64,000 nt of DNA. Origin: Alicyclobacillus sp. SO9 (GTDB lineage Bacteria; Bacillota; Bacilli; Alicyclobacillales; Alicyclobacillaceae). A program made the translations under genes and the position numbers. The stretch covers positions 434,001 through 498,000 of the forward strand of contig NZ_CP066339.1 of assembly GCF_016406125.1 (NCBI RefSeq). The letters are read 5' to 3'. The notes under the pieces are model-generated. The model had not been told where the DNA came from. It did no database searches and worked only from the letters and a program-made list of their open reading frames with translations. Positions within the stretch are counted from its first letter, which is position 1. The number at the start of each line of letters is the position of its first letter. This document shows, one piece after another, positions 1-64,000 of this stretch.

Positions 1-1
1 A

Positions 2-403
2 GTTGGAATGAGCAGAGCCAGTATTAACAATGGATTGCGGACTCTTGTCGACACCGGCAGTGTTGTTAAGACTTGGAACAAGGAACGTCATCGCAACACT
101 TACGCTGCCGAAAAAGACTTCTATAAGAATTTCCCTGCATTCATTGTGAATAGTTTGCGAAAAGAACGCGCTGCGTACACCCGCACAGCAGAAGTCGTAA
201 AACCTAAACTCCAGGAATTGGCTGCTCATCGGGGGGACACGGAGGTTCAAGCAGAGGCGAGCCAAAATCTCAGAGACATGGAAGCCGCATTACAGTTTTA
301 TGAATGGCTCAGTCAATTTGCCGACTTGTTGGAGACGGGAAAGATCTTTCATTACCTGCCGAAGGATATGTCCCTTCCGAGTGACACTTCGAGTAACACT
401 TAA
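2..403 (+). CDS. GbsR/MarR-type transcriptional regulator, 5'-truncated by the window
   Basis: The frame is open to the left edge, so this is the C-terminal part of a longer gene and the ATG at 8 is probably internal. The visible start (MSRASINNGLRTLVDTGSVV, then a KERHRNTYAAEKDFY stretch) resembles the recognition helix and wing of GbsR/OpcR-type MarR regulators, which read as SKGNVSxNLRELxxWG followed by a wing and a RKDYYxAE segment. The rest is helical and would form the dimerisation region. GbsR-family proteins control glycine betaine uptake or synthesis, which fits the betaine-type binding protein 71 bases downstream. Ligand and target are inferred. Confidence 0.6.
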   Translation, partial: VGMSRASINNGLRTLVDTGSVVKTWNKERHRNTYAAEKDFYKNFPAFIVNSLRKERAAYTRTAEVVKPKLQELAAHRGDTEVQAEASQNLRDMEAALQFYEWLSQFADLLETGKIFHYLPKDMSLPSDTSSNT

Positions 404-474
404 TGCCGCGTCACGGGAGACTGTATAGGCACGGGTATACTTCTTAAAAATACGACAAAGGAGAAGATGAAGAG

Positions 475-1416
475 ATGAAATCGAAAAGCTTTACAGGAAC
501 ACTTGCGGTATTGGCGCTTTCTGCCGGTTTGACTGCGTGCGGCACCAGCGGGCAAGGTTCCAATTCATCTGCCGGCAGCACATCCAACACTGCTGCGAAC
601 CAAACAACGGGATCAACGGGCGCAAAGACAGGCAGCAAAGGAACGGTAAAGATTGGATATGTCACATGGACAGAGGATGTGGCAGACGTCTATTTATGGA
701 AGCACCTGTTGGAACAGCGGGGATACAAGGTACAATTAACAAACATGCAAGCGGGCCCCTTATGGCTGGGGTTGTCCAAGGGCGGTATTGACTTTCACTT
801 TGACGTGTGGCTGCCGCACACGGATAAGACGTATATGAACAAGTACAAGTCAAGTCTGGTTAATCTAGGAAAATGGTATCAAGGTAAAACAAGAATTGGC
901 TTGGTTGTTCCTCAGTACGTAAAGATTAATTCCATCTCACAGTTAAACGCTCATAGCAAGGAGTTCGGCAATCGCATTGTCGGAATTGATGCAGGTGCGG
1001 GTGAAACACAGACCATCGAAAAAAAGGTCATTCCTGCTTATGGATTAAAACTCAAACTTGTAAACAGTAGTTCTCCTGCTATGCTTTCAGCTTTAAAATC
1101 TGCTTATGCCAAGCATAAACCAATTGTTGTAGCACTGTGGAGTCCGCACTGGGCCTTCTCAAAATGGAAACTCAAGTACCTCAAAGACCCGAAAGGAGCC
1201 TTTGGAAAACCGGGCTGGATTCAAACGGAAGCCAATAAAAAGTGGGCTGCACAACATCCAACAGTGGTGAAGTGGCTAAAGAACTTTAAACTAAACCAAC
1301 AACAGTTAGGTGAATTGGAAGTCGACATCAACGATGCGAAGACAAAGGATGCTGGAGTGACAAAATGGATTCAGAGTCACAAGTCCCTGGTAAACAGTTG
1401 GTTTCAAACATCCTGA
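475..1416 (+). CDS. Glycine betaine/proline-type ABC transporter substrate-binding lipoprotein
   Basis: A 313-residue protein with a lipoprotein signal: MKSKSF, a hydrophobic stretch and a lipobox ending LTAC at about residue 22, followed by a Ser/Asn/Thr-rich linker. The body carries OpuAC-family features, including VTWTEDVADVYLWKHLLEQ near the start of the mature domain and GGIDFHFDVWLPHT, where Trp residues normally build the aromatic cage for quaternary ammonium ligands. The start is set by AAAGGAG at about 456. It would capture betaine-like solutes outside the membrane. No cognate permease or ATPase follows, so it either works with a transporter elsewhere or is an orphan. Its stop overlaps the next gene (TGATG). 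Confidence 0.85.
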   Translation: MKSKSFTGTLAVLALSAGLTACGTSGQGSNSSAGSTSNTAANQTTGSTGAKTGSKGTVKIGYVTWTEDVADVYLWKHLLEQRGYKVQLTNMQAGPLWLGLSKGGIDFHFDVWLPHTDKTYMNKYKSSLVNLGKWYQGKTRIGLVVPQYVKINSISQLNAHSKEFGNRIVGIDAGAGETQTIEKKVIPAYGLKLKLVNSSSPAMLSALKSAYAKHKPIVVALWSPHWAFSKWKLKYLKDPKGAFGKPGWIQTEANKKWAAQHPTVVKWLKNFKLNQQQLGELEVDINDAKTKDAGVTKWIQSHKSLVNSWFQTS

Positions 1417-2255
1417 TGAAGAGTGCCCGAATGAAGCTGTACGTTCTTGCAAACGGAATTTTGCACATGGACAGGTCTTGGTTTGTACCGGAATTGTCGG
1501 CAGGTCTCACAAGTCTTGATGTGTCGTTGCCGAAGACAGTAGCCGCCCCTGTCTATGCTGTCCTTATTGAACACCCTGAGGGTGTAATACTGTTTGATAC
1601 AGGTTGTCACCCTGACTCCATGGGAGCAGGCGGGCGTTGGGCCCAGTCGTTGCAATCGGAGTTTCCGTGGTCAGTAGAGGATGGAGCGTACCTGCATCAG
1701 CGGCTGGAGCAATTGAACATCCGACCGTCGGACATTCGATATACTGTAGCATCGCATTTGCATTGCGATCACGCAGGTAATATCGCACTCTTTCCCCATT
1801 CAGCAACCATTGTTCATGAGGATGAACTGAGTGCTGCACAACGCGCTTATCATGCTGGGTTGGACACGGGAGAGTTTGTGTTGGCTGATCTGGAAGAATG
1901 GCATCGCAAAGACGTGAACTGGAAAACGATTCATCCTGGTCAAAGGGAACTTAAGTTAGCCTCCGGCGTTCGAATTCATAACCTCGGTCCAGGTCATTCC
2001 TATGGAATGCTGGGACTCCAGGTGGATTTAAACGACTCCCAATCCGTCTTTCTGGCATCGGATGCGGCCTATTCGTCATTGAACTATGGGCAGCCGCCGA
2101 CTGTCCCAAAGGCTGTCGTGAGTAAGGAAGGATATGTGGAAGGCACGGTCAAAGTTAAAGAGATTGCTGATGGGTCCAGGGCCGAAGTTTGGTATGGCCA
2201 CGATATGAGCCAGTTTCAGACCCTTGTGCTTTCAACGGAGGGCTGGTATGAATAG
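1416..2255 (+). CDS. Metallo-beta-lactamase-fold hydrolase of the N-acyl-homoserine lactonase (AiiA-like) family
   Basis: The protein has the HxHxDH zinc motif (SHLHCDHAGN) about 120 residues in, a downstream histidine (GPGHSYG), an aspartate in LASDAAY and a C-terminal YGHD, as in AHL lactonases and related MBL lactonases. The 5' boundary is uncertain. ATG 1416 overlaps the previous stop (TGATG, translational coupling) and ATG 1431 gives MKLYVLANG, closer to the AiiA start. The family opens lactone rings, but substrates vary widely, so quorum quenching cannot be asserted. It is probably co-transcribed with the binding protein. Confidence 0.75.
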   Translation: MKSARMKLYVLANGILHMDRSWFVPELSAGLTSLDVSLPKTVAAPVYAVLIEHPEGVILFDTGCHPDSMGAGGRWAQSLQSEFPWSVEDGAYLHQRLEQLNIRPSDIRYTVASHLHCDHAGNIALFPHSATIVHEDELSAAQRAYHAGLDTGEFVLADLEEWHRKDVNWKTIHPGQRELKLASGVRIHNLGPGHSYGMLGLQVDLNDSQSVFLASDAAYSSLNYGQPPTVPKAVVSKEGYVEGTVKVKEIADGSRAEVWYGHDMSQFQTLVLSTEGWYE

Positions 2256-2331
2256 AGTCGTGAGTCTTGTTGTGCTGCAAACAGCCCTTGTCGTCAGCTT
2301 ATAAAACATCTCATAGGAGGAAGGATCCGCC

Positions 2332-3369
2332 GTGCTAAAAACCATAGAGGATGTCCCCGGAATTACTGTTGGTCATGCTGACAATCCTGTTGGATTGACA
2401 GGTTGCACTGTCGTCTTGGCTAAAGATGGAGCGGTCTGCGGCGTAGATGTGCGCGGCTCTGCCCCGGGTACGAGAGAAACAGACTTGCTGAACCCCTTAA
2501 ATTTGGTAGACAAGGTGAACGCTGTCTGTCTAGCCGGCGGAAGTGCCTATGGCCTGGATGCTGCGACGGGGGTGATGCGCTTTCTCGAAGAGCAAGGCAA
2601 GGGACTGGACGTTGGTGTTGGCGTAGTCCCAATCGTGCCGGCTGCCGTGCTGTTTGACTTGGCTGTGGGTGATGCCAAGGCTCGTCCAACAGCCGATATG
2701 GGATATCGAGCGGCTGAAGCTGCCTATTTGGGTAACCAGGCTTCGACGAAGCAAACGGATTTGAATTCTCACAGAAGCACCGATTCTGAAAGTTCTGCGC
2801 ACAGTATCCGAATTTCGTCTATGATAGAAGGCAATGTCGGAGCTGGAATGGGTGCCACCGTTGGTAAGCTTGCCGGATTGGAACGTGCGATGAAAAGCGG
2901 GATCGGAACGTACGCCGTACAGTTCCAAGGCGGACTTGTTGTTGGCGCCGTTGTGGCTGTAAACGCCTTGGGTAACATCCGAAATCACGAGACAAATCAA
3001 ACCATTGCCGGCGCACGCAATGACAAGAATGGATTTCTTCCGCTGAACGAACTGCTGCAAGCGGAGCAACCGCCTATTTCTCCTGGGACAAACACCACTA
3101 TTGCTGTTGTTGCGAGCAACGCCAGACTGGATAAGGCACAGGCAGCCAAGGTGGCACAAATGGCCCACGACGGACTGGCAAGATGTATCAATCCTGTGCA
3201 CACCATGTACGACGGGGATACAGTGTTTGCCATGGCCACTGGAGAGCTGGATGCAACCGTAAATCTCGTTGGCACGCTGTCTGCCGAAGTGCTGTCCACA
3301 GCCGTAGTTCGCGCGGTGCAAGCAGCTCAGTCCGCAGGCGGACTTCCTTCGGCATCTGAATTGAAGTGA
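2332..3369 (+). CDS. P1 (DmpA/NylC-like) family peptidase, L-aminopeptidase/D-esterase type
   Basis: A 345-residue N-terminal-nucleophile hydrolase. The segment PGTNTTIAVVASNA near residue 262 matches the autocleavage site of P1-family enzymes, where the chain is cut before the Thr/Ser that becomes the nucleophile. MYDGDTVFAMATGE and GNIRNHETN are further family signatures, and the N-terminus (EDVPGITVGHAD) is typical. The start is GTG 2332 after a strong TAGGAGGAAGG. The family includes D-esterases, beta-aminopeptidases and 6-aminohexanoate-oligomer hydrolases, so the substrate cannot be fixed. A Ser/Asn-rich stretch around residues 140-160 looks like a loop near the subunit boundary. Confidence 0.85.
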   Translation: MLKTIEDVPGITVGHADNPVGLTGCTVVLAKDGAVCGVDVRGSAPGTRETDLLNPLNLVDKVNAVCLAGGSAYGLDAATGVMRFLEEQGKGLDVGVGVVPIVPAAVLFDLAVGDAKARPTADMGYRAAEAAYLGNQASTKQTDLNSHRSTDSESSAHSIRISSMIEGNVGAGMGATVGKLAGLERAMKSGIGTYAVQFQGGLVVGAVVAVNALGNIRNHETNQTIAGARNDKNGFLPLNELLQAEQPPISPGTNTTIAVVASNARLDKAQAAKVAQMAHDGLARCINPVHTMYDGDTVFAMATGELDATVNLVGTLSAEVLSTAVVRAVQAAQSAGGLPSASELK

Positions 3370-3485
3370 ATCTCTGATTCGCAATCAAAGCGGGTACAGG
3401 TTATCAGCCGCTGGACATAGATTTTCAGCAATCGGCAATGGGATTTGTCAGTTATATCACATATCTAGTGAAGTGAGGCATAACA

Positions 3486-4004
3486 TTGAGAGAGTTATGG
3501 TGGTTCATTCACATCTTTGGGATTTCGCTGTGGTTTGGGGTAACCACGGCAGTTCTGCTGATGTGGCCCTCAAAGCAGTCCCTCAGGAATGCATCAACCC
3601 AGTCCGAGGTATTTGTCAGAATCCAGACGTTGGTAAGCATGCTGACAAAATCCAGTCATATGGGAGCGGGATTGACTGCTCTCGGCGGTGTTGTTCTGTC
3701 TTTTATGGTCCATCCTAAATCTGATTTAGCATCACTTTGGCTGACATCTATGCAGGGGCTCGGTGTCGCCGCATTTATTATTTCTACACTTGTCATGACA
3801 CGTAAAGGGAAGCGGCTCGTGAAGCAGATTGGTCCGCAACGGATTGAAGACAGAGAATTGCAGGTCCAGACTGCAAATACAAACAGCCTGGCGATTGACG
3901 AGCAATTCCTTGGAGCTGCGTCAGGATATCGGGGATGGCTTTGGTCCGTATTTATTTTACTGTTGGTTTGCTTGTTTATGGCAGCCTTTAAGCTGACATT
4001 CTAG
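3486..4004 (+). CDS. Small integral membrane protein, four predicted helices, unknown function
   Basis: A 172-residue protein with hydrophobic segments at about residues 5-25, 58-75, 88-105 and 150-170, and a basic and polar loop between the last two. It begins MRELWWFIHIFGISLWFG, where an aromatic and His-rich first helix recalls CopD/DUF2269-type membrane proteins. That is resemblance only. TTG 3486 follows GTGAGGC. It stands alone between a P1 peptidase and a convergent phosphoesterase gene. Confidence 0.6.
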   Translation: MRELWWFIHIFGISLWFGVTTAVLLMWPSKQSLRNASTQSEVFVRIQTLVSMLTKSSHMGAGLTALGGVVLSFMVHPKSDLASLWLTSMQGLGVAAFIISTLVMTRKGKRLVKQIGPQRIEDRELQVQTANTNSLAIDEQFLGAASGYRGWLWSVFILLLVCLFMAAFKLTF

Positions 4005-4042
4005 TCCCGAAAGGCAGCAAGCTCTCGTTCCTTCTACCGCCT

Positions 4043-4741
4043 CTACGCATGTTGAATTGGGACTGAACGCTGAGAGAAACCCTCATCCGTTAAGATTAAG
4101 CAGTTCAACTGCATGTCTTTTCCGGCCCCGCCGTCGATGCCAATTTTGTTGTGTCCAAACCAGATGTCAGGGGAACCATGCAGTCTGATACAAGGTGTAT
4201 GGCCAAAGATGACGGTCTTGCCGACTGAATGCACAGATGACAGAAAAGGCTCCCGAATGGTAGTGCACTCGTCCGGCGTGGACTGCCGCCAGTCTGGCAA
4301 GTTGGGATTAATTCCAGCATGCACTGCAACAAAGTCAGCTGATTCATACCAAAGCGGCATACTTTCCAACAATGACTCGATTTCGGGCAACTTCGTTAAA
4401 ACCTCCGTTATTAAATCAGGCAGATAGGGTTGCAGTGTTGCTAGGGACAGTGAGGCATCCTCGCGACCTTCATGACTACTTTTGTGTTGAAGGTACCTGT
4501 AGAGATTCCTGTCGTGGTTTCCCATGATTGCCGCAACGTTGTCATATTCAAGTAAGTTTTTGATGTACTGGAGGCACAACAGGTTTTGCTTGCTGTTGCC
4601 TGTGTAGTCCCCCAACAAAAGCAAACGGTCTTCAGAGGCATCATAGTTGACTTTATCAAGCAACGCCTTCAACGCGTCCAATTGACCGTGAATGTCGCTG
4701 ATGAACAGAACTCTAGCATTCATAAATACAGAATCACTCAC
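4043..4741 (-). CDS. Calcineurin-like metallophosphoesterase (PPP-type)
   Basis: All the metal-binding motifs of the PPP/calcineurin superfamily are present in order: SDIHGQ near the N-terminus, LLLGDYTG (GDxxx), MGNHDR (GNHD), VAVHAGINP and VIFGHTP. The size, 232 residues, fits bacterial PrpA/ApaH-like protein or nucleotide phosphatases. The GTG at 4741 lies 6 bases after the permease stop, so it is probably the last gene of the ABC operon. ATG 4723 is an alternative start, and neither has a strong ribosome site. Membership of a transporter operon suggests it dephosphorylates the imported compound or a product of it, which is inference. Confidence 0.8.
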   Translation of the reverse strand: MSDSVFMNARVLFISDIHGQLDALKALLDKVNYDASEDRLLLLGDYTGNSKQNLLCLQYIKNLLEYDNVAAIMGNHDRNLYRYLQHKSSHEGREDASLSLATLQPYLPDLITEVLTKLPEIESLLESMPLWYESADFVAVHAGINPNLPDWRQSTPDECTTIREPFLSSVHSVGKTVIFGHTPCIRLHGSPDIWFGHNKIGIDGGAGKDMQLNCLILTDEGFSQRSVPIQHA

Positions 4742-4747
4742 TCTTAG

Positions 4748-6457
4748 TTATCTTAATGAAGTTGTTCGCTGTACAGCCGTAAACACGACAACCGTCAACA
4801 ATAATGTGATGACCGCCAACGCCATTGCGTTCGGTAAACTGCCTTGATTGTACTGGCCGTAAATAAAAGTAGAAATCACCGTTGTGTTTGGCGGACTGAC
4901 GAGCATGGGAACAACTAAGTCACGCAGTGTCACCCCAAACACCATAATCCAACCTGAAATCATGCCAGGTACCATAAGCGGTCCTACAATCACACGTGCG
5001 GTACGCCAAGGTGACGCTTGATGCACCTGCGCTGCCTCCCATGTTTCGGGTGCCAGGCGGAACAAAGCACCTCGTATATAGGTATATGAAAATGGAAACA
5101 GCACCACAACATATCCCAGTACCAGTATCCATTTTGTGTTATACGGCGTGACCGGCAACCAGGGTGCGTTCCAAAACAAAATCAGACCAATGACCAATAG
5201 GACATCCGGAATGGAGTTGGGGAGTAGACCCAGCCATTCGGTAAATTTGACCACCCTGCTGACATGGAATTTGGCAAACACGGCTAGTACTACCGACAAC
5301 ACCACGGATAGGGTTGCCGCCGCCAGAGCCAGTTCCACGCTGGTGCCCACAGCAGCGAGACCTCCGCTGCCAGGCTTGAGGACGTCGACGTAATGAATAA
5401 GGGATAAGTTAGACCAGTGTATGCCGTCTCCTTCAATGCGCAACAACGATGTAATAAGAAGGCTGCCGACAGGAATACCTAAACTGACCAGACCCAACAG
5501 GGCAAGGTATCCCATGGCGGCATAGCGACTCCAGTGCTTCGCACCAAGGCGGCTGAACGGTGTTTCTTTGATGTCCGAAGGAACCGCGTTCTTCTGATAC
5601 CTGTCATTCAGTACCCATACCATAAATACGGTGGCGAGCAGCAGGGTTGACAGTTGTGCTGCTGCAGAAAAACTGATGGGCCAGTTTGACATGTGTAGAT
5701 AGATTGCGGTCGTTAGCACCGGGAAGTGAACCAAACTGCCAAATACCAATGGCGTCCCAAATTCCCCAATGGTCTTCACAAAGACTAAAACACTTGAAGC
5801 AGCGACCAGCGGTACGGATAAGGGCAGCCAAATACGAAACCACCGATACACCATACCAGCACCGTGAACTTTCGCGATGACGTCGTGCCGTTGTTTGATG
5901 GTTTGAAACCCCTCGAGTGCAGAAACAAAAGGAATTGGAAACAGATGCAGGCTCATCACTGCAACAAGTCCCCAAATTGAAAAGAAATGGCTGGCAAATG
6001 GATGGGCCCAGGGAATGAAGTGCTGGAATGAGCCGCCTGGTTCCATAAACAAGATCCACCCCAGAGACATGAGGTAGGGAGGCCCCATGAACGGAATGAG
6101 ACATGCAGCCCGTGCCAAAGGGTATCTAGCCAAATTTGTCACCGTCATCGCCCACGCCAACACATAGGCTAACAAGGCACTGACAACAGAAACCAGGACA
6201 CCGAGAATAACGGAATTGCGAAATGCTGTCCACGTACTGTGGCTCGCTAACGTTTCTGCAATTTTTGTTGTGGAAAAGGCTTGTCCCAGTACGGCAAGTA
6301 CTGGGGCTGCCATCAGCAATACGAATAGAAGTGTGAGTACTGTCTGTCCTGTCAAGCTGCCGTTTTGGCCAAACAGCAAACGCAGGGGACCTGCTTTTTT
6401 CCGCAGTCTGCTTGATGGACTCGATTCGTTTGCTTTATTTGAGTAAGCCGTCAACAT
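4748..6457 (-). CDS. ABC transporter permease with two fused membrane domains (FbpB/PhnV-like)
   Basis: A 569-residue protein with roughly twelve hydrophobic segments in two homologous halves, each with a cytoplasmic EAA-type loop. The first reads HDVIAKVHGAGMVYRWFRIWLP and the second APETWEAAQVHQASP. Fused double permeases are typical of Fe3+ (FbpB), thiamine and 2-aminoethylphosphonate importers. Its ATG lies inside the last 23 bases of the binding-protein gene in another frame, so translation is probably coupled. It forms one transporter with the genes at 6435-7469 and 7483-8682. Confidence 0.85.
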   Translation of the reverse strand: MLTAYSNKANESSPSSRLRKKAGPLRLLFGQNGSLTGQTVLTLLFVLLMAAPVLAVLGQAFSTTKIAETLASHSTWTAFRNSVILGVLVSVVSALLAYVLAWAMTVTNLARYPLARAACLIPFMGPPYLMSLGWILFMEPGGSFQHFIPWAHPFASHFFSIWGLVAVMSLHLFPIPFVSALEGFQTIKQRHDVIAKVHGAGMVYRWFRIWLPLSVPLVAASSVLVFVKTIGEFGTPLVFGSLVHFPVLTTAIYLHMSNWPISFSAAAQLSTLLLATVFMVWVLNDRYQKNAVPSDIKETPFSRLGAKHWSRYAAMGYLALLGLVSLGIPVGSLLITSLLRIEGDGIHWSNLSLIHYVDVLKPGSGGLAAVGTSVELALAAATLSVVLSVVLAVFAKFHVSRVVKFTEWLGLLPNSIPDVLLVIGLILFWNAPWLPVTPYNTKWILVLGYVVVLFPFSYTYIRGALFRLAPETWEAAQVHQASPWRTARVIVGPLMVPGMISGWIMVFGVTLRDLVVPMLVSPPNTTVISTFIYGQYNQGSLPNAMALAVITLLLTVVVFTAVQRTTSLR

Positions 6458-7469
6458 GTTTGATAATCCCTGCTTTGTTTTTTGATAGGGTCACCCAATT
6501 CACACTCCAGGCCTTGATGTCAGACAGGCCTTTGCGCTTGGGGCTGGCCGCAACGCCCTTGACACCGGGGAGCAGGAATTTCTTCGCGACGTCCGCTTGT
6601 CCTTCGTTGGATAAGACGAAGTTGACGAATTTCTTGGCGTTTTGTACGTGCTTGCTGGATTTCAGAATCATAATGGGCCGCGGGTTTACAACCGTTCCGC
6701 CCTTTGGATACACGACACCAAGCGGTTCTCCTTTGGCGATATCGCTGTAGCCCATGTAGTCTACACCGGCCAGGACCATATCTTTCGATCCCGTTATGAC
6801 CTGATTCAAAGCAGGCGAGTTCGCACCTTGCACGACTGCACCGTCTTTCTTCAGGTTCTGGAAGAAGCTCCAGGAGTCGTTGTGGTTTTGCAGGTATCCG
6901 CCCACAAAATCAACTGCCGAACCAGACTGTGCGGGATCGGGCATGACGACTTTCCCTTTCCATTTGGCGCTTGTTGCAGCTGCCCAGGTCGTCGGCGGGT
7001 TCTTGACGAGTTTTGTGTTATACGTGATGGCCAGCGCGGATGCGCTGTAGCCAAAGTAGGTGGAACCAGCGTCTTTCCACAAGAGGCTGCTTTCATTTTT
7101 AGGATGGAAGGACAGTAACATGCCCTGACTCTTCAATGCGTTTCCCGCGGACCAGTCAGCCAAGGCAACTACATCGGCTTTCGGGTTGCTCTTCTCAGCT
7201 TGCAGACGACCCAGGACTTTCCCCGTTGTGCTCTTAAAAAGTTGAACTTTGATGCCGGTTTTCTTTTCAAAGTCGTTGACAAGACTTACTGCCAGAGACT
7301 TGGGACCGGCACTGTAGACCACCAGTGTGTTGCTCTGACCGGAGCCAGAACCAGAGGTGGAGTTGCTTCTGCTGGATGACGTATTTCCGTGTGCGGCAGT
7401 TCCGCATCCGGAGACACCGGAAACCAGCAATACAGTGAACAACGATGCACTAAAAAATTTTTTAGTCAT
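6435..7469 (-). CDS. ABC transporter substrate-binding lipoprotein, Fe3+/aminoethylphosphonate-type cluster
   Basis: The ATG at 7469 follows GGAGG, and upstream in-frame codons are untranslated. MTKKFF, a hydrophobic stretch and a lipobox ending SGCG give a lipoprotein. The mature part starts NTLVVYSAGPKSLAVSLVNDFEKKTGIKV and has PDPAQSGSAVDF, as in FbpA/FutA/PhnS-type family 1 binding proteins. The Tyr pair expected for iron-binding FbpA is not obvious, since the region around residue 225 reads AGVDYMGYSD. Iron, phosphonate or another oxyanion ligand all remain possible. It overlaps the permease start. Confidence 0.8.
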   Translation of the reverse strand: MTKKFFSASLFTVLLVSGVSGCGTAAHGNTSSSRSNSTSGSGSGQSNTLVVYSAGPKSLAVSLVNDFEKKTGIKVQLFKSTTGKVLGRLQAEKSNPKADVVALADWSAGNALKSQGMLLSFHPKNESSLLWKDAGSTYFGYSASALAITYNTKLVKNPPTTWAAATSAKWKGKVVMPDPAQSGSAVDFVGGYLQNHNDSWSFFQNLKKDGAVVQGANSPALNQVITGSKDMVLAGVDYMGYSDIAKGEPLGVVYPKGGTVVNPRPIMILKSSKHVQNAKKFVNFVLSNEGQADVAKKFLLPGVKGVAASPKRKGLSDIKAWSVNWVTLSKNKAGIIKHVDGLLK

Positions 7470-7482
7470 ATGAGTTCCTCCT

Positions 7483-8682
7483 TCATATTGTTCCAGTATC
7501 AAAAATCAAATGAGGCCGATGGATTTCAAGGTCTAATGAAACAACTTGGTGCAGTTGCAATGGCCGATGGTGATAGGCGGAAATTTCTCCGATGCCCGGA
7601 ACCTCAAGCCCAATGTGATATCTCCCTAAGAGGGGCGTTTGCCGTATGACTCGTCCTTGCCAGAGTGATTTCGCATCTGTGGTTATCCAATCATTGGTTT
7701 GCCAATCATTGTTCTGCTTTGCAACGTGTTCTGCTTCTCGTATCTGCACAAATTCGGGACGAACCAACAGCTTCGCATCGGTTTCAGGCTGCTGGTCCTC
7801 AGTCGTCGTTGCGGGAGGGAGAGAGATGACTTGTCCGTCGGGCAGTTTATAGGTGGACTGTCCGTCGTAGGAGACAGGAATAAAGTGCGCTTGGCCCACG
7901 AATTCTGCTACGCTTTGCCTGGCAGGGCGGTCGTATAAATCACTGGGAGGAGCAATTTGTAAACCTTGTCCTCCGACAAGAACCAGGATTTGGTCTGATA
8001 CGGATATGGCCTCTTCCTGATCGTGAGTCACATTGAGAACCGTCATGTTATGCTCACGAAGAATCCCGACTAATTCTGGCCGGACTTCTGCACGCAATTG
8101 CGGGTCAAGGGCGCTGAACGCCTCATCGAGCAACACTAGCTTGGGCCTGGACACGACAGCACGTGCAAATGCAACACGTTGCTGTTGCCCGCCAGAGAGT
8201 TGGTGAGGCTTCTTTTTCGCAAAGCCGTCCATGCGAAACATGCGCAAGGTCTCCATGGTTTGGTCGGCAATTTGCCCCTTATTCCAATTGAGCGCTCCGC
8301 GTTTCTTGCGACTCCAGAGGGGGAAAGAAACGTGATCGAACACCGACAAATGCGGCCACAGACCGAAGTCCTGAAATACCATACCCAAGTCCCTGTGTTC
8401 CACAGGTGTAACTGTCCCGTCTTGTGTGAAGTAGGGTTTGCCGTCACAGACTATCTCTCCGCTGTCCGGAACTTCAAGCCCGGCAATGGTTCGCAGCAAT
8501 GTACTCTTGCCTGAGCCAGAGGGTCCCAAAATGGAAAGAAATTCTCCCTCACGTATTTCGAAGTGAATGTCAGAGAGCACGGTAGCTCCGGCAAATGATT
8601 TAAACAAGTGACGAACGGCGAGGTACTTGGTTGGTTGGTCCAGATTTTCGTGATGGAACAAGTTGACACTTTGAACACTCAT
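7483..8682 (-). CDS. ABC transporter ATPase (FbpC/PotA-like) with C-terminal TOBE-type domain
   Basis: The first gene of the operon. Walker A is GPSGSGKST, the Q-loop lies in VFQDFGLWPH, the signature is LSGGQQQRV, Walker B is LVLLDEAFSALD and the switch is VTHD. About 150 residues follow the nucleotide-binding domain and include DGQVISLPP and LLVRPEFVQI, as expected for a TOBE regulatory domain. The start is ATG 8682 after GGGAGG, and the in-frame codons back to 8754 precede this site. It powers import through the fused permease and is probably controlled by the divergent LysR protein. Confidence 0.88.
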   Translation of the reverse strand: MSVQSVNLFHHENLDQPTKYLAVRHLFKSFAGATVLSDIHFEIREGEFLSILGPSGSGKSTLLRTIAGLEVPDSGEIVCDGKPYFTQDGTVTPVEHRDLGMVFQDFGLWPHLSVFDHVSFPLWSRKKRGALNWNKGQIADQTMETLRMFRMDGFAKKKPHQLSGGQQQRVAFARAVVSRPKLVLLDEAFSALDPQLRAEVRPELVGILREHNMTVLNVTHDQEEAISVSDQILVLVGGQGLQIAPPSDLYDRPARQSVAEFVGQAHFIPVSYDGQSTYKLPDGQVISLPPATTTEDQQPETDAKLLVRPEFVQIREAEHVAKQNNDWQTNDWITTDAKSLWQGRVIRQTPLLGRYHIGLEVPGIGEISAYHHRPLQLHQVVSLDLEIHRPHLIFDTGTI

Positions 8683-8774
8683 TGCTTCAGCCTCCCAGGT
8701 TCTATTTGACCTTAGCAAAACTACTTGAAGTAAAAATAATGACGTAGTAAACATTCTGATAAATTCGTATAGGG

Positions 8775-8828
8775 AATATCGATATTAAAGACGATAATAT
8801 CGATACAACTGACAGCAATATCGATATA
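8775..8828. promoter_or_regulatory. Three phased AATATCGATA operators between the ABC operon and lysR
   Basis: AATATCGAT(A/T) occurs at 8775-8786, 8796-8805 and 8817-8828, with starts exactly 21 bp apart (two helical turns). The first copy, AATATCGATATT, is a perfect palindrome. The array lies in the divergent intergenic region, as expected for cooperative binding by a LysR-type tetramer on one DNA face. That the adjacent LysR protein is the binder is inferred from position. Confidence 0.7.
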
Positions 8829-8860
8829 ATAGGCTTGCTAGAGTGTTAGGGGGCGTGTTT

Positions 8861-9811
8861 GTGGCGATTACACTACAGCAGCTAAAAGTGTTTCTGGCCG
8901 TCATTGATGCACAGAGCATTTCCGCGGCTGCCCAACAACTGGAGTTGCGCCAATCAACAGTAAGCTTTCACATGCAGGCGTTGGAATCTGTTGCGGGCAT
9001 TCCTCTGCTGATTCGTAACCATCATCGCTGGAATCTGACTGAAGCCGGGAAAGAACTGGTTGGGTATGCTCGGACCCTCACTTCGACAGCAGCAGAGGCG
9101 GAGCGAGTGTTGGCAGACTTTCAGTCTGACAGACAGAGGCGGCTTTTGATTGGGACTAGTCAAGTGCCGGCAACATATATTGTTCCCATTGTGGTAGAAC
9201 GCTTCCATGCCCTGCGACCGGATATTGCTTTGGTAGTAGAGAACGTGCCAAGTCCCATGGTCAGGCGGCGGGTAGAAGAGAGGGAGATCGACGTCGGCTT
9301 TATTATTGATGCAAGACCTGTGCCGCCTGCATTAGAGAGCAATCTTGTTTTGGAAGACGAAATCGGCTGCGTATTTTCACCGAATACCGGGCTGCAGTGG
9401 TTGAAGGCACCCATTACTCCCGATCAACTGCAAGCCATTGAACTGATTGGGCACGCAAAGGACTCATCCACCGCTCAGGTCTGCGATAACTGGGCATTGA
9501 ACCAGGGTGTCTCTTTGAAAACTTCGGTAACCCTGGGGTCCATCGACATGATTAAGACGGCCGTTAAACGAGGAATGGGCGCAGCCTTGCTGTCAGAGTT
9601 AATGGTACGAGATGAAATTGAAAAGGGAGACTTGCTGTATGCTCCCGTCCACAATCCGCCTCGACGTCAACTTCGACTCATCTATCACAGAGAACAGAAG
9701 GAGAGTAGGTTGCAGGACTTTGTTAAGATTGTGCAGAGCACAGCACAGGCGTCTCTGCTCCATCGCCGTCTCAACCAACACAACATCAACACCACTCCGG
9801 ACACCCCCTAG
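8861..9811 (+). CDS. LysR-family transcriptional regulator
   Basis: The N-terminal helix-turn-helix (ITLQQLKVFLAVIDAQSISAAAQQLELRQSTVSFHMQALE) is classic LysR. It is followed by a linker and an effector-binding domain of the periplasmic-binding fold (LLIGTSQVPATYIVPIVVERF, then IDVGFIIDA). GTG 8861 is chosen because TAGGGGG at 8847 is properly spaced, and upstream GTGs at 8843 and 8855 are not. It diverges from the ABC operon with phased operator copies between them and is followed by an MFS carrier, so both are likely targets. The inducer is unknown; the CysL/CbbR-like effector domain gives no firm hint. Confidence 0.88.
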   Translation: MAITLQQLKVFLAVIDAQSISAAAQQLELRQSTVSFHMQALESVAGIPLLIRNHHRWNLTEAGKELVGYARTLTSTAAEAERVLADFQSDRQRRLLIGTSQVPATYIVPIVVERFHALRPDIALVVENVPSPMVRRRVEEREIDVGFIIDARPVPPALESNLVLEDEIGCVFSPNTGLQWLKAPITPDQLQAIELIGHAKDSSTAQVCDNWALNQGVSLKTSVTLGSIDMIKTAVKRGMGAALLSELMVRDEIEKGDLLYAPVHNPPRRQLRLIYHREQKESRLQDFVKIVQSTAQASLLHRRLNQHNINTTPDTP

Positions 9812-9875
9812 AGTGCGGCCGTAAAGCAGTGTAGTGGTTGCAATAAGTGTAGTGACAGCAAAGGGAGGTTCGTCA

Positions 9876-11114
9876 TTGAACGGTTTTGCTCGTTCAGTTC
9901 AGACATCAGATAAATACAAGTGGTTTGTCCTCCTGCTGACGACGTTTACTCAGATGTCCATTGCCTTCGTGGGACAAGGAGTAGGAGCTATAGCACCCTT
10001 TTTGCAAAGTCATTTTCATCTGAATCATGCTCAGGTTGGGTTTGCGGTCAGTGCCAACAATTTTGGCATTGGTCTGACAGCGTTATTTTTCGGCAAATTG
10101 GTCGATCGCTTTGGTGAAAAGAAAATGATGGTTCTCGGCGGCGTCATGACGGGTTTATCTATTTTTGTCGCATCACTGTCCACCGGCTATTGGATGCTTT
10201 TGTTCCTGCTGGTTGAAACAGGTTTGTGGTCGGGTTCTGCTACACCAGCAGGCAGTAAGGCGATTTTTAACTATTTTCCTGCCTCATCCAGAGGGACAGC
10301 TATGGGAATCAGACAAATGGGGATTTCCGCTGGTGCGTTCCTGGCTGCGCTTGTTCTGCCTGTCGTTACGAAGGCAGTCACTTGGAATGCTGCTTTTGAT
10401 TTGGCAGGAACAGTTGCAATTCTGGCCAATATTCTGTACTTGCTTATGTACCGACAAAAGCAAACTATACGCAGCGTCAACACAGTGCGTGGGACAGAAA
10501 CCGGCAAAAGTAAGAAGTCGTCGCTGTTGCATAACACTGCGATTTGGTACACCAGCCTTGCGGGAACCACTTTCATAGGAGCGCAATTCGCTATCATCAG
10601 CTACAGTCAATTGTTCTTACACAGTCAAGCAGGTATGTCTTATCACTACACATTCTATTTTCTTGCAGCCGCTCAACTTGCAGGCATGATTGGAAGAGTG
10701 CTGTGGGGAACAGTGAGTGACGCGTTTTTCTCTTCCAAGCGAAAACCCATACTGTTTTTCATCGGAGTCATGCTTGCGGGCTTGTCCTTGTCAATGCTGA
10801 CAATTTCCGTGAAAACCCCAATTTGGATGCTAATCCTTATGTTCGTACTGCTTGGTCTGGCAGCAATGGGATGGAACGGTCTATGGGTCACTCTTGTATC
10901 AGAACTGGTCGATTCCAGTCAGTCGAGTTCAGCGGTTGGAACAGCGGTATCGATTCTGCAGTTGGGTGTTCTTATCTTTCCTGTAATATTTGGCTACATA
11001 GTCGATAGTACAGGCTCATACAGTATTAGCTGGGTGTTCATTGCGTGCTGTGTGACGGCTGGCTTGATACTTTTGGCGCGAGTGAAGGAAAGCAGTGGAG
11101 AATCTTCAGTTTGA
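9876..11114 (+). CDS. Major facilitator superfamily transporter
   Basis: About twelve hydrophobic segments and the MFS loop signature GKLVDRFGEKKMMVLGG between helices 2 and 3. The second-half equivalent is GRVLWGTVSDAFFSSKRKP. SRGTAMGIRQMGISAG in helices 4-5 recalls cyanate/NimT-like and oxalate/formate-like antiporters. The start is TTG 9876, 8 bases after GGGAGG; the GTG at 9834 has no such site. It lies 64 bases after lysR on the same strand and is probably co-transcribed. Substrate unknown. Confidence 0.82.
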   Translation: MNGFARSVQTSDKYKWFVLLLTTFTQMSIAFVGQGVGAIAPFLQSHFHLNHAQVGFAVSANNFGIGLTALFFGKLVDRFGEKKMMVLGGVMTGLSIFVASLSTGYWMLLFLLVETGLWSGSATPAGSKAIFNYFPASSRGTAMGIRQMGISAGAFLAALVLPVVTKAVTWNAAFDLAGTVAILANILYLLMYRQKQTIRSVNTVRGTETGKSKKSSLLHNTAIWYTSLAGTTFIGAQFAIISYSQLFLHSQAGMSYHYTFYFLAAAQLAGMIGRVLWGTVSDAFFSSKRKPILFFIGVMLAGLSLSMLTISVKTPIWMLILMFVLLGLAAMGWNGLWVTLVSELVDSSQSSSAVGTAVSILQLGVLIFPVIFGYIVDSTGSYSISWVFIACCVTAGLILLARVKESSGESSV

Positions 11115-11275
11115 GGCAGATACCTGATATGATTTGATGAAACATACGATATGACACATATGACATGAAACAAACGAGATCAGAAACCAGTTGAAAGTAA
11201 CGAAACCTGTGTTGAACCATTTAAAACAACGAGAAATCATATGAGTTCGCGTATTGCCAGAAAGGGGTTGAGACT

Positions 11276-11926
11276 ATGAAAGTTACCTATGCAGTAACAG
11301 CCAGCGGTGTCCTGGGCGGGTTAGCGGCTTTACTAATTTATTCAGTAAGCCATCATCACACAACACCCGTCTCTCATTCAAACAACATCACGAATACAGC
11401 ACAAGCGTCGAAACAAAATGCTCCCTCGTCATCGTCGACGAATGGGACAAGTTCCACATCCCAGTCATCAACCTCAAACAGCAGCCAAACATCTAATGCG
11501 TCGTCCTCGCAAGGACAGGCTGGTTCTAGTGGGAATGTGACCGTGTCGGTTGGCGGTCCCGTTGCACAGAAGAAGCAGCAGGCTTTGGTGAGTGCAGTTC
11601 AAACAATGCTGCAGGGGAGTACGGCCAAGCAAATGGATGCGTCCGCTTTTGTGCAGTATGCATACGCCAAAATTGGTGTTCAACTGCCACGGACCATTGC
11701 CGAACAGGCAAAACTGGGGAGTAAGGTGACGAATCCCAACCAACTCCAAAAAGGCGACATTGTTTGCTTTGATCTTAAAAATAACAGTAAAAATGTCGTG
11801 ACATTTGACGGGATTTATATGGGCAATCAGAATTTTGCTGCCAAAACCACACACGGATTAGAGATTATCAGTCTGACTGACAACTACTGGGGTCCGCGAT
11901 TCTTATATGGAAAGCGCATCTTGTAG
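11276..11926 (+). CDS. NlpC/P60-like domain protein with all catalytic residues replaced (predicted pseudoenzyme)
   Basis: A 216-residue protein with one N-terminal membrane segment or uncleaved signal (residues 5-24), a Ser/Thr/Asn linker (about 40-85), a short GNVTVSVGG stretch and a C-terminal NlpC/P60 fold. MDASAFVQYAYAKIGVQLP corresponds to the DCSGFVQYVYxKxGxxLP motif, but the nucleophile Cys is Ala122. VTFDGIYMGN corresponds to VSHVGIYIGN, but the His is Phe177. NFAAK replaces FIHA. The fold signatures QLQKGDIVCF and the terminal YWGPRFLYGKRIL are kept. It should bind rather than cut peptidoglycan or another ligand; that function is inferred. Confidence 0.72.
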   Translation: MKVTYAVTASGVLGGLAALLIYSVSHHHTTPVSHSNNITNTAQASKQNAPSSSSTNGTSSTSQSSTSNSSQTSNASSSQGQAGSSGNVTVSVGGPVAQKKQQALVSAVQTMLQGSTAKQMDASAFVQYAYAKIGVQLPRTIAEQAKLGSKVTNPNQLQKGDIVCFDLKNNSKNVVTFDGIYMGNQNFAAKTTHGLEIISLTDNYWGPRFLYGKRIL

Positions 11927-11940
11927 TGATTACCGACAAT

Positions 11941-11969
11941 TTGAAATTCTGTGGTTGAAAAGGTATAAT
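11941..11969 (+). promoter_or_regulatory. Sigma-A type promoter of the amino-acid ABC operon
   Basis: TTGAAA at 11941-11946 and a perfect TATAAT at 11964-11969, separated by 17 bp. It points at the binding-protein gene starting at 12154 and implies a leader of about 175 bases. Confidence 0.75.
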
Positions 11970-12016
11970 ATTTTATGTCGACTCGCTTGGCGGAACTGAA
12001 TCCAACGCAGCACAGG

Positions 12017-12062
12017 CACTATATATGGGGTTCGTTTCAGAGTGAGAACCTTGTGTATAGTG
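12017..12062 (+). other. Stem-loop in the leader of the amino-acid ABC operon
   Basis: CACTATA (12017-12023) pairs with TATAGTG (12056-12062), and inside it GGTTC (12029-12033) pairs with GAACC (12046-12050). It sits between the promoter and the start codon. No known riboswitch class was recognised and no poly-T tract follows, so any regulatory role is speculative. Confidence 0.35.
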
Positions 12063-12153
12063 TTTGTTTGTTATCAGGCAGGTTTGAAATGCCGCAGGAC
12101 GGTGCCGCCGAGACAGAGACAAACACACAGAATCACAAGGGGGAGTTTACGCA

Positions 12154-13017
12154 TTGAAGAAATTTGCAGTCGTGTTATCTTCAGTAGCTTTACTTGGACT
12201 GACAGCCGTGGGGTGCGGAACGAGTAACAACAGCGGGGGAAGTGGCGGTGGCAACAGCACTGGGCAATCGACCGGCGGATCCGGCAGCGGTGCAACGAGT
12301 TTTGTCCTCGGCACTTCACCCACCTACCCGCCTTTTGAAACGAAGAAGAACGGCAAATTGACAGGCTTTGATATCGAAATGATTCATGACATCGCGAAGC
12401 TTGAAAACCTGAAGATTAAGAACACGCGGACAATGCAGTTTTCTGGTCTGATTCCTGCGCTGGTATCCGATCAAGTCGACGTAGCCGTCGCCGGCTTCAC
12501 CATCAAAAAAACGAGAATGCAAAAGGTTAACTTCTCGAATGCGTACTACTTGTCAGGTCAATCGATTCTTGTTCGGAAGAACTCCAGCATTACTGGATTA
12601 AAAGACCTGAAAGGAAAGGTCGTAGCTGTGAAGAAGGCGACTACCGGGGCTGATTTTGCCACGAGCAAAGGCTTAAAGAACCTGAAACAGTTCAATACGA
12701 CTTCGCAGTTATACAGCGCGCTCATGAGTGGCAGTGTTTCTGCGGTCATCTTTGATAATCCGGGGAACTCATCGTTTGCCAAAGACCACAGCAGCAAGGT
12801 CAAGGTGGTTGGAGGTATGCTGACTGGTGAATACTATGGAATTGCAGTCAGCAAAAAGAAGCCTGAGTTGCTGAAAAAAATTAACGCAGGCCTGAAGAAA
12901 ATGCAAAGCGACGGTGAGTACAAAAAGCTGTACAAGAAATACTTCGGCAGTGATACCAATGGAATTATTACAAGTGTCATGACACCGAAGCAGGTAGTGG
13001 CCAAGTCTTCAAGCTGA
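12154..13017 (+). CDS. Polar amino-acid ABC transporter substrate-binding lipoprotein (family 3)
   Basis: TTG 12154 follows AAGGGGGAG. A signal with lipobox AVGCG leads to a Gly/Ser-rich linker and a family 3 binding domain. Typical elements are TSPTYPPFETKKNGKLTGFD, PALVSDQVDVAVAGFTIKKTRMQKVNFSNAYY, KGKVVAVKKATTGADF and a C-terminal YKKLYKKYFG. The family binds glutamine, glutamate, arginine, histidine or cystine. The residues visible here do not settle which. It forms one transporter with the permease and ATPase that follow. Confidence 0.88.
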   Translation: MKKFAVVLSSVALLGLTAVGCGTSNNSGGSGGGNSTGQSTGGSGSGATSFVLGTSPTYPPFETKKNGKLTGFDIEMIHDIAKLENLKIKNTRTMQFSGLIPALVSDQVDVAVAGFTIKKTRMQKVNFSNAYYLSGQSILVRKNSSITGLKDLKGKVVAVKKATTGADFATSKGLKNLKQFNTTSQLYSALMSGSVSAVIFDNPGNSSFAKDHSSKVKVVGGMLTGEYYGIAVSKKKPELLKKINAGLKKMQSDGEYKKLYKKYFGSDTNGIITSVMTPKQVVAKSSS

Positions 13018-13181
13018 TTTGACAGGAACACAAAAGAATTGCGCACAAGCCGGGGTGACAGTGGGGCTGACTTCAGTGCTATGTGATGAGACACGGATAT
13101 CGTGTGTTCTGTATTAAAGCGGTGAAGCGATAATGCCCCTGTGCACCCAGGCGGTGCGCTCAGTTTTTGGGAGAGATGCTA

Positions 13182-13850
13182 TTGGATATCGTCGTGAACC
13201 ATCTACCCGTTCTCTTAAAGGGTTTTAGGCTTACGGTAGAGTACTCCGTGCTCGGTATTGTGCTTGCGATGATTTTCGGCGTCATCGCAGCATTGATGAG
13301 ACTAGCTCCATTGCGAATTGTTCGAGTCTTGCCGACTATCTATGTCGAGTTGTTCCGCGGGACACCGCTTCTGGTCCAGCTTTTCATCATTATCTTCGGA
13401 ATTCCACAAGTGCTGCCTGTTAACCAGTGGTTCGGACAAATGACCTACCCAATTCTGGGTGCAGCCATCGGTTTGGCATTAAATGAAGGAGCCTACGTGA
13501 CGGAAATTGTCCGTGCCGGGATTCTCGGTGTGGACAGAGGTCAGAAAGAAGCCGCACAAAGTATTGGAATGAGCGGTGGACAGACCATGCGTTATATTGT
13601 TTTACCGCAAGCCCTAAAGCGGATGATTCCGCCATTTGTAAATCAGTTTGCACAAACAATTAAGGATACATCGCTGCTCTCGGCAGTGGGTGTAGTGGAA
13701 ATGCTTTATTCAGGACAGATTGTCATTAACAATTATTTCGATCCGTTTACCATCTACACACTCATCGCACTCGCCTACTTTGTATTCATTTGGCTAATTA
13801 CGCGATTTGCTGCCTACCTTGAGAGGAGGTTGCAACTTGATAAGCGTTAA
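13182..13850 (+). CDS. Polar amino-acid ABC transporter permease (HisM/GlnP family)
   Basis: About 222 residues with five or so membrane helices and the family loop [15 protein letters not shown]. The EAA-type motif is [35 protein letters not shown] 13182 is preferred because GGGAGAG at 13169-13175 is correctly spaced; an in-frame TTG at 13167 and ATG at 13176 are too close to that site. The 165-base gap from the binding-protein gene holds a short palindrome (ACACGGATATCGTGT) and no clear terminator. Confidence 0.87.
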
Positions 13851-14559
13851 AAACTTATATAAATCTTTCGGAGATAACGAGGTTTTAACTGATATAAGCA
13901 ACCATGTTGAAGAACAGGAAGTGGTTGTTGTTATCGGTCCGTCAGGCAGCGGTAAAAGTACATTTTTACGGTGCTTGAACGGCTTGGAAAAAGCGACGAA
14001 AGGGCATATTTGGATAGACGATTTGGAGTTGACCGCGCATAAGGCCAACGTTGTCAAACTTCGGCAGCGTGTGGGAATGGTCTTCCAACGTTTTAATCTG
14101 TTTAGCCATTTCACGGTGATGGACAACATTACCATTGGTCCGCGCAAGGTGCTTGGGAGAAGTACACAGGAGAGTAAGCAGATTGCACGAGAGTTGCTGG
14201 CGAAAGTAGGGCTGGAGGACAAGGAAGACAGCTACCCGGATGAACTGTCCGGGGGACAGCAGCAACGCGTCGCCATTGCCAGAGCACTTGCAATGCAACC
14301 CGAAGTAATGCTGTTTGACGAACCGACCTCAGCTTTGGACCCAGAAATGGTAGGAGAAGTTCTTCAAGTCATGAAGACACTCGCTAAAGAAGGCATGACC
14401 ATGGTTGTGGTAACGCACGAAATGGGCTTTGCCCGCGAGGTTGGCGACCGAGTCATCTTTATGGACGACGGGCAAATTGTTGAGGAAGGGACACCCGAGC
14501 AGATTTTCAGCAACGCCAAGGAAGAGCGTACCCAATCCTTCCTGAGCAAGATTTTATAG
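13837..14559 (+). CDS. Polar amino-acid ABC transporter ATPase (GlnQ/HisP family)
   Basis: TTG 13837 follows GAGGAGG and lies 14 bases inside the end of the permease gene, so the two are translationally coupled. Walker A is [10 protein letters not shown]-loop VFQRFNLF, signature [15 protein letters not shown], Walker [16 protein letters not shown] and switch VVTHEMGFA. The 240-residue length is normal for the family. Confidence 0.92.
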
Positions 14560-14583
14560 CGGCGTGGGACGGCGACTCATGTT

Positions 14584-14617
14584 GCAGATAGCAGATAGCA
14601 GATAGCAGATAGCAGAT
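14584..14617. repeat. 7-bp tandem repeat (GCAGATA)
   Basis: Nearly five perfect copies just after the ATPase stop. Non-coding simple repeat with no known role. Confidence 0.85.
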
Positions 14618-14651
14618 GAATCACCAGGGTGAACTTGAATGAATGGAGATT

Positions 14652-14686
14652 GTGATAACCAGAATTTTCTGGTTATCACTTTTTTG
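14652..14686 (+). terminator. Rho-independent terminator of the amino-acid ABC operon
   Basis: GTGATAACCAGAA (14652-14664) is followed after two T by its exact reverse complement (14667-14679) and then a T6 run. Position and T-tract fit termination of the plus-strand operon. Confidence 0.85.
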
Positions 14687-15436
14687 TCTGATGGGAGACA
14701 ATTTCAACGCCTTGACGCGTGTGAGTTGAGGGTGGCAGGTCGCAGCTGTGGTTCCAGGGCAGGGCTGTGGTTCCAGGTCGCATCTGCGGGCCATGCTGCG
14801 GGTCATGCTCTGTATAATAAGGATCGAAAAGATCACTAATAGCGAGACGGTGGTCACTTAGTGATCAAAAAGCTCACTATGGGGCCGGTGTCGAAAGTGT
14901 TAGTGTCGCAAAGAATCACTATTTGCCTCCCGTCCACGAGGGCAGGGTAATGATAGTGATCAATGGGATCCCTATGATGGGGCGGGTACTTGGGATAGTG
15001 ATCGATGGGATCCCTATGATGATGCCGGCCCCAACATAGTGATCGATGGGATCCCTATGACTGTGCGGCGGCTCACAACTCTACTGTGTTGCAAGCTGTC
15101 CGTTCGTCCCATCCGTTCGTCCCATCTTTCAAGTGGACAATCATCACGTTGATAGGAGAATGGGAGTGGCGCTGTGATGCTGGACAGGCGGGATCCATAT
15201 CCATTTATTACTGCAGGAGTTTAGGTTCACATTTGTCGAATTATTTTGTATACAGTTGTGGTTGTCCCATGAGTGCTGCTGTGCTGAGTAATGTGTTGGT
15301 TAAGCGCGCTCAGCCGCCAGGCAGCATAACAGTTCGGAGCATTACAGAGTTAGGCATTGCATCGCAGAGTGAAACATCGCAGAGTGAAACATTACAGAGA
15401 TGAGCATTGCATTACAGAGATGGAGGTGCGGGGTCT
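14687..15436. repeat. Gene-free stretch with three 28-bp repeats and short degenerate repeats
   Basis: No convincing gene. Three copies of ATAGTGATC(A/G)ATGGGATCC followed by CTATGA lie at about 14953, 14995 and 15036. Each combines a GATC-centred and a GGATCC-centred palindrome. Upstream at 14818-14880 are diverged relatives (AAGGATCGAAAAGATCACTA and TTAGTGATCAAAAAGCTCAC). The same words recur in the block at 39280-40400, so this is probably a dispersed family. GTTCGTCCCATC occurs twice near 15102-15126. A run of degenerate CATTACAGAG/CATCGCAGAGTGAAA units fills 15336-15421 just before the sigma-54 activator. Confidence 0.7.
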
Positions 15437-17194
15437 TTGGCGGACACTTCTGTTCCAATTGCATTTCCTTATCAGGAATTTGTGGAACACTTGCCCAATG
15501 GTGTAGTTGTTGTTGCAGCTGATAATCAGATTGTCTATTGCAATGAGAGAGCACTCGAACTGCTTAAGACAGAACGGCGGGCCCTTCTCAATTCGAAAGT
15601 TGAGGAATGGTTGGGCCGCATTACAGAGGCAGACATGTTGCAACTTGAAGATGATAAGCAACGCCTGAAAATTCCGTATCAGGAGAGCGTGTTGGTGTTT
15701 CGTCAGATTCGAATCGGATCTCATGGTCACCTGAAATTTTTCGTCTTTGAAGATATCACGGTGTATGAACAAGTGTCTGAAGCGTTGCAACAGGTGTCCG
15801 ACGCACATGAAGAACTCCGGATGATCTTGGACTCGTCCCACGATGACATCCTCATCGCTTCGGGGGAAGGAATTGTTTTAAGCGCATCCCAGACCTTTGA
15901 GGACTCTTACAATATACCGCTGAATGAATTAGTGGGACAGTCTGTAGAAGATTTGGAGAAGCGCAGGGTGTTTAATCCATCTGTCACCTTGAAGGTGCTG
16001 AAAACAGGGACAAGACAGGTGTTGCTGCAGAAAACTGCGACAGGAAAGAAAATGCTGGTGACAGGCACACCGATTCTTAACGAGGATGGGCGGATTCGCC
16101 GTATCATTTCCTATTCACATGATGTAACAGAACTCCATGCGTTGAAAGATCACGTTCAAGATGTGCAACAGGAGATGACACGCGTTCGCTCGGAACTGGA
16201 ACAATTGCGGAGCAAGGAACTAAATGTGAGCGGGCTGATTGTTGAAAGCGGTGCTATGAATAAGGTGATTCAATCTGTCGCACAAGTTGCTCGACATGAT
16301 GTGCCCGTCTTGTTGCTGGGTGAATCTGGTGTCGGGAAAAGTGCTTTGGCGAAACTTGTGCACAAGAACAGTTCAAGGAGTGAAGGGCCGTTTATAGAAG
16401 TGAACTGCGGTGCAATTCCGGCGAACTTAATTGAATCCGAGTTGTTCGGGTATGAAGCCGGAGCTTTCACGGGTGCCGATAAAAAAGGAAAAATCGGGCT
16501 GGTGGAACTGGCTGACAACGGAACGTTGTTCTTGGACGAAGTGGCAGAACTGCCGTTACTCCTTCAAGTAAAACTATTGAAAGTACTGCAGGACAAGGAA
16601 TTCAGAAGAGTAGGAGGCTCGAAGTCCATTCGCTCGGATTTCCGTCTCATTTCGGCAACAAATCAAGACATTGATGAGATGGTGCGAACGGGTGAAGTTC
16701 GCGACGATTTGTACTACAGAATCAATACTGTGACCGTGACTGTACCCGCACTTCGTGATAGGAGGGATGGTATCTCCCGGCTGACCCATCATGTTTTGAC
16801 ACAGATGAACGAGAAACATGGTCTTGCAAAAGCCGTGAGCACCGAAGTCATTGAACGCCTGTCGACCTATGATTGGCCTGGAAACATTCGCGAATTGGAA
16901 AACGTCATTGAGCGGGCTGTGATTCTGAGCAGAAGTGAGGTGATTGGCATAGAAGATTTACCAGAATCGATTGCCTTTGGAAAAGATTATCCTTCCAGTC
17001 CGGCACTTGGCAAGAACACACTTCCGGAAATGGTAGCCGAATTTGAAAGAAACATTCTCGAATCTGCCCGGAAACAGTGCAGAACAACGGTAGAGGTCGC
17101 TCAATTGCTAGGAATCAGTCAGCCGACCGCAGTCCGTAAACTGCAAAAATATGCCCCCCTCTCTGGAGAAAGAGAAGAGGGTAACGTACAGTAG
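15437..17194 (+). CDS. Sigma-54-dependent transcriptional activator with two PAS-like sensor domains
   Basis: About 585 residues: two PAS-like domains (roughly 8-110 and 125-235), a short coiled coil, a sigma-54 AAA+ domain and a Fis-type helix-turn-helix at the end (VEVAQLLGISQPTAVRKL). Walker A is GESGVGKSAL (about 295), the sigma-54 contact loop GAFTGA is intact at about 342, Walker B is GTLFLDEVAELP and the arginine region is DLYYRIN. TTG 15437 follows GGAGG; ATG 15407 is an alternative without a site. The arrangement is RocR/Bkd-like. It sits directly upstream of a sigma-54 promoter and three palindromes and most likely activates the operon at 17638-26198. Confidence 0.88.
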   Translation: MADTSVPIAFPYQEFVEHLPNGVVVVAADNQIVYCNERALELLKTERRALLNSKVEEWLGRITEADMLQLEDDKQRLKIPYQESVLVFRQIRIGSHGHLKFFVFEDITVYEQVSEALQQVSDAHEELRMILDSSHDDILIASGEGIVLSASQTFEDSYNIPLNELVGQSVEDLEKRRVFNPSVTLKVLKTGTRQVLLQKTATGKKMLVTGTPILNEDGRIRRIISYSHDVTELHALKDHVQDVQQEMTRVRSELEQLRSKELNVSGLIVESGAMNKVIQSVAQVARHDVPVLLLGESGVGKSALAKLVHKNSSRSEGPFIEVNCGAIPANLIESELFGYEAGAFTGADKKGKIGLVELADNGTLFLDEVAELPLLLQVKLLKVLQDKEFRRVGGSKSIRSDFRLISATNQDIDEMVRTGEVRDDLYYRINTVTVTVPALRDRRDGISRLTHHVLTQMNEKHGLAKAVSTEVIERLSTYDWPGNIRELENVIERAVILSRSEVIGIEDLPESIAFGKDYPSSPALGKNTLPEMVAEFERNILESARKQCRTTVEVAQLLGISQPTAVRKLQKYAPLSGEREEGNVQ

Positions 17195-17281
17195 GCACTT
17201 GAGCCACAACACACCGATTTTATGTTGGGGAAAACACTGCAATGATTTGTGGAACATGGGACTCATAACGTTCAGATGTCA

Positions 17282-17395
17282 ATTCATTGATGAATAATAA
17301 ATTCAACTTTGAATAATTGCCCTTCTATCCTATGAAATCAGTCGATGAAGCAGAATGCTTTTTAATAGGAGACCGATATCTATTCACAATTGAAT
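17282..17395 (+). promoter_or_regulatory. Three ATTCA-N4-TGAAT palindromes, predicted enhancer sites
   Basis: Perfect ATTCA-N4-TGAAT copies at 17282-17295, 17301-17314 and 17382-17395. The first two are centred 19 bp apart and the third is 81 bp further on. They lie about 175-290 bp upstream of the -24/-12 promoter, the normal range for bacterial enhancer-binding proteins that act by DNA looping. The rest of 17195-17637 is A/T-rich and shows no gene. Confidence 0.7.
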
Positions 17396-17568
17396 CGTTT
17401 TCGTAAGACTACTTTCGCATTCCTTAGAAATTGCTAATGACACACTGCACATCTGATAATTATATCTTACCTGTAATCAATGAATTTTCACTCTTTATCT
17501 ACGTGGATTTGGACTTTTATAGAATATTATTCGACTTTTCAGTGTATTTACGCGTCTTGCCACGGGAG

Positions 17569-17586
17569 TTGGCACGACTCTTGCAG
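17569..17586 (+). promoter_or_regulatory. Sigma-54 (-24/-12) promoter
   Basis: TTGGCACGACTCTTGCAG matches the sigma-54 consensus TGGCACG-N4-TTGCA exactly, with correct GG to GC spacing. It lies about 50 bases before the start codon at 17638. Confidence 0.88.
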
Positions 17587-17637
17587 TATGACAGGCAAGG
17601 GCATTGTACCAACTCATTCATCTAGGAGGCGCATCAC

Positions 17638-18594
17638 ATGGGGAAGTATCAACCACGAAATTCACAAGAGTCACCAAGGTTTTGCGGAGTACGCACGTTT
17701 ATGCGGCTGCCGCTGGTCGAGACGCCGGAGCCGCAGATTGACTTTGCAGTCATGGGGGCGCCGTTTGACGGGGGGCAGTCGTTTCGAACGGGATCACGCA
17801 TGGGACCAGAATCAATCCGCGACTTCTCCGTATTGCTGAGACCGTACAACGTGGAGCAGGAAATCAATCTGTTCGACTACTTGTCAGGCGTGGACTATGG
17901 CGATTTGTCTGTTGTTCCCGGATACATTGAAGAATCCTACGAGCGCATTGAAAAGGGATTGGACGAGGTGCTGGCAGCGGGGATTACACCAATTGTCCTT
18001 GGCGGCGATCACGCTATCACTCTGGCGGAACTTCGCTCCATCGCCAAGACGCATGGACCGGTGGGGCTTGTTCACTTCGATGCTCATTCCGACACGTGGG
18101 ACAGCTACTTTGGGCTGAAGTACAACCACGGTACAACGTTCCGCAGAGCCATCGAAGAAGGATTGATAGACACCAGCCGCGGTATCCAAGTCGGTATGCG
18201 GGGACCCTTGTATGCCCCTGGCGATTTGGATGATGCACGGGAACTGGGATTGGCACTCTACACAACCAGCCAGCTTCAATCTATCGGGATTGACCGTATG
18301 TTGGAAATCATTAAAGAGCGAGTTGGCAACGGCCCGACATTCTTATCCTTTGATGTAGACTTTCTCGATCCCGTTTACGCACCCGGCACTGGCACACCAG
18401 AAGTAGCCGGACCGACGACAGCGGAAGCCTTGCGACTGGTTCGCGGACTCACCGGGATTGACTTCGTTGGCTTTGATGTGGTCGAAGTACTGCCGGCGTT
18501 CGACAGCGGACAGCTCACAGCCGCCGCCGCTGCCAACGTGGCCTACGAAATGATTACACTGCTGGCTTTGGCTAAACGCGCCAAGGTTGAATAA
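17638..18594 (+). CDS. Agmatinase/ureohydrolase-family enzyme
   Basis: A 318-residue arginase-superfamily protein with all binuclear-metal motifs: GGDHAITLAEL, HFDAHSDTWDSY and SFDVDFLDPVYAPGTGTPE. These supply the His/Asp ligands, and the family cleaves a guanidino group to release urea. ATG 17638 follows CTAGGAGGCGCATCAC. Candidate substrates are agmatine, 4-guanidinobutyrate and 3-guanidinopropionate. The downstream aminotransferase and aldehyde dehydrogenases suit routes through putrescine or 4-aminobutyrate. Exact specificity is inferred. Confidence 0.88.
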   Translation: MGKYQPRNSQESPRFCGVRTFMRLPLVETPEPQIDFAVMGAPFDGGQSFRTGSRMGPESIRDFSVLLRPYNVEQEINLFDYLSGVDYGDLSVVPGYIEESYERIEKGLDEVLAAGITPIVLGGDHAITLAELRSIAKTHGPVGLVHFDAHSDTWDSYFGLKYNHGTTFRRAIEEGLIDTSRGIQVGMRGPLYAPGDLDDARELGLALYTTSQLQSIGIDRMLEIIKERVGNGPTFLSFDVDFLDPVYAPGTGTPEVAGPTTAEALRLVRGLTGIDFVGFDVVEVLPAFDSGQLTAAAAANVAYEMITLLALAKRAKVE

Positions 18595-18643
18595 CGACTT
18601 ATCTCGACTCGACTTACTTAAAAATAGGAAGAGGGGAAACTGT

Positions 18644-20008
18644 ATGAGTTCACAGGAAAGTTACGATAGAATCGTTCCGGTGCCAAAATCGGATCGGACA
18701 ATGAATCTATGGCACACCTTTACACTGTGGATTGCGGCCAACGTGGTTGTGACAACGGTGTTTACAGGAATGCTGCTTGTGCCGGACTTGAAGTTCTGGC
18801 ATGCGATGCTGATTGTTCTGCTGGGATCGCTTGTTGGCGGAATTCCGCTCATATTGACCGGCAACATGGGAACGAGAACAGGGCTGCCTACCATGATTCT
18901 AACCCGGGGCGCATTCGGTCACTTTGGTTCCGCGCTTCCATCTGCTGTAAATACGATTGTATTAATGGGCTGGAGCTGGATTCAGGCCTATATGGGCGGA
19001 CTCAGTTTGAACAACGCAATTAAGTATTTGACAGGGTACAGCAATATCAATTTATTCGTCATCGTGACTGAAATTATCGTTGTGGCTATTACACTGTACG
19101 GACACCGTATGATTGAAAGAACGGAGAATTTAGTGGCAAGTCTCATGCTAATCCTTTCCGTCGTGGTATTCAGCTATATGTTTATACACTTCCATTTGTC
19201 CGCCCTGACCAGCATGGCGGTATCGAAACACCCTGAAATCACATCCATGGTTGCCTTTGATATTGTGGTTGCTACCGCATTTTCATGGATGACTTCATCC
19301 TGTGATTACAATCGAAATGTGAAAAAGCAAAGTACCAGTATGCTGGGTACGTGGCTTGGTTATACCTTGGCGACAGTCGTAGCTATGGGCTTGGGCGCAG
19401 CGGTATCTGGATTTTCACTGCTCGGCCACCGGCCGCAGACGTATGACCCGACCACGCTCATTGGATCGATTAACCCAACCCTTGGCTTTGTAGCCGGCAT
19501 CGTGATTTTCCTCTCTGTTATTTCTACGAACGTAATGGCACTGTACAGTGCAAGCATGTCTTACCTAGCTATCTTTCCAAAGCAGAAGTTTTTTGCTCCG
19601 ACTCTCGCTCTCGGGGTTGCTGCAGTCTTAGGTGCTTTGCTCAAGACTTGGCTGACAAGCAACTTCGAAAACTTCATCTTAATGGTCGGCACGCTGTTTA
19701 TCCCGGTCAGTGCCATCATGCTGACAGACTACTATCTCTTAAAACGGGGGTATTACAACTCTGAGGAGATTGTGTCCGGAGCAGAGAAAAAGTACTGGTA
19801 CACTGGCGGGTTCAATCTGATTTCCTATGTCGTGTATATCCTGGGCGCTGCCTTCGCTTATTACTTCACCTACGTGAAACCCTTGGCAACAGGTGCGACC
19901 ATTCTAACTTTCTTGGTTACGGCGGTATTGTACTTTGCCATTATGAGAATGGCAGGGGCAAAAGTGGCTTTTGAGGGCGAATCTGTCATGGGTTCTTTGG
20001 TGGACTGA
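18644..20008 (+). CDS. NCS1-family (CodB-like) nucleobase/cation symporter
   Basis: About 454 residues and twelve hydrophobic segments. Family features are GNMGTRTGLPTMILTRGAFG near helix 3, FSWMTSSCDYNRN near the middle and LLKRGYY near the end. NCS1 proteins import cytosine, uracil, hydantoins, allantoin and related small nitrogen compounds. ATG 18644 follows GAGGGG; codons upstream to 18587 overlap the agmatinase end and lack a site. Its place in the operon suggests it imports the substrate handled by the neighbours. Confidence 0.85.
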   Translation: MSSQESYDRIVPVPKSDRTMNLWHTFTLWIAANVVVTTVFTGMLLVPDLKFWHAMLIVLLGSLVGGIPLILTGNMGTRTGLPTMILTRGAFGHFGSALPSAVNTIVLMGWSWIQAYMGGLSLNNAIKYLTGYSNINLFVIVTEIIVVAITLYGHRMIERTENLVASLMLILSVVVFSYMFIHFHLSALTSMAVSKHPEITSMVAFDIVVATAFSWMTSSCDYNRNVKKQSTSMLGTWLGYTLATVVAMGLGAAVSGFSLLGHRPQTYDPTTLIGSINPTLGFVAGIVIFLSVISTNVMALYSASMSYLAIFPKQKFFAPTLALGVAAVLGALLKTWLTSNFENFILMVGTLFIPVSAIMLTDYYLLKRGYYNSEEIVSGAEKKYWYTGGFNLISYVVYILGAAFAYYFTYVKPLATGATILTFLVTAVLYFAIMRMAGAKVAFEGESVMGSLVD

Positions 20009-20667
20009 TGAATATGTTTAAGCCTGTCAAAATCGTCGACTTATCTCTCACTCTCGATGACAACACACCTATTTATCCGGGCGACCCAAAGCCCCATTTG
20101 TCTGTGGCTACAACCATCGAGCACGATGGGTACAATCTGCATCATGTGCATATCGGATCGCAGAGTGGAAGTCACGTAGATGCACCATACCACTTTCTTC
20201 AATCCGGGCAGACCATTGATGAGTCTGATTTATCCTTGTTTATTGGTACAGGGCTGGTTATCCCAGCCCTTGGCAAGGGTGAACAAGAAGCGATTCGGCT
20301 GCAAGATGTACAGCCATACGTGGACCAGGTTGAAGCAGGCCACATTGTTCTCTTTCATACAGGCTGGTCGCAATACGGGGGGACAGACAAGTACTTTCTT
20401 CACCCCTATGTACACGTTGAGGTAATTAAGGCATTGCTGGAGAAAGGTATAAGGACCTTCTGCATTGATTGCATCAATCTCGATATCACCGGCGGCGACA
20501 GCTTTCCCGCACACGATGCCATCGCCGCTGTGAACGGAATCATATCGGAGAATCTGACAAACTTTGAGTCCATAGACTTTGCCAATCCGCTCATCTCTCT
20601 GTTCCCCATTAAGCTCAGTGGGAGTGATGGTGCTCCTGTGCGGGCAGTGGCTATGCAGGTGGAGTAG
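20008..20667 (+). CDS. Cyclase-family protein (kynurenine formamidase/isatin hydrolase-like)
   Basis: A 219-residue protein whose ATG overlaps the permease stop (TGATG). SGSHVDAPYHF is the metal-binding HxDxxxHF motif of the cyclase family, preceded by LSLTLDDNTPIYPGDP and followed by GHIVLFHTGW and a later GGDSFPAHDAIA. Members hydrolyse amide or cyclic amide bonds (N-formylkynurenine, isatin). In this operon it could open a ring or remove a formyl or carbamoyl group. That role is inferred. Confidence 0.82.
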   Translation: MNMFKPVKIVDLSLTLDDNTPIYPGDPKPHLSVATTIEHDGYNLHHVHIGSQSGSHVDAPYHFLQSGQTIDESDLSLFIGTGLVIPALGKGEQEAIRLQDVQPYVDQVEAGHIVLFHTGWSQYGGTDKYFLHPYVHVEVIKALLEKGIRTFCIDCINLDITGGDSFPAHDAIAAVNGIISENLTNFESIDFANPLISLFPIKLSGSDGAPVRAVAMQVE

Positions 20668-20771
20668 GGCTGGCTCCATGCTAGGACGCAGTGTTTCATT
20701 CAGACTGCTTAGAATCAAGACCGTTTAGAATCAAGGCTTGGAATCAAGACTGCTGCGAATCGAGGTGCAAC

Positions 20772-21722
20772 ATGACGGCTTTTAAACTGGGTGTATACCA
20801 AGGCCAACCAGTACAGGGCAACATCGAGGGGACCTTGCAACTTATGGAACAAGTGATTGCGGAAGCCGGTGAGAAGAGCGTTCAAATTCTCGTGTTTCCT
20901 GAGTTGTTCATTACGGGTTACCTGCCGGAGTTGTGGGAGCATGTGCCTTCTCAAGCCGAAGAAGAGGAATGGATGAACCGTTTAACACAGTCCGCAAGGC
21001 AACACGATGTGTGGATTGTGTTCGGACACCCATCTTACCGTGTGTCGCCTTTGAGTCCGCTTGACGAGCGCAGCAATGCGCGGGTCCATGAGGGCAGCAA
21101 TGAACGCACCGACAATCGAATCGATAATTACGGTGATAGTCACAGCGATGAGCACATCAAGCATCCAAGCGGTCCGTATATCCCAGCTCCGTTCACCAAT
21201 GGGATCACACTCCTTTCCCCCGACGGCGTTGTCGGCACATATGCGAAGGTACACCTGTTTGGAGATGAGCCGAAGACATTTGTCTATGGAAGCGAGTTTC
21301 CGGTTTGGGATACGCCCTTCGGACGCGTGGCTTTACAAAGTTGCTATGACATTGAATTTCCGGAATCTGCGCGCATGGCGGCAGTGCAGGGAGCACAGTT
21401 GCTCATTAACCCGGCGAACAACATGTCTCCCTTCGGAGAACATCACCGGCGTTATTCCATGGTCAGAGCCATGGAGAACAGTCTCTTTGTCATCACTGTT
21501 AACCGACTGGGTCCAGAGAAAGACATCGATTTTTGCGGGAAGACTTGTGTAGCGCATCCAGAAGGCAGGTGGTTATTGGAAACAGACAGGGAAGAGGGGC
21601 TGCAAACGACCGAGATCGACCTTTCGGACATTGCATCTTTAGACCCGTCAGTCCATTACCTAAATCAAAGGAGACCTGCGCTGTACAGGGCGTTAATAGA
21701 GTCCAAAGACGCAAGACAGTGA
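20772..21722 (+). CDS. Nitrilase-superfamily carbon-nitrogen hydrolase
   Basis: The catalytic triad is visible: Glu in VFPELFITGY, Lys in YAKVHLFGDE and Cys in LQSCYDIEFPESAR. ATG 20772 follows CGAGGTGC; upstream codons carry no site. Residues around 100-140 form a hydrophilic Asp/Asn/His-rich insertion (NARVHEGSNERTDNRID) not usual in the family. Candidate reactions are amide or N-carbamoyl hydrolysis, for example N-carbamoylputrescine or beta-ureido acids. Just upstream, 20695-20760 holds degenerate AGAATCAAGAC repeats. Confidence 0.85.
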   Translation: MTAFKLGVYQGQPVQGNIEGTLQLMEQVIAEAGEKSVQILVFPELFITGYLPELWEHVPSQAEEEEWMNRLTQSARQHDVWIVFGHPSYRVSPLSPLDERSNARVHEGSNERTDNRIDNYGDSHSDEHIKHPSGPYIPAPFTNGITLLSPDGVVGTYAKVHLFGDEPKTFVYGSEFPVWDTPFGRVALQSCYDIEFPESARMAAVQGAQLLINPANNMSPFGEHHRRYSMVRAMENSLFVITVNRLGPEKDIDFCGKTCVAHPEGRWLLETDREEGLQTTEIDLSDIASLDPSVHYLNQRRPALYRALIESKDARQ

Positions 21723-21767
21723 CGTAAAACAGTGATACAAGACGTAAAACGGAGAGGAGACAACAGG

Positions 21768-23306
21768 ATGACAGAACCTCATTTACCTGAAGACGTAAGT
21801 CTCCTATTGTCTTCGCTGGAAACAGGTTCAGACGGAACCTGTCTGGCGTATATCGACGGCAGTTTTGTTCAGGCGGAAACAGGAGATATGCGGGCTCTGT
21901 ATTATCCGGCTACCAATGAGTTCACAGCAATGGTGACGGAAGCGGCTGAAGCAGAAGCTGAGGCAGCTGTTCAGGCTGCACGCCGCGCATTTGACCAGGA
22001 CGGATGGCCGGAAACAGATGCATATGAGCGAGCAGGGCTTTTACATCGGCTGGCAGATGAACTTGAACAAGAGGCAACTGTATTTGCGAGACTAGAGACA
22101 ATCAACAGTGGTAAACCCTTAAGGGAATGTATTTTGGATGTGGAGGACGCTGTACGGTGTTTTCGGTATTTTGCGGGTCTGGCAACAACCGACAGCGGTC
22201 AAATGCTGGATACAGGTGCAGACATACAAACGACTGTCGTACGCGATGCAGTTGGTGTCTGTGTACAGATTATTCCATGGAACTTTCCTTTACTGATAGC
22301 GGTTTGGAAATTGGCGCCTGCTCTGGCTGCAGGCAATACATGTATTGTCAAACCTTCGGAATTTACGCCGTTGTCTGTGTTGAAGCTGGCAGAATTAATG
22401 CATCGCGTCGGCTTCCCTAAGGGGGTCGTCAACGTGGTACCCGGCCGGGGCAGTGTTATCGGGCAGTATCTGGCCGAACACAAACTGGTAGATAAAGTGG
22501 CGTTCACCGGCGGAACGGAAACCGGACGAAAGATTCTACAAGCTGCTGCATCCAATATGAAGAACGTCTCGTTGGAGTTAGGCGGCAAATCGCCGAACAT
22601 CATCTTTGCTGACGCTGATTTTGACACGGCTGTGGATTATGCGCTGTTGGGTGTGTTTATGAATGCCGGGCAGGTGTGTGCAGCGGGATCGCGCATTTTG
22701 GTAGAAGACAGTATCTACAACCGCTTCGTTGCCGCACTGGCTGCAAAGGCGCAAAACATTGCGCTGGGAGACAGTTTCTCTGATGAGACCGAAATGGGAC
22801 CGCTTATTTCCAAAACACACATGGAAAAGGTGGAGAATTATATCCGTTTGGGACTTGCGGAAGGCGCAACCCTCCTAACAGGGGGGAAACGTCATGAGCA
22901 TTTTGTAGACGGCAACTACCTGCTGCCCACGCTGTTTACCGATACAACTCCTGACATGCGGATTGTGCAGGAGGAGATTTTTGGACCCGTCGGTGTAATA
23001 CAAAGGTTCTCGACCGAAGACGAAGCGGTTGAATTGGCGAACAATTCCCAGTACGGGTTGGCAGCAGGTGTGTTTACAACTGACGGTGCAAAGGCCCAGC
23101 GGGTGGTTCGCAAGCTGCGGGCTGGCATAACGTGGATTAACACCTACCACCCGGCCTTTGTCGAAGCACCTTGGGGCGGATACAAGCAGTCCGGGTTGGG
23201 ACGGGAACTTGGGACACAGGGGTACGAAGCGTATACGGAAACAAAGCAAATCAGTACGAATTTGAACGTTCAGCCGTCCGGATGGTATCGGGGCCAAGAT
23301 GATTGA
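21768..23306 (+). CDS. NAD(P)-dependent aldehyde dehydrogenase (betaine/aminobutyraldehyde type)
   Basis: A 512-residue ALDH with PWNFPLLIAVWKLAPALAAGN, the nucleotide loop FTGGTETGRK, the catalytic Glu region LELGGKSPNIIF and the catalytic Cys in NAGQVCAAGSR. It ends WGGYKQSGLGRELG. ATG 21768 follows GGAGAGGAGA. The sequence resembles the broad group acting on betaine aldehyde, 4-aminobutyraldehyde and 4-guanidinobutyraldehyde. The operon context favours an omega-amino aldehyde. Confidence 0.88.
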   Translation: MTEPHLPEDVSLLLSSLETGSDGTCLAYIDGSFVQAETGDMRALYYPATNEFTAMVTEAAEAEAEAAVQAARRAFDQDGWPETDAYERAGLLHRLADELEQEATVFARLETINSGKPLRECILDVEDAVRCFRYFAGLATTDSGQMLDTGADIQTTVVRDAVGVCVQIIPWNFPLLIAVWKLAPALAAGNTCIVKPSEFTPLSVLKLAELMHRVGFPKGVVNVVPGRGSVIGQYLAEHKLVDKVAFTGGTETGRKILQAAASNMKNVSLELGGKSPNIIFADADFDTAVDYALLGVFMNAGQVCAAGSRILVEDSIYNRFVAALAAKAQNIALGDSFSDETEMGPLISKTHMEKVENYIRLGLAEGATLLTGGKRHEHFVDGNYLLPTLFTDTTPDMRIVQEEIFGPVGVIQRFSTEDEAVELANNSQYGLAAGVFTTDGAKAQRVVRKLRAGITWINTYHPAFVEAPWGGYKQSGLGRELGTQGYEAYTETKQISTNLNVQPSGWYRGQDD

Positions 23307-23373
23307 GGCTGAATAGCAATGGCCGCGCAAGCAAAATGCAGAGGGCTGACGAAGAACAGAGGAGGAGAGTTGA

Positions 23374-24726
23374 ATGCAAACGAGTGACAGAAACTTCATT
23401 AAGCTAAACACACCGATTCCGGGACCGAAGGCCGCCGCAATGTTGGAGGAGAGAAAGAAACATGTACCGCGCGGTGTATCCAACACCGTTCCGACATTTG
23501 CCGAAACAGCCGAAGGAGCCCTTGTCACTGATGTGGATGGAAACACGTTCATCGATTTTGCCGGAGCCATCGGCACTTTGAATGTGGGTCACCGTCCCCA
23601 GGCATTGGTGGATGCGTTAAAGCAGCAACTCGATAAATACCTCCATACAGGATTCAATGTCATGATGTACGAGCCGTACATCCAGCTTGCAGAGAAGCTG
23701 AATCAATTGACACCGGGAGACCACGCAAAGAAGACGTTGTTTTTAAACAGTGGTGCAGAAGCGGTGGAAAACGCGGTCAAAATTGCACGGAAGTATACAG
23801 GCAGAAAAGCCATTATCTCCTTTGAACGGGGATTTCACGGCAGAACCCTGCTCACCATGTCCCTGACCAGCAAAGTGAAGCCCTACAAATACCAGTTTGG
23901 TCCCTTTGCACCGGAAACCTACAAGATGCGTTATCCCTACTACTACCGGGCGCCATATGGTGTCACGCCCGAGCAAGTGGATGAGCAAGTTTTGGCCCAG
24001 TTCGAGGAGTTCTTTCTCTCCGAAGTGGCCCCTGAAGATGTAGCCGCAGTCATTCTGGAACCCGTGCAGGGTGAGGGCGGATTTGTGGTCCCGTCCAAGG
24101 CCTTCGTCCAAGGTGTGAAGAGGATTTGCGAGAAATACGACATCCTGCTGATTGCAGACGAGATTCAGACCGGATTCGGCCGAACGGGAAAGCTGTTTGC
24201 TATGGAACACTTTGATGTGATTCCCGATCTCGTTACTCTATCCAAATCGATTGCCGCCGGCCTGCCCTTGAGTGCTGTCACGGGCCGTGCAGACATCATG
24301 GATGCATCGAGTCCTGGTGAAATTGGCGGGACCTACGGCGGCAGCCCGCTGGGTTGTGTTGCAGCCCTTGAAGTGATTAAGATGATGGAAGAGGATCATC
24401 TGCCGGACAGAGCGGCAGTGATTGGCGAAAAGATTAGGGCACGCTTTGAAAAGCTGAAAAGCCGGTATGCTTTTATCGGTGACGTTCGCGGCTTAGGTGC
24501 TATGTGCGCATTGGAAATCGTCAAAGACCCCGAAACCAAAGAACCCGACAAGGCACTGACAAGTCGCATTATTCAGGCGTGTTATCAGAACGGCGTGATG
24601 GTGCTCAGTGCAGGTTTGTACAGCAACGTCATACGGACCCTCAGCCCGCTGGTCATCACAGACGAGCAGTTGGAAGAAGGACTGGACGCCATGGAACAAG
24701 CGTTCGCCGAGGTTGCAGGGAGTTAG
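23374..24726 (+). CDS. Class III omega-aminotransferase (4-aminobutyrate aminotransferase-like)
   Basis: A 450-residue PLP enzyme. NSGAEAVENAVKIARKYTGR and SFERGFHGRTL bind the cofactor phosphate and ring, and DEIQTGFGRTGKLFA contains the ring-nitrogen Asp. TLSKSIAAGLPLSAV contains the Schiff-base Lys, and GGTYGGSPLGCVAAL completes the site. ATG 23374 follows AGAGGAGGAGAG. It would move the amino group of 4-aminobutyrate or a similar omega-amino acid to 2-oxoglutarate or pyruvate, yielding a semialdehyde for the next enzyme. gabT-like; putrescine or beta-alanine transaminase activity is possible. Confidence 0.87.
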   Translation: MQTSDRNFIKLNTPIPGPKAAAMLEERKKHVPRGVSNTVPTFAETAEGALVTDVDGNTFIDFAGAIGTLNVGHRPQALVDALKQQLDKYLHTGFNVMMYEPYIQLAEKLNQLTPGDHAKKTLFLNSGAEAVENAVKIARKYTGRKAIISFERGFHGRTLLTMSLTSKVKPYKYQFGPFAPETYKMRYPYYYRAPYGVTPEQVDEQVLAQFEEFFLSEVAPEDVAAVILEPVQGEGGFVVPSKAFVQGVKRICEKYDILLIADEIQTGFGRTGKLFAMEHFDVIPDLVTLSKSIAAGLPLSAVTGRADIMDASSPGEIGGTYGGSPLGCVAALEVIKMMEEDHLPDRAAVIGEKIRARFEKLKSRYAFIGDVRGLGAMCALEIVKDPETKEPDKALTSRIIQACYQNGVMVLSAGLYSNVIRTLSPLVITDEQLEEGLDAMEQAFAEVAGS

Positions 24727-24776
24727 GGATGTAGGAACGAGGGATCATCAAGTGGTAACGAAAGGGGCGGTGCAGG

Positions 24777-26198
24777 GTGAAAAAGCAACTGTTTATCAAC
24801 GGTGAATGGGTCGAGGCCAGCAAGTACGTGGAACTGAAGTCACCCTATGACGGGTCCGTCATTGCAGAGATTCCCGAGGCTGTGCCGGAGGAAGTGGACC
24901 AGGCCATTGCTGCAGCTGATGCAGCACGGCAAGTCATGGCGAAAATGCCTGCTCATCAGCGGGCCAGCATTCTGGAGAAACTGGTTCATCTATTTGAAAC
25001 CCGGGCAGATGAGGCAGCGGAGATTATCGCGACGGAAGCTGCTAAACCATTGAAAACCGCCAAGGGTGAAGTTGCCCGGACCATTCAGACCTATAAATTT
25101 GCAGCCGAAGAAGCGAAGCGTATCCACGGTGAGACGGTGCCTTTGGACGCAGCACCCGGCGGGGAAGGCCGCATGGGTTTCACAGTCCGTGAACCGTTGG
25201 GTGTCGTGGGGGCTATTACGCCCTTCAACTTCCCCATGAACCTAGTGGCTCATAAGGTTGGACCTGCCATTGCAACCGGGAACACCATTGTCCTGAAACC
25301 GGCCAACCAAACACCGCTGTCCGCATTTTTTCTGGCAGAACTTCTGGAAGAGGCCGGGTTGCCGAAAGGCGCACTGAATGTGGTGACAGGCAGAGGTTCT
25401 GTCGTCGGGGAGCAGATTGTGAAGGACAGTCGTGTCAGTATGATTACCTTCACAGGCAGCCCCGGTGTGGGCATCGGGATCCGCAACAAGGCTGGGTTGA
25501 AGCGTGTGACCTTGGAGCTTGGATCCAATTCGGCACTGATTGTGGATAACCATATTGACGTGGACAAAATCATCAATCGGTGTGTGACAGGCGCATTCTC
25601 ATTCCAGGGCCAGGTGTGTATTTCGCTGCAGCGCATTTATGTGCACGAAGGTGTGTTTGATACTTTTGTGGAGCGGTTCAAGGAGGAGACGGAGAAACTG
25701 CAAGTGGGCAATCCGCTTGACCCTGGCACAGACGTTTCGGCCATGATTACCCGGGCCGATGTAGACCGGGCCATGGATTGGATTCGGGAAGCCCACGAAG
25801 GCGGAGCTGAAGTTGCCGCAGGGGGTGTAGGTGAGGACGGCATCTTGTATCCGACAGTCCTTCTTCACTCCGAGAACACCATGAAAGTGTGTTGCAACGA
25901 AGTGTTCGCACCGATTGTTTCGATTAACAAAGTGGCCTCTATCCAGGAAGCCATCGACAAGGTGAACGATTCCCGGTACGGGCTGCAGGCAGGTATTTAT
26001 ACCGACAATGTTCACACAGCATTCGACGCAGCGGAGCAACTGCATGTAGGAGGCGTGATGGTGAACGACATCCCGACATTTCGCGTGGACAACATGCCAT
26101 ACGGTGGAGTCAAGGAAAGCGGAACAGGCCGTGAAGGTGTGAAGTACGCTGTGGAAGAGATGACAGAACTGAAACTGGTCGTGTTTAACCGGAACTAG
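24777..26198 (+). CDS. Aldehyde dehydrogenase (succinate-semialdehyde/glyceraldehyde-phosphate dehydrogenase-like)
   Basis: A 473-residue ALDH that starts MKKQLFINGEWVEASKYVELKSPYDGSVIAE. It has PFNFPMNLVAHKVGPAIATGN, the nucleotide loop FTGSPGVGIG, LELGSNSALIV (catalytic Glu) and FSFQGQVCISLQRIYVHEG (catalytic Cys). GTG 24777 follows AAAGGGG. It differs clearly from the ALDH at 21768, so the two are not a recent duplication. It is the last gene of the operon and would oxidise the semialdehyde made by the aminotransferase. Confidence 0.87.
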   Translation: MKKQLFINGEWVEASKYVELKSPYDGSVIAEIPEAVPEEVDQAIAAADAARQVMAKMPAHQRASILEKLVHLFETRADEAAEIIATEAAKPLKTAKGEVARTIQTYKFAAEEAKRIHGETVPLDAAPGGEGRMGFTVREPLGVVGAITPFNFPMNLVAHKVGPAIATGNTIVLKPANQTPLSAFFLAELLEEAGLPKGALNVVTGRGSVVGEQIVKDSRVSMITFTGSPGVGIGIRNKAGLKRVTLELGSNSALIVDNHIDVDKIINRCVTGAFSFQGQVCISLQRIYVHEGVFDTFVERFKEETEKLQVGNPLDPGTDVSAMITRADVDRAMDWIREAHEGGAEVAAGGVGEDGILYPTVLLHSENTMKVCCNEVFAPIVSINKVASIQEAIDKVNDSRYGLQAGIYTDNVHTAFDAAEQLHVGGVMVNDIPTFRVDNMPYGGVKESGTGREGVKYAVEEMTELKLVVFNRN

Positions 26199-26243
26199 TT
26201 TGCAGGGCTGGATGGGGGCTGTGACGAGATGGCGCCCACAGAG

Positions 26244-26373
26244 GAGGAAGAGGAAGAGGAAGAGGAAGAGGAAGAGGAAGAGGAAGAGGAAGAGGAAGAG
26301 GAAGAGGAACGGATGAGGAACGGATGAGGAACGGATGAGGAACGGATGAGGAACGGATGAGGAACGGATGAGG
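26244..26373. repeat. Purine-rich tandem repeats: 6-mer (GAGGAA) then 11-mer (GGAACGGATGA)
   Basis: About eleven GAGGAA units (26244-26309) run into six perfect GGAACGGATGA units (26307-26373). The stretch is almost purely purine on the plus strand. It starts about 45 bases after the last catabolic gene and is open in several frames only because it is repetitive. Confidence 0.9.
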
Positions 26374-26485
26374 AACAGCAGCCCACACGAGTCTATTGGA
26401 ACATCTATACGTTGTTCATCGGGAATAGACTCCTCAGGGATGCTTAAAATTGAAATTCTGGACAGATGGGAAGGCCAACTTGGGT

Positions 26486-27360
26486 TAAGCTCTCCGCTGG
26501 TGCTTATTTTCGTGATTTGTGCAGATTTGCGGTGGATAAGCCCCTGTGGGATCTCTATTTGGCCGACGGCCATCGGATATGGCGGCCCGACTGCCGATAA
26601 GCTCTCCGCTGGTGCTTATTTTCGTGATTTGTGCAGATTTGCGGTGGATAAGCCCCTGTGGGATCTCTATTCGGTCGGCGGTGACCGGATATGGCGGTCG
26701 GACTTGCGGATAAGCTCTCCGCAGGTGCTTATTTTCGTGATTTGTGCCGATTCCCGGTGGATAAGCCCCTGTGGGATCTCTATTCGGTTGGCGGTGACCG
26801 GATATGGCGGCCCGACTGCCGATAAGCTCTCCGCAGGTGCTTATTTTCGTGATTTGTGCCGATTTGCGGTGGATAAGCTCCTGTGGGATCTCTATTTGGC
26901 CGCCGGTGACCGGATATGGCGGTCGGACTTGCGGATAAGCTCTCCGCAGGTGCTTATTTTCGTGATTTGCGCCGATTTGCGGTGGATAAGCCCCTGTGGG
27001 ATCTCTATTCGGTCGGCGGTGACCGGATATGGCGGCCCGACTGCCGATAAGCTCTCCGCAGGTGCTTATTTTCGTGATTTGTGCCGATTCCCGGTGGATA
27101 AGCCCCTGTGGGATCTCTATTCGGTTGGCGGTGACCGGATATGGCGGCCCGACTGCCGATAAGCTCTCCGCAGGTGCTTATTTTTGTGATTTGTGCCGAT
27201 TCCCGGTGGATAAGCCCCTGTGGGATCTCTATTCGGTTGGCGGTGACCGGATATGGCGGCCCGACTGCCGATAAGCTCTCCGCAGGTGCTTATTTTTGTG
27301 ATTTGTGCCGATTTGCGGTGGATAAGCTCCTGTGGGATCTCTATTTGGCCGACGGCCATC
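26486..27360. repeat. Eight tandem copies of a ~112-bp repeat
   Basis: Copies begin (at TAAGCTCTCCGC) at 26486, 26598, 26711, 26823, 26936, 27048, 27160 and 27272, so the period is 112-113 bp. Copies differ by a few substitutions of mainly two alternating types (CGATTCCCGG or CGATTTGCGG; TTCGGTTGGC or TTTGGCCG). Each holds the small inverted repeat ATAAGC/GCTTAT and a second GGATAAGC word. Because 112 is not a multiple of three, long open frames across the array switch frame every copy, which argues against coding. Confidence 0.92.
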
Positions 27361-27439
27361 GGTCGCGACGCCGGCTAGTCGGCCATCGGCCCCCTCGACG
27401 CCCTGGCCTGACAGTCGCTGTTGAAAAATCATAAAGGAG

Positions 27440-27467
27440 AGGGGCAGGTGTCCATTCACCTGCCCCT
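27440..27467. terminator. GC-rich hairpin, possible bidirectional terminator
   Basis: AGGGGCAGGTG (27440-27450) pairs with CACCTGCCCCT (27457-27467) around a 6-base loop. A weak T-rich stretch follows on the minus strand (ATGATTTTTC), downstream of ectD; the plus side has no good T-tract. Confidence 0.55.
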
Positions 27468-27536
27468 TCCTAATGTGTACTTCCTTATGAATTCAGTGTT
27501 TCAATCATGATGGATATGAGTTATCCCTGCGCAAAT

Positions 27537-27618
27537 CTGCATTTGCATTTGCATTTGCATTTGCCTGCTTGCCTGCTTGCCTGCTTGCCTGCATGCCTGC
27601 ATGCCTGCATGCCTGCAT
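27537..27618. repeat. Short tandem repeats: 6-mer GCATTT then 8-mer (T/A)TGCCTGC
   Basis: Four GCATTT units followed by four TTGCCTGC and then four ATGCCTGC units, directly beyond the end of ectD. Non-coding. Confidence 0.88.
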
Positions 27619-27688
27619 GAATCTGCTTGTGTGTGTTCCTGCATCTTGCTCAAGTCTGATATGCGGCGACGATTCCGACGAATGGTCG

Positions 27689-28588
27689 TTAAACGTAGGG
27701 TGTCGCGATGGACGGAGTACGGTTCGCAATAAATTCAGGACGACGGTTTCGGCCGGAGAAGGGTTCGACCAGTTGGTTGTTGATGCTGTTAAAGACCATG
27801 AATACATTGCGCCTCGGGAAGGGCGAAATGTTGCTGGCGGAGCCGTGCATGGTGTTGCATTCGAACATCAGCACCGATCCCCTTTTGCCCACAGGCATAT
27901 CGATTCGGCTCATCTCGACCAACTTACGCATGCTGTTGTTGTCCGGAACGCCCAGTTCCTGCTTGCGCAAGGAGGTCTGAAAGTGATTCTCCGGGGTTTC
28001 GCCAACACAGGAAACGAAATAATTTTGCGATCCCGGTATAAGCATGAGCGACCCATTATACGGCATGTTGTCGTCCAGTAGAATGGAGAAGCTGACCGCA
28101 CGCATGCGAGGCATTCCGTCCTCTACATGCCACGTCTCAAAATCAGAGTGCCAATAGAACTCCTTGCCTACAAACCCTGGTTTAAAATTAATACGAGACT
28201 GATGAATGTACACATCACTGCCCAGTACTTGCTCAGCGGCTTCACGGACGCGCGGGTCTTGTGAGACTTTTTCAAATAGTGGGTTATTTCTGTGGATATC
28301 AAATACGGAGCGAATCACTTTCCCAGAAGGTTCGCGAACGACTTCCGGGCTCTTGTCATCTGCTCTGTCTCGCCAAATGACTTTGAGCTCGTCCAACATT
28401 TTGTCGACTTCCGGTTCAGAAAAGAGATTCTCAAGGAGCAAATATCCACTTTGCTGATACGACTTTAGCTGTGACTCGGTCAAACGCCCCTGTTGTAGCT
28501 TATCCCATTCTCCGTGCAAAACGGGATCCTTTCGGTCAGTAATGGTGGCTTGCCCTCCGATTCGGGATGGATACAGGTCTGTCATCAT
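27689..28588 (-). CDS. ectD: Ectoine 5-hydroxylase
   Basis: A 299-residue Fe(II)/2-oxoglutarate dioxygenase. The EctD signature FYWHSDFETWHVEDGMPRMR is complete. Iron ligands His147, Asp149 and His248 (in TMHGS) are present, and RNVFMVFNS near the end should hold the oxoglutarate-binding region. It converts ectoine to 5-hydroxyectoine, a cytoplasmic osmo- and thermoprotectant. The start is GTG/ATG at 28588 after GAGGAG. It is the last gene after ectA, ectB and ectC on this strand, but a 410-base gap separates it from ectC, so it may have its own promoter. Confidence 0.95.
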   Translation of the reverse strand: MMTDLYPSRIGGQATITDRKDPVLHGEWDKLQQGRLTESQLKSYQQSGYLLLENLFSEPEVDKMLDELKVIWRDRADDKSPEVVREPSGKVIRSVFDIHRNNPLFEKVSQDPRVREAAEQVLGSDVYIHQSRINFKPGFVGKEFYWHSDFETWHVEDGMPRMRAVSFSILLDDNMPYNGSLMLIPGSQNYFVSCVGETPENHFQTSLRKQELGVPDNNSMRKLVEMSRIDMPVGKRGSVLMFECNTMHGSASNISPFPRRNVFMVFNSINNQLVEPFSGRNRRPEFIANRTPSIATPYV

Positions 28589-28998
28589 TCCACACTCCTC
28601 ATCAATAGTAGATTTGTTGGTTGATTGAATTGGATCTATGGAGGTAAATCTTGGTTGTAAGCATTAGCATTTGCTGATGAACAGTGGTATCGCAGTCAAT
28701 CTTGGCAGTAGAGGCTTCATCTTGGCGGTCGAGGTTCTATCTTGGCAGTAGAGGCGTACCCAAGTTGCCTGGATTCCTCGCAGGACCCACTGGTTCAATT
28801 CATGCCATAGCTGCCTCCAAGGTGAAATGAGCCAGCCGGTTGGCGGCGACGATTACTTTCCTTTGTTCGACACTTGAGAACGAAGGAACGCAACCGCTGT
28901 ACGCACAAACCGGCTGTCGGCGACTCTAAATTGGAGTACAGCTGTGATTCTACGAAGACGGATCAGCCAATAACAAATAGAAGGTTGTTAATAAATAG
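28589..28998. repeat. ectC-ectD intergenic region with three 20-bp repeats
   Basis: No gene. ATCTTGGCAGTAGAGGC-type units start at 28699, 28719 and 28739 with an exact 20-bp period. Further left of ectC, two similar words (GCCGGTTGGCGGCGAC near 28832 and ACCGGCTGTCGGCGAC near 28908) form an imperfect direct repeat. No clear terminator is seen. Confidence 0.6.
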
Positions 28999-29385
28999 CT
29001 AGTCTTGCAACAGCGGATACGCACCTTCCTCGTCATGGGTTTCGCGCCCCGTAACAGGAGGATTAAACACGCATACCATCCGAACATCGGTTTCGGGACG
29101 GACCTGATGTTTATCTGCATTGTTGAGCACATACAGAGTCCCGGGTTTCAGTTCATGCACTGTGCCTGAAGCAAGGTCTTCTATCTCACCGTGACCTTCA
29201 ATCACGTAGACAGCTTCAATGTGATTCTTGTACCACATGTTGGTCTTGGTACCGGCTTTCATAATCGTGTCGTGAAGTGAAAATCCTACTTTGTCCTTGC
29301 TGAGAAGGAGCCGTCGGCTGTTCCACGTTTCACCGTGGACGTCTGCTTCAGTATTTACAATGTCATCCAATTGTTTTACAAACAT
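28999..29385 (-). CDS. ectC: L-ectoine synthase
   Basis: A 128-residue cupin-fold enzyme that closes N-gamma-acetyl-diaminobutyrate into ectoine. MFVKQLDDIVNTEADVHGETWNSRRLLLSKDKVGFSLHDT is the characteristic EctC N-terminus. The cupin metal site falls in WYKNHIEAVYVIEGHGEIED and in LYVLNNADKHQVRPET. ATG 29385 follows AGGAGG. The length is standard. Confidence 0.96.
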   Translation of the reverse strand: MFVKQLDDIVNTEADVHGETWNSRRLLLSKDKVGFSLHDTIMKAGTKTNMWYKNHIEAVYVIEGHGEIEDLASGTVHELKPGTLYVLNNADKHQVRPETDVRMVCVFNPPVTGRETHDEEGAYPLLQD

Positions 29386-29518
29386 TTCGTTGTTACCTCC
29401 TGTGTGTCGATTCTGTTTGTGATTTGCTTGCGGCGTTTATGACAAGCTCCCTAGTTTATAACTTGCTCCCTGATTGATAGCCCGGAACTTGCTGTAGGGC
29501 GTTTGTCACAAGGGTCTG

Positions 29519-30811
29519 TTACAGGGCTTTTGCACAGTGACGGATGCTGTCTGCCAGAATGTCGAGGCCTTGCTTCAGTGCCTCGTCGTCAATGGTAAGG
29601 GGTGGTAATAGCTTTAACACTTCGCTGTCGGCACCGGAAGTTTCAATTATCAGACCCCGTTTAAATGCCTCGGCGGCAATTTTATCCGCCAGACCAGGCA
29701 CACCGCATTCGACACCGTAAATCATGCCGCGGCCGCGCACTTTGCCTTTCATAGCCGCTGTGCCGTCGACCATTTTCTCCAACTCCGCACGAATCATATT
29801 GGAGCGCCGTTTTGTTTGTTGTTCGAGCTTGTCGTCTTCCCAGTAGGAAAGCGCCTCTTTTGCTGTAACGAAAGCTGGATTGTGACCTCGGAATGTTCCG
29901 TTGTGTTCACCCGGCTCAAACACGTCCAACTCTGGACGAATCAGTGTCAACGCCATTGGCAGCCCGTAACCGCTGATGGATTTAGATAGGCAGACAAAGT
30001 CGGGTTTGATGCCTGCATCTTCGAAACTGAAGAACGATCCCGTTCGCCCACAACCCATCTGCACATCATCCACAATCAACAAGATGTCGTGCTTACGGCA
30101 GATAGCTTCCACTTTTTGCAGCCATGCTGCGCTGGCAACGTTTACGCCGCCTTCACCCTGAACCGTTTCAACGATGACTGCTGCAGGAAGATGGACTCCG
30201 CTTCCGCCGTGCTCCAACATTTTGTCCAGCCATTCACTTGTATCTATCCCGTCATCAAGATAGGTGTCATATGGAACGGAGACCGTGTTCGACAGTGGGA
30301 CGCCGGCCCCTTCTCGTTTAAAAATGTTTCCGGTGATGGAGAGAGAGCCTAAAGTCATTCCATGAAAAGCGTTTGTAAAACTGACAATGCCAGTTCGACC
30401 AGTTGCTTTTCTGGCAAGCTTCAACGCGCTCTCAACAGCGTTTGTGCCTGTCGGACCAGGAAACATGACCTTGTAATCAAGATTGCGGGGTTTAAGGATA
30501 ACATCGTGAAACGCTGTGAGGAATTCCGCTTTTGCTTTCGTGCCCATGTCGAGGCTGTGAACAATTCCGTCCTCTTGTATATATTGGAGTAAGCTGCGTT
30601 TGAGGCGTTCGTTGTTGTGGCCGTAGTTCAAAGCCCCGGCGCCGGCAAAGAAATCAATATAGGATTTGCCTTCGCTGTCGTACAAAGTGTGACCTTTCGA
30701 CTTCTCAAAAACTGTCGGGAAACTGCGAACGTAACTGCGTACATCAGACTCGAGTTCTTCAAATACTTCTAGTGACGATGCGGGTTTCTCAACTTCCAAT
30801 ACGGATTTCAT
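29519..30811 (-). CDS. ectB: L-2,4-diaminobutyrate-2-oxoglutarate aminotransferase
   Basis: A 430-residue class III PLP aminotransferase that turns aspartate semialdehyde into diaminobutyrate, the first ectoine step. [48 protein letters not shown] and [16 protein letters not shown] (Schiff-base Lys) are EctB-type motifs. ATG 30811 follows GGAGG. It lies 133 bases before ectC and 160 bases after ectA. Confidence 0.95.
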
Positions 30812-30970
30812 TTATAGTACCTCCTTGGTTTTTCAGTCAATCGGTGTGACGGGTGTTTCGTCTCACTGTGGCCACATTTACTGTGATCCGCATCTGACTG
30901 TTACAATTTATTCCAAGACAGATGGACAAACGTTTACATGGAATAGCAAGACGGGTCGCAAAATTCTGAA

Positions 30971-31504
30971 CTAGAGATGATGCGCTGTCTCTGCGTGAAA
31001 CGGCCCAATCACAAAGATCCGTTCGTTTTCATGCCCATCTGGCGGTAACAGTTGTGCTCTAAATTGACCTACGACTTCAAGGCGGGTTTGGAGATTATCG
31101 GCCAATCGGCGGAACATGGCTTCAGATGCCTTATTGTCGGGAGAAACTGTCGTTTCAACATACTGAACCTGCTTGCAAGCTTCACGTTGCAACAACTTGC
31201 TTAGCATATTTGACGCGACGCCGTAACCGCGGTAGCGCTCGTCGACAGCAACCTGCCAGACGAACAGTACATTCTCTCGATTGGGGACGATAAAGCCAGA
31301 GATATACCCAATAACGCGATTATCGTGCTCGCTGACAATACAGGTTTCTCCAAAATAGTTCGACATCATGAGGTATGAATAAGAAGAATTGACGTCGAGC
31401 ACACCCGTCTTCTTGACTAATGACCAGACTTGGGGTGCGTCTTCAATCCGGGGCTGACGATATGCAACAGGCAAGGTTAGTTCTGGACTTCGAATACTCA
31501 TCAC
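30971..31504 (-). CDS. ectA: L-2,4-diaminobutyrate acetyltransferase
   Basis: A 177-residue GNAT acyltransferase. The acetyl-CoA loop falls in VAVDERYRGYGVASNMLSKLL, preceded by a VSEHDNRVIGYISGFIVPNRENVLFVWQ core typical of EctA. It acetylates diaminobutyrate at the gamma amino group. The start is GTG 31504 or ATG 31501; no strong ribosome site precedes either. It is the first gene of the ectoine cluster on this strand. Confidence 0.93.
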   Translation of the reverse strand: MMSIRSPELTLPVAYRQPRIEDAPQVWSLVKKTGVLDVNSSYSYLMMSNYFGETCIVSEHDNRVIGYISGFIVPNRENVLFVWQVAVDERYRGYGVASNMLSKLLQREACKQVQYVETTVSPDNKASEAMFRRLADNLQTRLEVVGQFRAQLLPPDGHENERIFVIGPFHAETAHHL

Positions 31505-31542
31505 AATTGGTTAAAGACCTATAATGCGAGAACAAAAATGTC

Positions 31543-31561
31543 GTATACGGACCGTGTATAC
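31543..31561 (-). promoter_or_regulatory. GTATAC-flanked imperfect palindrome upstream of ectA
   Basis: GTATAC at both ends of a 19-bp stretch (31543-31548 and 31556-31561), 40-57 bases before ectA. It could be an operator for the ect genes. No clear -35/-10 pair was placed with confidence. Confidence 0.35.
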
Positions 31562-31805
31562 TCGTCCCGCAGATCCTAACCGAATCCCACCTCCTACGCA
31601 TTGTCAGATCTAGTGCTGTCCGTAAACTGTATACGCTGACAGATGCGAAAAGTTCGTACACACATATTCTCCCTGCAAATCGGTTTAAACTCAACCGGAC
31701 TGAACAGAGCTTATTAGAGATTATTGCTCCTTAGTGTATATACAGCTCGGTGATCGAGATCATTCATGCAAATCCTCCCACATATAAGCTGATGCGAGCT
31801 TATCC

Positions 31806-31834
31806 TTGACCGGAAAATATTGAGAATCAATATT
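31806..31834 (+). promoter_or_regulatory. Promoter-like element overlapping a perfect 8-bp-arm palindrome before thrC
   Basis: TTGACC at 31806-31811, a 17-bp spacer and AATATT at 31829-31834. The palindrome AATATTGA-GAA-TCAATATT (31816-31834) covers the spacer and -10, so a repressor bound there would block transcription. A smaller stem, ATAAGCT/AGCTTAT, lies at 31784-31803. Confidence 0.5.
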
Positions 31835-31896
31835 CGTCCTAAATGCCAGTACTCCAGTCCATTGCGGCGGAATAGTCTGAAACAGGGGGAATGTAC

Positions 31897-33126
31897 ATGT
31901 ATAGTGGTCTCTCGCATTTAAAGTGTTCAAAATGCAACAAGGTTTATTCAGCCAACGAAAGGCAGCAAACGTGCCAGTGCGGTGCACCTTTATTGGCTCA
32001 GTACGATCTCGATGCCATTCGCACAGCGCTCAGCAAAGAACAAATCCGGACCCGAGAAGCTTCCTTCTGGCGATACCATGAGCTGTTGCCTGTGACAACC
32101 CCAGACAATGTTGTTTCATTGGGAGAGGTCATGACGCCGTTGGTGCGGCTTGATGGGCTGGGAAAAGAGATGGGCATACCGAAACTTCTGGTTAAAAATG
32201 AAGGGGTACTTCCTTCAGGCACCTTTAAAGCCCGCGGTGCAGCAGTTGGGGTGGCCAAGGCAAAGGAACTCGGTGTTCAGGTGTTGGGTATTCCTACCAA
32301 TGGGAATGCGGGAGCAGCTTGGGCGCTCTACGGTGCTCGCGCAGGAATCTCGGTGTCTGTGGTTATGCCAAAATATGCTCCTGAACCTGCCAGAAAAGAA
32401 ACCGTATTTGCAGGGGCCAGATTATTTACAGTCGATGGAACCATAGCCGATGCTGGCAGGTTAGTAACCCAGGCTGCACAAAAATACGGGTGGTATGAGG
32501 TCTCTACGCTGAAAGAACCTTATCGACTGGAAGGGAAAAAGACCATGGGAATTGAGCTCGCAGAGCAATTCGGATGGTCTGTTCCGGATGTCATCGTCTA
32601 TCCTACCGGCGGCGGAGCAGGAGTCATTGGAATTTACAAAGCTTTAAAGGAACTGCAGGAAATGACCTGGATTGGACCGAAGTTGCCTCGGATTGTGGTT
32701 GTCCAAGTATCTGGCTGCGCACCGTTAGTGAAGGCTTTCAACGCTGGCAAGACGGTGTCTGAACCGTGGGATGACCCGCACACAGTGGCTGTTGGGATGT
32801 CGGTGCCAAAGGCCCTGGGTGATTTTTTGATACTGGATGCCGTAGCTAAGACGTCAGGCACGGTCATTTCTGTCACTGATGAAGAGTTACTTCGTGAGCA
32901 GAGTCAGATTGGTATTCGGGAAGGCCTGCACGTCTGTCCTGAAGGGGCCGCAGCTATGGCTGGTGCCCGAAAGTTGAGAGAAGCAGGGTGGATTCGTGAG
33001 AAGGAAACAGTGGTGGTTTTCAATACGGGATCGGGCCTGAAATATACCTACCAGCAAAAAAATTCAGGGCAACCGATAGATGCCGGCGGCTCACTTCCTG
33101 ACATGCCAGTCCGCGTATTGAAATGA
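31897..33126 (+). CDS. thrC: Threonine synthase (PLP fold type II)
   Basis: About 409 residues. An N-terminal zinc-ribbon-like LKCSKCNKVY...CQCG is followed by the PLP Schiff-base motif LPSGTFKARG, a phosphate-binding PTGGGAGVIG loop, GIPTNGNAGAAWALYGARAG and a C-terminal NTGSGLKYT. It makes threonine from O-phosphohomoserine. The start is taken as ATG 31897 because CAGGGGGA lies too close to ATG 31891. Ectoine and threonine both branch from aspartate semialdehyde, so lying beside ectABCD may reflect shared flux control. A diaminopropionate-lyase-like role is less likely. Confidence 0.82.
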   Translation: MYSGLSHLKCSKCNKVYSANERQQTCQCGAPLLAQYDLDAIRTALSKEQIRTREASFWRYHELLPVTTPDNVVSLGEVMTPLVRLDGLGKEMGIPKLLVKNEGVLPSGTFKARGAAVGVAKAKELGVQVLGIPTNGNAGAAWALYGARAGISVSVVMPKYAPEPARKETVFAGARLFTVDGTIADAGRLVTQAAQKYGWYEVSTLKEPYRLEGKKTMGIELAEQFGWSVPDVIVYPTGGGAGVIGIYKALKELQEMTWIGPKLPRIVVVQVSGCAPLVKAFNAGKTVSEPWDDPHTVAVGMSVPKALGDFLILDAVAKTSGTVISVTDEELLREQSQIGIREGLHVCPEGAAAMAGARKLREAGWIREKETVVVFNTGSGLKYTYQQKNSGQPIDAGGSLPDMPVRVLK

Positions 33127-33167
33127 CAATGAAAATGAAAACAAAAATGAAAACAAGAAGACATAGA

Positions 33168-33240
33168 AACTCCCCCGGAGTACCCGTCAGACCAATTCAG
33201 CAAAGGCTGAGAAGCCTGGTGTTGGTACTCAGGAGGAGTT
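33168..33240. other. Compound stem-loop between thrC and the dienelactone hydrolase-like gene
   Basis: AACTCC+GAGTACC (33168-33184) pairs with GGTACTC+GGAGTT (33224-33240), with a 4x4 internal loop. Nested pairings are CAGACCA with TGGTGTTG and TCAGC with GCTGA. It may be a bidirectional terminator for the convergent genes, or a structured RNA. No classical T-run follows on the plus strand; the minus side is only loosely T-rich. Confidence 0.5.
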
Positions 33241-33289
33241 ATGCCTGAGATTGAACCTTATCTTTTGCTAATTTATTTTATCGTCACTA

Positions 33290-33340
33290 AAAGTCACCTA
33301 AAGTCACCTAAAGTCACCTAAAGTCACCTAAAGTCACTTA
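33290..33340. repeat. 10-bp tandem repeat (AAGTCACCTA)
   Basis: Five near-perfect copies ending just before the stop codon of the minus-strand gene at 33356. Non-coding. Confidence 0.88.
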
Positions 33341-33355
33341 ACGTACGTCACTTAT

Positions 33356-34171
33356 CTATCCAATCCAACTAGAAAACCAGCCTAAGGTTTTCGCAAAGGC
33401 ACTGCGGCTTGCTTTTACATTGTAGGAGCGGCGTGAGTCGTTAAAGAACGCGTGGTGCGCTTGTTCATAGACCGTGTACTCAAAATCTTTGTTGTGTTGG
33501 GTCATTTGCTGGGAAAATGCGGGGGCGCCTTTCGTCAGTCGTTCATCCAACTCTCCATAGAAAGCACGAACCGGGCAATTGATGTTTTGAATCAGTTCAT
33601 CCTTGGGAGGACGTCCGTAGAACATGACTGCGCCCTTCAAGTTTCTGTCGTGAGCCGCGAGATGTGCGGACAGGGCACCGCCCATGCAAAATCCAACAGA
33701 GACTATTCCTTGTCCTTGGGTACTTTCGTTTTCTTCACGTAAGAACTGTGCTGCTGCTAACACTTGCTCTGTATAGTTGTCGGGGCTAAGCCCTCCAAAC
33801 AGCTTGCCAAAGGTTTCGCCGACCCTCTGCGGTTCATCTCCGGGCAGTTGTTGAAGGGCTTTGTTTCGTTCCTCTTCACTGTGCCAGGCTGTGGGCGGCA
33901 TTGTTTCGAGAAAACTTTTGACAGCATCAATTCGGCTCGGTTCAAGTCCTGGCTTGCGTTCTCCGCTTTCCGAATAGAGGTCGGGTGCCATGGCAGCGTA
34001 ACCCGCTTGAGCGAAGCGCCGTGTTACGTCTTGAATGTGTTCATCTACGCCCCAAACTTCCTGAAACACAATGACTGCCGGCAGCGGCTTTTGCGCCTGC
34101 TCAGGAACCGCAAAATACCCGGAATACTGCTCGTGCTTTCCGTAGTGAATCCACTTGTTCATTAAACCCAT
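33356..34171 (-). CDS. Dienelactone hydrolase-family alpha/beta hydrolase
   Basis: 271 residues. The nucleophile elbow GFCMGG carries Cys, as in dienelactone hydrolases. The Asp lies in YGELDERL and the His in EQAHHAFFND. The start (HEQYSGYFAVPE...LPAVIVFQEVWGVDEHIQDVTRRFAQAGYAAMAPDLY) is typical. An insertion of about 40 residues rich in Glu and Arg separates the early strands from the nucleophile. ATG 34171 follows AGGAGG. Cytoplasmic; substrate unknown. Confidence 0.85.
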   Translation of the reverse strand: MGLMNKWIHYGKHEQYSGYFAVPEQAQKPLPAVIVFQEVWGVDEHIQDVTRRFAQAGYAAMAPDLYSESGERKPGLEPSRIDAVKSFLETMPPTAWHSEEERNKALQQLPGDEPQRVGETFGKLFGGLSPDNYTEQVLAAAQFLREENESTQGQGIVSVGFCMGGALSAHLAAHDRNLKGAVMFYGRPPKDELIQNINCPVRAFYGELDERLTKGAPAFSQQMTQHNKDFEYTVYEQAHHAFFNDSRRSYNVKASRSAFAKTLGWFSSWIG

Positions 34172-34250
34172 GGTTCGAACCTCCTTTTCTTAGCCTAGAT
34201 ATAACATAGATTGCCCCCAAACCAAAATTTCGTAGGAAACTTGAAAAAGT

Positions 34251-35363
34251 TTAGTCTTTGAACTTCTGAGGGGCTATTGTTATGGCTTGTTTTCCGAGTT
34301 GATCCCATGCCTTAATAAAAGGACCAATTGGGACTTTCTCAGCAGCCAACCCACCCTTTAGCGGGTTGTTCACATACACGTCTTCTTTGTTGTAGCCAAC
34401 CAAAAGGACCGCGTGTTCGTCCCATGTAGCATGAACCATACCTTCTGGGCTCTGCCAAGTAACCCAAGAGTTCGTCGGCGCAAAGTTATATGTATCCCAA
34501 ACTTCTACAGGTGTTCCGTTCGCCACGATTTTTTCCAAGTCTTTAAAGGACATTCCGGTCAAATCCAATCCGCGCCCTGGCAGAACCTCGTTAACGAGTT
34601 TTGTTAAAGGACCGTGATAGATAGCATATCCGTATTTTGTTACGCTGCCGACGAAGCCTACGTTCGGATTTCCCCACGAGACAATCTGTTGGTTCTGATT
34701 CATCACAAGCGGCGTTTTGTCTTTCGGTTCTTCTGCGGCCAAACTCATCTTGCTGACCGGATGCTTTTCAAATTCCAATAGCATCGCCAGACTTGTGACT
34801 TCACATCCATTCTTGAGCTGTGGCAACTGCGCTATGGCTGGTACCTTAATGAGTGCCTGACTTGTCATCGGCTTTTGCATCATTTGCTGCAAGATATCGT
34901 GCCTGTTCGGAATTTCATATGGTCCCGCACCACTCTTGCTTTTGAGTCCGCTGCCTCCCGAAATTTTCACGGTGACATTTCCTGACTGTGGGTGCGAGGG
35001 GGTAGCTGAGTTTGTATTACCGGTTTTCGACTTTGATTGCTGTGAATGCCCCGTCGTGCTTCCCCCCGTTTGCACCTTTGGGGAAGAAGGAGGAGACTGA
35101 CTCGAGATGAGTGCAGAATTAGAGTTGGACAATCCTGATACCCTGTTACCAGTAGCTGACGGGTTTGTGGAGTAGATGTTGTAATGACTGACCTTGTGGA
35201 TGATCCATGCGGCCGTGGTTCCCCCTCCGAGGACAGCTAGAGCGAGTGTGGCCGCAGCCAAACGGCGTGTACCTTTGCTGCGTACTTTATAAGCGTTGGG
35301 TGGGATTTTTGAATACTTAGCCTGCTTGTTGTATTGTTTCTGGTATTTTTTCTTGTTTCTCAT
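34251..35363 (-). CDS. Membrane-anchored C39-like papain-fold protein
   Basis: 370 residues: a basic N-terminus, one transmembrane segment (about 34-55), a long Ser/Thr/Asn/Gln linker (65-127), a GNVTVKISGG stretch and a C-terminal peptidase_C39_2-type domain. Cys187 in LKNGCEVTSLAML and His317 in WDEHAVLLVGY are the expected nucleophile and base. The third residue, normally Asp in VNDPL, is Asn in VNNPL (Asn333), which is also seen in some active papain-fold enzymes. It should act outside the membrane. ATG 35363 follows GGGGAGGG. Confidence 0.78.
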   Translation of the reverse strand: MRNKKKYQKQYNKQAKYSKIPPNAYKVRSKGTRRLAAATLALAVLGGGTTAAWIIHKVSHYNIYSTNPSATGNRVSGLSNSNSALISSQSPPSSPKVQTGGSTTGHSQQSKSKTGNTNSATPSHPQSGNVTVKISGGSGLKSKSGAGPYEIPNRHDILQQMMQKPMTSQALIKVPAIAQLPQLKNGCEVTSLAMLLEFEKHPVSKMSLAAEEPKDKTPLVMNQNQQIVSWGNPNVGFVGSVTKYGYAIYHGPLTKLVNEVLPGRGLDLTGMSFKDLEKIVANGTPVEVWDTYNFAPTNSWVTWQSPEGMVHATWDEHAVLLVGYNKEDVYVNNPLKGGLAAEKVPIGPFIKAWDQLGKQAITIAPQKFKD

Positions 35364-35463
35364 GTTTCACCCTCCCCAAGCTCCAAGCACCAACAGTTTG
35401 CATCACCAGAAAACTTCTATGTTGTGCTTCTAGACTTGTGAATTTTCACGCGAGATTACATTG

Positions 35464-35501
35464 CCTTTACAGTAAGGTTACGTCCTTTACAGTAAGGTTA
35501 C
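35464..35501. promoter_or_regulatory. Two 18-bp direct repeats upstream of the C39-like gene
   Basis: CCTTTACAGTAAGGTTAC occurs at 35464-35481 and again at 35484-35501, spaced 20 bp apart. Each contains an interrupted CCTT/AAGG inverted repeat. The position 100-140 bases upstream of the minus-strand gene suggests paired operator sites. The rest of 35364-35823 shows no gene. Confidence 0.5.
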
Positions 35502-35823
35502 ATTGAGTAAGACGAATTCATACCCAATTGTGTGACAGATTTATATGTAAATGCAGTTCACGAGAGTTCTGCCCATGTTAGGGGACGAGTGTATCGCAGC
35601 GGTGTAGTTGGCAGTTGAAGTTTCGTCAGATTCATACGTTATTACGTAAAGCGAATCAGATATAAGTTTACAGTATGATGCAGGTCATGAAAACCATGTT
35701 ATCTAAATTGGGCATGTTAAACTGAATTGAAAAAGCGGAATGGAAATTGTGCCAGTAACGCAGGGCAAAACAGTGCCGGAGAAAACAATCAGCGGGAGTA
35801 TGAAGAAGGGAGGTTGTAATGGA

Positions 35824-36705
35824 ATGGACTACAGAATTGTCTCACTATGTCCGAGCAATACCGAACTCATTTATGCACTTGGGTTGGAACAATTTCTTGT
35901 GGGGGTCGACAACTACTCAGATTTCCCAACTCACGTGGTTCAAGACCTCCCTCGTCTTGGTCCAGACTTGCACGTTGATGTCGAGGCCGTAACAAGATTA
36001 GAACCCCATCTTGTTGTATCATCGCTGTCTGTGCCAGGGATGGAGCACGTGGTTGATTCGGTCAATCAGGCTGGATTAAATCAGATTGTCTTAGCTCCTC
36101 ATAACTTAGAGGATATATACAGTGACTTGCGAAATTTGGACAGGAGTGTCCCGGAGTCCATACAGCATCGAGACGCAAACGCTGTAATTGCCAGTTTGCA
36201 GCAGAGAGTTCAGCGCATTGAAGATTGGACAAAGTCCAAGGTTGAGCGATTCGGCCGACCAAAACTCTATTGGGAGTGGTGGCCCAATCCGGTGTTTTCA
36301 CCTGCCGCAGACAACTGGCTCACGGAAATCAGCAGACTGGCCGGAGCTGAGAACATCTTTGCAGACGTCGACGGGGATTCAGTTCAAGATGACGGATCAC
36401 GAGTCCTTGAAAGCAATCCAGACTGGTTTTTGGCAGTCTGGACAGGCGTACCCCAGCACAAAGTACCAGTGAAGAAGATTATGGAGCGAGGGGAACCATG
36501 GAGTGATATGACTGCCTTGCGAGAAGGGCAAGTTTACATTTTGTCTGAGGGGCTATTCTGCCGCCCGTCACCTCGGCTTGTCGACGGTCTGGAACAAGTA
36601 GTCGGATTGTTATATCCCGATGCTGTCTCCCAATTAGGCTTGATGCAGCCTGAAAAGTACAGTTCCATACGGGCGGCCAACGGGAACTGGCTGGGAAAAC
36701 CGTGA
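35824..36705 (+). CDS. BtuF-like cobalamin/metal-chelate binding-fold protein without signal peptide
   Basis: About 293 residues with the TroA/BtuF fold: YRIVSLCPSNTELIYALGLEQFLVGVDNYSDFP at the start, LEPHLVV and LESNPDWFLAVWTG in the middle, and REGQVYILSEGLFCRPSPRLVDGLEQV at the end. ATG 35824 follows GGGAGG, and the protein then begins MDYRIV with no signal or lipobox. This matches cytoplasmic proteins usually called cobalamin-binding proteins. No transporter genes are adjacent; the next gene is MetE-like on the opposite strand. Confidence 0.72.
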   Translation: MDYRIVSLCPSNTELIYALGLEQFLVGVDNYSDFPTHVVQDLPRLGPDLHVDVEAVTRLEPHLVVSSLSVPGMEHVVDSVNQAGLNQIVLAPHNLEDIYSDLRNLDRSVPESIQHRDANAVIASLQQRVQRIEDWTKSKVERFGRPKLYWEWWPNPVFSPAADNWLTEISRLAGAENIFADVDGDSVQDDGSRVLESNPDWFLAVWTGVPQHKVPVKKIMERGEPWSDMTALREGQVYILSEGLFCRPSPRLVDGLEQVVGLLYPDAVSQLGLMQPEKYSSIRAANGNWLGKP

Positions 36706-36710
36706 ACACC

Positions 36711-36776
36711 TGAAGGAGCACTGAAGGAGCACTGAAGGAGCACTGAAGGAGCACTGAAGGAGCACTGAAGGAGCAG
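36711..36776. repeat. 11-bp tandem repeat (TGAAGGAGCAC)
   Basis: Six copies, the last one imperfect, starting within ten bases of the stop codon of the BtuF-like gene. Non-coding. Confidence 0.88.
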
Positions 36777-36841
36777 CAGTGTTTGTAGGGGGAGAGCGGT
36801 GCATGGCGGAGCAAGCAGTGTTTGCTTGCGTGTGGAACGTG

Positions 36842-36879
36842 TATGAAGTCTGTTCCGGAAGCAGGGAACAGACTTCATA
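36842..36879. terminator. 15-bp-stem hairpin between convergent genes
   Basis: TATGAAGTCTGTTCC (36842-36856) pairs exactly with its reverse complement at 36865-36879. Neither strand has a real T-run, so it may be a factor-assisted terminator or RNA-stabilising hairpin for the convergent genes. Confidence 0.5.
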
Positions 36880-37010
36880 GGCGAATCAGAGGCAGCGACA
36901 AAGCACACAGCAGGGGCAAGCAAAGTGACTCAAAAGAGATGTAAGCAATAAACACAGAGACTGGCAGCAGGTGCCCTGTGGTTCAGCAGAAAAGGATCAG
37001 GTCGGTACAC

Positions 37011-38120
37011 CTATTTCCAGACATCATCAGCAATGCTGACAACGTGCCTCAATTTAGCCCACTGCTGGTCTTCAGTTAAGAGGTTGCCTTCTTCTGTGGA
37101 CGCAAATCCGCACTGCGGACTCAGGCAAAGCTGATTGAGTGGCACAAATTGACTGGCTTCATCAATTCGGCGCTTAATCTCTTCAGCGGCTTCTAGTTCT
37201 CCGGATTTCGATGTGACGAGACCAAGCACAATCCGTAAATCGGAGCGTTGAACGAAGCGCAGCGGTTCGAAACCTCCGGCTCTGTCCGTGTCGTATTCAA
37301 GGAAGAAGCCGTCTATGTTGAGGTTTCCAAAGAGTGTTTCTGCAACGGGTTCGTAGCCCCCGGAGGAAATCCAAGTCGAACGAAAGTTCCCTCGGCAAAT
37401 ATGCATGGTGATGGTCAAGTCGTCAGGGCGGTCTGAAACAGCTTCATTGATAGTCTTGGCGTACAGTTTTTTCATTCTGTCAGGGTCTAAGCCGCGAAGA
37501 CGCATGTCTTTAAGTTGTTGGTCAGAGCAAAAATACGCCCAAGATGTGTCGTCAAGTTGTAAGTAGCGACAACCCGCATCATAAAAAGCACCAATTGCCT
37601 TCTTGTAGGTCTGAGCTAAATCTTGGAATAAGTCGTCCTCATTCTGATAGAGGTCTGTATCCAGAGTTCCTCGCAAATGCAGCATGCTCGGGCTTGGGAT
37701 TGTCATTTTAGCAGTGTGACTGCCGGCAATTCCATTTAAGAATTTGAAGTCCTCAATCATGGGGTGAGTGGTGAAATCCAGTTTACCGACAACTTTTATG
37801 GCATGTGATTTAGTCTGTTGATTATGGAATTGAATTCCGCTGTCTGTATCAAATCCTTCTACTCCGTCCAGCCCTTCAAGGAAATCAAAATGCCACCAAG
37901 CACGCCTTAGTTCCCCATCAGTGACCGTTTGCAAACCAATTTCCTTTTGCTTCTCTACAATCCTGGTGATTTCCTCATTTTCTACTTTTCGCAGTTCTTC
38001 TTTGGATATTAATCCGTTTTGCCTCCGAAGCCTAGCTTCCTTCAGTCCATTGGGTCTCAACAAGCTTCCTACTTCATCCGCACGAAATGGGGGCTTCAGT
38101 AATTTTCTTGTATTGGGCAT
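37011..38120 (-). CDS. Cobalamin-independent methionine synthase C-terminal-domain protein (YxjG/YxjH-like)
   Basis: 369 residues, about half the size of full MetE, beginning PPFRADEVGSLLRPNGLKEAR as in YxjG-type proteins. Zinc-site signatures include MHICRGNFRSTW and LCLSPQCGFASTEEGNLL; YLQLDDTSWAYFCSD is also typical. Such short proteins lack the N-terminal folate-binding half and are thought to use another methyl donor. ATG 38120 follows GGAGG. The upstream leader was checked for SAM (S-box) and T-box hallmarks and none were seen. Confidence 0.83.
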   Translation of the reverse strand: MPNTRKLLKPPFRADEVGSLLRPNGLKEARLRRQNGLISKEELRKVENEEITRIVEKQKEIGLQTVTDGELRRAWWHFDFLEGLDGVEGFDTDSGIQFHNQQTKSHAIKVVGKLDFTTHPMIEDFKFLNGIAGSHTAKMTIPSPSMLHLRGTLDTDLYQNEDDLFQDLAQTYKKAIGAFYDAGCRYLQLDDTSWAYFCSDQQLKDMRLRGLDPDRMKKLYAKTINEAVSDRPDDLTITMHICRGNFRSTWISSGGYEPVAETLFGNLNIDGFFLEYDTDRAGGFEPLRFVQRSDLRIVLGLVTSKSGELEAAEEIKRRIDEASQFVPLNQLCLSPQCGFASTEEGNLLTEDQQWAKLRHVVSIADDVWK

Positions 38121-38371
38121 CGCACATCCTCCGTTTGCTTAAGATTGAGTATATGGTTGTCATGTTGTTCATAACTATTGTGACGCATTCCTGCAATTAC
38201 TACAAAAATGACGACAGACTTCTTCGCCTCCTGAAGTGTTCGCGATTTACAATGCCGGGTGTAGGCTGGTTTCGAGGGATCTTGTAACGAGATCGTCTGG
38301 AGGAGCTTATAGCAAAGACTATCAAACTTAAAGATTTCTTAATAGACTTCAAGTAGAGTTAAGCGCAGTTC

Positions 38372-38399
38372 TTGCCGTTTTGGTGTACAGTAGTAAATA
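38372..38399 (+). promoter_or_regulatory. Sigma-A-like promoter of the structured leader RNA
   Basis: TTGCCG (38372-38377), 16-bp spacer, TAAATA (38394-38399). Predicted to start transcription near 38405. Confidence 0.45.
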
Positions 38400-38404
38400 G
38401 AAAA

Positions 38405-38556
38405 AGGCATTGAGAGACAAGAGCATAGAAGGCGGCAAGCAACTGTACTTTCGAGCAGGAGACCACGGACGTTCTGCTTGGAAGAAGCACAAAGATGTTG
38501 ACTTGCCGTTAGGGGAAGAGGGAACCGTTTAGGGGAAAAGGGTTCCCTTTTTTTTA
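38405..38556 (+). ncRNA. Candidate structured leader RNA or sRNA ending in an intrinsic terminator
   Basis: GGCAAG-CAAC (38434-38443) pairs with GTTG-A-CTTGCC (38497-38507), a 10-bp stem with one bulge. An inner hairpin forms from AGCAG and CTGCT (38454-38477). A terminator follows: GGGAACC (38520-38526) with GGTTCCC (38541-38547) and a T8 tract. It ends about 46 bases before the GTG of a membrane-protein gene. No known riboswitch class was recognised, so it is either an attenuated leader or a free sRNA. Confidence 0.5.
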
Positions 38557-38602
38557 TGTTTTCGATATGCTGACGTAAATTATGTTTGCCGGAGGGGACG
38601 CA

Positions 38603-39013
38603 GTGGCTGGTAATTTTAGTGAAGTACAGACCAAAATTCGCGGGTGGTTAATTCTTATCGGTATTGTGCTGTGGGTTGATGTGATTCTTTACTCAGTGGA
38701 CTTCATTGCAGGATTGTTGGTATCCCACAAGTTGTTGTTTACGACGCCGTATGAGGTCCAAGCGGCTGATTATTTTATTAATGCAGCCGCAAACATCGTC
38801 ATACTGTTCTTATTTATGAGCAAGAAAAAGTCGTTTGTAGGGTGGATGCTTGCCTATCAAATTTACTCCATTGTTGTGGAACTGGTAATTGTCGTTCTTA
38901 ATATCGTTCATCACATTGGCTTCTGGAAGGAACTTGTTGCACTGATTATTCCAGTGGCTATTTTGCTGTATATTGTCCGCTCCGAGCGAGTGAAAAAAAC
39001 CTTTGTGCATTGA
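38603..39013 (+). CDS. Small four-helix membrane protein (DUF2569-like)
   Basis: About 136 residues. After a polar start comes IRGWLILIGIVLWVDVILYSVDF, then three more hydrophobic segments, a short KKKSFVGW loop and a basic tail (RSERVKKTF). The IRGWLILIGI opening recalls DUF2569 proteins of unknown function. GTG 38603 is preferred, as GGAGGGGAC is 8 bases upstream; ATG 38582 lies before that site. Expression may be controlled by the terminator-bearing leader. Confidence 0.6.
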   Translation: MAGNFSEVQTKIRGWLILIGIVLWVDVILYSVDFIAGLLVSHKLLFTTPYEVQAADYFINAAANIVILFLFMSKKKSFVGWMLAYQIYSIVVELVIVVLNIVHHIGFWKELVALIIPVAILLYIVRSERVKKTFVH

Positions 39014-39159
39014 TTGAATGAGTTGAGTTGTGAAGAACAAGTTACGAAGCAGACCAGATCTAAAATATGACATTAGCTACCCTCACATTTGCTCCACCTC
39101 TCTCTCCCGAGGAAGTCGTGCTCGGTCGGCATTTCAGTAAATGTCAAGAAAATACAGGT

Positions 39160-40500
39160 GGAGTTTCTAAATAGATTGGCATCCCGTTCAGATAGACCCA
39201 AAACTCAGTCTAAAAGTGTTGGCTTGGCCGGTTCAAGGTCAAGCCGGAGACGGTGGGGTACTGTGTCCCTCGGTTTAGTGCCTCCAAAGATCCTTATCGT
39301 CGGAGGGGGAGCACCATTGTGATCCCAAGGATCCTTAATGCCACCTAGCCCGCGGAATTAGTGTCATAAATGGACACTAATGTCGGGTGAGGCAGAAGGG
39401 AGCGTGGGTGTTAAGGAGCAAAGGGATCCCTATTTCGGAGGGCCTGCTGGCGATAGTGATCGAATCGATCACTATCCTGTGGCGGGTATGGAGATAAGGA
39501 TCAAAAGGATCACTAATCAACGGGCTGCCAGCGGCCCAGGGGCCTGCGCCGACTCTGCGCCCACGTGTCCGTCGCGGTGGCTACCAAATTCGTCCTATTA
39601 TTAGGGTGTAACTTCAATTTCTGCAGTTTACCACTTATTTTTTCGTACGATCCCGTTGATCTACCGGGCCTCGCTGGCTGTGGTGGCTGGCCCCGCTGCT
39701 GCTGTTCGGGCGGGGCTGGGCGATTAGTGCCTCCAAAGATCCTTATCGTCGGAGGGGCTACGCCATTGTGATCCCAACGATCCTTAATGCCACCTGGCCC
39801 GCGACATTAGTGTCATAAATGCACACTAATGCCGGGTGAGGCAGAGTGGCGGGTGGGTGTTAAGGCGCAAAGGGATCCCTATTTCGGAGGGCCTGCTGGT
39901 GATAGTGATCGAATCGATCACTATCCTGTGGCGGGTATGGAGATAAGGATCAACGGGATCACTAATCAACGGCGCAGCCAGCGGCACCGACTCTGCACCC
40001 CCCGTCTCTGTCGGAGCGCCTGTAAAATTCATCCTATTATGAGGGTGTAACTTCAATTTCTGCAGTTTACCACTCAGTTTTTCGTTCGATCCCGTTGATC
40101 ATCCGCGCTTTGCTGGCTGCTGTTCGGGCGGGGCTGGGCGATTAGTGCCTCCAAAGATCCTTATCGTCGGAGGGAGAGCGCCATTGTGATCCCAAGGATC
40201 CTTAATGCCACCTGGCCCGCGGCATTAGTGTCATAAATGGACACTAATGCCGGGTGAGGCAGAGTGGAGGGTGGGTGTTAAGGAGCAAAGGGATCACTAT
40301 TTCGGAGAGCCTGCTGGTGATAGTGATCGAATCGATCACTATCATGTGGCGGGTGGGTGTTAAGGAGCAACGGGATCACTAACCAGCGTAAGCGCCGACA
40401 AATGCGCGAAGGCTTGCGTCCGATCGCGTTGCCCTATTGCCCTCGCTGCGTCTCACGCGCAGCCGACTGCCGTTGAGGGGGGCGCGTCAAAAGCCCGTAT
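39160..40500. repeat. Mosaic of long palindromic repeats in two full and one partial ~420-450 bp unit
   Basis: Units start at GCCTCCAAAGATCC (39280, 39729, 40147). Each contains, in order: CCTCC...GGAGG around CTTATCGT; a CATTAGTGTC/GACACTAATG stem (the first unit has one mismatch); AAGGGATC(C/A)CTATTTCGGAG; a 12-bp-arm palindrome of GATAGTGATCGA and its complement; and GATAAGGATCAA or a variant. Between units lie GTGTAACTTCAATTTCTGCAG words. The same AGTGATC and GGGATCCCTAT words occur at 14818-15063. No transposase, terminal inverted repeats or convincing gene were seen. Confidence 0.85.
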
Positions 40501-40515
40501 TCTCGTATTCTCGTA

Positions 40516-41667
40516 TTACAAGGTCGCGAGGTAGTTAATCAACTTGGCAGCATCAAATGACCCGAGCCCGGTACAGGCATCCCAGCCTGTTGTAGCGGCA
40601 TATCCTTCTACACCATCAAAAGAATTGTTCCCGGTTGTAATGTCGTTGTAACTGGACAGTGCGTTTTGTGCATACAATGCTTGCCCAACTCCAGAAAGGG
40701 GTGTTTTGTTCTGCGCTGCCCGATTTTGATTGGCTAAGGCAATGATTGCAGCGAAGACAGGCGAAGACACGGAGGTGCCGCCGACTACGGCTGGTTGGCT
40801 TTGGAAGATGATTTGGTAGCCTGTAGCGGGATCGGCATTGCAAGCTATGTCAGGAATACCTCTTCCAGAGGGAGTAACAGAGGTCCCGTTCACAGTCGTA
40901 CCGGTAATCCCGCTTTGAGCGGATGGGAGCGGAAAGATAGAGCTAAAACCACCTCCGCTTGCACCACCGTTTTGCGGCCCATTGTATGTCCAGGCGGATT
41001 CTGAACCGTCGGGTTGAAGAGATGTACCGCCAACCGCCACGGCATGAGGTACGGATGCTGGAGCGTCCGCGTGTTTTACCCTTGGACCGTTGGGATTGTG
41101 AAGGCCGTATGCACCGTCATCACCAGACGAGACGCAGACTGTGATGCCTTTCAAATCCAGTTGACGAATTAATTCATCCCACTTTTGAATATCAGAAGAC
41201 GGGAACGAAGTTTCTGCGTCGCCGTAGGAAATGGAGAGAACGGAAGGGTGGTGCTGCGTGTCGTTCAAAATATACGTCAGCGATCGCGTTACAGCAGCGG
41301 CAAACTCTCCATAGGTCTGTCCGCCGTTTGCTTCGTACACAATGATGTGCGCAGCAGGTGCCATTGCACCGGCCCACTGCAGGTCAAGGGTTGCCTCTTC
41401 GTCTGACGGCCGAACGCCTCCGTCGTTCCTGGTACCGTCTACGGACACAAAGGTGACAGACGGGGTGGGGATGTTGTGGGCATTCCAGAACTGAGTTGCG
41501 TCACGCAAGTTGTATCCGTTGGAAAACTCTAAAATTCCAATAGTCTGACCCGTTCCGTCTAGCTGAGCGGGAACGTTGTATAGTTGCTTAATATCGTTTG
41601 GAAAGTAACCCTGGCCATTGTTGGGGACAACTTCTCCGGTCGCAAACAGAATTCTTCGAATGTTCAT
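40516..41667 (-). CDS. Sedolisin (kumamolisin-like, S53) serine-carboxyl peptidase lacking a prodomain
   Basis: 383 residues. The catalytic residues are Glu91 and Asp95 (SDEEATLDLQWAGAMAP), Asp183 in SSGDDGAYG (oxyanion role) and Ser299 in GGTSVSSP. The calcium-site region (YNDITTGNN...GWDACTGLG) is kept. Only about 20 residues precede the mature-domain strand GQTIGILEFSNGYN, so neither the roughly 180-residue propeptide nor a signal peptide of secreted kumamolisins is present. ATG 41667 follows AAGGGAGG, supporting the short form. It may be cytosolic or folded without a propeptide; kumamolisin homologues elsewhere are acid-active. Confidence 0.85.
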   Translation of the reverse strand: MNIRRILFATGEVVPNNGQGYFPNDIKQLYNVPAQLDGTGQTIGILEFSNGYNLRDATQFWNAHNIPTPSVTFVSVDGTRNDGGVRPSDEEATLDLQWAGAMAPAAHIIVYEANGGQTYGEFAAAVTRSLTYILNDTQHHPSVLSISYGDAETSFPSSDIQKWDELIRQLDLKGITVCVSSGDDGAYGLHNPNGPRVKHADAPASVPHAVAVGGTSLQPDGSESAWTYNGPQNGGASGGGFSSIFPLPSAQSGITGTTVNGTSVTPSGRGIPDIACNADPATGYQIIFQSQPAVVGGTSVSSPVFAAIIALANQNRAAQNKTPLSGVGQALYAQNALSSYNDITTGNNSFDGVEGYAATTGWDACTGLGSFDAAKLINYLATL

Positions 41668-41848
41668 GAGTAAACCTCCCTTGTTCTATCACGTCTTCAG
41701 GATCCGCGCTGGAATTCAAAATTGACTCAATATACAGACGGTGGAGGAGAGACAACAGGGACATGTGTTAAGAGAAATTCTGTAGAACGAGGACTGAGTC
41801 CTGCGACATGGTTTCGAAAGCAGCTATTATTAATAAAGACGCGTATAC

Positions 41849-43693
41849 CTAAACGACGATACGAGTCTCCATAAACGCTTGCAGGTCAGCAGGAGACAGG
41901 GACTGGCAGAAAAAGTGGCCTTGAATTTCATGGCAACCGAGTTCGCGCAGCAAATCGAGTTGCTGCTCAGTCTCTACACCTTCGGCTATCACAGCAAGTT
42001 GACGTGCTTCTGCAATGGCAATAATAGACTTGGCAACGGCCAAATCCTTATCGTTGTCAGTGATGTCATTGATAAATGTATTATCAATTTTTAAACAACT
42101 GACATCCAAGTCCTTGAGTAGTCCAAGGGAAGAGTATCCTGTTCCAAAGTCATCAATCGTGATGACAATTCCGAGGGACCGTAAGGCTGTAATGTTTTCT
42201 GCAACAATTTTGGAATTGTCTGCTAGTGCTGCTTCTGTAATCTCGATCTCAAGGTTAGCATTCATCTCCGGATATCGGTGCAGTATTGTTTGCACTTCTT
42301 GGACAAATTCAGGTTGCTGGAAGTCTGCCGCGGCCACGTTCATTGCGACGCGAAGAGTGTCAGAACCGTCGTGTTTCCACAACAGAATTTGTCTGCAAAT
42401 CTGGTCCAGCACCCATTCTCCGATGATTCTCGTGATTTTGTTCTCTTTTGCAACAGGAATAAAAGTATCTGGATAAAGTATGCCAAACTTGGGATGATTC
42501 CATCGTACTAGAGCCTCTACACTTGCGACATTCCCTGTGTAGGCGTCGATACGAGGATGGTATTCCAAGAAGAACTCGCCATTGGCGGGTGCCGCCCGTA
42601 AATCCGCGGCCAATTGCAGGTGATGATTGAAACTCGAATTCATGTCATTTGTGTATATACGGTAGCTTTGTCGTCCGTTTCGTTTAGCGGAGTACATGGC
42701 GGAATCGGCGTTTTTCATGAGTTCTTCTGCCGTCAAACCGTGGTGTGGTGCATAAGCGATACCAATACTCAGCGTAAGATAGAAAGTGTGTTCACCCACA
42801 CGCATGGGCTGTTCGACCGTTTTCATAACAGCCACGGCAGTATCGATAGCTTCATCAGAATGAGTCTGTTCTGGGATGAGCAACATAAATTCATCCCCTC
42901 CCATACGCGCCAGGATATGGGCCTCGCTTATACAGCTTTGAATGCGACCGGTTATTAGCTTCAAAACTTCATCGCCCACATGGTGACCAAGAGAGTCGTT
43001 AATGGATTTAAATTGGTCTAAATCGAGAAACAATACTGCTAAAGACTCTGATTCACGGTTTAGCCCAGCCAGGGCCAAAGATAATTTGTCGATAAACAGT
43101 GTTCTGTTTGCAACTCCGGTCAGTTCGTCATAAAACGCGAGTTGCTTCAGTTTAAGTTGCGCGTTTTCTGACCTTCGCAGCGACGATAGGCGCAGAGTTG
43201 AAGCAGCATACGAGACCAATGACATGGTTGTAAAAACGGTTCCCAGGAATAGAACATGTGTCAGGGAGACGCGTGTCGAAAGCGCCGCAACAAACCCAAG
43301 TAAGTACGTGATTGTAAAGACTCGCAGTGCGTTTGCATCATCAAATACGAGTATTGTAACGGCAAGACCCATGAGGCAGGAAAGAACCTGAATTGCAGTG
43401 AAATGATTAAGCCACGCTCCGTAGATTTCGCAGGAACTAAGCATCGATACCAGGACATAAAATGCCAGTCTATAGTGGCGCTGAACCGTCCGGACCATGA
43501 TGCGGGAAGCAAAGATGACTACCCCAAAAATCTCCGTGATGACTTCAATGTTCAGCGGCAATACAGCAGCGGGACTGTATATTTTGAGCATGACATTATA
43601 AATAGGAAGAAGTACGATAATAAGGAGTGTAAATAACGGATAGCCAAGCATTTCTATTTTGCTGGAATACTTCGGAAATAAAGATAGGTTCAT
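41849..43693 (-). CDS. Membrane GGDEF-EAL protein (c-di-GMP synthesis and/or hydrolysis)
   Basis: About 614 residues. Five to six N-terminal hydrophobic segments (to about residue 165) are followed by GGDEF and EAL domains. The cyclase signature is intact (ARMGGDEF); the inhibitory RxxD site in front of it is not evident. EAL elements are complete: VEALVRW, EIEITEAAL, DDFGTGYSSL, KIDNTFI, EGVET and QGHFFC. Both activities are therefore possible. ATG 43693 is preceded by AGGGGTG at proper spacing; GTG 43705 is an alternative. It lies beside the exosortase operon and upstream of c-di-GMP receptors (48508, 52600). Confidence 0.9.
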   Translation of the reverse strand: MNLSLFPKYSSKIEMLGYPLFTLLIIVLLPIYNVMLKIYSPAAVLPLNIEVITEIFGVVIFASRIMVRTVQRHYRLAFYVLVSMLSSCEIYGAWLNHFTAIQVLSCLMGLAVTILVFDDANALRVFTITYLLGFVAALSTRVSLTHVLFLGTVFTTMSLVSYAASTLRLSSLRRSENAQLKLKQLAFYDELTGVANRTLFIDKLSLALAGLNRESESLAVLFLDLDQFKSINDSLGHHVGDEVLKLITGRIQSCISEAHILARMGGDEFMLLIPEQTHSDEAIDTAVAVMKTVEQPMRVGEHTFYLTLSIGIAYAPHHGLTAEELMKNADSAMYSAKRNGRQSYRIYTNDMNSSFNHHLQLAADLRAAPANGEFFLEYHPRIDAYTGNVASVEALVRWNHPKFGILYPDTFIPVAKENKITRIIGEWVLDQICRQILLWKHDGSDTLRVAMNVAAADFQQPEFVQEVQTILHRYPEMNANLEIEITEAALADNSKIVAENITALRSLGIVITIDDFGTGYSSLGLLKDLDVSCLKIDNTFINDITDNDKDLAVAKSIIAIAEARQLAVIAEGVETEQQLDLLRELGCHEIQGHFFCQSLSPADLQAFMETRIVV

Positions 43694-43842
43694 CCTACCT
43701 ATCACCCCTGCACAGAACTATAACATGGAATATTTTCGCAGAACTCTATGTTATTCTACCATATATCCCTTGACACAACTATATAGGTATGCAGGGAAGT
43801 GTGTTCTCATGCAGATATGCAGGGGGAAGTGAGCTTTCATGA

Positions 43843-43867
43843 AGGGGCTCGCAGGCAACGAGCCCCT
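43843..43867 (-). terminator. Terminator hairpin after the exosortase operon
   Basis: AGGGGCTCG (43843-43851) pairs with CGAGCCCCT (43859-43867). It lies just downstream of the minus-strand exosortase gene. The T-tract is weak. A direct repeat (TATGCAGGG...AAGTG...TCATG, twice) lies just to the left at 43788-43840. Confidence 0.6.
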
Positions 43868-43877
43868 CAATGCACGT

Positions 43878-45542
43878 CTATGCTTTTTGTGGTGCCAAAG
43901 CTTTTTTCTTTAGCGTTATGTCCGAAAACGTTCGGACGAAGGAATGAAACTTGTCGAGTTGCGTAGCGTTGATATCGGAGTACTGTGCTGACAAACCCTT
44001 CGACTGAGCACTCCAAAGTGCGGGTAGAGACTGTCCGAGTTGCTTCACGGCACTATCTGTGGTGCTGATGCCGTATTTTACGGGTGTCGCGAATTCTGCG
44101 CGAATATAGGCTGTTTTTCCCTTATATTTGACAGCGTACATATAGGACACATCCTCAAACAGGTTTCGCTTCCCTTTGAGTTTTGAGGGTGCCAAAAGGA
44201 CAGCGTAGGTCGTGGCGCTAATTCCCGGGGTTAGAGTGAAAGTGTGTTTGCCGGCAATTTGATCGCCGTGGAACAACATACAGTTGTTGACCCCGTAGCT
44301 TTTCATTGCACTGGCATTGTAGGTCCACCACAACTCTGCCATTGCATATTGTCCGTTACTATTGGAGTAGGCAAATGCTGTGCCGTAAGATCCTGGTCCG
44401 AGAACGGATGCTTCGTTATACTTGCCCAGCAGTGTGCGGTGATAACCTGGCATGTTCGGCATCAGTTGACTTAAATTATTCGTTGAAACTGTCACGGGAG
44501 AGCGAAACGAACCTTCTCCCCAACTGTACAACGGCCATAAGAGAACGGTGAGTGCCAGGCCTGCCGTTATCGTTGTGCCCGCTCGTCCCCACCCAGGAAC
44601 TGAGAGGTGACCTGTGGCCGACGACGTACGTCCTTTCATGCCAATCGATTTACCAATGAGGGCCAACACGCCCATAATGCCCAGGAATAGAAGCACGCCG
44701 ATAATGGGGTGGAGAATGCCAAAGGTAAAATTCCCGCCCAGTGTATGAGCTGAGATGAGGAGTACAAACAGTCGCAGCAAATTCATGACAACGGTAAGTA
44801 CCGTGCCGATTGCAATTAACAGGATTTTTTTAATTGGACCGCCTTTAAAGGCTACAAGAATGACTGGCAGCAGAATCAGCATTGCCAGAAAACTGTCTCC
44901 TCCGCTGCATGCACTGGATACTGTGACCAACAGCGTCGATCGTTTGTAGTTAACAAGGTAGTTCCCGTAGGTTCCGGACATCTGTAACCAAGGGACCAAG
45001 TGGGCTGCCTTGACAACTGCTGCATTGGCAATTCCGTAGAGGAGCGGGTTTGTATGGTTGACAATGACTGTATAGAGCGGCGGCCAAGCCAAAAGGATAT
45101 AGGCTAACGGCTTGATCAGCCTGCGGGTTACGCCGATGCCGAACAGCAGCCAAGCGGCTCCCATGCTCCAGAACGGCCAAACCAAAAGGCCGGCATTGTT
45201 TGCAATAAAGATGTGCGACCACTCTGTCATGCCTGCAAAAAGCACTGTGCCGGCTAAACCTAGAAGCAGAAAGCCGAGGATAGCATTGAGTTCCGCATCG
45301 TCCTTGTAGCGCGCGATGCCCTTCAGTGAGATGGCACCCCAGATAAGTCCAAAGACCGGGATCCAAATCAGGTAGGCGTAAGGAGTGTCCGCCAGCGCAT
45401 GGTTCCACAGCGGGATTGCGTAGGGCGCAATCGGGACGACACTTACAATCATCCATACCGCAATATAAATGTTAATCCCTTGGCTTAGCTTTCCCTTGTG
45501 ACGTTGCCGGCCTGTTTCAATCCCGCTTGCTGTTGAACTCAT
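43878..45542 (-). CDS. Exosortase fused to a C-terminal EpsI-like domain (copy 1)
   Basis: About 554 residues with eight or more membrane segments. The exosortase triad is present: Cys212 in SSACSGGDSFLAML, Arg257 in MNLLRLFVLL and His278 in GILHPIIGV (numbered from ATG 45542, which follows AAGGAG). After the last helix, about 210 extracellular residues (VSTNNLSQLMPNMPGYHRTL...ELWWTYNASAMKSYGVNNCMLFHGDQ...) resemble the EpsI domain often fused to or encoded beside exosortases. It should cleave PEP-CTERM-like proteins after membrane insertion and transfer them, probably to a polysaccharide or glycolipid. It is 70 bases downstream of a paralogue with the same architecture. Confidence 0.85.
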   Translation of the reverse strand: MSSTASGIETGRQRHKGKLSQGINIYIAVWMIVSVVPIAPYAIPLWNHALADTPYAYLIWIPVFGLIWGAISLKGIARYKDDAELNAILGFLLLGLAGTVLFAGMTEWSHIFIANNAGLLVWPFWSMGAAWLLFGIGVTRRLIKPLAYILLAWPPLYTVIVNHTNPLLYGIANAAVVKAAHLVPWLQMSGTYGNYLVNYKRSTLLVTVSSACSGGDSFLAMLILLPVILVAFKGGPIKKILLIAIGTVLTVVMNLLRLFVLLISAHTLGGNFTFGILHPIIGVLLFLGIMGVLALIGKSIGMKGRTSSATGHLSVPGWGRAGTTITAGLALTVLLWPLYSWGEGSFRSPVTVSTNNLSQLMPNMPGYHRTLLGKYNEASVLGPGSYGTAFAYSNSNGQYAMAELWWTYNASAMKSYGVNNCMLFHGDQIAGKHTFTLTPGISATTYAVLLAPSKLKGKRNLFEDVSYMYAVKYKGKTAYIRAEFATPVKYGISTTDSAVKQLGQSLPALWSAQSKGLSAQYSDINATQLDKFHSFVRTFSDITLKKKALAPQKA

Positions 45543-45621
45543 GTCTATCACTCCTTTTTTCGGCGTAAAATACTCATTTGTTGTCTTATGTTTTACGGGC
45601 TGACCTGCTTATTGTCTGCAG

Positions 45622-47259
45622 CTAGAGACTTGATGAAGCATTGGAACTGGACAACAAGGTGGCTCCCATTTGTCGAATAAACCCAATGTAATTGTGCAGA
45701 TGGACTGTTTGGTTCACACTGACGGGATCAATATGCCGAACCTGGTTGTATTTTCGGTTTACCAGTTTGGCCGCTAGCTCCTTGACAGACTGCGTCGTTG
45801 CGGCACTTGGCTTAACGTGGAGCAGTACCGGCGCTGCAGTTTCCATTCGAATATATACTTTTTTTCCGCGGTATGTTGCGTTGTACTCATATACTGTGTC
45901 CAGAAAAATGTCTCGGTTTCCTCCTACGTGAAGAGGCGGCAGGTAGATGGCATAGACGTTGGCGGTAATGCCGTTGTCCAGTTTCATAGGTTCGGTCGCA
46001 ATGATTTTTGAACCGTGGAAGAGCAAACAGTTGTGTTCCGAGTAACCTTTGAGTGTTAGAGGCTGATAAGTCCACCACATCTCGGTTAACGCGTAATCAC
46101 CCTGAATGGTTGTGTAGGCAGCAGAACTGGTCTTGGCCCCAGGTCCAAGTGTGGACGCTTCATTAAAATTATGGACTTGCCCTCTGTGCCAGCCATTGAT
46201 TGGCGGCATCAACTTTTCCAATACGCTTGTCTGCAGAAGGACTGGATGTCGCACGGTCCCTGGGCTCTGTAAAAGTAAAGGCCACAATAGAAACGTGAGA
46301 ACAGCCACTGACAATACGGAACTGGAAAGGCGAAATACACCTGGTCTTTGCAATGGGGTACTTCTTTTAAAACTCACAGCTCGCAGCTGCAAAAGTTTTG
46401 CCGTCCATATCACCAGCCCCATCATGACCAAAAACAACAAAACGCCCAGAATGGGATGCAGCAGACCCAACGAAAATTTCACTCCAAACCAGTGAAGTGT
46501 GAAGAGGATGAGCCACAACCGAATGACGTTTCCGAGAATCGCTAAGACCGCGGCTAAGACGACGAGCAACAGTTTCTTCCACGGACCGCGGGAGTATGAG
46601 ACCATTATAATAGGTAGAAGGATTATCATTGCCAGAAAACTGTCTGCACCATTGCACACAGATGTCACGTGAACCAGGGTGCTTATGCCCTTGTGTAGTA
46701 CAGTATAGTTTCCAGATGATTGCGCTATGGAAATCCAGTCGAACCACCTGGTCAAAACCTGAACACCTGCATTGGCGATTGCGTCAAGAATTGGATTAGT
46801 CCAGTGAACAATTTGGCTGTACAGTACGGGCCAACACAATAGCAGATAGACAAGGGGCCTCCAAACAACGCGGGAAATCTTGATGCCGAAGATCCACCAT
46901 GCCATTGCCAGCGACCACACAGGCCAGAACAGGAGGCCGACACTGTGGCCTACGAAAACGAGATCCCAATGCAATCGTCCAACCACAAGCAGGATACCGA
47001 CGAACACTGCCAGTACGAGCCCCAACATATAGCTCAGTTCGGAGTCATCATTTGCCGTGTGGTGCCGCCAAATTGACCAGCCCGCCCAAACAAAGGCGAA
47101 AGCCGGAACCCAGACGAGATATGAGTACGGTGTATCAGATAGGGTCGCAATCCACAGCGGCTGCGAATATGGAATAAACGGAATAACAGAGGCCATGCCC
47201 CAAATGAGAACCCAGACATAAGTATGAAATCCAGTTTGCGTCTTCTGCCGTGTACCCAA
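45622..47259 (-). CDS. Exosortase fused to a C-terminal EpsI-like domain (copy 2)
   Basis: 545 residues, a paralogue of the next gene with the same order of domains. The triad is Cys202 (TSVCNGADSFLAM), Arg247 (LGNVIRLWLIL) and His268 (GLLHPILGV). The C-terminal domain starts near SVLEKLMPPINGWHRGQVHNFNEASTLGPG and contains MWWTYQPLTLKGYSEHNCLLFHG, parallel to copy 1. The Cys motif is CNGADS here and CSGGDS in copy 1, and overall similarity looks moderate, so the duplication is not recent. TTG 47259 is 27 bases after the putative substrate gene, with AGAGGG somewhat far upstream. The two copies may serve different substrates. Confidence 0.85.
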   Translation of the reverse strand: MGTRQKTQTGFHTYVWVLIWGMASVIPFIPYSQPLWIATLSDTPYSYLVWVPAFAFVWAGWSIWRHHTANDDSELSYMLGLVLAVFVGILLVVGRLHWDLVFVGHSVGLLFWPVWSLAMAWWIFGIKISRVVWRPLVYLLLCWPVLYSQIVHWTNPILDAIANAGVQVLTRWFDWISIAQSSGNYTVLHKGISTLVHVTSVCNGADSFLAMIILLPIIMVSYSRGPWKKLLLVVLAAVLAILGNVIRLWLILFTLHWFGVKFSLGLLHPILGVLLFLVMMGLVIWTAKLLQLRAVSFKRSTPLQRPGVFRLSSSVLSVAVLTFLLWPLLLQSPGTVRHPVLLQTSVLEKLMPPINGWHRGQVHNFNEASTLGPGAKTSSAAYTTIQGDYALTEMWWTYQPLTLKGYSEHNCLLFHGSKIIATEPMKLDNGITANVYAIYLPPLHVGGNRDIFLDTVYEYNATYRGKKVYIRMETAAPVLLHVKPSAATTQSVKELAAKLVNRKYNQVRHIDPVSVNQTVHLHNYIGFIRQMGATLLSSSNASSSL

Positions 47260-47286
47260 AATAGAACTTGACCCTCTCTTCAGTTT

Positions 47287-47796
47287 CTAAGATAGTTCCA
47301 CGTTATCTAGTTTGGCTTTTGCTTTCCGCTTTCGGTTCGCATACCACAAGCCAACCATACCCAGTGGAATGAGCGCAGCGAGCGGAGCTTCCGGCAGGGT
47401 GTCCACAAGGGGTCCAGCCGTAGACGTGTATTGATACCCGTTACTTTTATAGGACGTGGAAACCCAAACTGTCTCCTTCTGTCCATAGTTCGGCAGCGGA
47501 ATGGTATACGTGAATGGATGGCCTGGTGAAGGCGTCAAGTTTCCCGTTTCCGATTTTGGATTCGAAGCGCTTGAACTGCCCTGAGGCCCGCCGAGTGTAA
47601 ACACGAAGGTAAGTGTCTGTGCAGGCTGTAGTTTGTTGTTTAAATTCGGAATTGAAAGTGTAATACTTGTCTGTTTTGAAGATGTGACCACTTTGCTGCT
47701 GTAACTATTGTTTGTGGCGGCGAATGCAACGGAAGTCATAAACAAAGAGGAAGCGCCCACAAAGCCAGCCGAAAGCATCAGCAACCGACTTTTCAT
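47287..47796 (-). CDS. Secreted protein with PEP-CTERM-like (LPEAP) sorting tail, predicted exosortase substrate
   Basis: 169 residues. A Sec signal peptide ends near AFAA (residue 28). The mature part is a beta-rich, Ser/Thr-rich domain (SKQTSITLSIPNLNNKLQPAQ). The tail is tripartite: DTLPEAP, a hydrophobic run LAALIPLGMVGLWYA, then NRKRKAKAK. That is the layout of exosortase sorting signals, with PExP in place of PEP. It is the first gene in front of two exosortases, 27 bases upstream. ATG 47796 follows AAGGAG. It could instead be a simple membrane-anchored protein. Confidence 0.75.
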   Translation of the reverse strand: MKSRLLMLSAGFVGASSLFMTSVAFAATNNSYSSKVVTSSKQTSITLSIPNLNNKLQPAQTLTFVFTLGGPQGSSSASNPKSETGNLTPSPGHPFTYTIPLPNYGQKETVWVSTSYKSNGYQYTSTAGPLVDTLPEAPLAALIPLGMVGLWYANRKRKAKAKLDNVELS

Positions 47797-48019
47797 TGGT
47801 TTTTCTCCTTCCGTAATGCTTGCATACTGTATGTAACTCTACTATAGCATTTTGCATGCCAGCGCTTTCTAAAGAAAACTTTAAAGCTCTGTAATGCCTT
47901 TGTTTGCGCGGTTCTGAGCGAAGTGTCATGAGGGTGACTTCGGCCCTGAAAGCTGATAAACTTGTGCTAGAATCGTCAGAATTCTTGTTTGAACACAACA
48001 ATGCAAAGGAATGGGAAGT

Positions 48020-48508
48020 ATGGCCAACGGATTAGGGCTGCAACTGTTCGGGTATCGTCGTACGAAGGTGGATCGGCGACTTAAGAGTCTGAAAAAGACC
48101 CTTGACGATGCGCAGAAAAACCAGGAAGAACTACAAAAGGCTCTGCAGGATTTGTCTCTACAAGTGAAGACACTGCGAGCTGAGAAGGAAGAGTACGCGG
48201 CCGCATTGGCGACGGTGAAGCGTCAACAGCTTGACACGTTTGCAGAAACCCCAACTTCCTTTCCCATGACTGTTATGGTTGGACCCACTGATACAATTGC
48301 ACCCATTACGGGGCTGATGGACGCCCTTGATGACTGTCCGTATTTAAATGTTCGTTTTCGATTATTTCGAGACGGTGTGTATCGCGTGGACGGTATTGCA
48401 ACCGACCCAGTGTCGCTGCTGTCTTGGTTGAGAAAGCGGCCGGACGTGCAATTTCTGGACAATGATAAAGGAACGATTCATGTGATGCCGAAGGAAGTTT
48501 CTGCGTGA
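48020..48508 (+). CDS. Coiled-coil protein of unknown function, first gene of the glycosyltransferase operon
   Basis: About 162 residues. VDRRLKSLKKTLDDAQKNQEELQKALQDLSLQVKTLRAEKEEY (about 16-60) gives a clear coiled coil. The C-terminal 80 residues (TVMVGPTDTIAPITGLMDALDD...YRVDGIATDPVSLLSWLRKRPDVQFLDNDKGTIHV) form a small alpha/beta domain I do not recognise. No signal or membrane segment. ATG 48020 is better spaced from AAAGGA than ATG 48011. The stop overlaps the glycosyltransferase start (TGATG), so the two are translationally coupled and probably act together. Confidence 0.7.
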   Translation: MANGLGLQLFGYRRTKVDRRLKSLKKTLDDAQKNQEELQKALQDLSLQVKTLRAEKEEYAAALATVKRQQLDTFAETPTSFPMTVMVGPTDTIAPITGLMDALDDCPYLNVRFRLFRDGVYRVDGIATDPVSLLSWLRKRPDVQFLDNDKGTIHVMPKEVSA

Positions 48509-50772
48509 TGACTGAGACAGATTTTCAGTCGGAGTATAGCCACAGTTGGAGATGGGATTCAGTTCGGGTCGCGAAACTGTTCGTCTCTTTGCGCCCCTAT
48601 CGATTGTCTGATGCAACCGGATGGGTCGATCCCGTCAGCAAATCGGCAGCTGCCCTCCTTTCCCTAAATGCATGCCGAACACTTTCCATTCTGCCTTTCG
48701 CGAAGCATAATCAGCGTGTTTTCGTAGCCTGTTCCAATCCTGAAAAGGTACAGGACGAACCGACGCTGCGGGAATTAGCAATGGAAACGCATTGTTCCAT
48801 CGTACTTTGCGGGACTGATTTGGATGACTTGGTGTTCGCTTGGCGGCGACTTGAGGAGCAGCCCGGCACAAATGCAGAGAACCGGCTTGGTGAGATTCTG
48901 CTGCAAGAAGGGAAGCTTTCCGGGCAGGAATTGATTGACGCACTGGAGGCTCAGAAGGAAACGGGCAGCCGTGTTGGTGCGATTCTCACGAGCGGAAATT
49001 CCTTGACATCATGGGATGTCGCTTTGGCCATTGCGCAACAGCGTAAGATTCCGGTGGTGGATTTGCTGCACCAACCACAGCTTAAGACGATGCTCAACGC
49101 CGCGAGTCTCGCACAAGTGTGGGAAAGTGTTTCAGATGAATTCTGGCACAGGCACCTGGTCGTTCCACTGGGCCGAGACGCGACTACTTTAACCGTCGCT
49201 ATGGTGGATCCGGACGATTCCGAGGCACTCACAGCGCTCACTCAACAGTTTCAGTGCAAGGTTCGTATTTGTGCAGCTGGTTACCGCGATGTCATGTCAG
49301 CCCTTGCTGTTAAATACAGTAAAGAACATGAGGAAAGCAGCCGCCTTGCACTGGTTGCCAGACGTCCCGATGAAAGTGCCAGTGTTCGGTTTTCACGAGG
49401 GCAAATCGTGACGGCTACTGTGCTCCTGGTTCTGTTTGCCGGAGGCGTTGCCATCCGACCGCTTTGGACAATAGCCTTCGTCGTCATCGTTTTACAACTG
49501 ATATATGCGGCAAACAACGTCTTTCGACTGTGGCTCATGCAGCGCTCTGCTAAGCAAACGACAGAGTACACGGTGACAAAAGTAGATTTGGCCAAGATTC
49601 CGCCGGTTTCGCTTCCGGCTTATACCGTTTTAGTGCCGGTGTACAAGGAAGCTGAAGTACTTCCTGACTTGGTGGAGGCAATTAAGAACTTGCAATATCC
49701 AAAAGACCGTCTGGATGTAAAGCTGCTGCTGGAGGAAGACGACGAAGAGACCATCCAAATTGCGAAGGCTTCCAAACTTCCTAATTTCATTGAGATGGTC
49801 ATTGTGCCGTCTTCCGAACCCAAAACCAAACCCAAGGCATGCAATTACGGGCTTATGAGGGCGCGCGGGGAGTACGTGGTTATCTTTGACGCTGAGGATA
49901 TTCCTGAGCCGGACCAACTCTTGAAGGCAATCTCTGTCTTCCGACAGAACAAAGACCAGACCCTTGCCTGTGTTCAGGCAAAATTAAGCTACTATAACGC
50001 GGAACAGAACATCCTGACCCGCTGGTTCACTGCCGAATACGCCAACTGGTTTGAACTGTCACTGCCAGCACTGTTTTCCCACGACCTGCCAATCCCGTTG
50101 GGGGGAACATCCAACCATTTCCGTGCCGATGTGCTCAAGGAGATGGGCGCCTGGGACCCATACAATGTGGCAGAAGACGCCGATTTAGGTATTCGAATGC
50201 ACAAGCACGGTTACCGCACAGCCATTGTCAACTCAACGACATTTGAAGAAGCTAACGCTGATTTTCTCAACTGGATTCGCCAACGATCGCGGTGGGTCAA
50301 AGGATACATGCAAACCTGGTTGGTTCACATGCGTCGTCCAGTGGAACTGCACCGCGCGCTCGGTGTTAAGGGCACAGCCGCTTTTCATATGATTGTGGGC
50401 GGCACACCATTTACGTTTTTGCTCAACCCGCTGATGTGGTTTATGACCGTGCTGTGGTTTATTTTTAAGCCTCACTTTATGCATCAGTTGTATGACAACC
50501 CAATTTACTATCTGTCTGTTATAAACTTCATGTTCGGGAATTTCGCATTTACCTATGTCAACGTGGTTGGAACCATGCAACGCCAATCCTGGCCCTTGGC
50601 GAAATATGCGTTGCTATCGCCGATTTACTGGATTTTCATGTCCATTGCGTCATGGAAAGCTCTTTATCAATTGTTTGTTAAGCCGTCTTACTGGGAAAAG
50701 ACGATTCATGGGCTGGCGAAGAAAGATGACAAATCTATCACTCAAATACTAACTGTCGGAAGTAATTCCTAA
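48508..50772 (+). CDS. Family 2 membrane glycosyltransferase with N-terminal MshEN (c-di-GMP-binding-type) domain
   Basis: 754 residues. Residues about 125-270 match MshEN: the first motif NRLGEILLQEGKLSGQELIDAL fits RLGxxLxxxGxLxxxxLxxALxxQ almost perfectly, and the second (SRVGAILTSGNSLTSWDVAL) is looser. PLGRDATTLTVAMVDPDDSEAL closes the fold. Residues 1-115 look like another half of this fold. Two membrane helices (300-340) lead to a GT2 domain with FDAEDIPEPD (DxD), the AEDADLG motif and QRSRW, as in processive synthases. Four more membrane segments follow. E. coli NfrB has the same two parts in the opposite order and is c-di-GMP-activated. Confidence 0.85.
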   Translation: MTETDFQSEYSHSWRWDSVRVAKLFVSLRPYRLSDATGWVDPVSKSAAALLSLNACRTLSILPFAKHNQRVFVACSNPEKVQDEPTLRELAMETHCSIVLCGTDLDDLVFAWRRLEEQPGTNAENRLGEILLQEGKLSGQELIDALEAQKETGSRVGAILTSGNSLTSWDVALAIAQQRKIPVVDLLHQPQLKTMLNAASLAQVWESVSDEFWHRHLVVPLGRDATTLTVAMVDPDDSEALTALTQQFQCKVRICAAGYRDVMSALAVKYSKEHEESSRLALVARRPDESASVRFSRGQIVTATVLLVLFAGGVAIRPLWTIAFVVIVLQLIYAANNVFRLWLMQRSAKQTTEYTVTKVDLAKIPPVSLPAYTVLVPVYKEAEVLPDLVEAIKNLQYPKDRLDVKLLLEEDDEETIQIAKASKLPNFIEMVIVPSSEPKTKPKACNYGLMRARGEYVVIFDAEDIPEPDQLLKAISVFRQNKDQTLACVQAKLSYYNAEQNILTRWFTAEYANWFELSLPALFSHDLPIPLGGTSNHFRADVLKEMGAWDPYNVAEDADLGIRMHKHGYRTAIVNSTTFEEANADFLNWIRQRSRWVKGYMQTWLVHMRRPVELHRALGVKGTAAFHMIVGGTPFTFLLNPLMWFMTVLWFIFKPHFMHQLYDNPIYYLSVINFMFGNFAFTYVNVVGTMQRQSWPLAKYALLSPIYWIFMSIASWKALYQLFVKPSYWEKTIHGLAKKDDKSITQILTVGSNS

Positions 50773-50824
50773 CAATGTATACCAGTTGCAGGATGTATAC
50801 AGGTTGCAGATGGAGCGAATATAC

Positions 50825-52492
50825 ATGACGAGTTTATCTCAAACAACTTCATTAGGACCGAATCATGAAAGACACTCGATGCCTTTAATGCAGGAGAGGC
50901 AAACCAGAAGTTTGGAAATGCTTGAGCCCTTCATTTTGTCTTTCCTGGCGTTCTTGATGGCTTTGTCTGGTGGCGTTTATCTAGCTTTTGTGCTTCATGT
51001 TATCAACTCAGATGCCCTGACTAGAGTACTCAATGCGTATTACACAATTTTTTCACCTAAGTTTCATCTCGCGGCCATGGGATTTGTGTGGAATCCTCTT
51101 CCGAGCATCGTGGAATTACCGATAGTTCTGTTTCATCACTGGTTCCCTGCACTGATTACTGATGGTTTTGCTGCGAATCTGATGAGTTCGGTGTCGAGTG
51201 CGTTTGGCATGTACTTTTTGAATCGCATTTTGTTTTATGTGGGGATTCCACGGTTCTGGAGGATTGTCTATTCGCTGATTTACGCTCTCAATCCTTTAAT
51301 ATGGTTGTACTCCTCCAACGGCATGTCGGAAGCCATGATGATAGCTACAATGCTGGGCGCACTCCACGGTGCGGTGCGCTACTTGGATGATGGGCGTCAC
51401 AGCCATCTGATTTCGGCCGGGCTGTGGTTGGCAGCGTGTTTTGGTGCGAGATATGAGGCCGTTCCCTTTGGCGCCCTGGTCGGCCTCGCTCTTTTGCTGG
51501 CTTTGTATTTAAAAGGGTATTCCGCATCGCGCATCCAGGCGGATTTGATTGTTGCGGGATTGCCCTTGATTTTCGCTGGATTGGTCTGGGTGTTTTTAAA
51601 CTGGACGATTATGGGGAATCCACTGTATTTCATGAACTCTGCATATTCTAATGCTTCCCAAATAGGTACGGGAAGCTACAATGATAAACTCATTTTGAGG
51701 GACGCCCACCACTTGTTCTACTCGCTGCAGACCGTAGCTCACTTCTCCTTTTTGTTTCCGCCTGCTATTGTTGGACTCGCGGGTGCTTTACTGGTTTTTG
51801 CTTTCAGCAAGAAACGTCGCGGTCAAGCACTCTTGTTTGTGGCAGCACTTCTGACCATTCCACTCTTTCAGGTTGTGATGATTTATAAGCATGCGTCCGC
51901 AATTTGGTCTCGCTTTTTTATCACGTATATTCCTTTTGGCATCCTTCTCGTGGCATTGCTCATGGTTGTGATTGCAAAGGGACCTTGGCTGGTGCGACAT
52001 TTTTTGCTGCTCGTTTCAGCAGCCGTACTGCTAGGCGGCAACTACGTTACGTTTCACGAGATACAAACTCCCATCATGGGGAAAGGTGTCACAAAGAATT
52101 TTGCTCATGTCGTGGAAGGACTTCCGGCATCCCAGGCGGCTCAGAATAATGGGATGACGCAAGGGAAGATCGTAGCGAACTACATTAATGAACACCCGCA
52201 TCTAGTCGTGTTGCTGGATACTTTTGACTCCTTTAGCGTCGTACCATTCATCAAGGACCCCAAACAGGTAGTAATTACAAGTGATTTGAATTTTCAAAGT
52301 CTTCTCCTGAATCCAAGGGGACGCGTTAGTGATTTTCTAGTTCCAAACCCGGGTGGCGTGGGGGCATTGGATGCCATCAATAGAACGTATCCAGGACTGT
52401 GGCAGGGTAAAGTTGCTTGGGCCAAAGAGACGAAACAGTTCTCTGGAAACCTTGGCTACAAACTTTTTTCAATCGGGTCTTCTGCTCCTTAA
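50825..52492 (+). CDS. Polytopic membrane protein, GT-C-like glycosyltransferase candidate
   Basis: About 555 residues and ten to eleven hydrophobic segments. A C-terminal soluble domain of about 120 residues (EIQTPIMGKGVTKNF...HPHLVVLLDTFDSFSVVPFIKDPKQVVITSD) follows the last helix. The first outside loop region (NAYYTIFSPKFHLAAMGFVWNPLPS) and the overall layout resemble PMT/ArnT GT-C enzymes, though the canonical Asp-Glu/Asp-Asp pair is not obvious. ATG 50825 follows TGGAGCG. It lies 50 bases after the GT2 gene and probably belongs to the same operon. Assignment to GT-C is inferred. Confidence 0.55.
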   Translation: MTSLSQTTSLGPNHERHSMPLMQERQTRSLEMLEPFILSFLAFLMALSGGVYLAFVLHVINSDALTRVLNAYYTIFSPKFHLAAMGFVWNPLPSIVELPIVLFHHWFPALITDGFAANLMSSVSSAFGMYFLNRILFYVGIPRFWRIVYSLIYALNPLIWLYSSNGMSEAMMIATMLGALHGAVRYLDDGRHSHLISAGLWLAACFGARYEAVPFGALVGLALLLALYLKGYSASRIQADLIVAGLPLIFAGLVWVFLNWTIMGNPLYFMNSAYSNASQIGTGSYNDKLILRDAHHLFYSLQTVAHFSFLFPPAIVGLAGALLVFAFSKKRRGQALLFVAALLTIPLFQVVMIYKHASAIWSRFFITYIPFGILLVALLMVVIAKGPWLVRHFLLLVSAAVLLGGNYVTFHEIQTPIMGKGVTKNFAHVVEGLPASQAAQNNGMTQGKIVANYINEHPHLVVLLDTFDSFSVVPFIKDPKQVVITSDLNFQSLLLNPRGRVSDFLVPNPGGVGALDAINRTYPGLWQGKVAWAKETKQFSGNLGYKLFSIGSSAP

Positions 52493-52507
52493 TTGGTACG
52501 ACAAGAT

Positions 52508-52537
52508 TTGACAATCTAGTAATGTTTCTACTATACT
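52508..52537 (+). promoter_or_regulatory. Sigma-A promoter of the riboswitch-controlled gene
   Basis: TTGACA at 52508-52513 and TATACT at 52532-52537, spacer 18. Transcription would start near 52544, about 55 bases before the aptamer. Confidence 0.7.
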
Positions 52538-52599
52538 AGACCATAGCTAGAAAAATATTTTTGAAGCTTGTGTGACCAAAATCATAACGATGTTTGGAA

Positions 52600-52678
52600 A
52601 AAGGCAAACCCGGTGAAAGCTGGGGACGCAAAACTACAGGGGCTACGCATCGAGAGATGTATGCCAGCCAGTTGCCCA
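52600..52678 (+). ncRNA. c-di-GMP-I (GEMM-I) riboswitch aptamer
   Basis: The conserved parts are in order: GGCAAACC (52603-52610), a short stem capped by GAAA, GGGACGCAAA (52622-52631), the P3 stem with GGGGCTAC and GCCAGCC, and the closing TTGCC (52672-52676) that pairs with GGCAA in P1. A terminator and then a ribosome site follow immediately. TTGCC can alternatively pair with GGCAA at 52685-52689, which would disrupt both P1 and the terminator foot. That predicts c-di-GMP turns the gene off. The off direction is inference. Confidence 0.88.
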
Positions 52679-52687
52679 TGCGGAGGC

Positions 52688-52737
52688 AAGCAAGTGCAGT
52701 GTTCCTCACGCGGGGGATATCGCACTTGCTTTTTTTT
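52688..52737 (+). terminator. Expression-platform terminator of the c-di-GMP riboswitch
   Basis: AAGCAAGTGC (52688-52697) pairs with GCACTTGCTT (52722-52731) and is followed by a T8 tract. The ribosome site GGGGGAGG starts directly after it. It stands 11 bases after the aptamer. Confidence 0.88.
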
Positions 52738-52753
52738 GGGGGAGGTCTTCGCA

Positions 52754-55186
52754 TTGCGTTATGGCTCGCTTCTGGCGGTAGTGCTTCCTATCGCAATCAT
52801 TTCAGTAGGCGTTGCGGAAAATGCTACGATCAAAGGGTTGGTTTTTCAGTCTTCATCGTACAGCGGTCACAGAATACTCAAACAAAGAGGCCCGGACAAT
52901 AGCAACCACATTGACAATGTGCAGACGGGATTTCAGTCGAAGGCACATGGAACGACTAAGGGCCAGTCATCTGCTTTGGTATCCGATTTGAACCTCGAAG
53001 GCACATCACAAACGATTTCACTCACATCCTTGACGAAGACAGATATGGCAAATACACAATCGCAGAGTTCTAACGGAGTGCAAGGCGGTCATTCGACGCA
53101 AAGTCAACTTCAACAATCCCAACAGCAAGGTTCGACATCCAATTCGACGACTTCAAGCTCATCGGCTTCCGGTCAGTCAACTTCCGGTCAAGCGTCAAGT
53201 TCCAATCCTTCCACACCGCTGCCTTACACGGCAAGGCTATCATCAGGAGTGCAGGTTTCTCCTGATAATTTTGGCTTGAATGTGGCTGAGTGGGACAACG
53301 GAATGAATGCATCGTCAACCATTCCAGCAATTAGAAAGCTCGGTACAGGGTTGCAGAGATATCCTAATAACGATGCTTGGTCATGGAAACTCAATCGTTC
53401 ACGAAACGGATCGGACAATTATCGAACATGGAACAGTTTCACGAGTCCATTTTCGATGTTGCGCTGGTCATCAGAGCTGAAGGCGACGGGGAACCAAGGG
53501 ATCTTCAACATTAACTACGGAATGAACTCCCAGTGGAACGGAGGCCAATCGGTCTCTGACGTTAGGGAATTGACACAGTATATTGTGTCTCACCACATTC
53601 CGGTCAGGGCGATGGTAGTTGGAAGTGAAAATTACGCTGGCGGAACAATTAACCTGCGTGCTAACAAGTCTCCTGCTGAATACGCCGATGTTGCAAAGCA
53701 AATGGCGATTGCTATTCATCAGATAGACCCAAGCATGAAGGTGGGTGTGAATCTAACTCCAGGCTTGAACGGAAGGATGTCCAGTACAGACTTAAAGTGG
53801 AATGAGACAGTTTTAAGAACAGACGCTCCGTATATTCAGTTTGTTACGTTTCACGTATACCCGGTTGATAACGCAGTCAGTCAATCCGGTTTGTTACAAA
53901 CACTCATGAAAGATGTTCCGGACATCACCTCAGAGGTTCGCAGATTGCTCATTGGAAACACGGGCAAATATGCATCTCACATTCAGGTGTGGTTTACGGA
54001 ATTTAATTTGTTTTCTCAGCCCCGGCCCAAAACGGTTCAAAATATCGGTGGAACGGCAATGATGGAAAGCATGCTGCTGGCACGAAGCCTTGGTGTTAAC
54101 GAGGTGGATTGGTGGAGCTTGCACGGTGGAGCTCACGCACTTATGTCAAATGGACAAGTTGCCTCACCTGAAGTTCACCATGCCGTGAGTCAATACGGTA
54201 CGTTCGCGTTGACTGGCGACGGGCAAGCACCTGAAAAGTCAATGAACTCTTTGTATCCGACTGGACAAGCTTTGTCCGAGTTAACCTCACTGGTGCGAGG
54301 CGGAGCACAGCTTGACGCTAAAACCGCAGGCAATCTGCTGGTCGCGAAGATCACACGGGGAAGCAGTGCACACTGGGTTGTTGTGAACACAGGCAATACC
54401 AATGAAACCGTGCAAGTGAACGGGGTCGGACATACAGTTGCGGCGCATACTTATACGGTGCTGAGTTCATCTGCAAGCAGCACGTTGCACACGCCGGATA
54501 AGGCTGTCGACTTACCCGCTTCGGCCTTGGTGACTTCATCTTCTTTGGCCGTGCAAGCTTCTCATCAGGCACCGCCGGCAACACCCCACATCTCAAGCGT
54601 ATCTGCCAGCGACATTCACAGCAACGAGGTCTTAACATTGCATGGCAGCGGGTTTGGCAGTTCCAGGGGTTCCGGCTACGTGAGCTTTTCAAACAATAAT
54701 GTTCACTGGGGGTCTCCACAGAACTTTTACAAACTCAACATCCTAAAGTGGACCAACTCTGAGATTCAGTTCGTGACACCGTCACAGAGCGTACCCCATG
54801 GTTCTGTCAATCTGAAACCTGGCAGCTCGGCTTCGGCCACGGTGTTCACCGGAAATCAGGCTTCTTCAAATACTGTGCAGATGCACGTGCAAACTGCACT
54901 GCCCGCTCAGCTTTCGACGGCACAGCTCACCCCCGGGAAAACCGTGACGGTAACCGGTAACGGGTTTGGCAGTTCTCAGGGAAATGGTTACGTTCAGGTG
55001 TCAGATCAGGGCGTCAACATAGGGTCGCCTTCCAACTTCTATAAGCTGCGGATTGTGAGTTGGACGAACGGTTCTATTACGTTTGTAGTGCCGACACAGC
55101 ACTTGACGCCTGGTACAGCAGCATCTGTACGTGTCATGGCTGCAAGCGGAATAGAGACAGTCACAATGAACGGTTCAGTGCACTAA
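52754..55186 (+). CDS. Secreted glycoside-hydrolase-like protein with two C-terminal TIG/IPT domains
   Basis: TTG 52754 follows GGGGGAGG, which itself follows the riboswitch terminator; in-frame codons back to 52568 lie inside the aptamer and are not translated. 810 residues: signal or anchor helix (5-25), a Ser/Gln/Asn linker, a TIM-barrel-type domain (about 160-560) and two TIG domains (about 615-710 and 715-808), which both carry GxGFGSSxGxGYV. Candidate catalytic Glu residues are E292 (VVGSENYAGG) and E416 (VWFTEFNLF), spaced as in clan GH-A enzymes (GH39/51/79-like). It likely acts on an extracellular polysaccharide, perhaps the one made by this locus. Confidence 0.72.
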   Translation: MRYGSLLAVVLPIAIISVGVAENATIKGLVFQSSSYSGHRILKQRGPDNSNHIDNVQTGFQSKAHGTTKGQSSALVSDLNLEGTSQTISLTSLTKTDMANTQSQSSNGVQGGHSTQSQLQQSQQQGSTSNSTTSSSSASGQSTSGQASSSNPSTPLPYTARLSSGVQVSPDNFGLNVAEWDNGMNASSTIPAIRKLGTGLQRYPNNDAWSWKLNRSRNGSDNYRTWNSFTSPFSMLRWSSELKATGNQGIFNINYGMNSQWNGGQSVSDVRELTQYIVSHHIPVRAMVVGSENYAGGTINLRANKSPAEYADVAKQMAIAIHQIDPSMKVGVNLTPGLNGRMSSTDLKWNETVLRTDAPYIQFVTFHVYPVDNAVSQSGLLQTLMKDVPDITSEVRRLLIGNTGKYASHIQVWFTEFNLFSQPRPKTVQNIGGTAMMESMLLARSLGVNEVDWWSLHGGAHALMSNGQVASPEVHHAVSQYGTFALTGDGQAPEKSMNSLYPTGQALSELTSLVRGGAQLDAKTAGNLLVAKITRGSSAHWVVVNTGNTNETVQVNGVGHTVAAHTYTVLSSSASSTLHTPDKAVDLPASALVTSSSLAVQASHQAPPATPHISSVSASDIHSNEVLTLHGSGFGSSRGSGYVSFSNNNVHWGSPQNFYKLNILKWTNSEIQFVTPSQSVPHGSVNLKPGSSASATVFTGNQASSNTVQMHVQTALPAQLSTAQLTPGKTVTVTGNGFGSSQGNGYVQVSDQGVNIGSPSNFYKLRIVSWTNGSITFVVPTQHLTPGTAASVRVMAASGIETVTMNGSVH

Positions 55187-55250
55187 CAATGGGACGGTGG
55201 CAATTCGGTTCCATGTGAACAATGATGTTGGTTTGAAACACAAACTCAAG

Positions 55251-55284
55251 GGTTTCTGGCTGATCTTTGCCAGAAACCTTTTAT
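55251..55284 (+). terminator. Rho-independent terminator after the TIG-domain gene
   Basis: GGTTTCTGGC (55251-55260) pairs with GCCAGAAACC (55269-55278), followed by TTTTAT. Confidence 0.8.
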
Positions 55285-55422
55285 CTTAAGGCGATTCTGA
55301 TATACTGTTGCTAGCATGTCATACCCTTCACACACTACTGCAGTCTTTTAATAGAATTTCCAACTCTGCTATTTGCACCGACCTGCGAATTCTACAGACA
55401 CCTAGAAAGTGAGTTGTTTTTG

Positions 55423-56790
55423 ATGAAGATTGTTCTTCTCTCCGGCGGCTCGGGTAAGCGCTTATGGCCGATGTCGAACGATGTCCGTTCAAAGCAGTTT
55501 TTGAAGGTACTACAGGGGCCGGATGGTTCACAAATTTCCATGCTGCAGAGAGTATGGAACCAACTGACAACAGTCAACTTGTTGGAGGATGCGTACGTGT
55601 GCGCTTCCAAGGCGCAAGCGGATTCCATTCACGCTCAGGTTGGATTTGTACCCGTTATAGAAGAACCGGAGCGTCGAGATACATTTGCAGCTATTGCGTT
55701 ATCCTGCACATACCTCGCTGACGTAGTTGGTTGTTCTGACGACGAAGTCATGGTCGTTGCTCCGGTCGATCACTATGTCGACAACGAGTATTTCGAAAGA
55801 GTGTCAGGCCTTGAGGAACAACTCAATGCGTCACATGCTGACTTGGCATTACTCGGTGTAGAGCCGACAGAACCATCCAGCAAGTTTGGTTACATCTCGG
55901 TTGAAGGGGAGACGACGTCCCAGCCTTACCGACAGGTGCAGTCATTTGTAGAGAAGCCCGACGAAGACCAAGCGAAAAAACTGATTGCTTCCGGTGCACT
56001 GTGGAACTGTGGTGTGTTTTGTTTCAGAATTGGATGGTTAAAGAATATTCTCTTATCTAAGGGGATTTCTCCTAGTTATACAGATATCCGCGAAAACTTC
56101 AAGGACCTCCCAAAAAACAGTTTTGACTACGAGGTTGTAGAGCACGCTTCTTCCGTTGTAGCAAGCCCCTACAACGGAAAATGGAAAGACTTGGGTACTT
56201 GGTCGTCGTTAACAGAAGAAATGGGAGACGGTTTTGTCGGCCTCGGAGAAACTGTCAACTGTGAAGGCACCCATGTCATTAACGAATTGGGGATTCCTTT
56301 GATTGGTATGGGGTTGAAGGACACCGTTGTTGTCAGTTCGCCTGACGGAATACTGGTTGCCGATAAACAACAGAGTTCACAACTTAAAGCGGTTTTAAAG
56401 AAGTACCATGGACGGCCGATGTTTGACGAACGCATGTGGGGTTCGTACCGAGTCTTGGACTATCAAGAACTGGAGGACGGCACAGAGGTTCTGACAAAGT
56501 CGATTGAGTTAAAACAAGGGCACAACCTCAGTTACCAGAAACATCGCTGGCGGAGTGAAGTGTGGACATTTGTTGAAGGTGAGGGCGAATTGGCCGTTGA
56601 TGACCGGATTATACCTATCACTCCTGGGGATGTGGTCAGGGTCTATGCAGAACAGTGGCATGCGATTCGTGCACTGACGCCACTAAAGTTCATTGAAGTC
56701 CAAAGAGGAGCAGAACTGGTCGAAGAAGATATTGTGCGAAAGTACGTATCTTGGGAAGATGTGCAAAGGCATTGCGGGGTTACAATTTAG
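55423..56790 (+). CDS. manC: Mannose-1-phosphate guanylyltransferase with cupin (mannose-6-phosphate isomerase) domain
   Basis: About 455 residues. The nucleotidyltransferase signature LSGGSGKRLWPMS, VAPVDHYV, FVEKPDEDQA and NCGVFCFRIGW mark the N-terminal pyrophosphorylase. The C-terminal cupin (SIELKQGHNLSYQKHRWRSEVWTFVEGEGEL) corresponds to the isomerase part of bifunctional ManC/AlgA. It makes GDP-mannose, a donor for exopolysaccharide or glycoprotein synthesis, and fits the upstream glycosyltransferases. ATG 55423 has only a weak AAAGTGAG site. It is separated from the preceding gene by a terminator, so it is its own unit. Confidence 0.87.
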   Translation: MKIVLLSGGSGKRLWPMSNDVRSKQFLKVLQGPDGSQISMLQRVWNQLTTVNLLEDAYVCASKAQADSIHAQVGFVPVIEEPERRDTFAAIALSCTYLADVVGCSDDEVMVVAPVDHYVDNEYFERVSGLEEQLNASHADLALLGVEPTEPSSKFGYISVEGETTSQPYRQVQSFVEKPDEDQAKKLIASGALWNCGVFCFRIGWLKNILLSKGISPSYTDIRENFKDLPKNSFDYEVVEHASSVVASPYNGKWKDLGTWSSLTEEMGDGFVGLGETVNCEGTHVINELGIPLIGMGLKDTVVVSSPDGILVADKQQSSQLKAVLKKYHGRPMFDERMWGSYRVLDYQELEDGTEVLTKSIELKQGHNLSYQKHRWRSEVWTFVEGEGELAVDDRIIPITPGDVVRVYAEQWHAIRALTPLKFIEVQRGAELVEEDIVRKYVSWEDVQRHCGVTI

Positions 56791-56960
56791 AGTGTTTGGC
56801 TGTGAGATGAGGCATTGGGGCCATGCTTTCTGTAGTTAGACCTTTCAGCAGAAGGTTAATCCCGAAGCCTCTCTGCGCCTCTTCGATACATATTTATCCT
56901 TATATGACAGGAACCCCTCGCTTTTACAGCAATGTAAATGGTGAACTCGTTTCAGTAATC

Positions 56961-56988
56961 TTGAAATATCTTTCAAAAAGTTTAAAAT
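56961..56988 (+). promoter_or_regulatory. Promoter with overlapping TTGAAA-TATC-TTTCAA palindrome before the two-component genes
   Basis: TTGAAA (56961-56966) and TAAAAT (56983-56988), spacer 16. The -35 forms the left arm of a perfect palindrome (56961-56976), possibly a binding site for the encoded response regulator. Confidence 0.5.
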
Positions 56989-57079
56989 GATAAAGAGAAC
57001 TTTATAAGCTCGTTAAATAGAGACAGAATATTCTCCTTTTATTTTTCTTCATGACTTCGGGGTATGGGAGGTATACGAC

Positions 57080-57790
57080 TTGGACACAGGAACAGTTCTC
57101 CTTGTTGAAGACGATCCCGGGATTGTAGAGCTTCTTTCAATGTATTTAGAACGTCAAGGTTTCTCCGTCATTACTGAGGATGGTTGGGCTGCTGTAGACA
57201 AGATACAAAAAGAGTCAGTGGACATTGTGTTGTTAGACGTCATGCTGCCTTCTACAAACGGCTATGAATTGTGTGAAGAATTCAGAAGACATTCAGACGT
57301 GCCAATTCTTTTCGTCAGCGCCAAATCCGAAGATGCAGACAAGATTCTTGGATTAAGTCTGGGAGCAGACGATTTCATTGAAAAGCCATTCAGTCCCAGT
57401 GAGGTTGTTGCCAGGGTGAAGGCAAATTTGCGTCGGTATCGCAATTCAACCGAAAGGACGCCCGAGGAACCCCCCTTCCTATACATTGGCGGAATGGAGA
57501 TTGATGAAGACACCTTTACGGTCCGAGACGGAAATCGGACGACCGTTCTAACCGCGAAAGAGTTCCAGCTATTAAAGCTTTTGGCTCAGAACCCTGACAA
57601 AATATACAAACCTGACGAACTGTATGACGTCATTTGGCGTTCAGACAGTTTTGGGGATGTGCGAACTGTCATGGTGCATATTAGTAATTTAAGGAAAAAG
57701 ATTGAGCCAGATCCCACGCATCCGAAGTACATTGTTACAATTCGAGGTACTGGATATAAGTTTATAGATGAACACGAGGATGCAGGTTAA
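57080..57790 (+). CDS. OmpR/PhoB-family response regulator
   Basis: 236 residues. The receiver has the acidic pair Asp11-Asp12 (LLVEDDPG), phospho-acceptor Asp53 (IVLLDVMLPSTNGYEL) and the conserved Lys in EKPFSPSEV. The winged helix at the C-terminus contains LTAKEFQLLKLLAQNPDKIY and VMVHISNLRKKIEPDP. TTG 57080 follows GGGAGG. It is coupled to the sensor kinase that follows and probably receives phosphate from it. No extracytoplasmic sensing domain is present on either protein. Confidence 0.92.
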   Translation: MDTGTVLLVEDDPGIVELLSMYLERQGFSVITEDGWAAVDKIQKESVDIVLLDVMLPSTNGYELCEEFRRHSDVPILFVSAKSEDADKILGLSLGADDFIEKPFSPSEVVARVKANLRRYRNSTERTPEEPPFLYIGGMEIDEDTFTVRDGNRTTVLTAKEFQLLKLLAQNPDKIYKPDELYDVIWRSDSFGDVRTVMVHISNLRKKIEPDPTHPKYIVTIRGTGYKFIDEHEDAG

Positions 57791-57833
57791 TTCTCATTTT
57801 CACTTATCTCAGACATGGCTCGGAGGTGTCCAG

Positions 57834-60800
57834 TTGACTGGGCAGAAACAGAATTCCGCCCCGAATTTATTACCGCTGCGCGTTTTTACAGCTGGTGCAA
57901 TACCTGACATAAGCAGTTATCTGGATATTTCTTGTTCACTTGCTAAATCCCTCGTACAAGTGCATGCAAATGGGGTTATACACAAGGGAATTCAGCCCGA
58001 CAGGGTCTTCATTTGTCCAAACGGGATGAAATCCTGTTTTTCTATTTCACAGCACTCCGGTTCACAGCACTCCGGGAACTGTGAACCAGAGTCAATCGAC
58101 GGCGAAGATGTCTATAGTGACGTTCTCATTCGCGACTCCGGCGTTTCAGAAAACCTCGCCTACATGGCTCCAGAGCAGATGGGCAGGAGTGATGTACCGG
58201 TAGACCAGCGCACTGACATCTATTCCTTGGGGGTTGTCCTGTACGAATTAGCATCGCTTCATCTTCCATACGAAGAGAACGACGTCACTGCCTGGATCCA
58301 CGCTCATTTAGCGAAAGGTGTTGTTCCGCCAACACATTACAACGAATCGCTGCCGCGCATGGTGTCAAGTATTTTGATGAAATGTTTGCAAAAAGACCCG
58401 GCAGATCGATACCAAAGTGCATACGGCCTATACTCGGACTTGAGAAATTGCCTCAATTTGTGGGAGCAAAGCGGCACCATTGCATTATTTCCATTAGCTC
58501 GGCAAGACGTTCAAGACGCTGGCCGCGTTTTCTCTGAACTTTGGGAACGCACCGATCAGTTAAACCAATTTTCTAAACTGATTTCTGCAGGGCATCCCGC
58601 TGCCAATCGTGAAAGTCCCAGCGTAGCTCTGTTATTTGGTGAGGCTGGAACGGGAAAAACGGCGTTCCTGCAGAACGTTGTACACACCAAAGCGAATGAT
58701 TATAAGTTTGTTGGCGTTGCGAACTGTGATTCGCAGCCATGGACTCCGCAGTATGGCGTTGTCGCTTCAGCATTTCGGGATATATTACGGAAGCTCCTTG
58801 GTCAATCCTCTGAAGCACATTCCGTTTGGTCCAGTAAATTGCAGAGTCGTCTGTCGGAATGCTCGCATTTCATGCTTGATGTCATACCCGAACTCGAGTT
58901 GTTTCTGGCCGCACCTCCCTCGAATAGTGAACGCGTTACTCCCCCTCAAGCCGCTGACTATTTCCTTAGGCTGTTGGAAGTCTTGACAGCGGAAGCGAAT
59001 TCCGTGCTGATTTGTCTGGACGACCTCCAATGGATTGATGACATCACACTGCGGTTACTGCGACGTCTTATTGACAGAAAACCGCGTGGAGTAACGTGGG
59101 TGCTGTCACTGGATAGAAGTCAAATCGATGCCTTTGGAGATGTGTACCAGTGGATGGCTAGATTGCAGCAGCGACAGGACGTGCTGTCTATCAGCTTGAA
59201 GACCTTCAAAAAAGCCACAATTGCAAACATCCTTTCGAGGATGTTCCCTGGTTCAGACACGAACTTGAATCCGCTGGCAGATGCAATCTTTCATCGCACC
59301 AAAGGGAATCCGTTTTTAGTGCATCGCTGGATTGTGAGACTTCAACAAACCAATAGCGTTTGGTTCGATATTGAAGAAAATAAATGGCTGTGGAAAGTAG
59401 ATGCGCAACATGATGAGGCGCAGCAAACCGTAGAGGACGCATGGCGCAGAACACCATTCTTGTTTGATTTTGATGAATCAACTCTGTCTGTTTTGAGGTG
59501 GGCTGCGGTTGCGGGGAGACAGTTTGACGTTCCGCTGATAGCACAGGTTGCCGACACCTCTGCGGAAGAAGTGGAAGACGCGCTCTCACGGGCTCTGGAA
59601 AAGCAAATTGTTGGTTGGGAACAGAAAGAATGGACGCAAGAGCGCCTGCAAGGATCTGCACAAGGATCTGCACAAGGATCTGCGCAAGAATTTGGGCTGG
59701 AATTTGAGCAAGGATCTGACCAAGAAGGCAAACACCAATCAACGAGCTACGAGTCTCGTCTGTACTCTTTTAAGCACGAACAAATTCAAAAAGAGTTTCT
59801 TAGCGACTTGAGTGAAGCACAGCGGAGCGACATGGAACACCGCATCGGGTTGGCGCTGTTGCAGCGGCGGGTCGATCCTCGTGACTATCCTTCAGCAGTA
59901 TTTGACATTGTCAACCACTTGAACGCCGGACCCGCGCTGGGCATTGATCGTAAGACGCTGATTGAACTGAATTTGTGGGCAGGACAGCAAGCTAACCACA
60001 TAGGCCAATACCGTGTTGCGGCTACATATTTCAACATGGGTTTGGTCTGGATGGGCCATCTCTCACTCGGGGATAACCGTGCCGGGATTATTTTTGAACT
60101 CAGGCTGGGCTTGGCTAATTCTCACTTTATGCTTGGTGAATTGAATGCTGCGGAGAAAGAGTATGTGTTGCTGCTGGACATGGCAGGGAATCCAAGTCAG
60201 AAAGCACATGCTCGGTTACGGTTGCTCCGCCTCTACGTGGCTGCGGGGCATTTCGAAAAAGTCCGAAATACTTACGATACGTCAGCGAAAATGGAAGTTC
60301 GTCAGTTGAGCTTATACGGTTGGCCGGGGATTCAGCCCGCCAGCTTTGACACGAACGCAAAAAAGCAGACCTCTTCCGGTGTCACAAGCGGTTTTGAAGA
60401 CGGTAACCAGGAACGAAATGCAGCGGAGCCTCTCATAAAAAAAGTCAGCGAGTTGGTACTCAAAGGTGACTTCAAACAGGCGAATTCCTTGCTGAATGCG
60501 GCCTTTGACCACGACAAATTCCGCCTTCAATCTCCGTTCCTGGCAGAACCATACTTTGCTCAAGGCGCATTGATAGCTCCTTGGCAACATCCTGTTGCGA
60601 ACGCTTTGCAGTCCCTAAGCATTGCAAGAGAGCACGCCCTGACAGCACAGGACTTGTATTTGTGTGTTCAGATCGATCTTTTGATGATTGCCTTTCAATT
60701 TGTCTCCGGGCACTCTGTTTCTGAAGTTCTGTCTCAATTGGATGAAACACGGGCCCACTATCGAAGCATGCGCAGTTCTCATATTGAGTCCCTGTTCGAA

Positions 60801-62915
60801 GTGTTTCACAGTGAATATCAAAGCCTTGCGGGTCCTGTTCAAGGAGAGGCTCCACCAGGGGCAGACATGCTACATGACGGCGACAACTTTTTAGAAGAAT
60901 TAGGGCACACACTTCATCTATGGGTTAGACTGCTTCGATTCATTCGCGAATTTCTATTTGGTAATGAAACGATTGCATTACAAATGGCGGAACGCCTGTC
61001 TACAGCAATGTCCGTCTCACCAGTGCCGTTTTACGGCTACTCTGATGTTACGGTCTTGAGCGTGGTTTTGTTAGCGGACCAATGCCGCATGGATTCAGGA
61101 TTGAATCAGAGCAGCAGGCGGAGACAGATTGGCAGTATGGTCCGGGACTTCGCTGCAAGACCGATACAATCGGAAAAGCGAGACCTGATGCTGCATCTTA
61201 TGCAAGCTGAAGAAGCGAGGTTGAAAGGCTTATACCATGAAGCAACCGACCTGTACGAACAGACATCTTCGGAGGCCGAGGTGTTGAATCTCAAATTCTA
61301 CAGTGCCGTGGCGAACGAAAGATGCGGCGACATGGTCTTGCAGCAGGGAAAAAGAAACTACGCCCGTGCATTATATACTGCGGCCATTGATGATTATTAC
61401 GGGTTTGGGATTGCAGGGAAGGCAAGACAACTGGAAGAAGAACGAGCTTCTGTACTGCGCCGTGGACGCGGTGAACGACGCCGCCGAAGGGGAGCCGAGG
61501 CTGACGCTAGTGACAACGGATCGATTGGCCGAGACATTTCACAACGCATAGACTGGCTCATGGTGTCTCGAGCAGCCCAAGCTTTGTCGCGGGAAGTTGT
61601 GTTGGAACAACTGCTGACACGGCTGATGAATCTGGTGCTTGAGAGTGCAGGAGCCCAGCGTGGTTTTATTTTACTTTCCCGGCAGGACGGGCTGTATGTA
61701 GAAGCATTTGCTTCCGTTGACGAGCCGCACCCCGTTGTGCTGCAGGGTATTCCAGCGGCTGATGCCTGGGATAAACTGTTGTTGTCCGTTATCGACTACA
61801 CGTACAGAACAACGGAAGACACACTTATTGTGGACGCGGCTCTGCATTTGCCCAGCCAATCGGACCCATACCTGCCGATTGGCAATCCAAAGTCAGTCCT
61901 CTGCACGCCTATGATGAGTCGGCAGCACATCATCGGACTGCTCTATCTGGAGAACAACCGGATGGCGAGAGCCTTCACAGAATCCAGGCTTGACTTCATG
62001 AAAGTCTTGGCTGCACAAGCAGCTATCTCTATTGAAAATGCATTTCTCTATGAATCCTTGGAGAATAAGGTTGCGGAAAGGACGCAGGAACTGGAAGTAT
62101 CTTCTACGGCGTTGGCTGAGGCAAACACCCAATTGGAACAGGCCAATGAGGAACTGCGGAAGGCAGACCGGATGCGGCGAGAATTGTTGGCCAATGTATC
62201 CCATGACCTCCGCACACCAATCACGCTTATTGCCGGCTACGCAGAGGCTATTGAAAACGGTGTTGCACAGACCGATGAACAAATAAAGGGATTTGCTGGT
62301 CGAATTCACGATAAGACAGTCAGCTTGACAAGACTCATTGAAGACTTGTTCAATTTGGTGCGATTAGAAGCCAAACAGGCTGATTTCAATTTCAGTCCAT
62401 GTACCGCGGAAGAATTTCTTGTTTCCATGGTCATGCAATTCGAGGGCGATGTGGAACAGGCTGGTCTGACATTTGCCTGGCGCGGAGTTGAAGCCGCTGA
62501 TATTACGGAGGATGGAACGTGGATGTTGATTGATCGCGATCGAATGGAGCAAGTGTTCTCAAACATCATCTACAATGCCATTAAGCACACCGCGCCCGGC
62601 GGCACCATCGAGTTGGTCTTGGAAAAAGGTTCAGGAGAGGTACGGTATCAAGTCCGTGACACGGGATCGGGGATTGCTGCAGGGGACCTGCCGCACGTGT
62701 TTGAAAGGTTTTATAAGGTGGACAAGTCTAGGTCTAAAGACACCGGGGGAGGACTTGGACTCGCAATTGCAAAACGGATTGTCGATCTCCATCATGGTGA
62801 CATTGCTGTAGACAGCATCCTTGGTCAGGGGACCACTTTCACAGTGACTTTAGGAATGCTTGAGGAAGATGCATCACCGGAGCTCATCATGGACCACTCC
62901 GATGACGGCGATTGA
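57834..62915 (+). CDS. Giant sensor: pseudokinase, AAA ATPase, helical repeats, GAF and histidine kinase
   Basis: About 1693 residues, of the group with Ser/Thr kinase, ATPase and histidine kinase in one chain. The kinase part lacks the N-lobe (no glycine loop or VAIK Lys). HRD/HKD is HKG (Gly52 for Asp) and no DFG is visible, but APEQMGR and TDIYSLGVVLYEL remain, so it is a pseudokinase. Walker A is GEAGTGKT (about 269) and Walker B ICLDDLQWID. A long helical region follows. GAF is about 1245-1405. His1457 lies in ANVSHDLRTP, with N-box NIIYNAIKH and DTGSGIA, GGGLGLAIA boxes. TTG 57834 follows GGAGG; ATG 57768 and 57780 overlap the regulator gene. QGSA repeats occur near residue 605. Confidence 0.85.
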   Translation: MTGQKQNSAPNLLPLRVFTAGAIPDISSYLDISCSLAKSLVQVHANGVIHKGIQPDRVFICPNGMKSCFSISQHSGSQHSGNCEPESIDGEDVYSDVLIRDSGVSENLAYMAPEQMGRSDVPVDQRTDIYSLGVVLYELASLHLPYEENDVTAWIHAHLAKGVVPPTHYNESLPRMVSSILMKCLQKDPADRYQSAYGLYSDLRNCLNLWEQSGTIALFPLARQDVQDAGRVFSELWERTDQLNQFSKLISAGHPAANRESPSVALLFGEAGTGKTAFLQNVVHTKANDYKFVGVANCDSQPWTPQYGVVASAFRDILRKLLGQSSEAHSVWSSKLQSRLSECSHFMLDVIPELELFLAAPPSNSERVTPPQAADYFLRLLEVLTAEANSVLICLDDLQWIDDITLRLLRRLIDRKPRGVTWVLSLDRSQIDAFGDVYQWMARLQQRQDVLSISLKTFKKATIANILSRMFPGSDTNLNPLADAIFHRTKGNPFLVHRWIVRLQQTNSVWFDIEENKWLWKVDAQHDEAQQTVEDAWRRTPFLFDFDESTLSVLRWAAVAGRQFDVPLIAQVADTSAEEVEDALSRALEKQIVGWEQKEWTQERLQGSAQGSAQGSAQEFGLEFEQGSDQEGKHQSTSYESRLYSFKHEQIQKEFLSDLSEAQRSDMEHRIGLALLQRRVDPRDYPSAVFDIVNHLNAGPALGIDRKTLIELNLWAGQQANHIGQYRVAATYFNMGLVWMGHLSLGDNRAGIIFELRLGLANSHFMLGELNAAEKEYVLLLDMAGNPSQKAHARLRLLRLYVAAGHFEKVRNTYDTSAKMEVRQLSLYGWPGIQPASFDTNAKKQTSSGVTSGFEDGNQERNAAEPLIKKVSELVLKGDFKQANSLLNAAFDHDKFRLQSPFLAEPYFAQGALIAPWQHPVANALQSLSIAREHALTAQDLYLCVQIDLLMIAFQFVSGHSVSEVLSQLDETRAHYRSMRSSHIESLFEVFHSEYQSLAGPVQGEAPPGADMLHDGDNFLEELGHTLHLWVRLLRFIREFLFGNETIALQMAERLSTAMSVSPVPFYGYSDVTVLSVVLLADQCRMDSGLNQSSRRRQIGSMVRDFAARPIQSEKRDLMLHLMQAEEARLKGLYHEATDLYEQTSSEAEVLNLKFYSAVANERCGDMVLQQGKRNYARALYTAAIDDYYGFGIAGKARQLEEERASVLRRGRGERRRRRGAEADASDNGSIGRDISQRIDWLMVSRAAQALSREVVLEQLLTRLMNLVLESAGAQRGFILLSRQDGLYVEAFASVDEPHPVVLQGIPAADAWDKLLLSVIDYTYRTTEDTLIVDAALHLPSQSDPYLPIGNPKSVLCTPMMSRQHIIGLLYLENNRMARAFTESRLDFMKVLAAQAAISIENAFLYESLENKVAERTQELEVSSTALAEANTQLEQANEELRKADRMRRELLANVSHDLRTPITLIAGYAEAIENGVAQTDEQIKGFAGRIHDKTVSLTRLIEDLFNLVRLEAKQADFNFSPCTAEEFLVSMVMQFEGDVEQAGLTFAWRGVEAADITEDGTWMLIDRDRMEQVFSNIIYNAIKHTAPGGTIELVLEKGSGEVRYQVRDTGSGIAAGDLPHVFERFYKVDKSRSKDTGGGLGLAIAKRIVDLHHGDIAVDSILGQGTTFTVTLGMLEEDASPELIMDHSDDGD

Positions 62916-62967
62916 TTCTGCGGTTCATTGAGCCGGAAGGGAACGGAATGGGAACGGAATGTAAAAA

Positions 62968-62999
62968 GGGTATCTTGTGCGCAGACCGCCAAGATACCC
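62968..62999 (-). terminator. Rho-independent terminator, minus strand
   Basis: GGGTATCTTG (62968-62977) pairs with CAAGATACCC (62990-62999). On the minus strand it is followed by TTTTT, so it terminates the gene at 63030-63683; it may also stop the sensor-kinase transcript. Confidence 0.8.
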
Positions 63000-63029
63000 C
63001 CTCAATCTTCTGTTGGGATAAGACTCCAA

Positions 63030-63683
63030 TCAGGTCGTTTGCTTCTTCTTGGAGAAACGATATAACAGGTAGCCGCCGGCAAGGACTACAGGAATGATGC
63101 CTGCGTAGGGGACTTCAGGCATGTTGCCGCCGGTGGATGGAGAGATGGGCTCTGTCAGCGTAAAGTTGCCGCCAACGGGATCGTCCGAATCAGAACCATA
63201 GTGTGTGCCGAACGGTTGCCACATGGTAAATGCTGTGGTGATTTTTGCGTTACCGGTCATCTTGGCTGGCACAGGTACTGCATAGGTTGCCTGGAACTTC
63301 TGGCCCAACTTGTTTGCTTCCATTACTTTGGATGCATCCGCATAATGGCCGCCCGTACCGGTGGTGGGCTTAATCATTGTTCCGGTTTCGGAGACTGTCT
63401 GGCCGTGGCTGTCCACAAAAGTAAACTTGGCTGTGGGAGGCAATCCGTGAACGTGGTTTTCTCCGCCCTGCGTATCCTGGTTTGACTCAATTACATTCAA
63501 TGTAATGTCCAGTGTTCCGCCCTGGGTTACACTCTTTTGAGTCGTAGTCATTCCGTTTGAATGGTCAAACATGAAGTGATAGGTAGTTTGCGCCATTGCG
63601 ACACTGGGTCCCATTGCCACCGCGGCAACGGCCAATCCTGCTCCAATTCCCACAATAGATGATTTCTTCAAGTTAAGGGTCAA
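63030..63683 (-). CDS. Secreted protein with PExP (MPEVP) C-terminal sorting tail, second predicted exosortase substrate
   Basis: 217 residues. TTG 63683 follows AAGGAGG. A Sec signal ends near AMAQ (residue 32). The mature domain is beta-rich with a GGENHVHGLPPTAKFTF segment and no family I can name. The tail reads GGNMPEVPYAGIIPVVLAGGYLLYRFSKKK: PExP, hydrophobic helix, basic end, parallel to the tail of the gene at 47287-47796 (LPEAPLAALIP). It lies about 16 kb from the exosortases. A plain tail anchor is the alternative. Confidence 0.72.
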   Translation of the reverse strand: MTLNLKKSSIVGIGAGLAVAAVAMGPSVAMAQTTYHFMFDHSNGMTTTQKSVTQGGTLDITLNVIESNQDTQGGENHVHGLPPTAKFTFVDSHGQTVSETGTMIKPTTGTGGHYADASKVMEANKLGQKFQATYAVPVPAKMTGNAKITTAFTMWQPFGTHYGSDSDDPVGGNFTLTEPISPSTGGNMPEVPYAGIIPVVLAGGYLLYRFSKKKQTT

Positions 63684-64000
63684 TACAATTCCTCCTTACC
63701 CAAATGCACATAGTCAATAGTCAATTCGACCTTTTATTTATTTCCATAGTACCGTGAAATTAACTCAAATTGGCTAAAGAGTTTAGTTCAGGAACCTAAA
63801 GATTCCTTTAAATTAGTTGACTTGAGTGATATCTGTGATCGCAGTTTGTACTTTAAAGAAATCTTAAACAAGATGTACTGCGCATTTTACCCAGTTAATT
63901 ACATCCATATGATATTCTGTGTATAGAATAGATATTTAGTAGTTCTACCTCATCCTTGACAGCACCCTAGACCCCGCAAGGGATTGTAGGGGGGATTTTG
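63684..64000. other. A/T-rich intergenic end of the window
   Basis: No gene is seen. An inverted repeat TATTCT/AGAATA lies at 63913-63930. The last bases carry CCCTAGACCCC and GTAGGGGGG, a possible G/C-rich stem whose partner continues beyond the window. Confidence 0.4.

Follow-up and report, generated by a model that had tools for sequence, protein, structure and literature searches.

Exosortase-family enzymes and PE-x-P-tailed proteins at a polysaccharide locus of the Gram-positive Alicyclobacillus sp. SO9

Exosortases were discovered through comparative genomics of Gram-negative bacteria. In the XrtA/EpsH system, an enzyme with Cys-x-G, N-x-x-R and His motifs is paired with PEP-CTERM proteins that carry a tripartite tail; Gram-negative exosortases are linked to exopolysaccharide loci, and a 2006 survey detected no PEP-CTERM in Firmicutes (PMC1569441). 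Of the organisms covered by a comparison of bioleaching bacteria, Leptospirillum alone was reported to have an exosortase system (PMC5418355), and as late as 2025 the family was described as one found in Gram-negative bacteria (PMC12188702). A search of the literature accessible without subscription for exosortases of Alicyclobacillus, or for exosortases and XrtG in Firmicutes, returned nothing.

The two-enzyme locus and its place in the superfamily

The window, a 64,000-nucleotide stretch of the complete 5.29-Mb genome of Alicyclobacillus sp. SO9, contains two exosortase-family genes, A and B, which are the sole exosortases of that genome. The following features, in window positions, make up the locus.

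43878..45551, minus strand: enzyme A, exosortase family (PF09721, E 1.6e-19)
44892..44909, minus strand: CSGGDS of A (aa 215), with proposed nucleophile Cys215
44772..44783, minus strand: NLLR of A (aa 257), with proposed Arg260
44706..44714, minus strand: LHP of A (aa 280), with proposed His281
45622..47259, minus strand: enzyme B, exosortase family, 545 aa, a paralogue of A with the same architecture (PF09721, E 8.1e-23)
46639..46656, minus strand: CNGADS of B (aa 202), with proposed nucleophile Cys202
46519..46530, minus strand: NVIR of B (aa 244), with proposed Arg247
46453..46461, minus strand: LHP of B (aa 267), with proposed His268
47287..47796, minus strand: class I substrate, a beta-rich secreted protein of 169 aa whose gene opens the substrate-B-A run
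47383..47397, minus strand: LPEAP recognition motif of the class I substrate, followed by a hydrophobic helix and a basic end (tail profile)

Transcription on the minus strand proceeds from the substrate through B to A, with 27 bases between substrate and B (47260-47286) and 70 bases between B and A. The ATG at 45542 is a likelier start for A than the GTG at 45551, judged from the position of the ribosome site (AGGAG). A preliminary description of this DNA had reported two adjoining genes with the exosortase Cys/Arg/His triad, lying 27 bases behind a signal-peptide protein with an LPEAP-helix-basic end; both open reading frames, their motifs and the spacing were found as described. The enzymes are 41% identical to one another, and the Cys, Arg and His residues are unchanged in an alignment of 18 relatives. 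Enzyme A has 8-9 transmembrane helices followed by a beta-rich C-terminal domain, and the core of its AlphaFold model (pLDDT 82.5) is helical, as expected of a multi-helix membrane core. Promoter and terminator scans gave nothing clearly above shuffled sequence, and no plasmid relatives of the enzymes were found.

Both proteins exceed the curated cut-off of PF09721 (70.7 and 81.5 bits versus 25.7) and that of the superfamily signature TIGR04178 (44.2 bits for A and 43.9 bits for B versus 23). We conclude that A and B are members of the exosortase/archaeosortase superfamily. In the same HMM search, neither enzyme fell into any named Xrt subfamily tested: no NCBIfam model for Xrt A, B, C, D, F, G, H, K, M, P, R, S, T, V, W, X or Y was matched over its cut-off, the best score was 62.6 bits (XrtA, cut-off 208), and the remaining named models either matched below their own cut-offs or did not match at all. 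Scores against TIGR02602 (EpsH subfamily, cut-off 105.55 bits) were only 39.1 and 52.1 bits. Foldseek searches of the PDB returned nothing at E<=0.001, and no solved exosortase structure was there for comparison. A profile search of PDB sequences gave a pilin match, judged to be due to chance, and nothing else.

The locus shares with XrtA/EpsH the superfamily, the three enzyme motifs, the tripartite tail and the linkage to polysaccharide genes, but A and B score 40-63 bits against the XrtA cut-off, no curated PEP-CTERM model matched any of the scanned substrates, and the SO9 system has a PE-x-P motif, a Gram-positive host, a long C-terminal domain and two paralogues. XrtG of Firmicutes is likewise a Gram-positive exosortase-family protein encoded beside a family 2 glycosyltransferase, but A reaches only 24.3 bits with its model (cut-off 102.75), B does not match, and the model, of 187 positions, lacks the C-terminal domain. 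The long exosortases XrtD, XrtW and XrtT are of similar length and have a C-terminal extension; A and B are nevertheless far under their cut-offs, and the matches stop at residues 291-368, before most of the extension. Archaeosortase A, with its PGF-CTERM substrates, is also a membrane Cys enzyme acting with a C-terminal tripartite tail in cells without an outer membrane, but it is archaeal and has a different motif, and the archaeosortase models that match A or B (C and D) do so far under cut-off. Sortases, with their tripartite LPXTG tails, follow an analogous logic and are non-homologous.

The C-terminal domain had been described as EpsI-like, and the enzymes as EpsI fusions; sequence searches lend this no support. 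At the sequence level, which is the scope of the comparison, none of 18 relatives matched EpsI/DUF3485 in Pfam at E<=10, and neither A nor B matched the NCBIfam EpsI model (TIGR02914). The domain is beta-rich in the model, contains a conserved NC[LM]LFHG and weakly resembles LpqN/MTC28 and START folds (Foldseek, PDB). It is degenerate or absent in the enzymes of genomes G018, G020, G031 and G046, and is therefore dispensable for this enzyme type.

Genes for polysaccharide synthesis and c-di-GMP turnover flank the enzymes.

41849..43705, minus strand: membrane GGDEF-EAL protein (c-di-GMP turnover), directly downstream of A
48011..48508, plus strand: coiled-coil protein, next to the exosortase in the majority of the fetched loci (e.g. 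L031-L035, L037-L040, L215, L217)
48505..50772, plus strand: family 2 glycosyltransferase with an MshEN-type (c-di-GMP-binding) domain (PF13641, PF05157)
50786..52492, plus strand: multi-pass membrane protein, probable glycosyltransferase, conserved beside exosortases
52568..55186, plus strand: secreted glycosidase-like protein with TIG domains (ArfA in NCBIfam, weak, E 3.1e-5; relatives in L033, L034, L217)
55414..56790, plus strand: mannose-1-phosphate guanylyltransferase-like gene (relatives in L033, L147)

This arrangement parallels the linkage known from Gram-negatives. A conserved polysaccharide cluster accompanies most of the enzymes, relatives outside the class included. The genes for the coiled-coil protein, the glycosyltransferase and the membrane protein recur as a group next to enzymes throughout the order, and likewise in L215, L217 and L222 (in L222 the coiled-coil gene was undetected), and genes 45-61% identical to the glycosyltransferase adjoin exosortases in many loci. 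The membrane protein itself has no family match in Pfam or NCBIfam. Some loci add a TIG-domain glycosidase-like protein, a mannose-1-phosphate guanylyltransferase and a regulator, and the cluster is missing from the fetched flanks of the G018, G020, G031 and G046 loci.

PE-x-P tails and their co-occurrence with the enzymes

The class I substrate has a signal-peptide-like N-terminus and the C-terminal end LPEAPLAALIPLGMVGLWYANRKRKAKAKLDNVELS; its tail matches the tail profile in its own genome at E 1.7e-15, a value obtained with the tail itself included in the profile's alignment. Its structure model (pLDDT 57) is too poor for interpretation. A second tailed protein is encoded in the window.

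63030..63683, minus strand: class II substrate, a secreted 217-aa protein ending MPEVPYAGIIPVVLAGGYLLYRFSKKKQTT (relatives in G043, G048, G050)

The whole genome was searched with a degenerate DNA pattern encoding P-E-[VTAI]-P-[YFLI]-[AT] and with the tail profile. The pattern scan, exhaustive for that one motif only, gave 25 matches, four of which were secreted-protein tails after translation: LPEAPLAA at 47287, MPEVPYAG at 63030, and a further pair that lies beyond the window, close to C1:500772 and to C1:5092765. The profile recovered the identical four; three of them were in its alignment and 5092765 was not. The proposal that a Gram-positive has its own, distinct type of exosortase system, with PE-x-P recognition tails, is borne out by scores below the cut-offs of all named Xrt subfamilies tested and by the finding of further tailed proteins, which bring the total to four in the complete genome, with others in relatives.

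Enzymes were found in 16 of the 59 genomes of the order (G037 contributes only a fragment, at the edge of a contig). With a threshold of E<1e-8, the tail profile detected tails in all 16 and in two further genomes, G043 and G054, while 41 of the 43 enzyme-less genomes had none. The Fisher p value for this co-occurrence, 1.4e-12, is uncorrected for relatedness and overstated, because the genomes are related and enzyme-adjacent tails were used to build the profile. Within genera g2, g7, g10 and g19, the tail is confined to the enzyme-bearing species. Of 399 genomes covering the class, nine have tails, every one from this order, and the seven genomes with an exosortase over cut-off all belong to this order and to these nine; G037 and G043 are the two tail genomes without one. 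Nine of 398 genomes of the phylum exceed the exosortase cut-off, and the long enzyme type is found there, besides SO9 itself, in G774, G734 and G572, with PEVPYAA tails adjoining it in G774 and G734. The named relatives are Bacillota MAGs and Alicyclobacillus sp. SP_1. Nearly every enzyme, including those of the phylum-level relatives L215 and L217, has a tail gene no more than about 200 bases away.

The tail profile matches about ten times in each of G043 and G054, and an exosortase was undetected in both by BLAST, PF09721, profile or TIGR04178. Gaps in these drafts (91% and 88% complete) explain this best; two such gaps at once are somewhat unlikely, so another enzyme is possible in these genomes. 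Computation establishes the association of tail and enzyme across genomes and the linkage of their genes. We consider it very likely that the PE-x-P tails are substrates of the exosortases.

Proposed mechanism, division of labour and significance

We infer catalysis, cut site, acceptor and division of labour from sequence. An N-terminal signal peptide would take the secreted proteins to the membrane, where the C-terminal PE-x-P motif, helix and basic tail would hold them. The eight-helix Cys/Arg/His enzyme would then cut at or near PE-x-P on the outer face, through its Cys, and the cut protein would be released or passed to an acceptor, for which a membrane lipid and the polysaccharide product of the neighbouring c-di-GMP-type synthase are the likeliest candidates. 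In this proposal A would be the older, general enzyme, serving PEVPYA(G/A) tails on many proteins, and B a copy devoted to the LPEAPLAA protein whose gene immediately precedes it. As a whole, the model of a Gram-positive exosortase system linked to a polysaccharide locus is probably correct.

We give roughly even odds that the cut protein is transferred to lipid or polysaccharide and not simply released. The enzymes may instead be release proteases that remove the tail and let the proteins pass into the medium or the polysaccharide with no covalent transfer, a reading consistent with a monoderm host that has no outer membrane for attachment and with sequence data that demonstrate no acceptor. 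The tight linkage of the enzymes to polysaccharide genes speaks indirectly against it, as does the reported lipid anchoring of archaeosortase substrates (PMC7157517).

For the two enzymes, the preliminary description had suggested one enzyme per substrate. What survives of this is a form recast as one enzyme per tail class. Class I tails read LPE[AV]PLAA or close variants, with one LPFAPLAA, and in each of the seven B loci the gene immediately before B encodes a class I protein. The class I proteins form one orthologous family, their bodies being detectably similar in six of these loci (the G038 protein is the exception), and the likeness of their tails may simply mirror that orthology. Class II tails, mostly PE[VIT]P[YF]A, are carried on many unrelated protein bodies, some with carbohydrate-binding or glycosidase domains. 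They adjoin A in four loci with both enzymes (G048, G050, G052, G053; PEVPYAG-type) and also the A-like G027 enzyme. In SO9, A has no class II gene beside it. The single-enzyme loci of G008 and G019 have the motif LPE[VT]RYA. In G049 (73% complete; locus L037) only A is present and the class I protein stops right before the tail, possibly through joint loss of B and the class I tail, or through an assembly error. G774 does not fit a strict form of the scheme: its single detected enzyme is immediately preceded by an LPEAPLAA tail, and a PEVPYAA tail also lies close by.

On this evidence we lean slightly towards a split between A and B by tail class. That the two are redundant, or form one heteromeric enzyme, with no preference for either class, appears rather doubtful: A and B do lie in one gene run in SO9, G048 and G050, and the one enzyme of G774 accompanies both classes, but the class I gene invariably precedes B alone, in G049 neither B nor the class I tail is present, and B is a separate clade in the tree (support 96/99). 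Group A was not recovered as a clade, and the family was left unrooted, the outgroup branches being very long. The split by tail class may be a later specialisation following duplication. We tentatively suggest a monoderm system in which duplication gave a general and a dedicated enzyme for distinct PE-x-P tails, with the proteins joined to a c-di-GMP-controlled polysaccharide.

It is highly improbable that the tails are variant signals for the two sortases encoded in the SO9 genome, with the exosortases doing something else. In favour of that reading, besides the presence of the two sortases, the LPXTG model matches the 63030 tail, alone among the substrates and only marginally (16.3 versus 15.9 bits). 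Against it, one SO9 sortase adjoins a protein with another tail, PVTGLP (L132), many sortase-positive genomes have no PE-x-P tails, and sortases do not explain the tails because none was detected in six of the seven genomes with A and B (G038, G048, G050-G053), all with many tails, or in G046 and the tail-rich G043.

The paired exosortases of these acidophilic bacteria represent a conserved, little-noticed Gram-positive form of a protein-sorting system already known, and as a system they are well supported. With four tailed proteins and two enzymes in a Gram-positive host that has no outer membrane, cut site, acceptor and specificity become directly testable. The system also suggests identities for surface proteins of Alicyclobacillus-like bacteria that are unassigned or misannotated as LPXTG proteins.

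Sortase signals and PE-x-P tails

The PE-x-P tail (C-terminal motif, hydrophobic helix and basic end) of the secreted class II substrate at window 63030-63683 (-) scores barely above the cut-off with the curated LPXTG model, and automatic annotation may therefore label this protein a sortase substrate. Elsewhere in the same genome, a sortase and a neighbouring substrate with the tail PVTGLP-helix-RKK (L132:4354-5653) are a separate, dedicated sorting pair.

Tails and exosortases in relatives

Approximately ten PE-x-P tail matches each were observed in draft genomes G043 and G054 (loci L134-L144). No exosortase was detectable in either of these incomplete drafts (91% and 88%) by BLAST, PF09721, profile or TIGR04178 searches, and a sortase was likewise undetected in G043. 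In another relative, G052, a third exosortase copy, present as fragments split over two reading frames (L034:14483-15042), is probably a gene in decay.

Repeats and a putative histidine kinase fusion

A tandem repeat (window 26478-27345; 112-base unit, ca. 7.7 copies, 93% matching) lies in otherwise non-coding-looking surroundings. Repeated short ORFs at window 39089-40056, sharing EAE..VGVK.QRDPYFGGPAGDSDRIDHYPVAGMEIRI and PPKILIVGG, are a dispersed repeat, to which a stretch at L046:3742 is related.

Window 57768-62915: 1715-aa protein, domains judged by reading

This protein appears to be a histidine kinase carrying a fused kinase-like domain, ATPase and GAF module; a response regulator adjoins it. 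In G038 (L036), a relative of the 1715-aa protein adjoins exosortase-family enzyme A.
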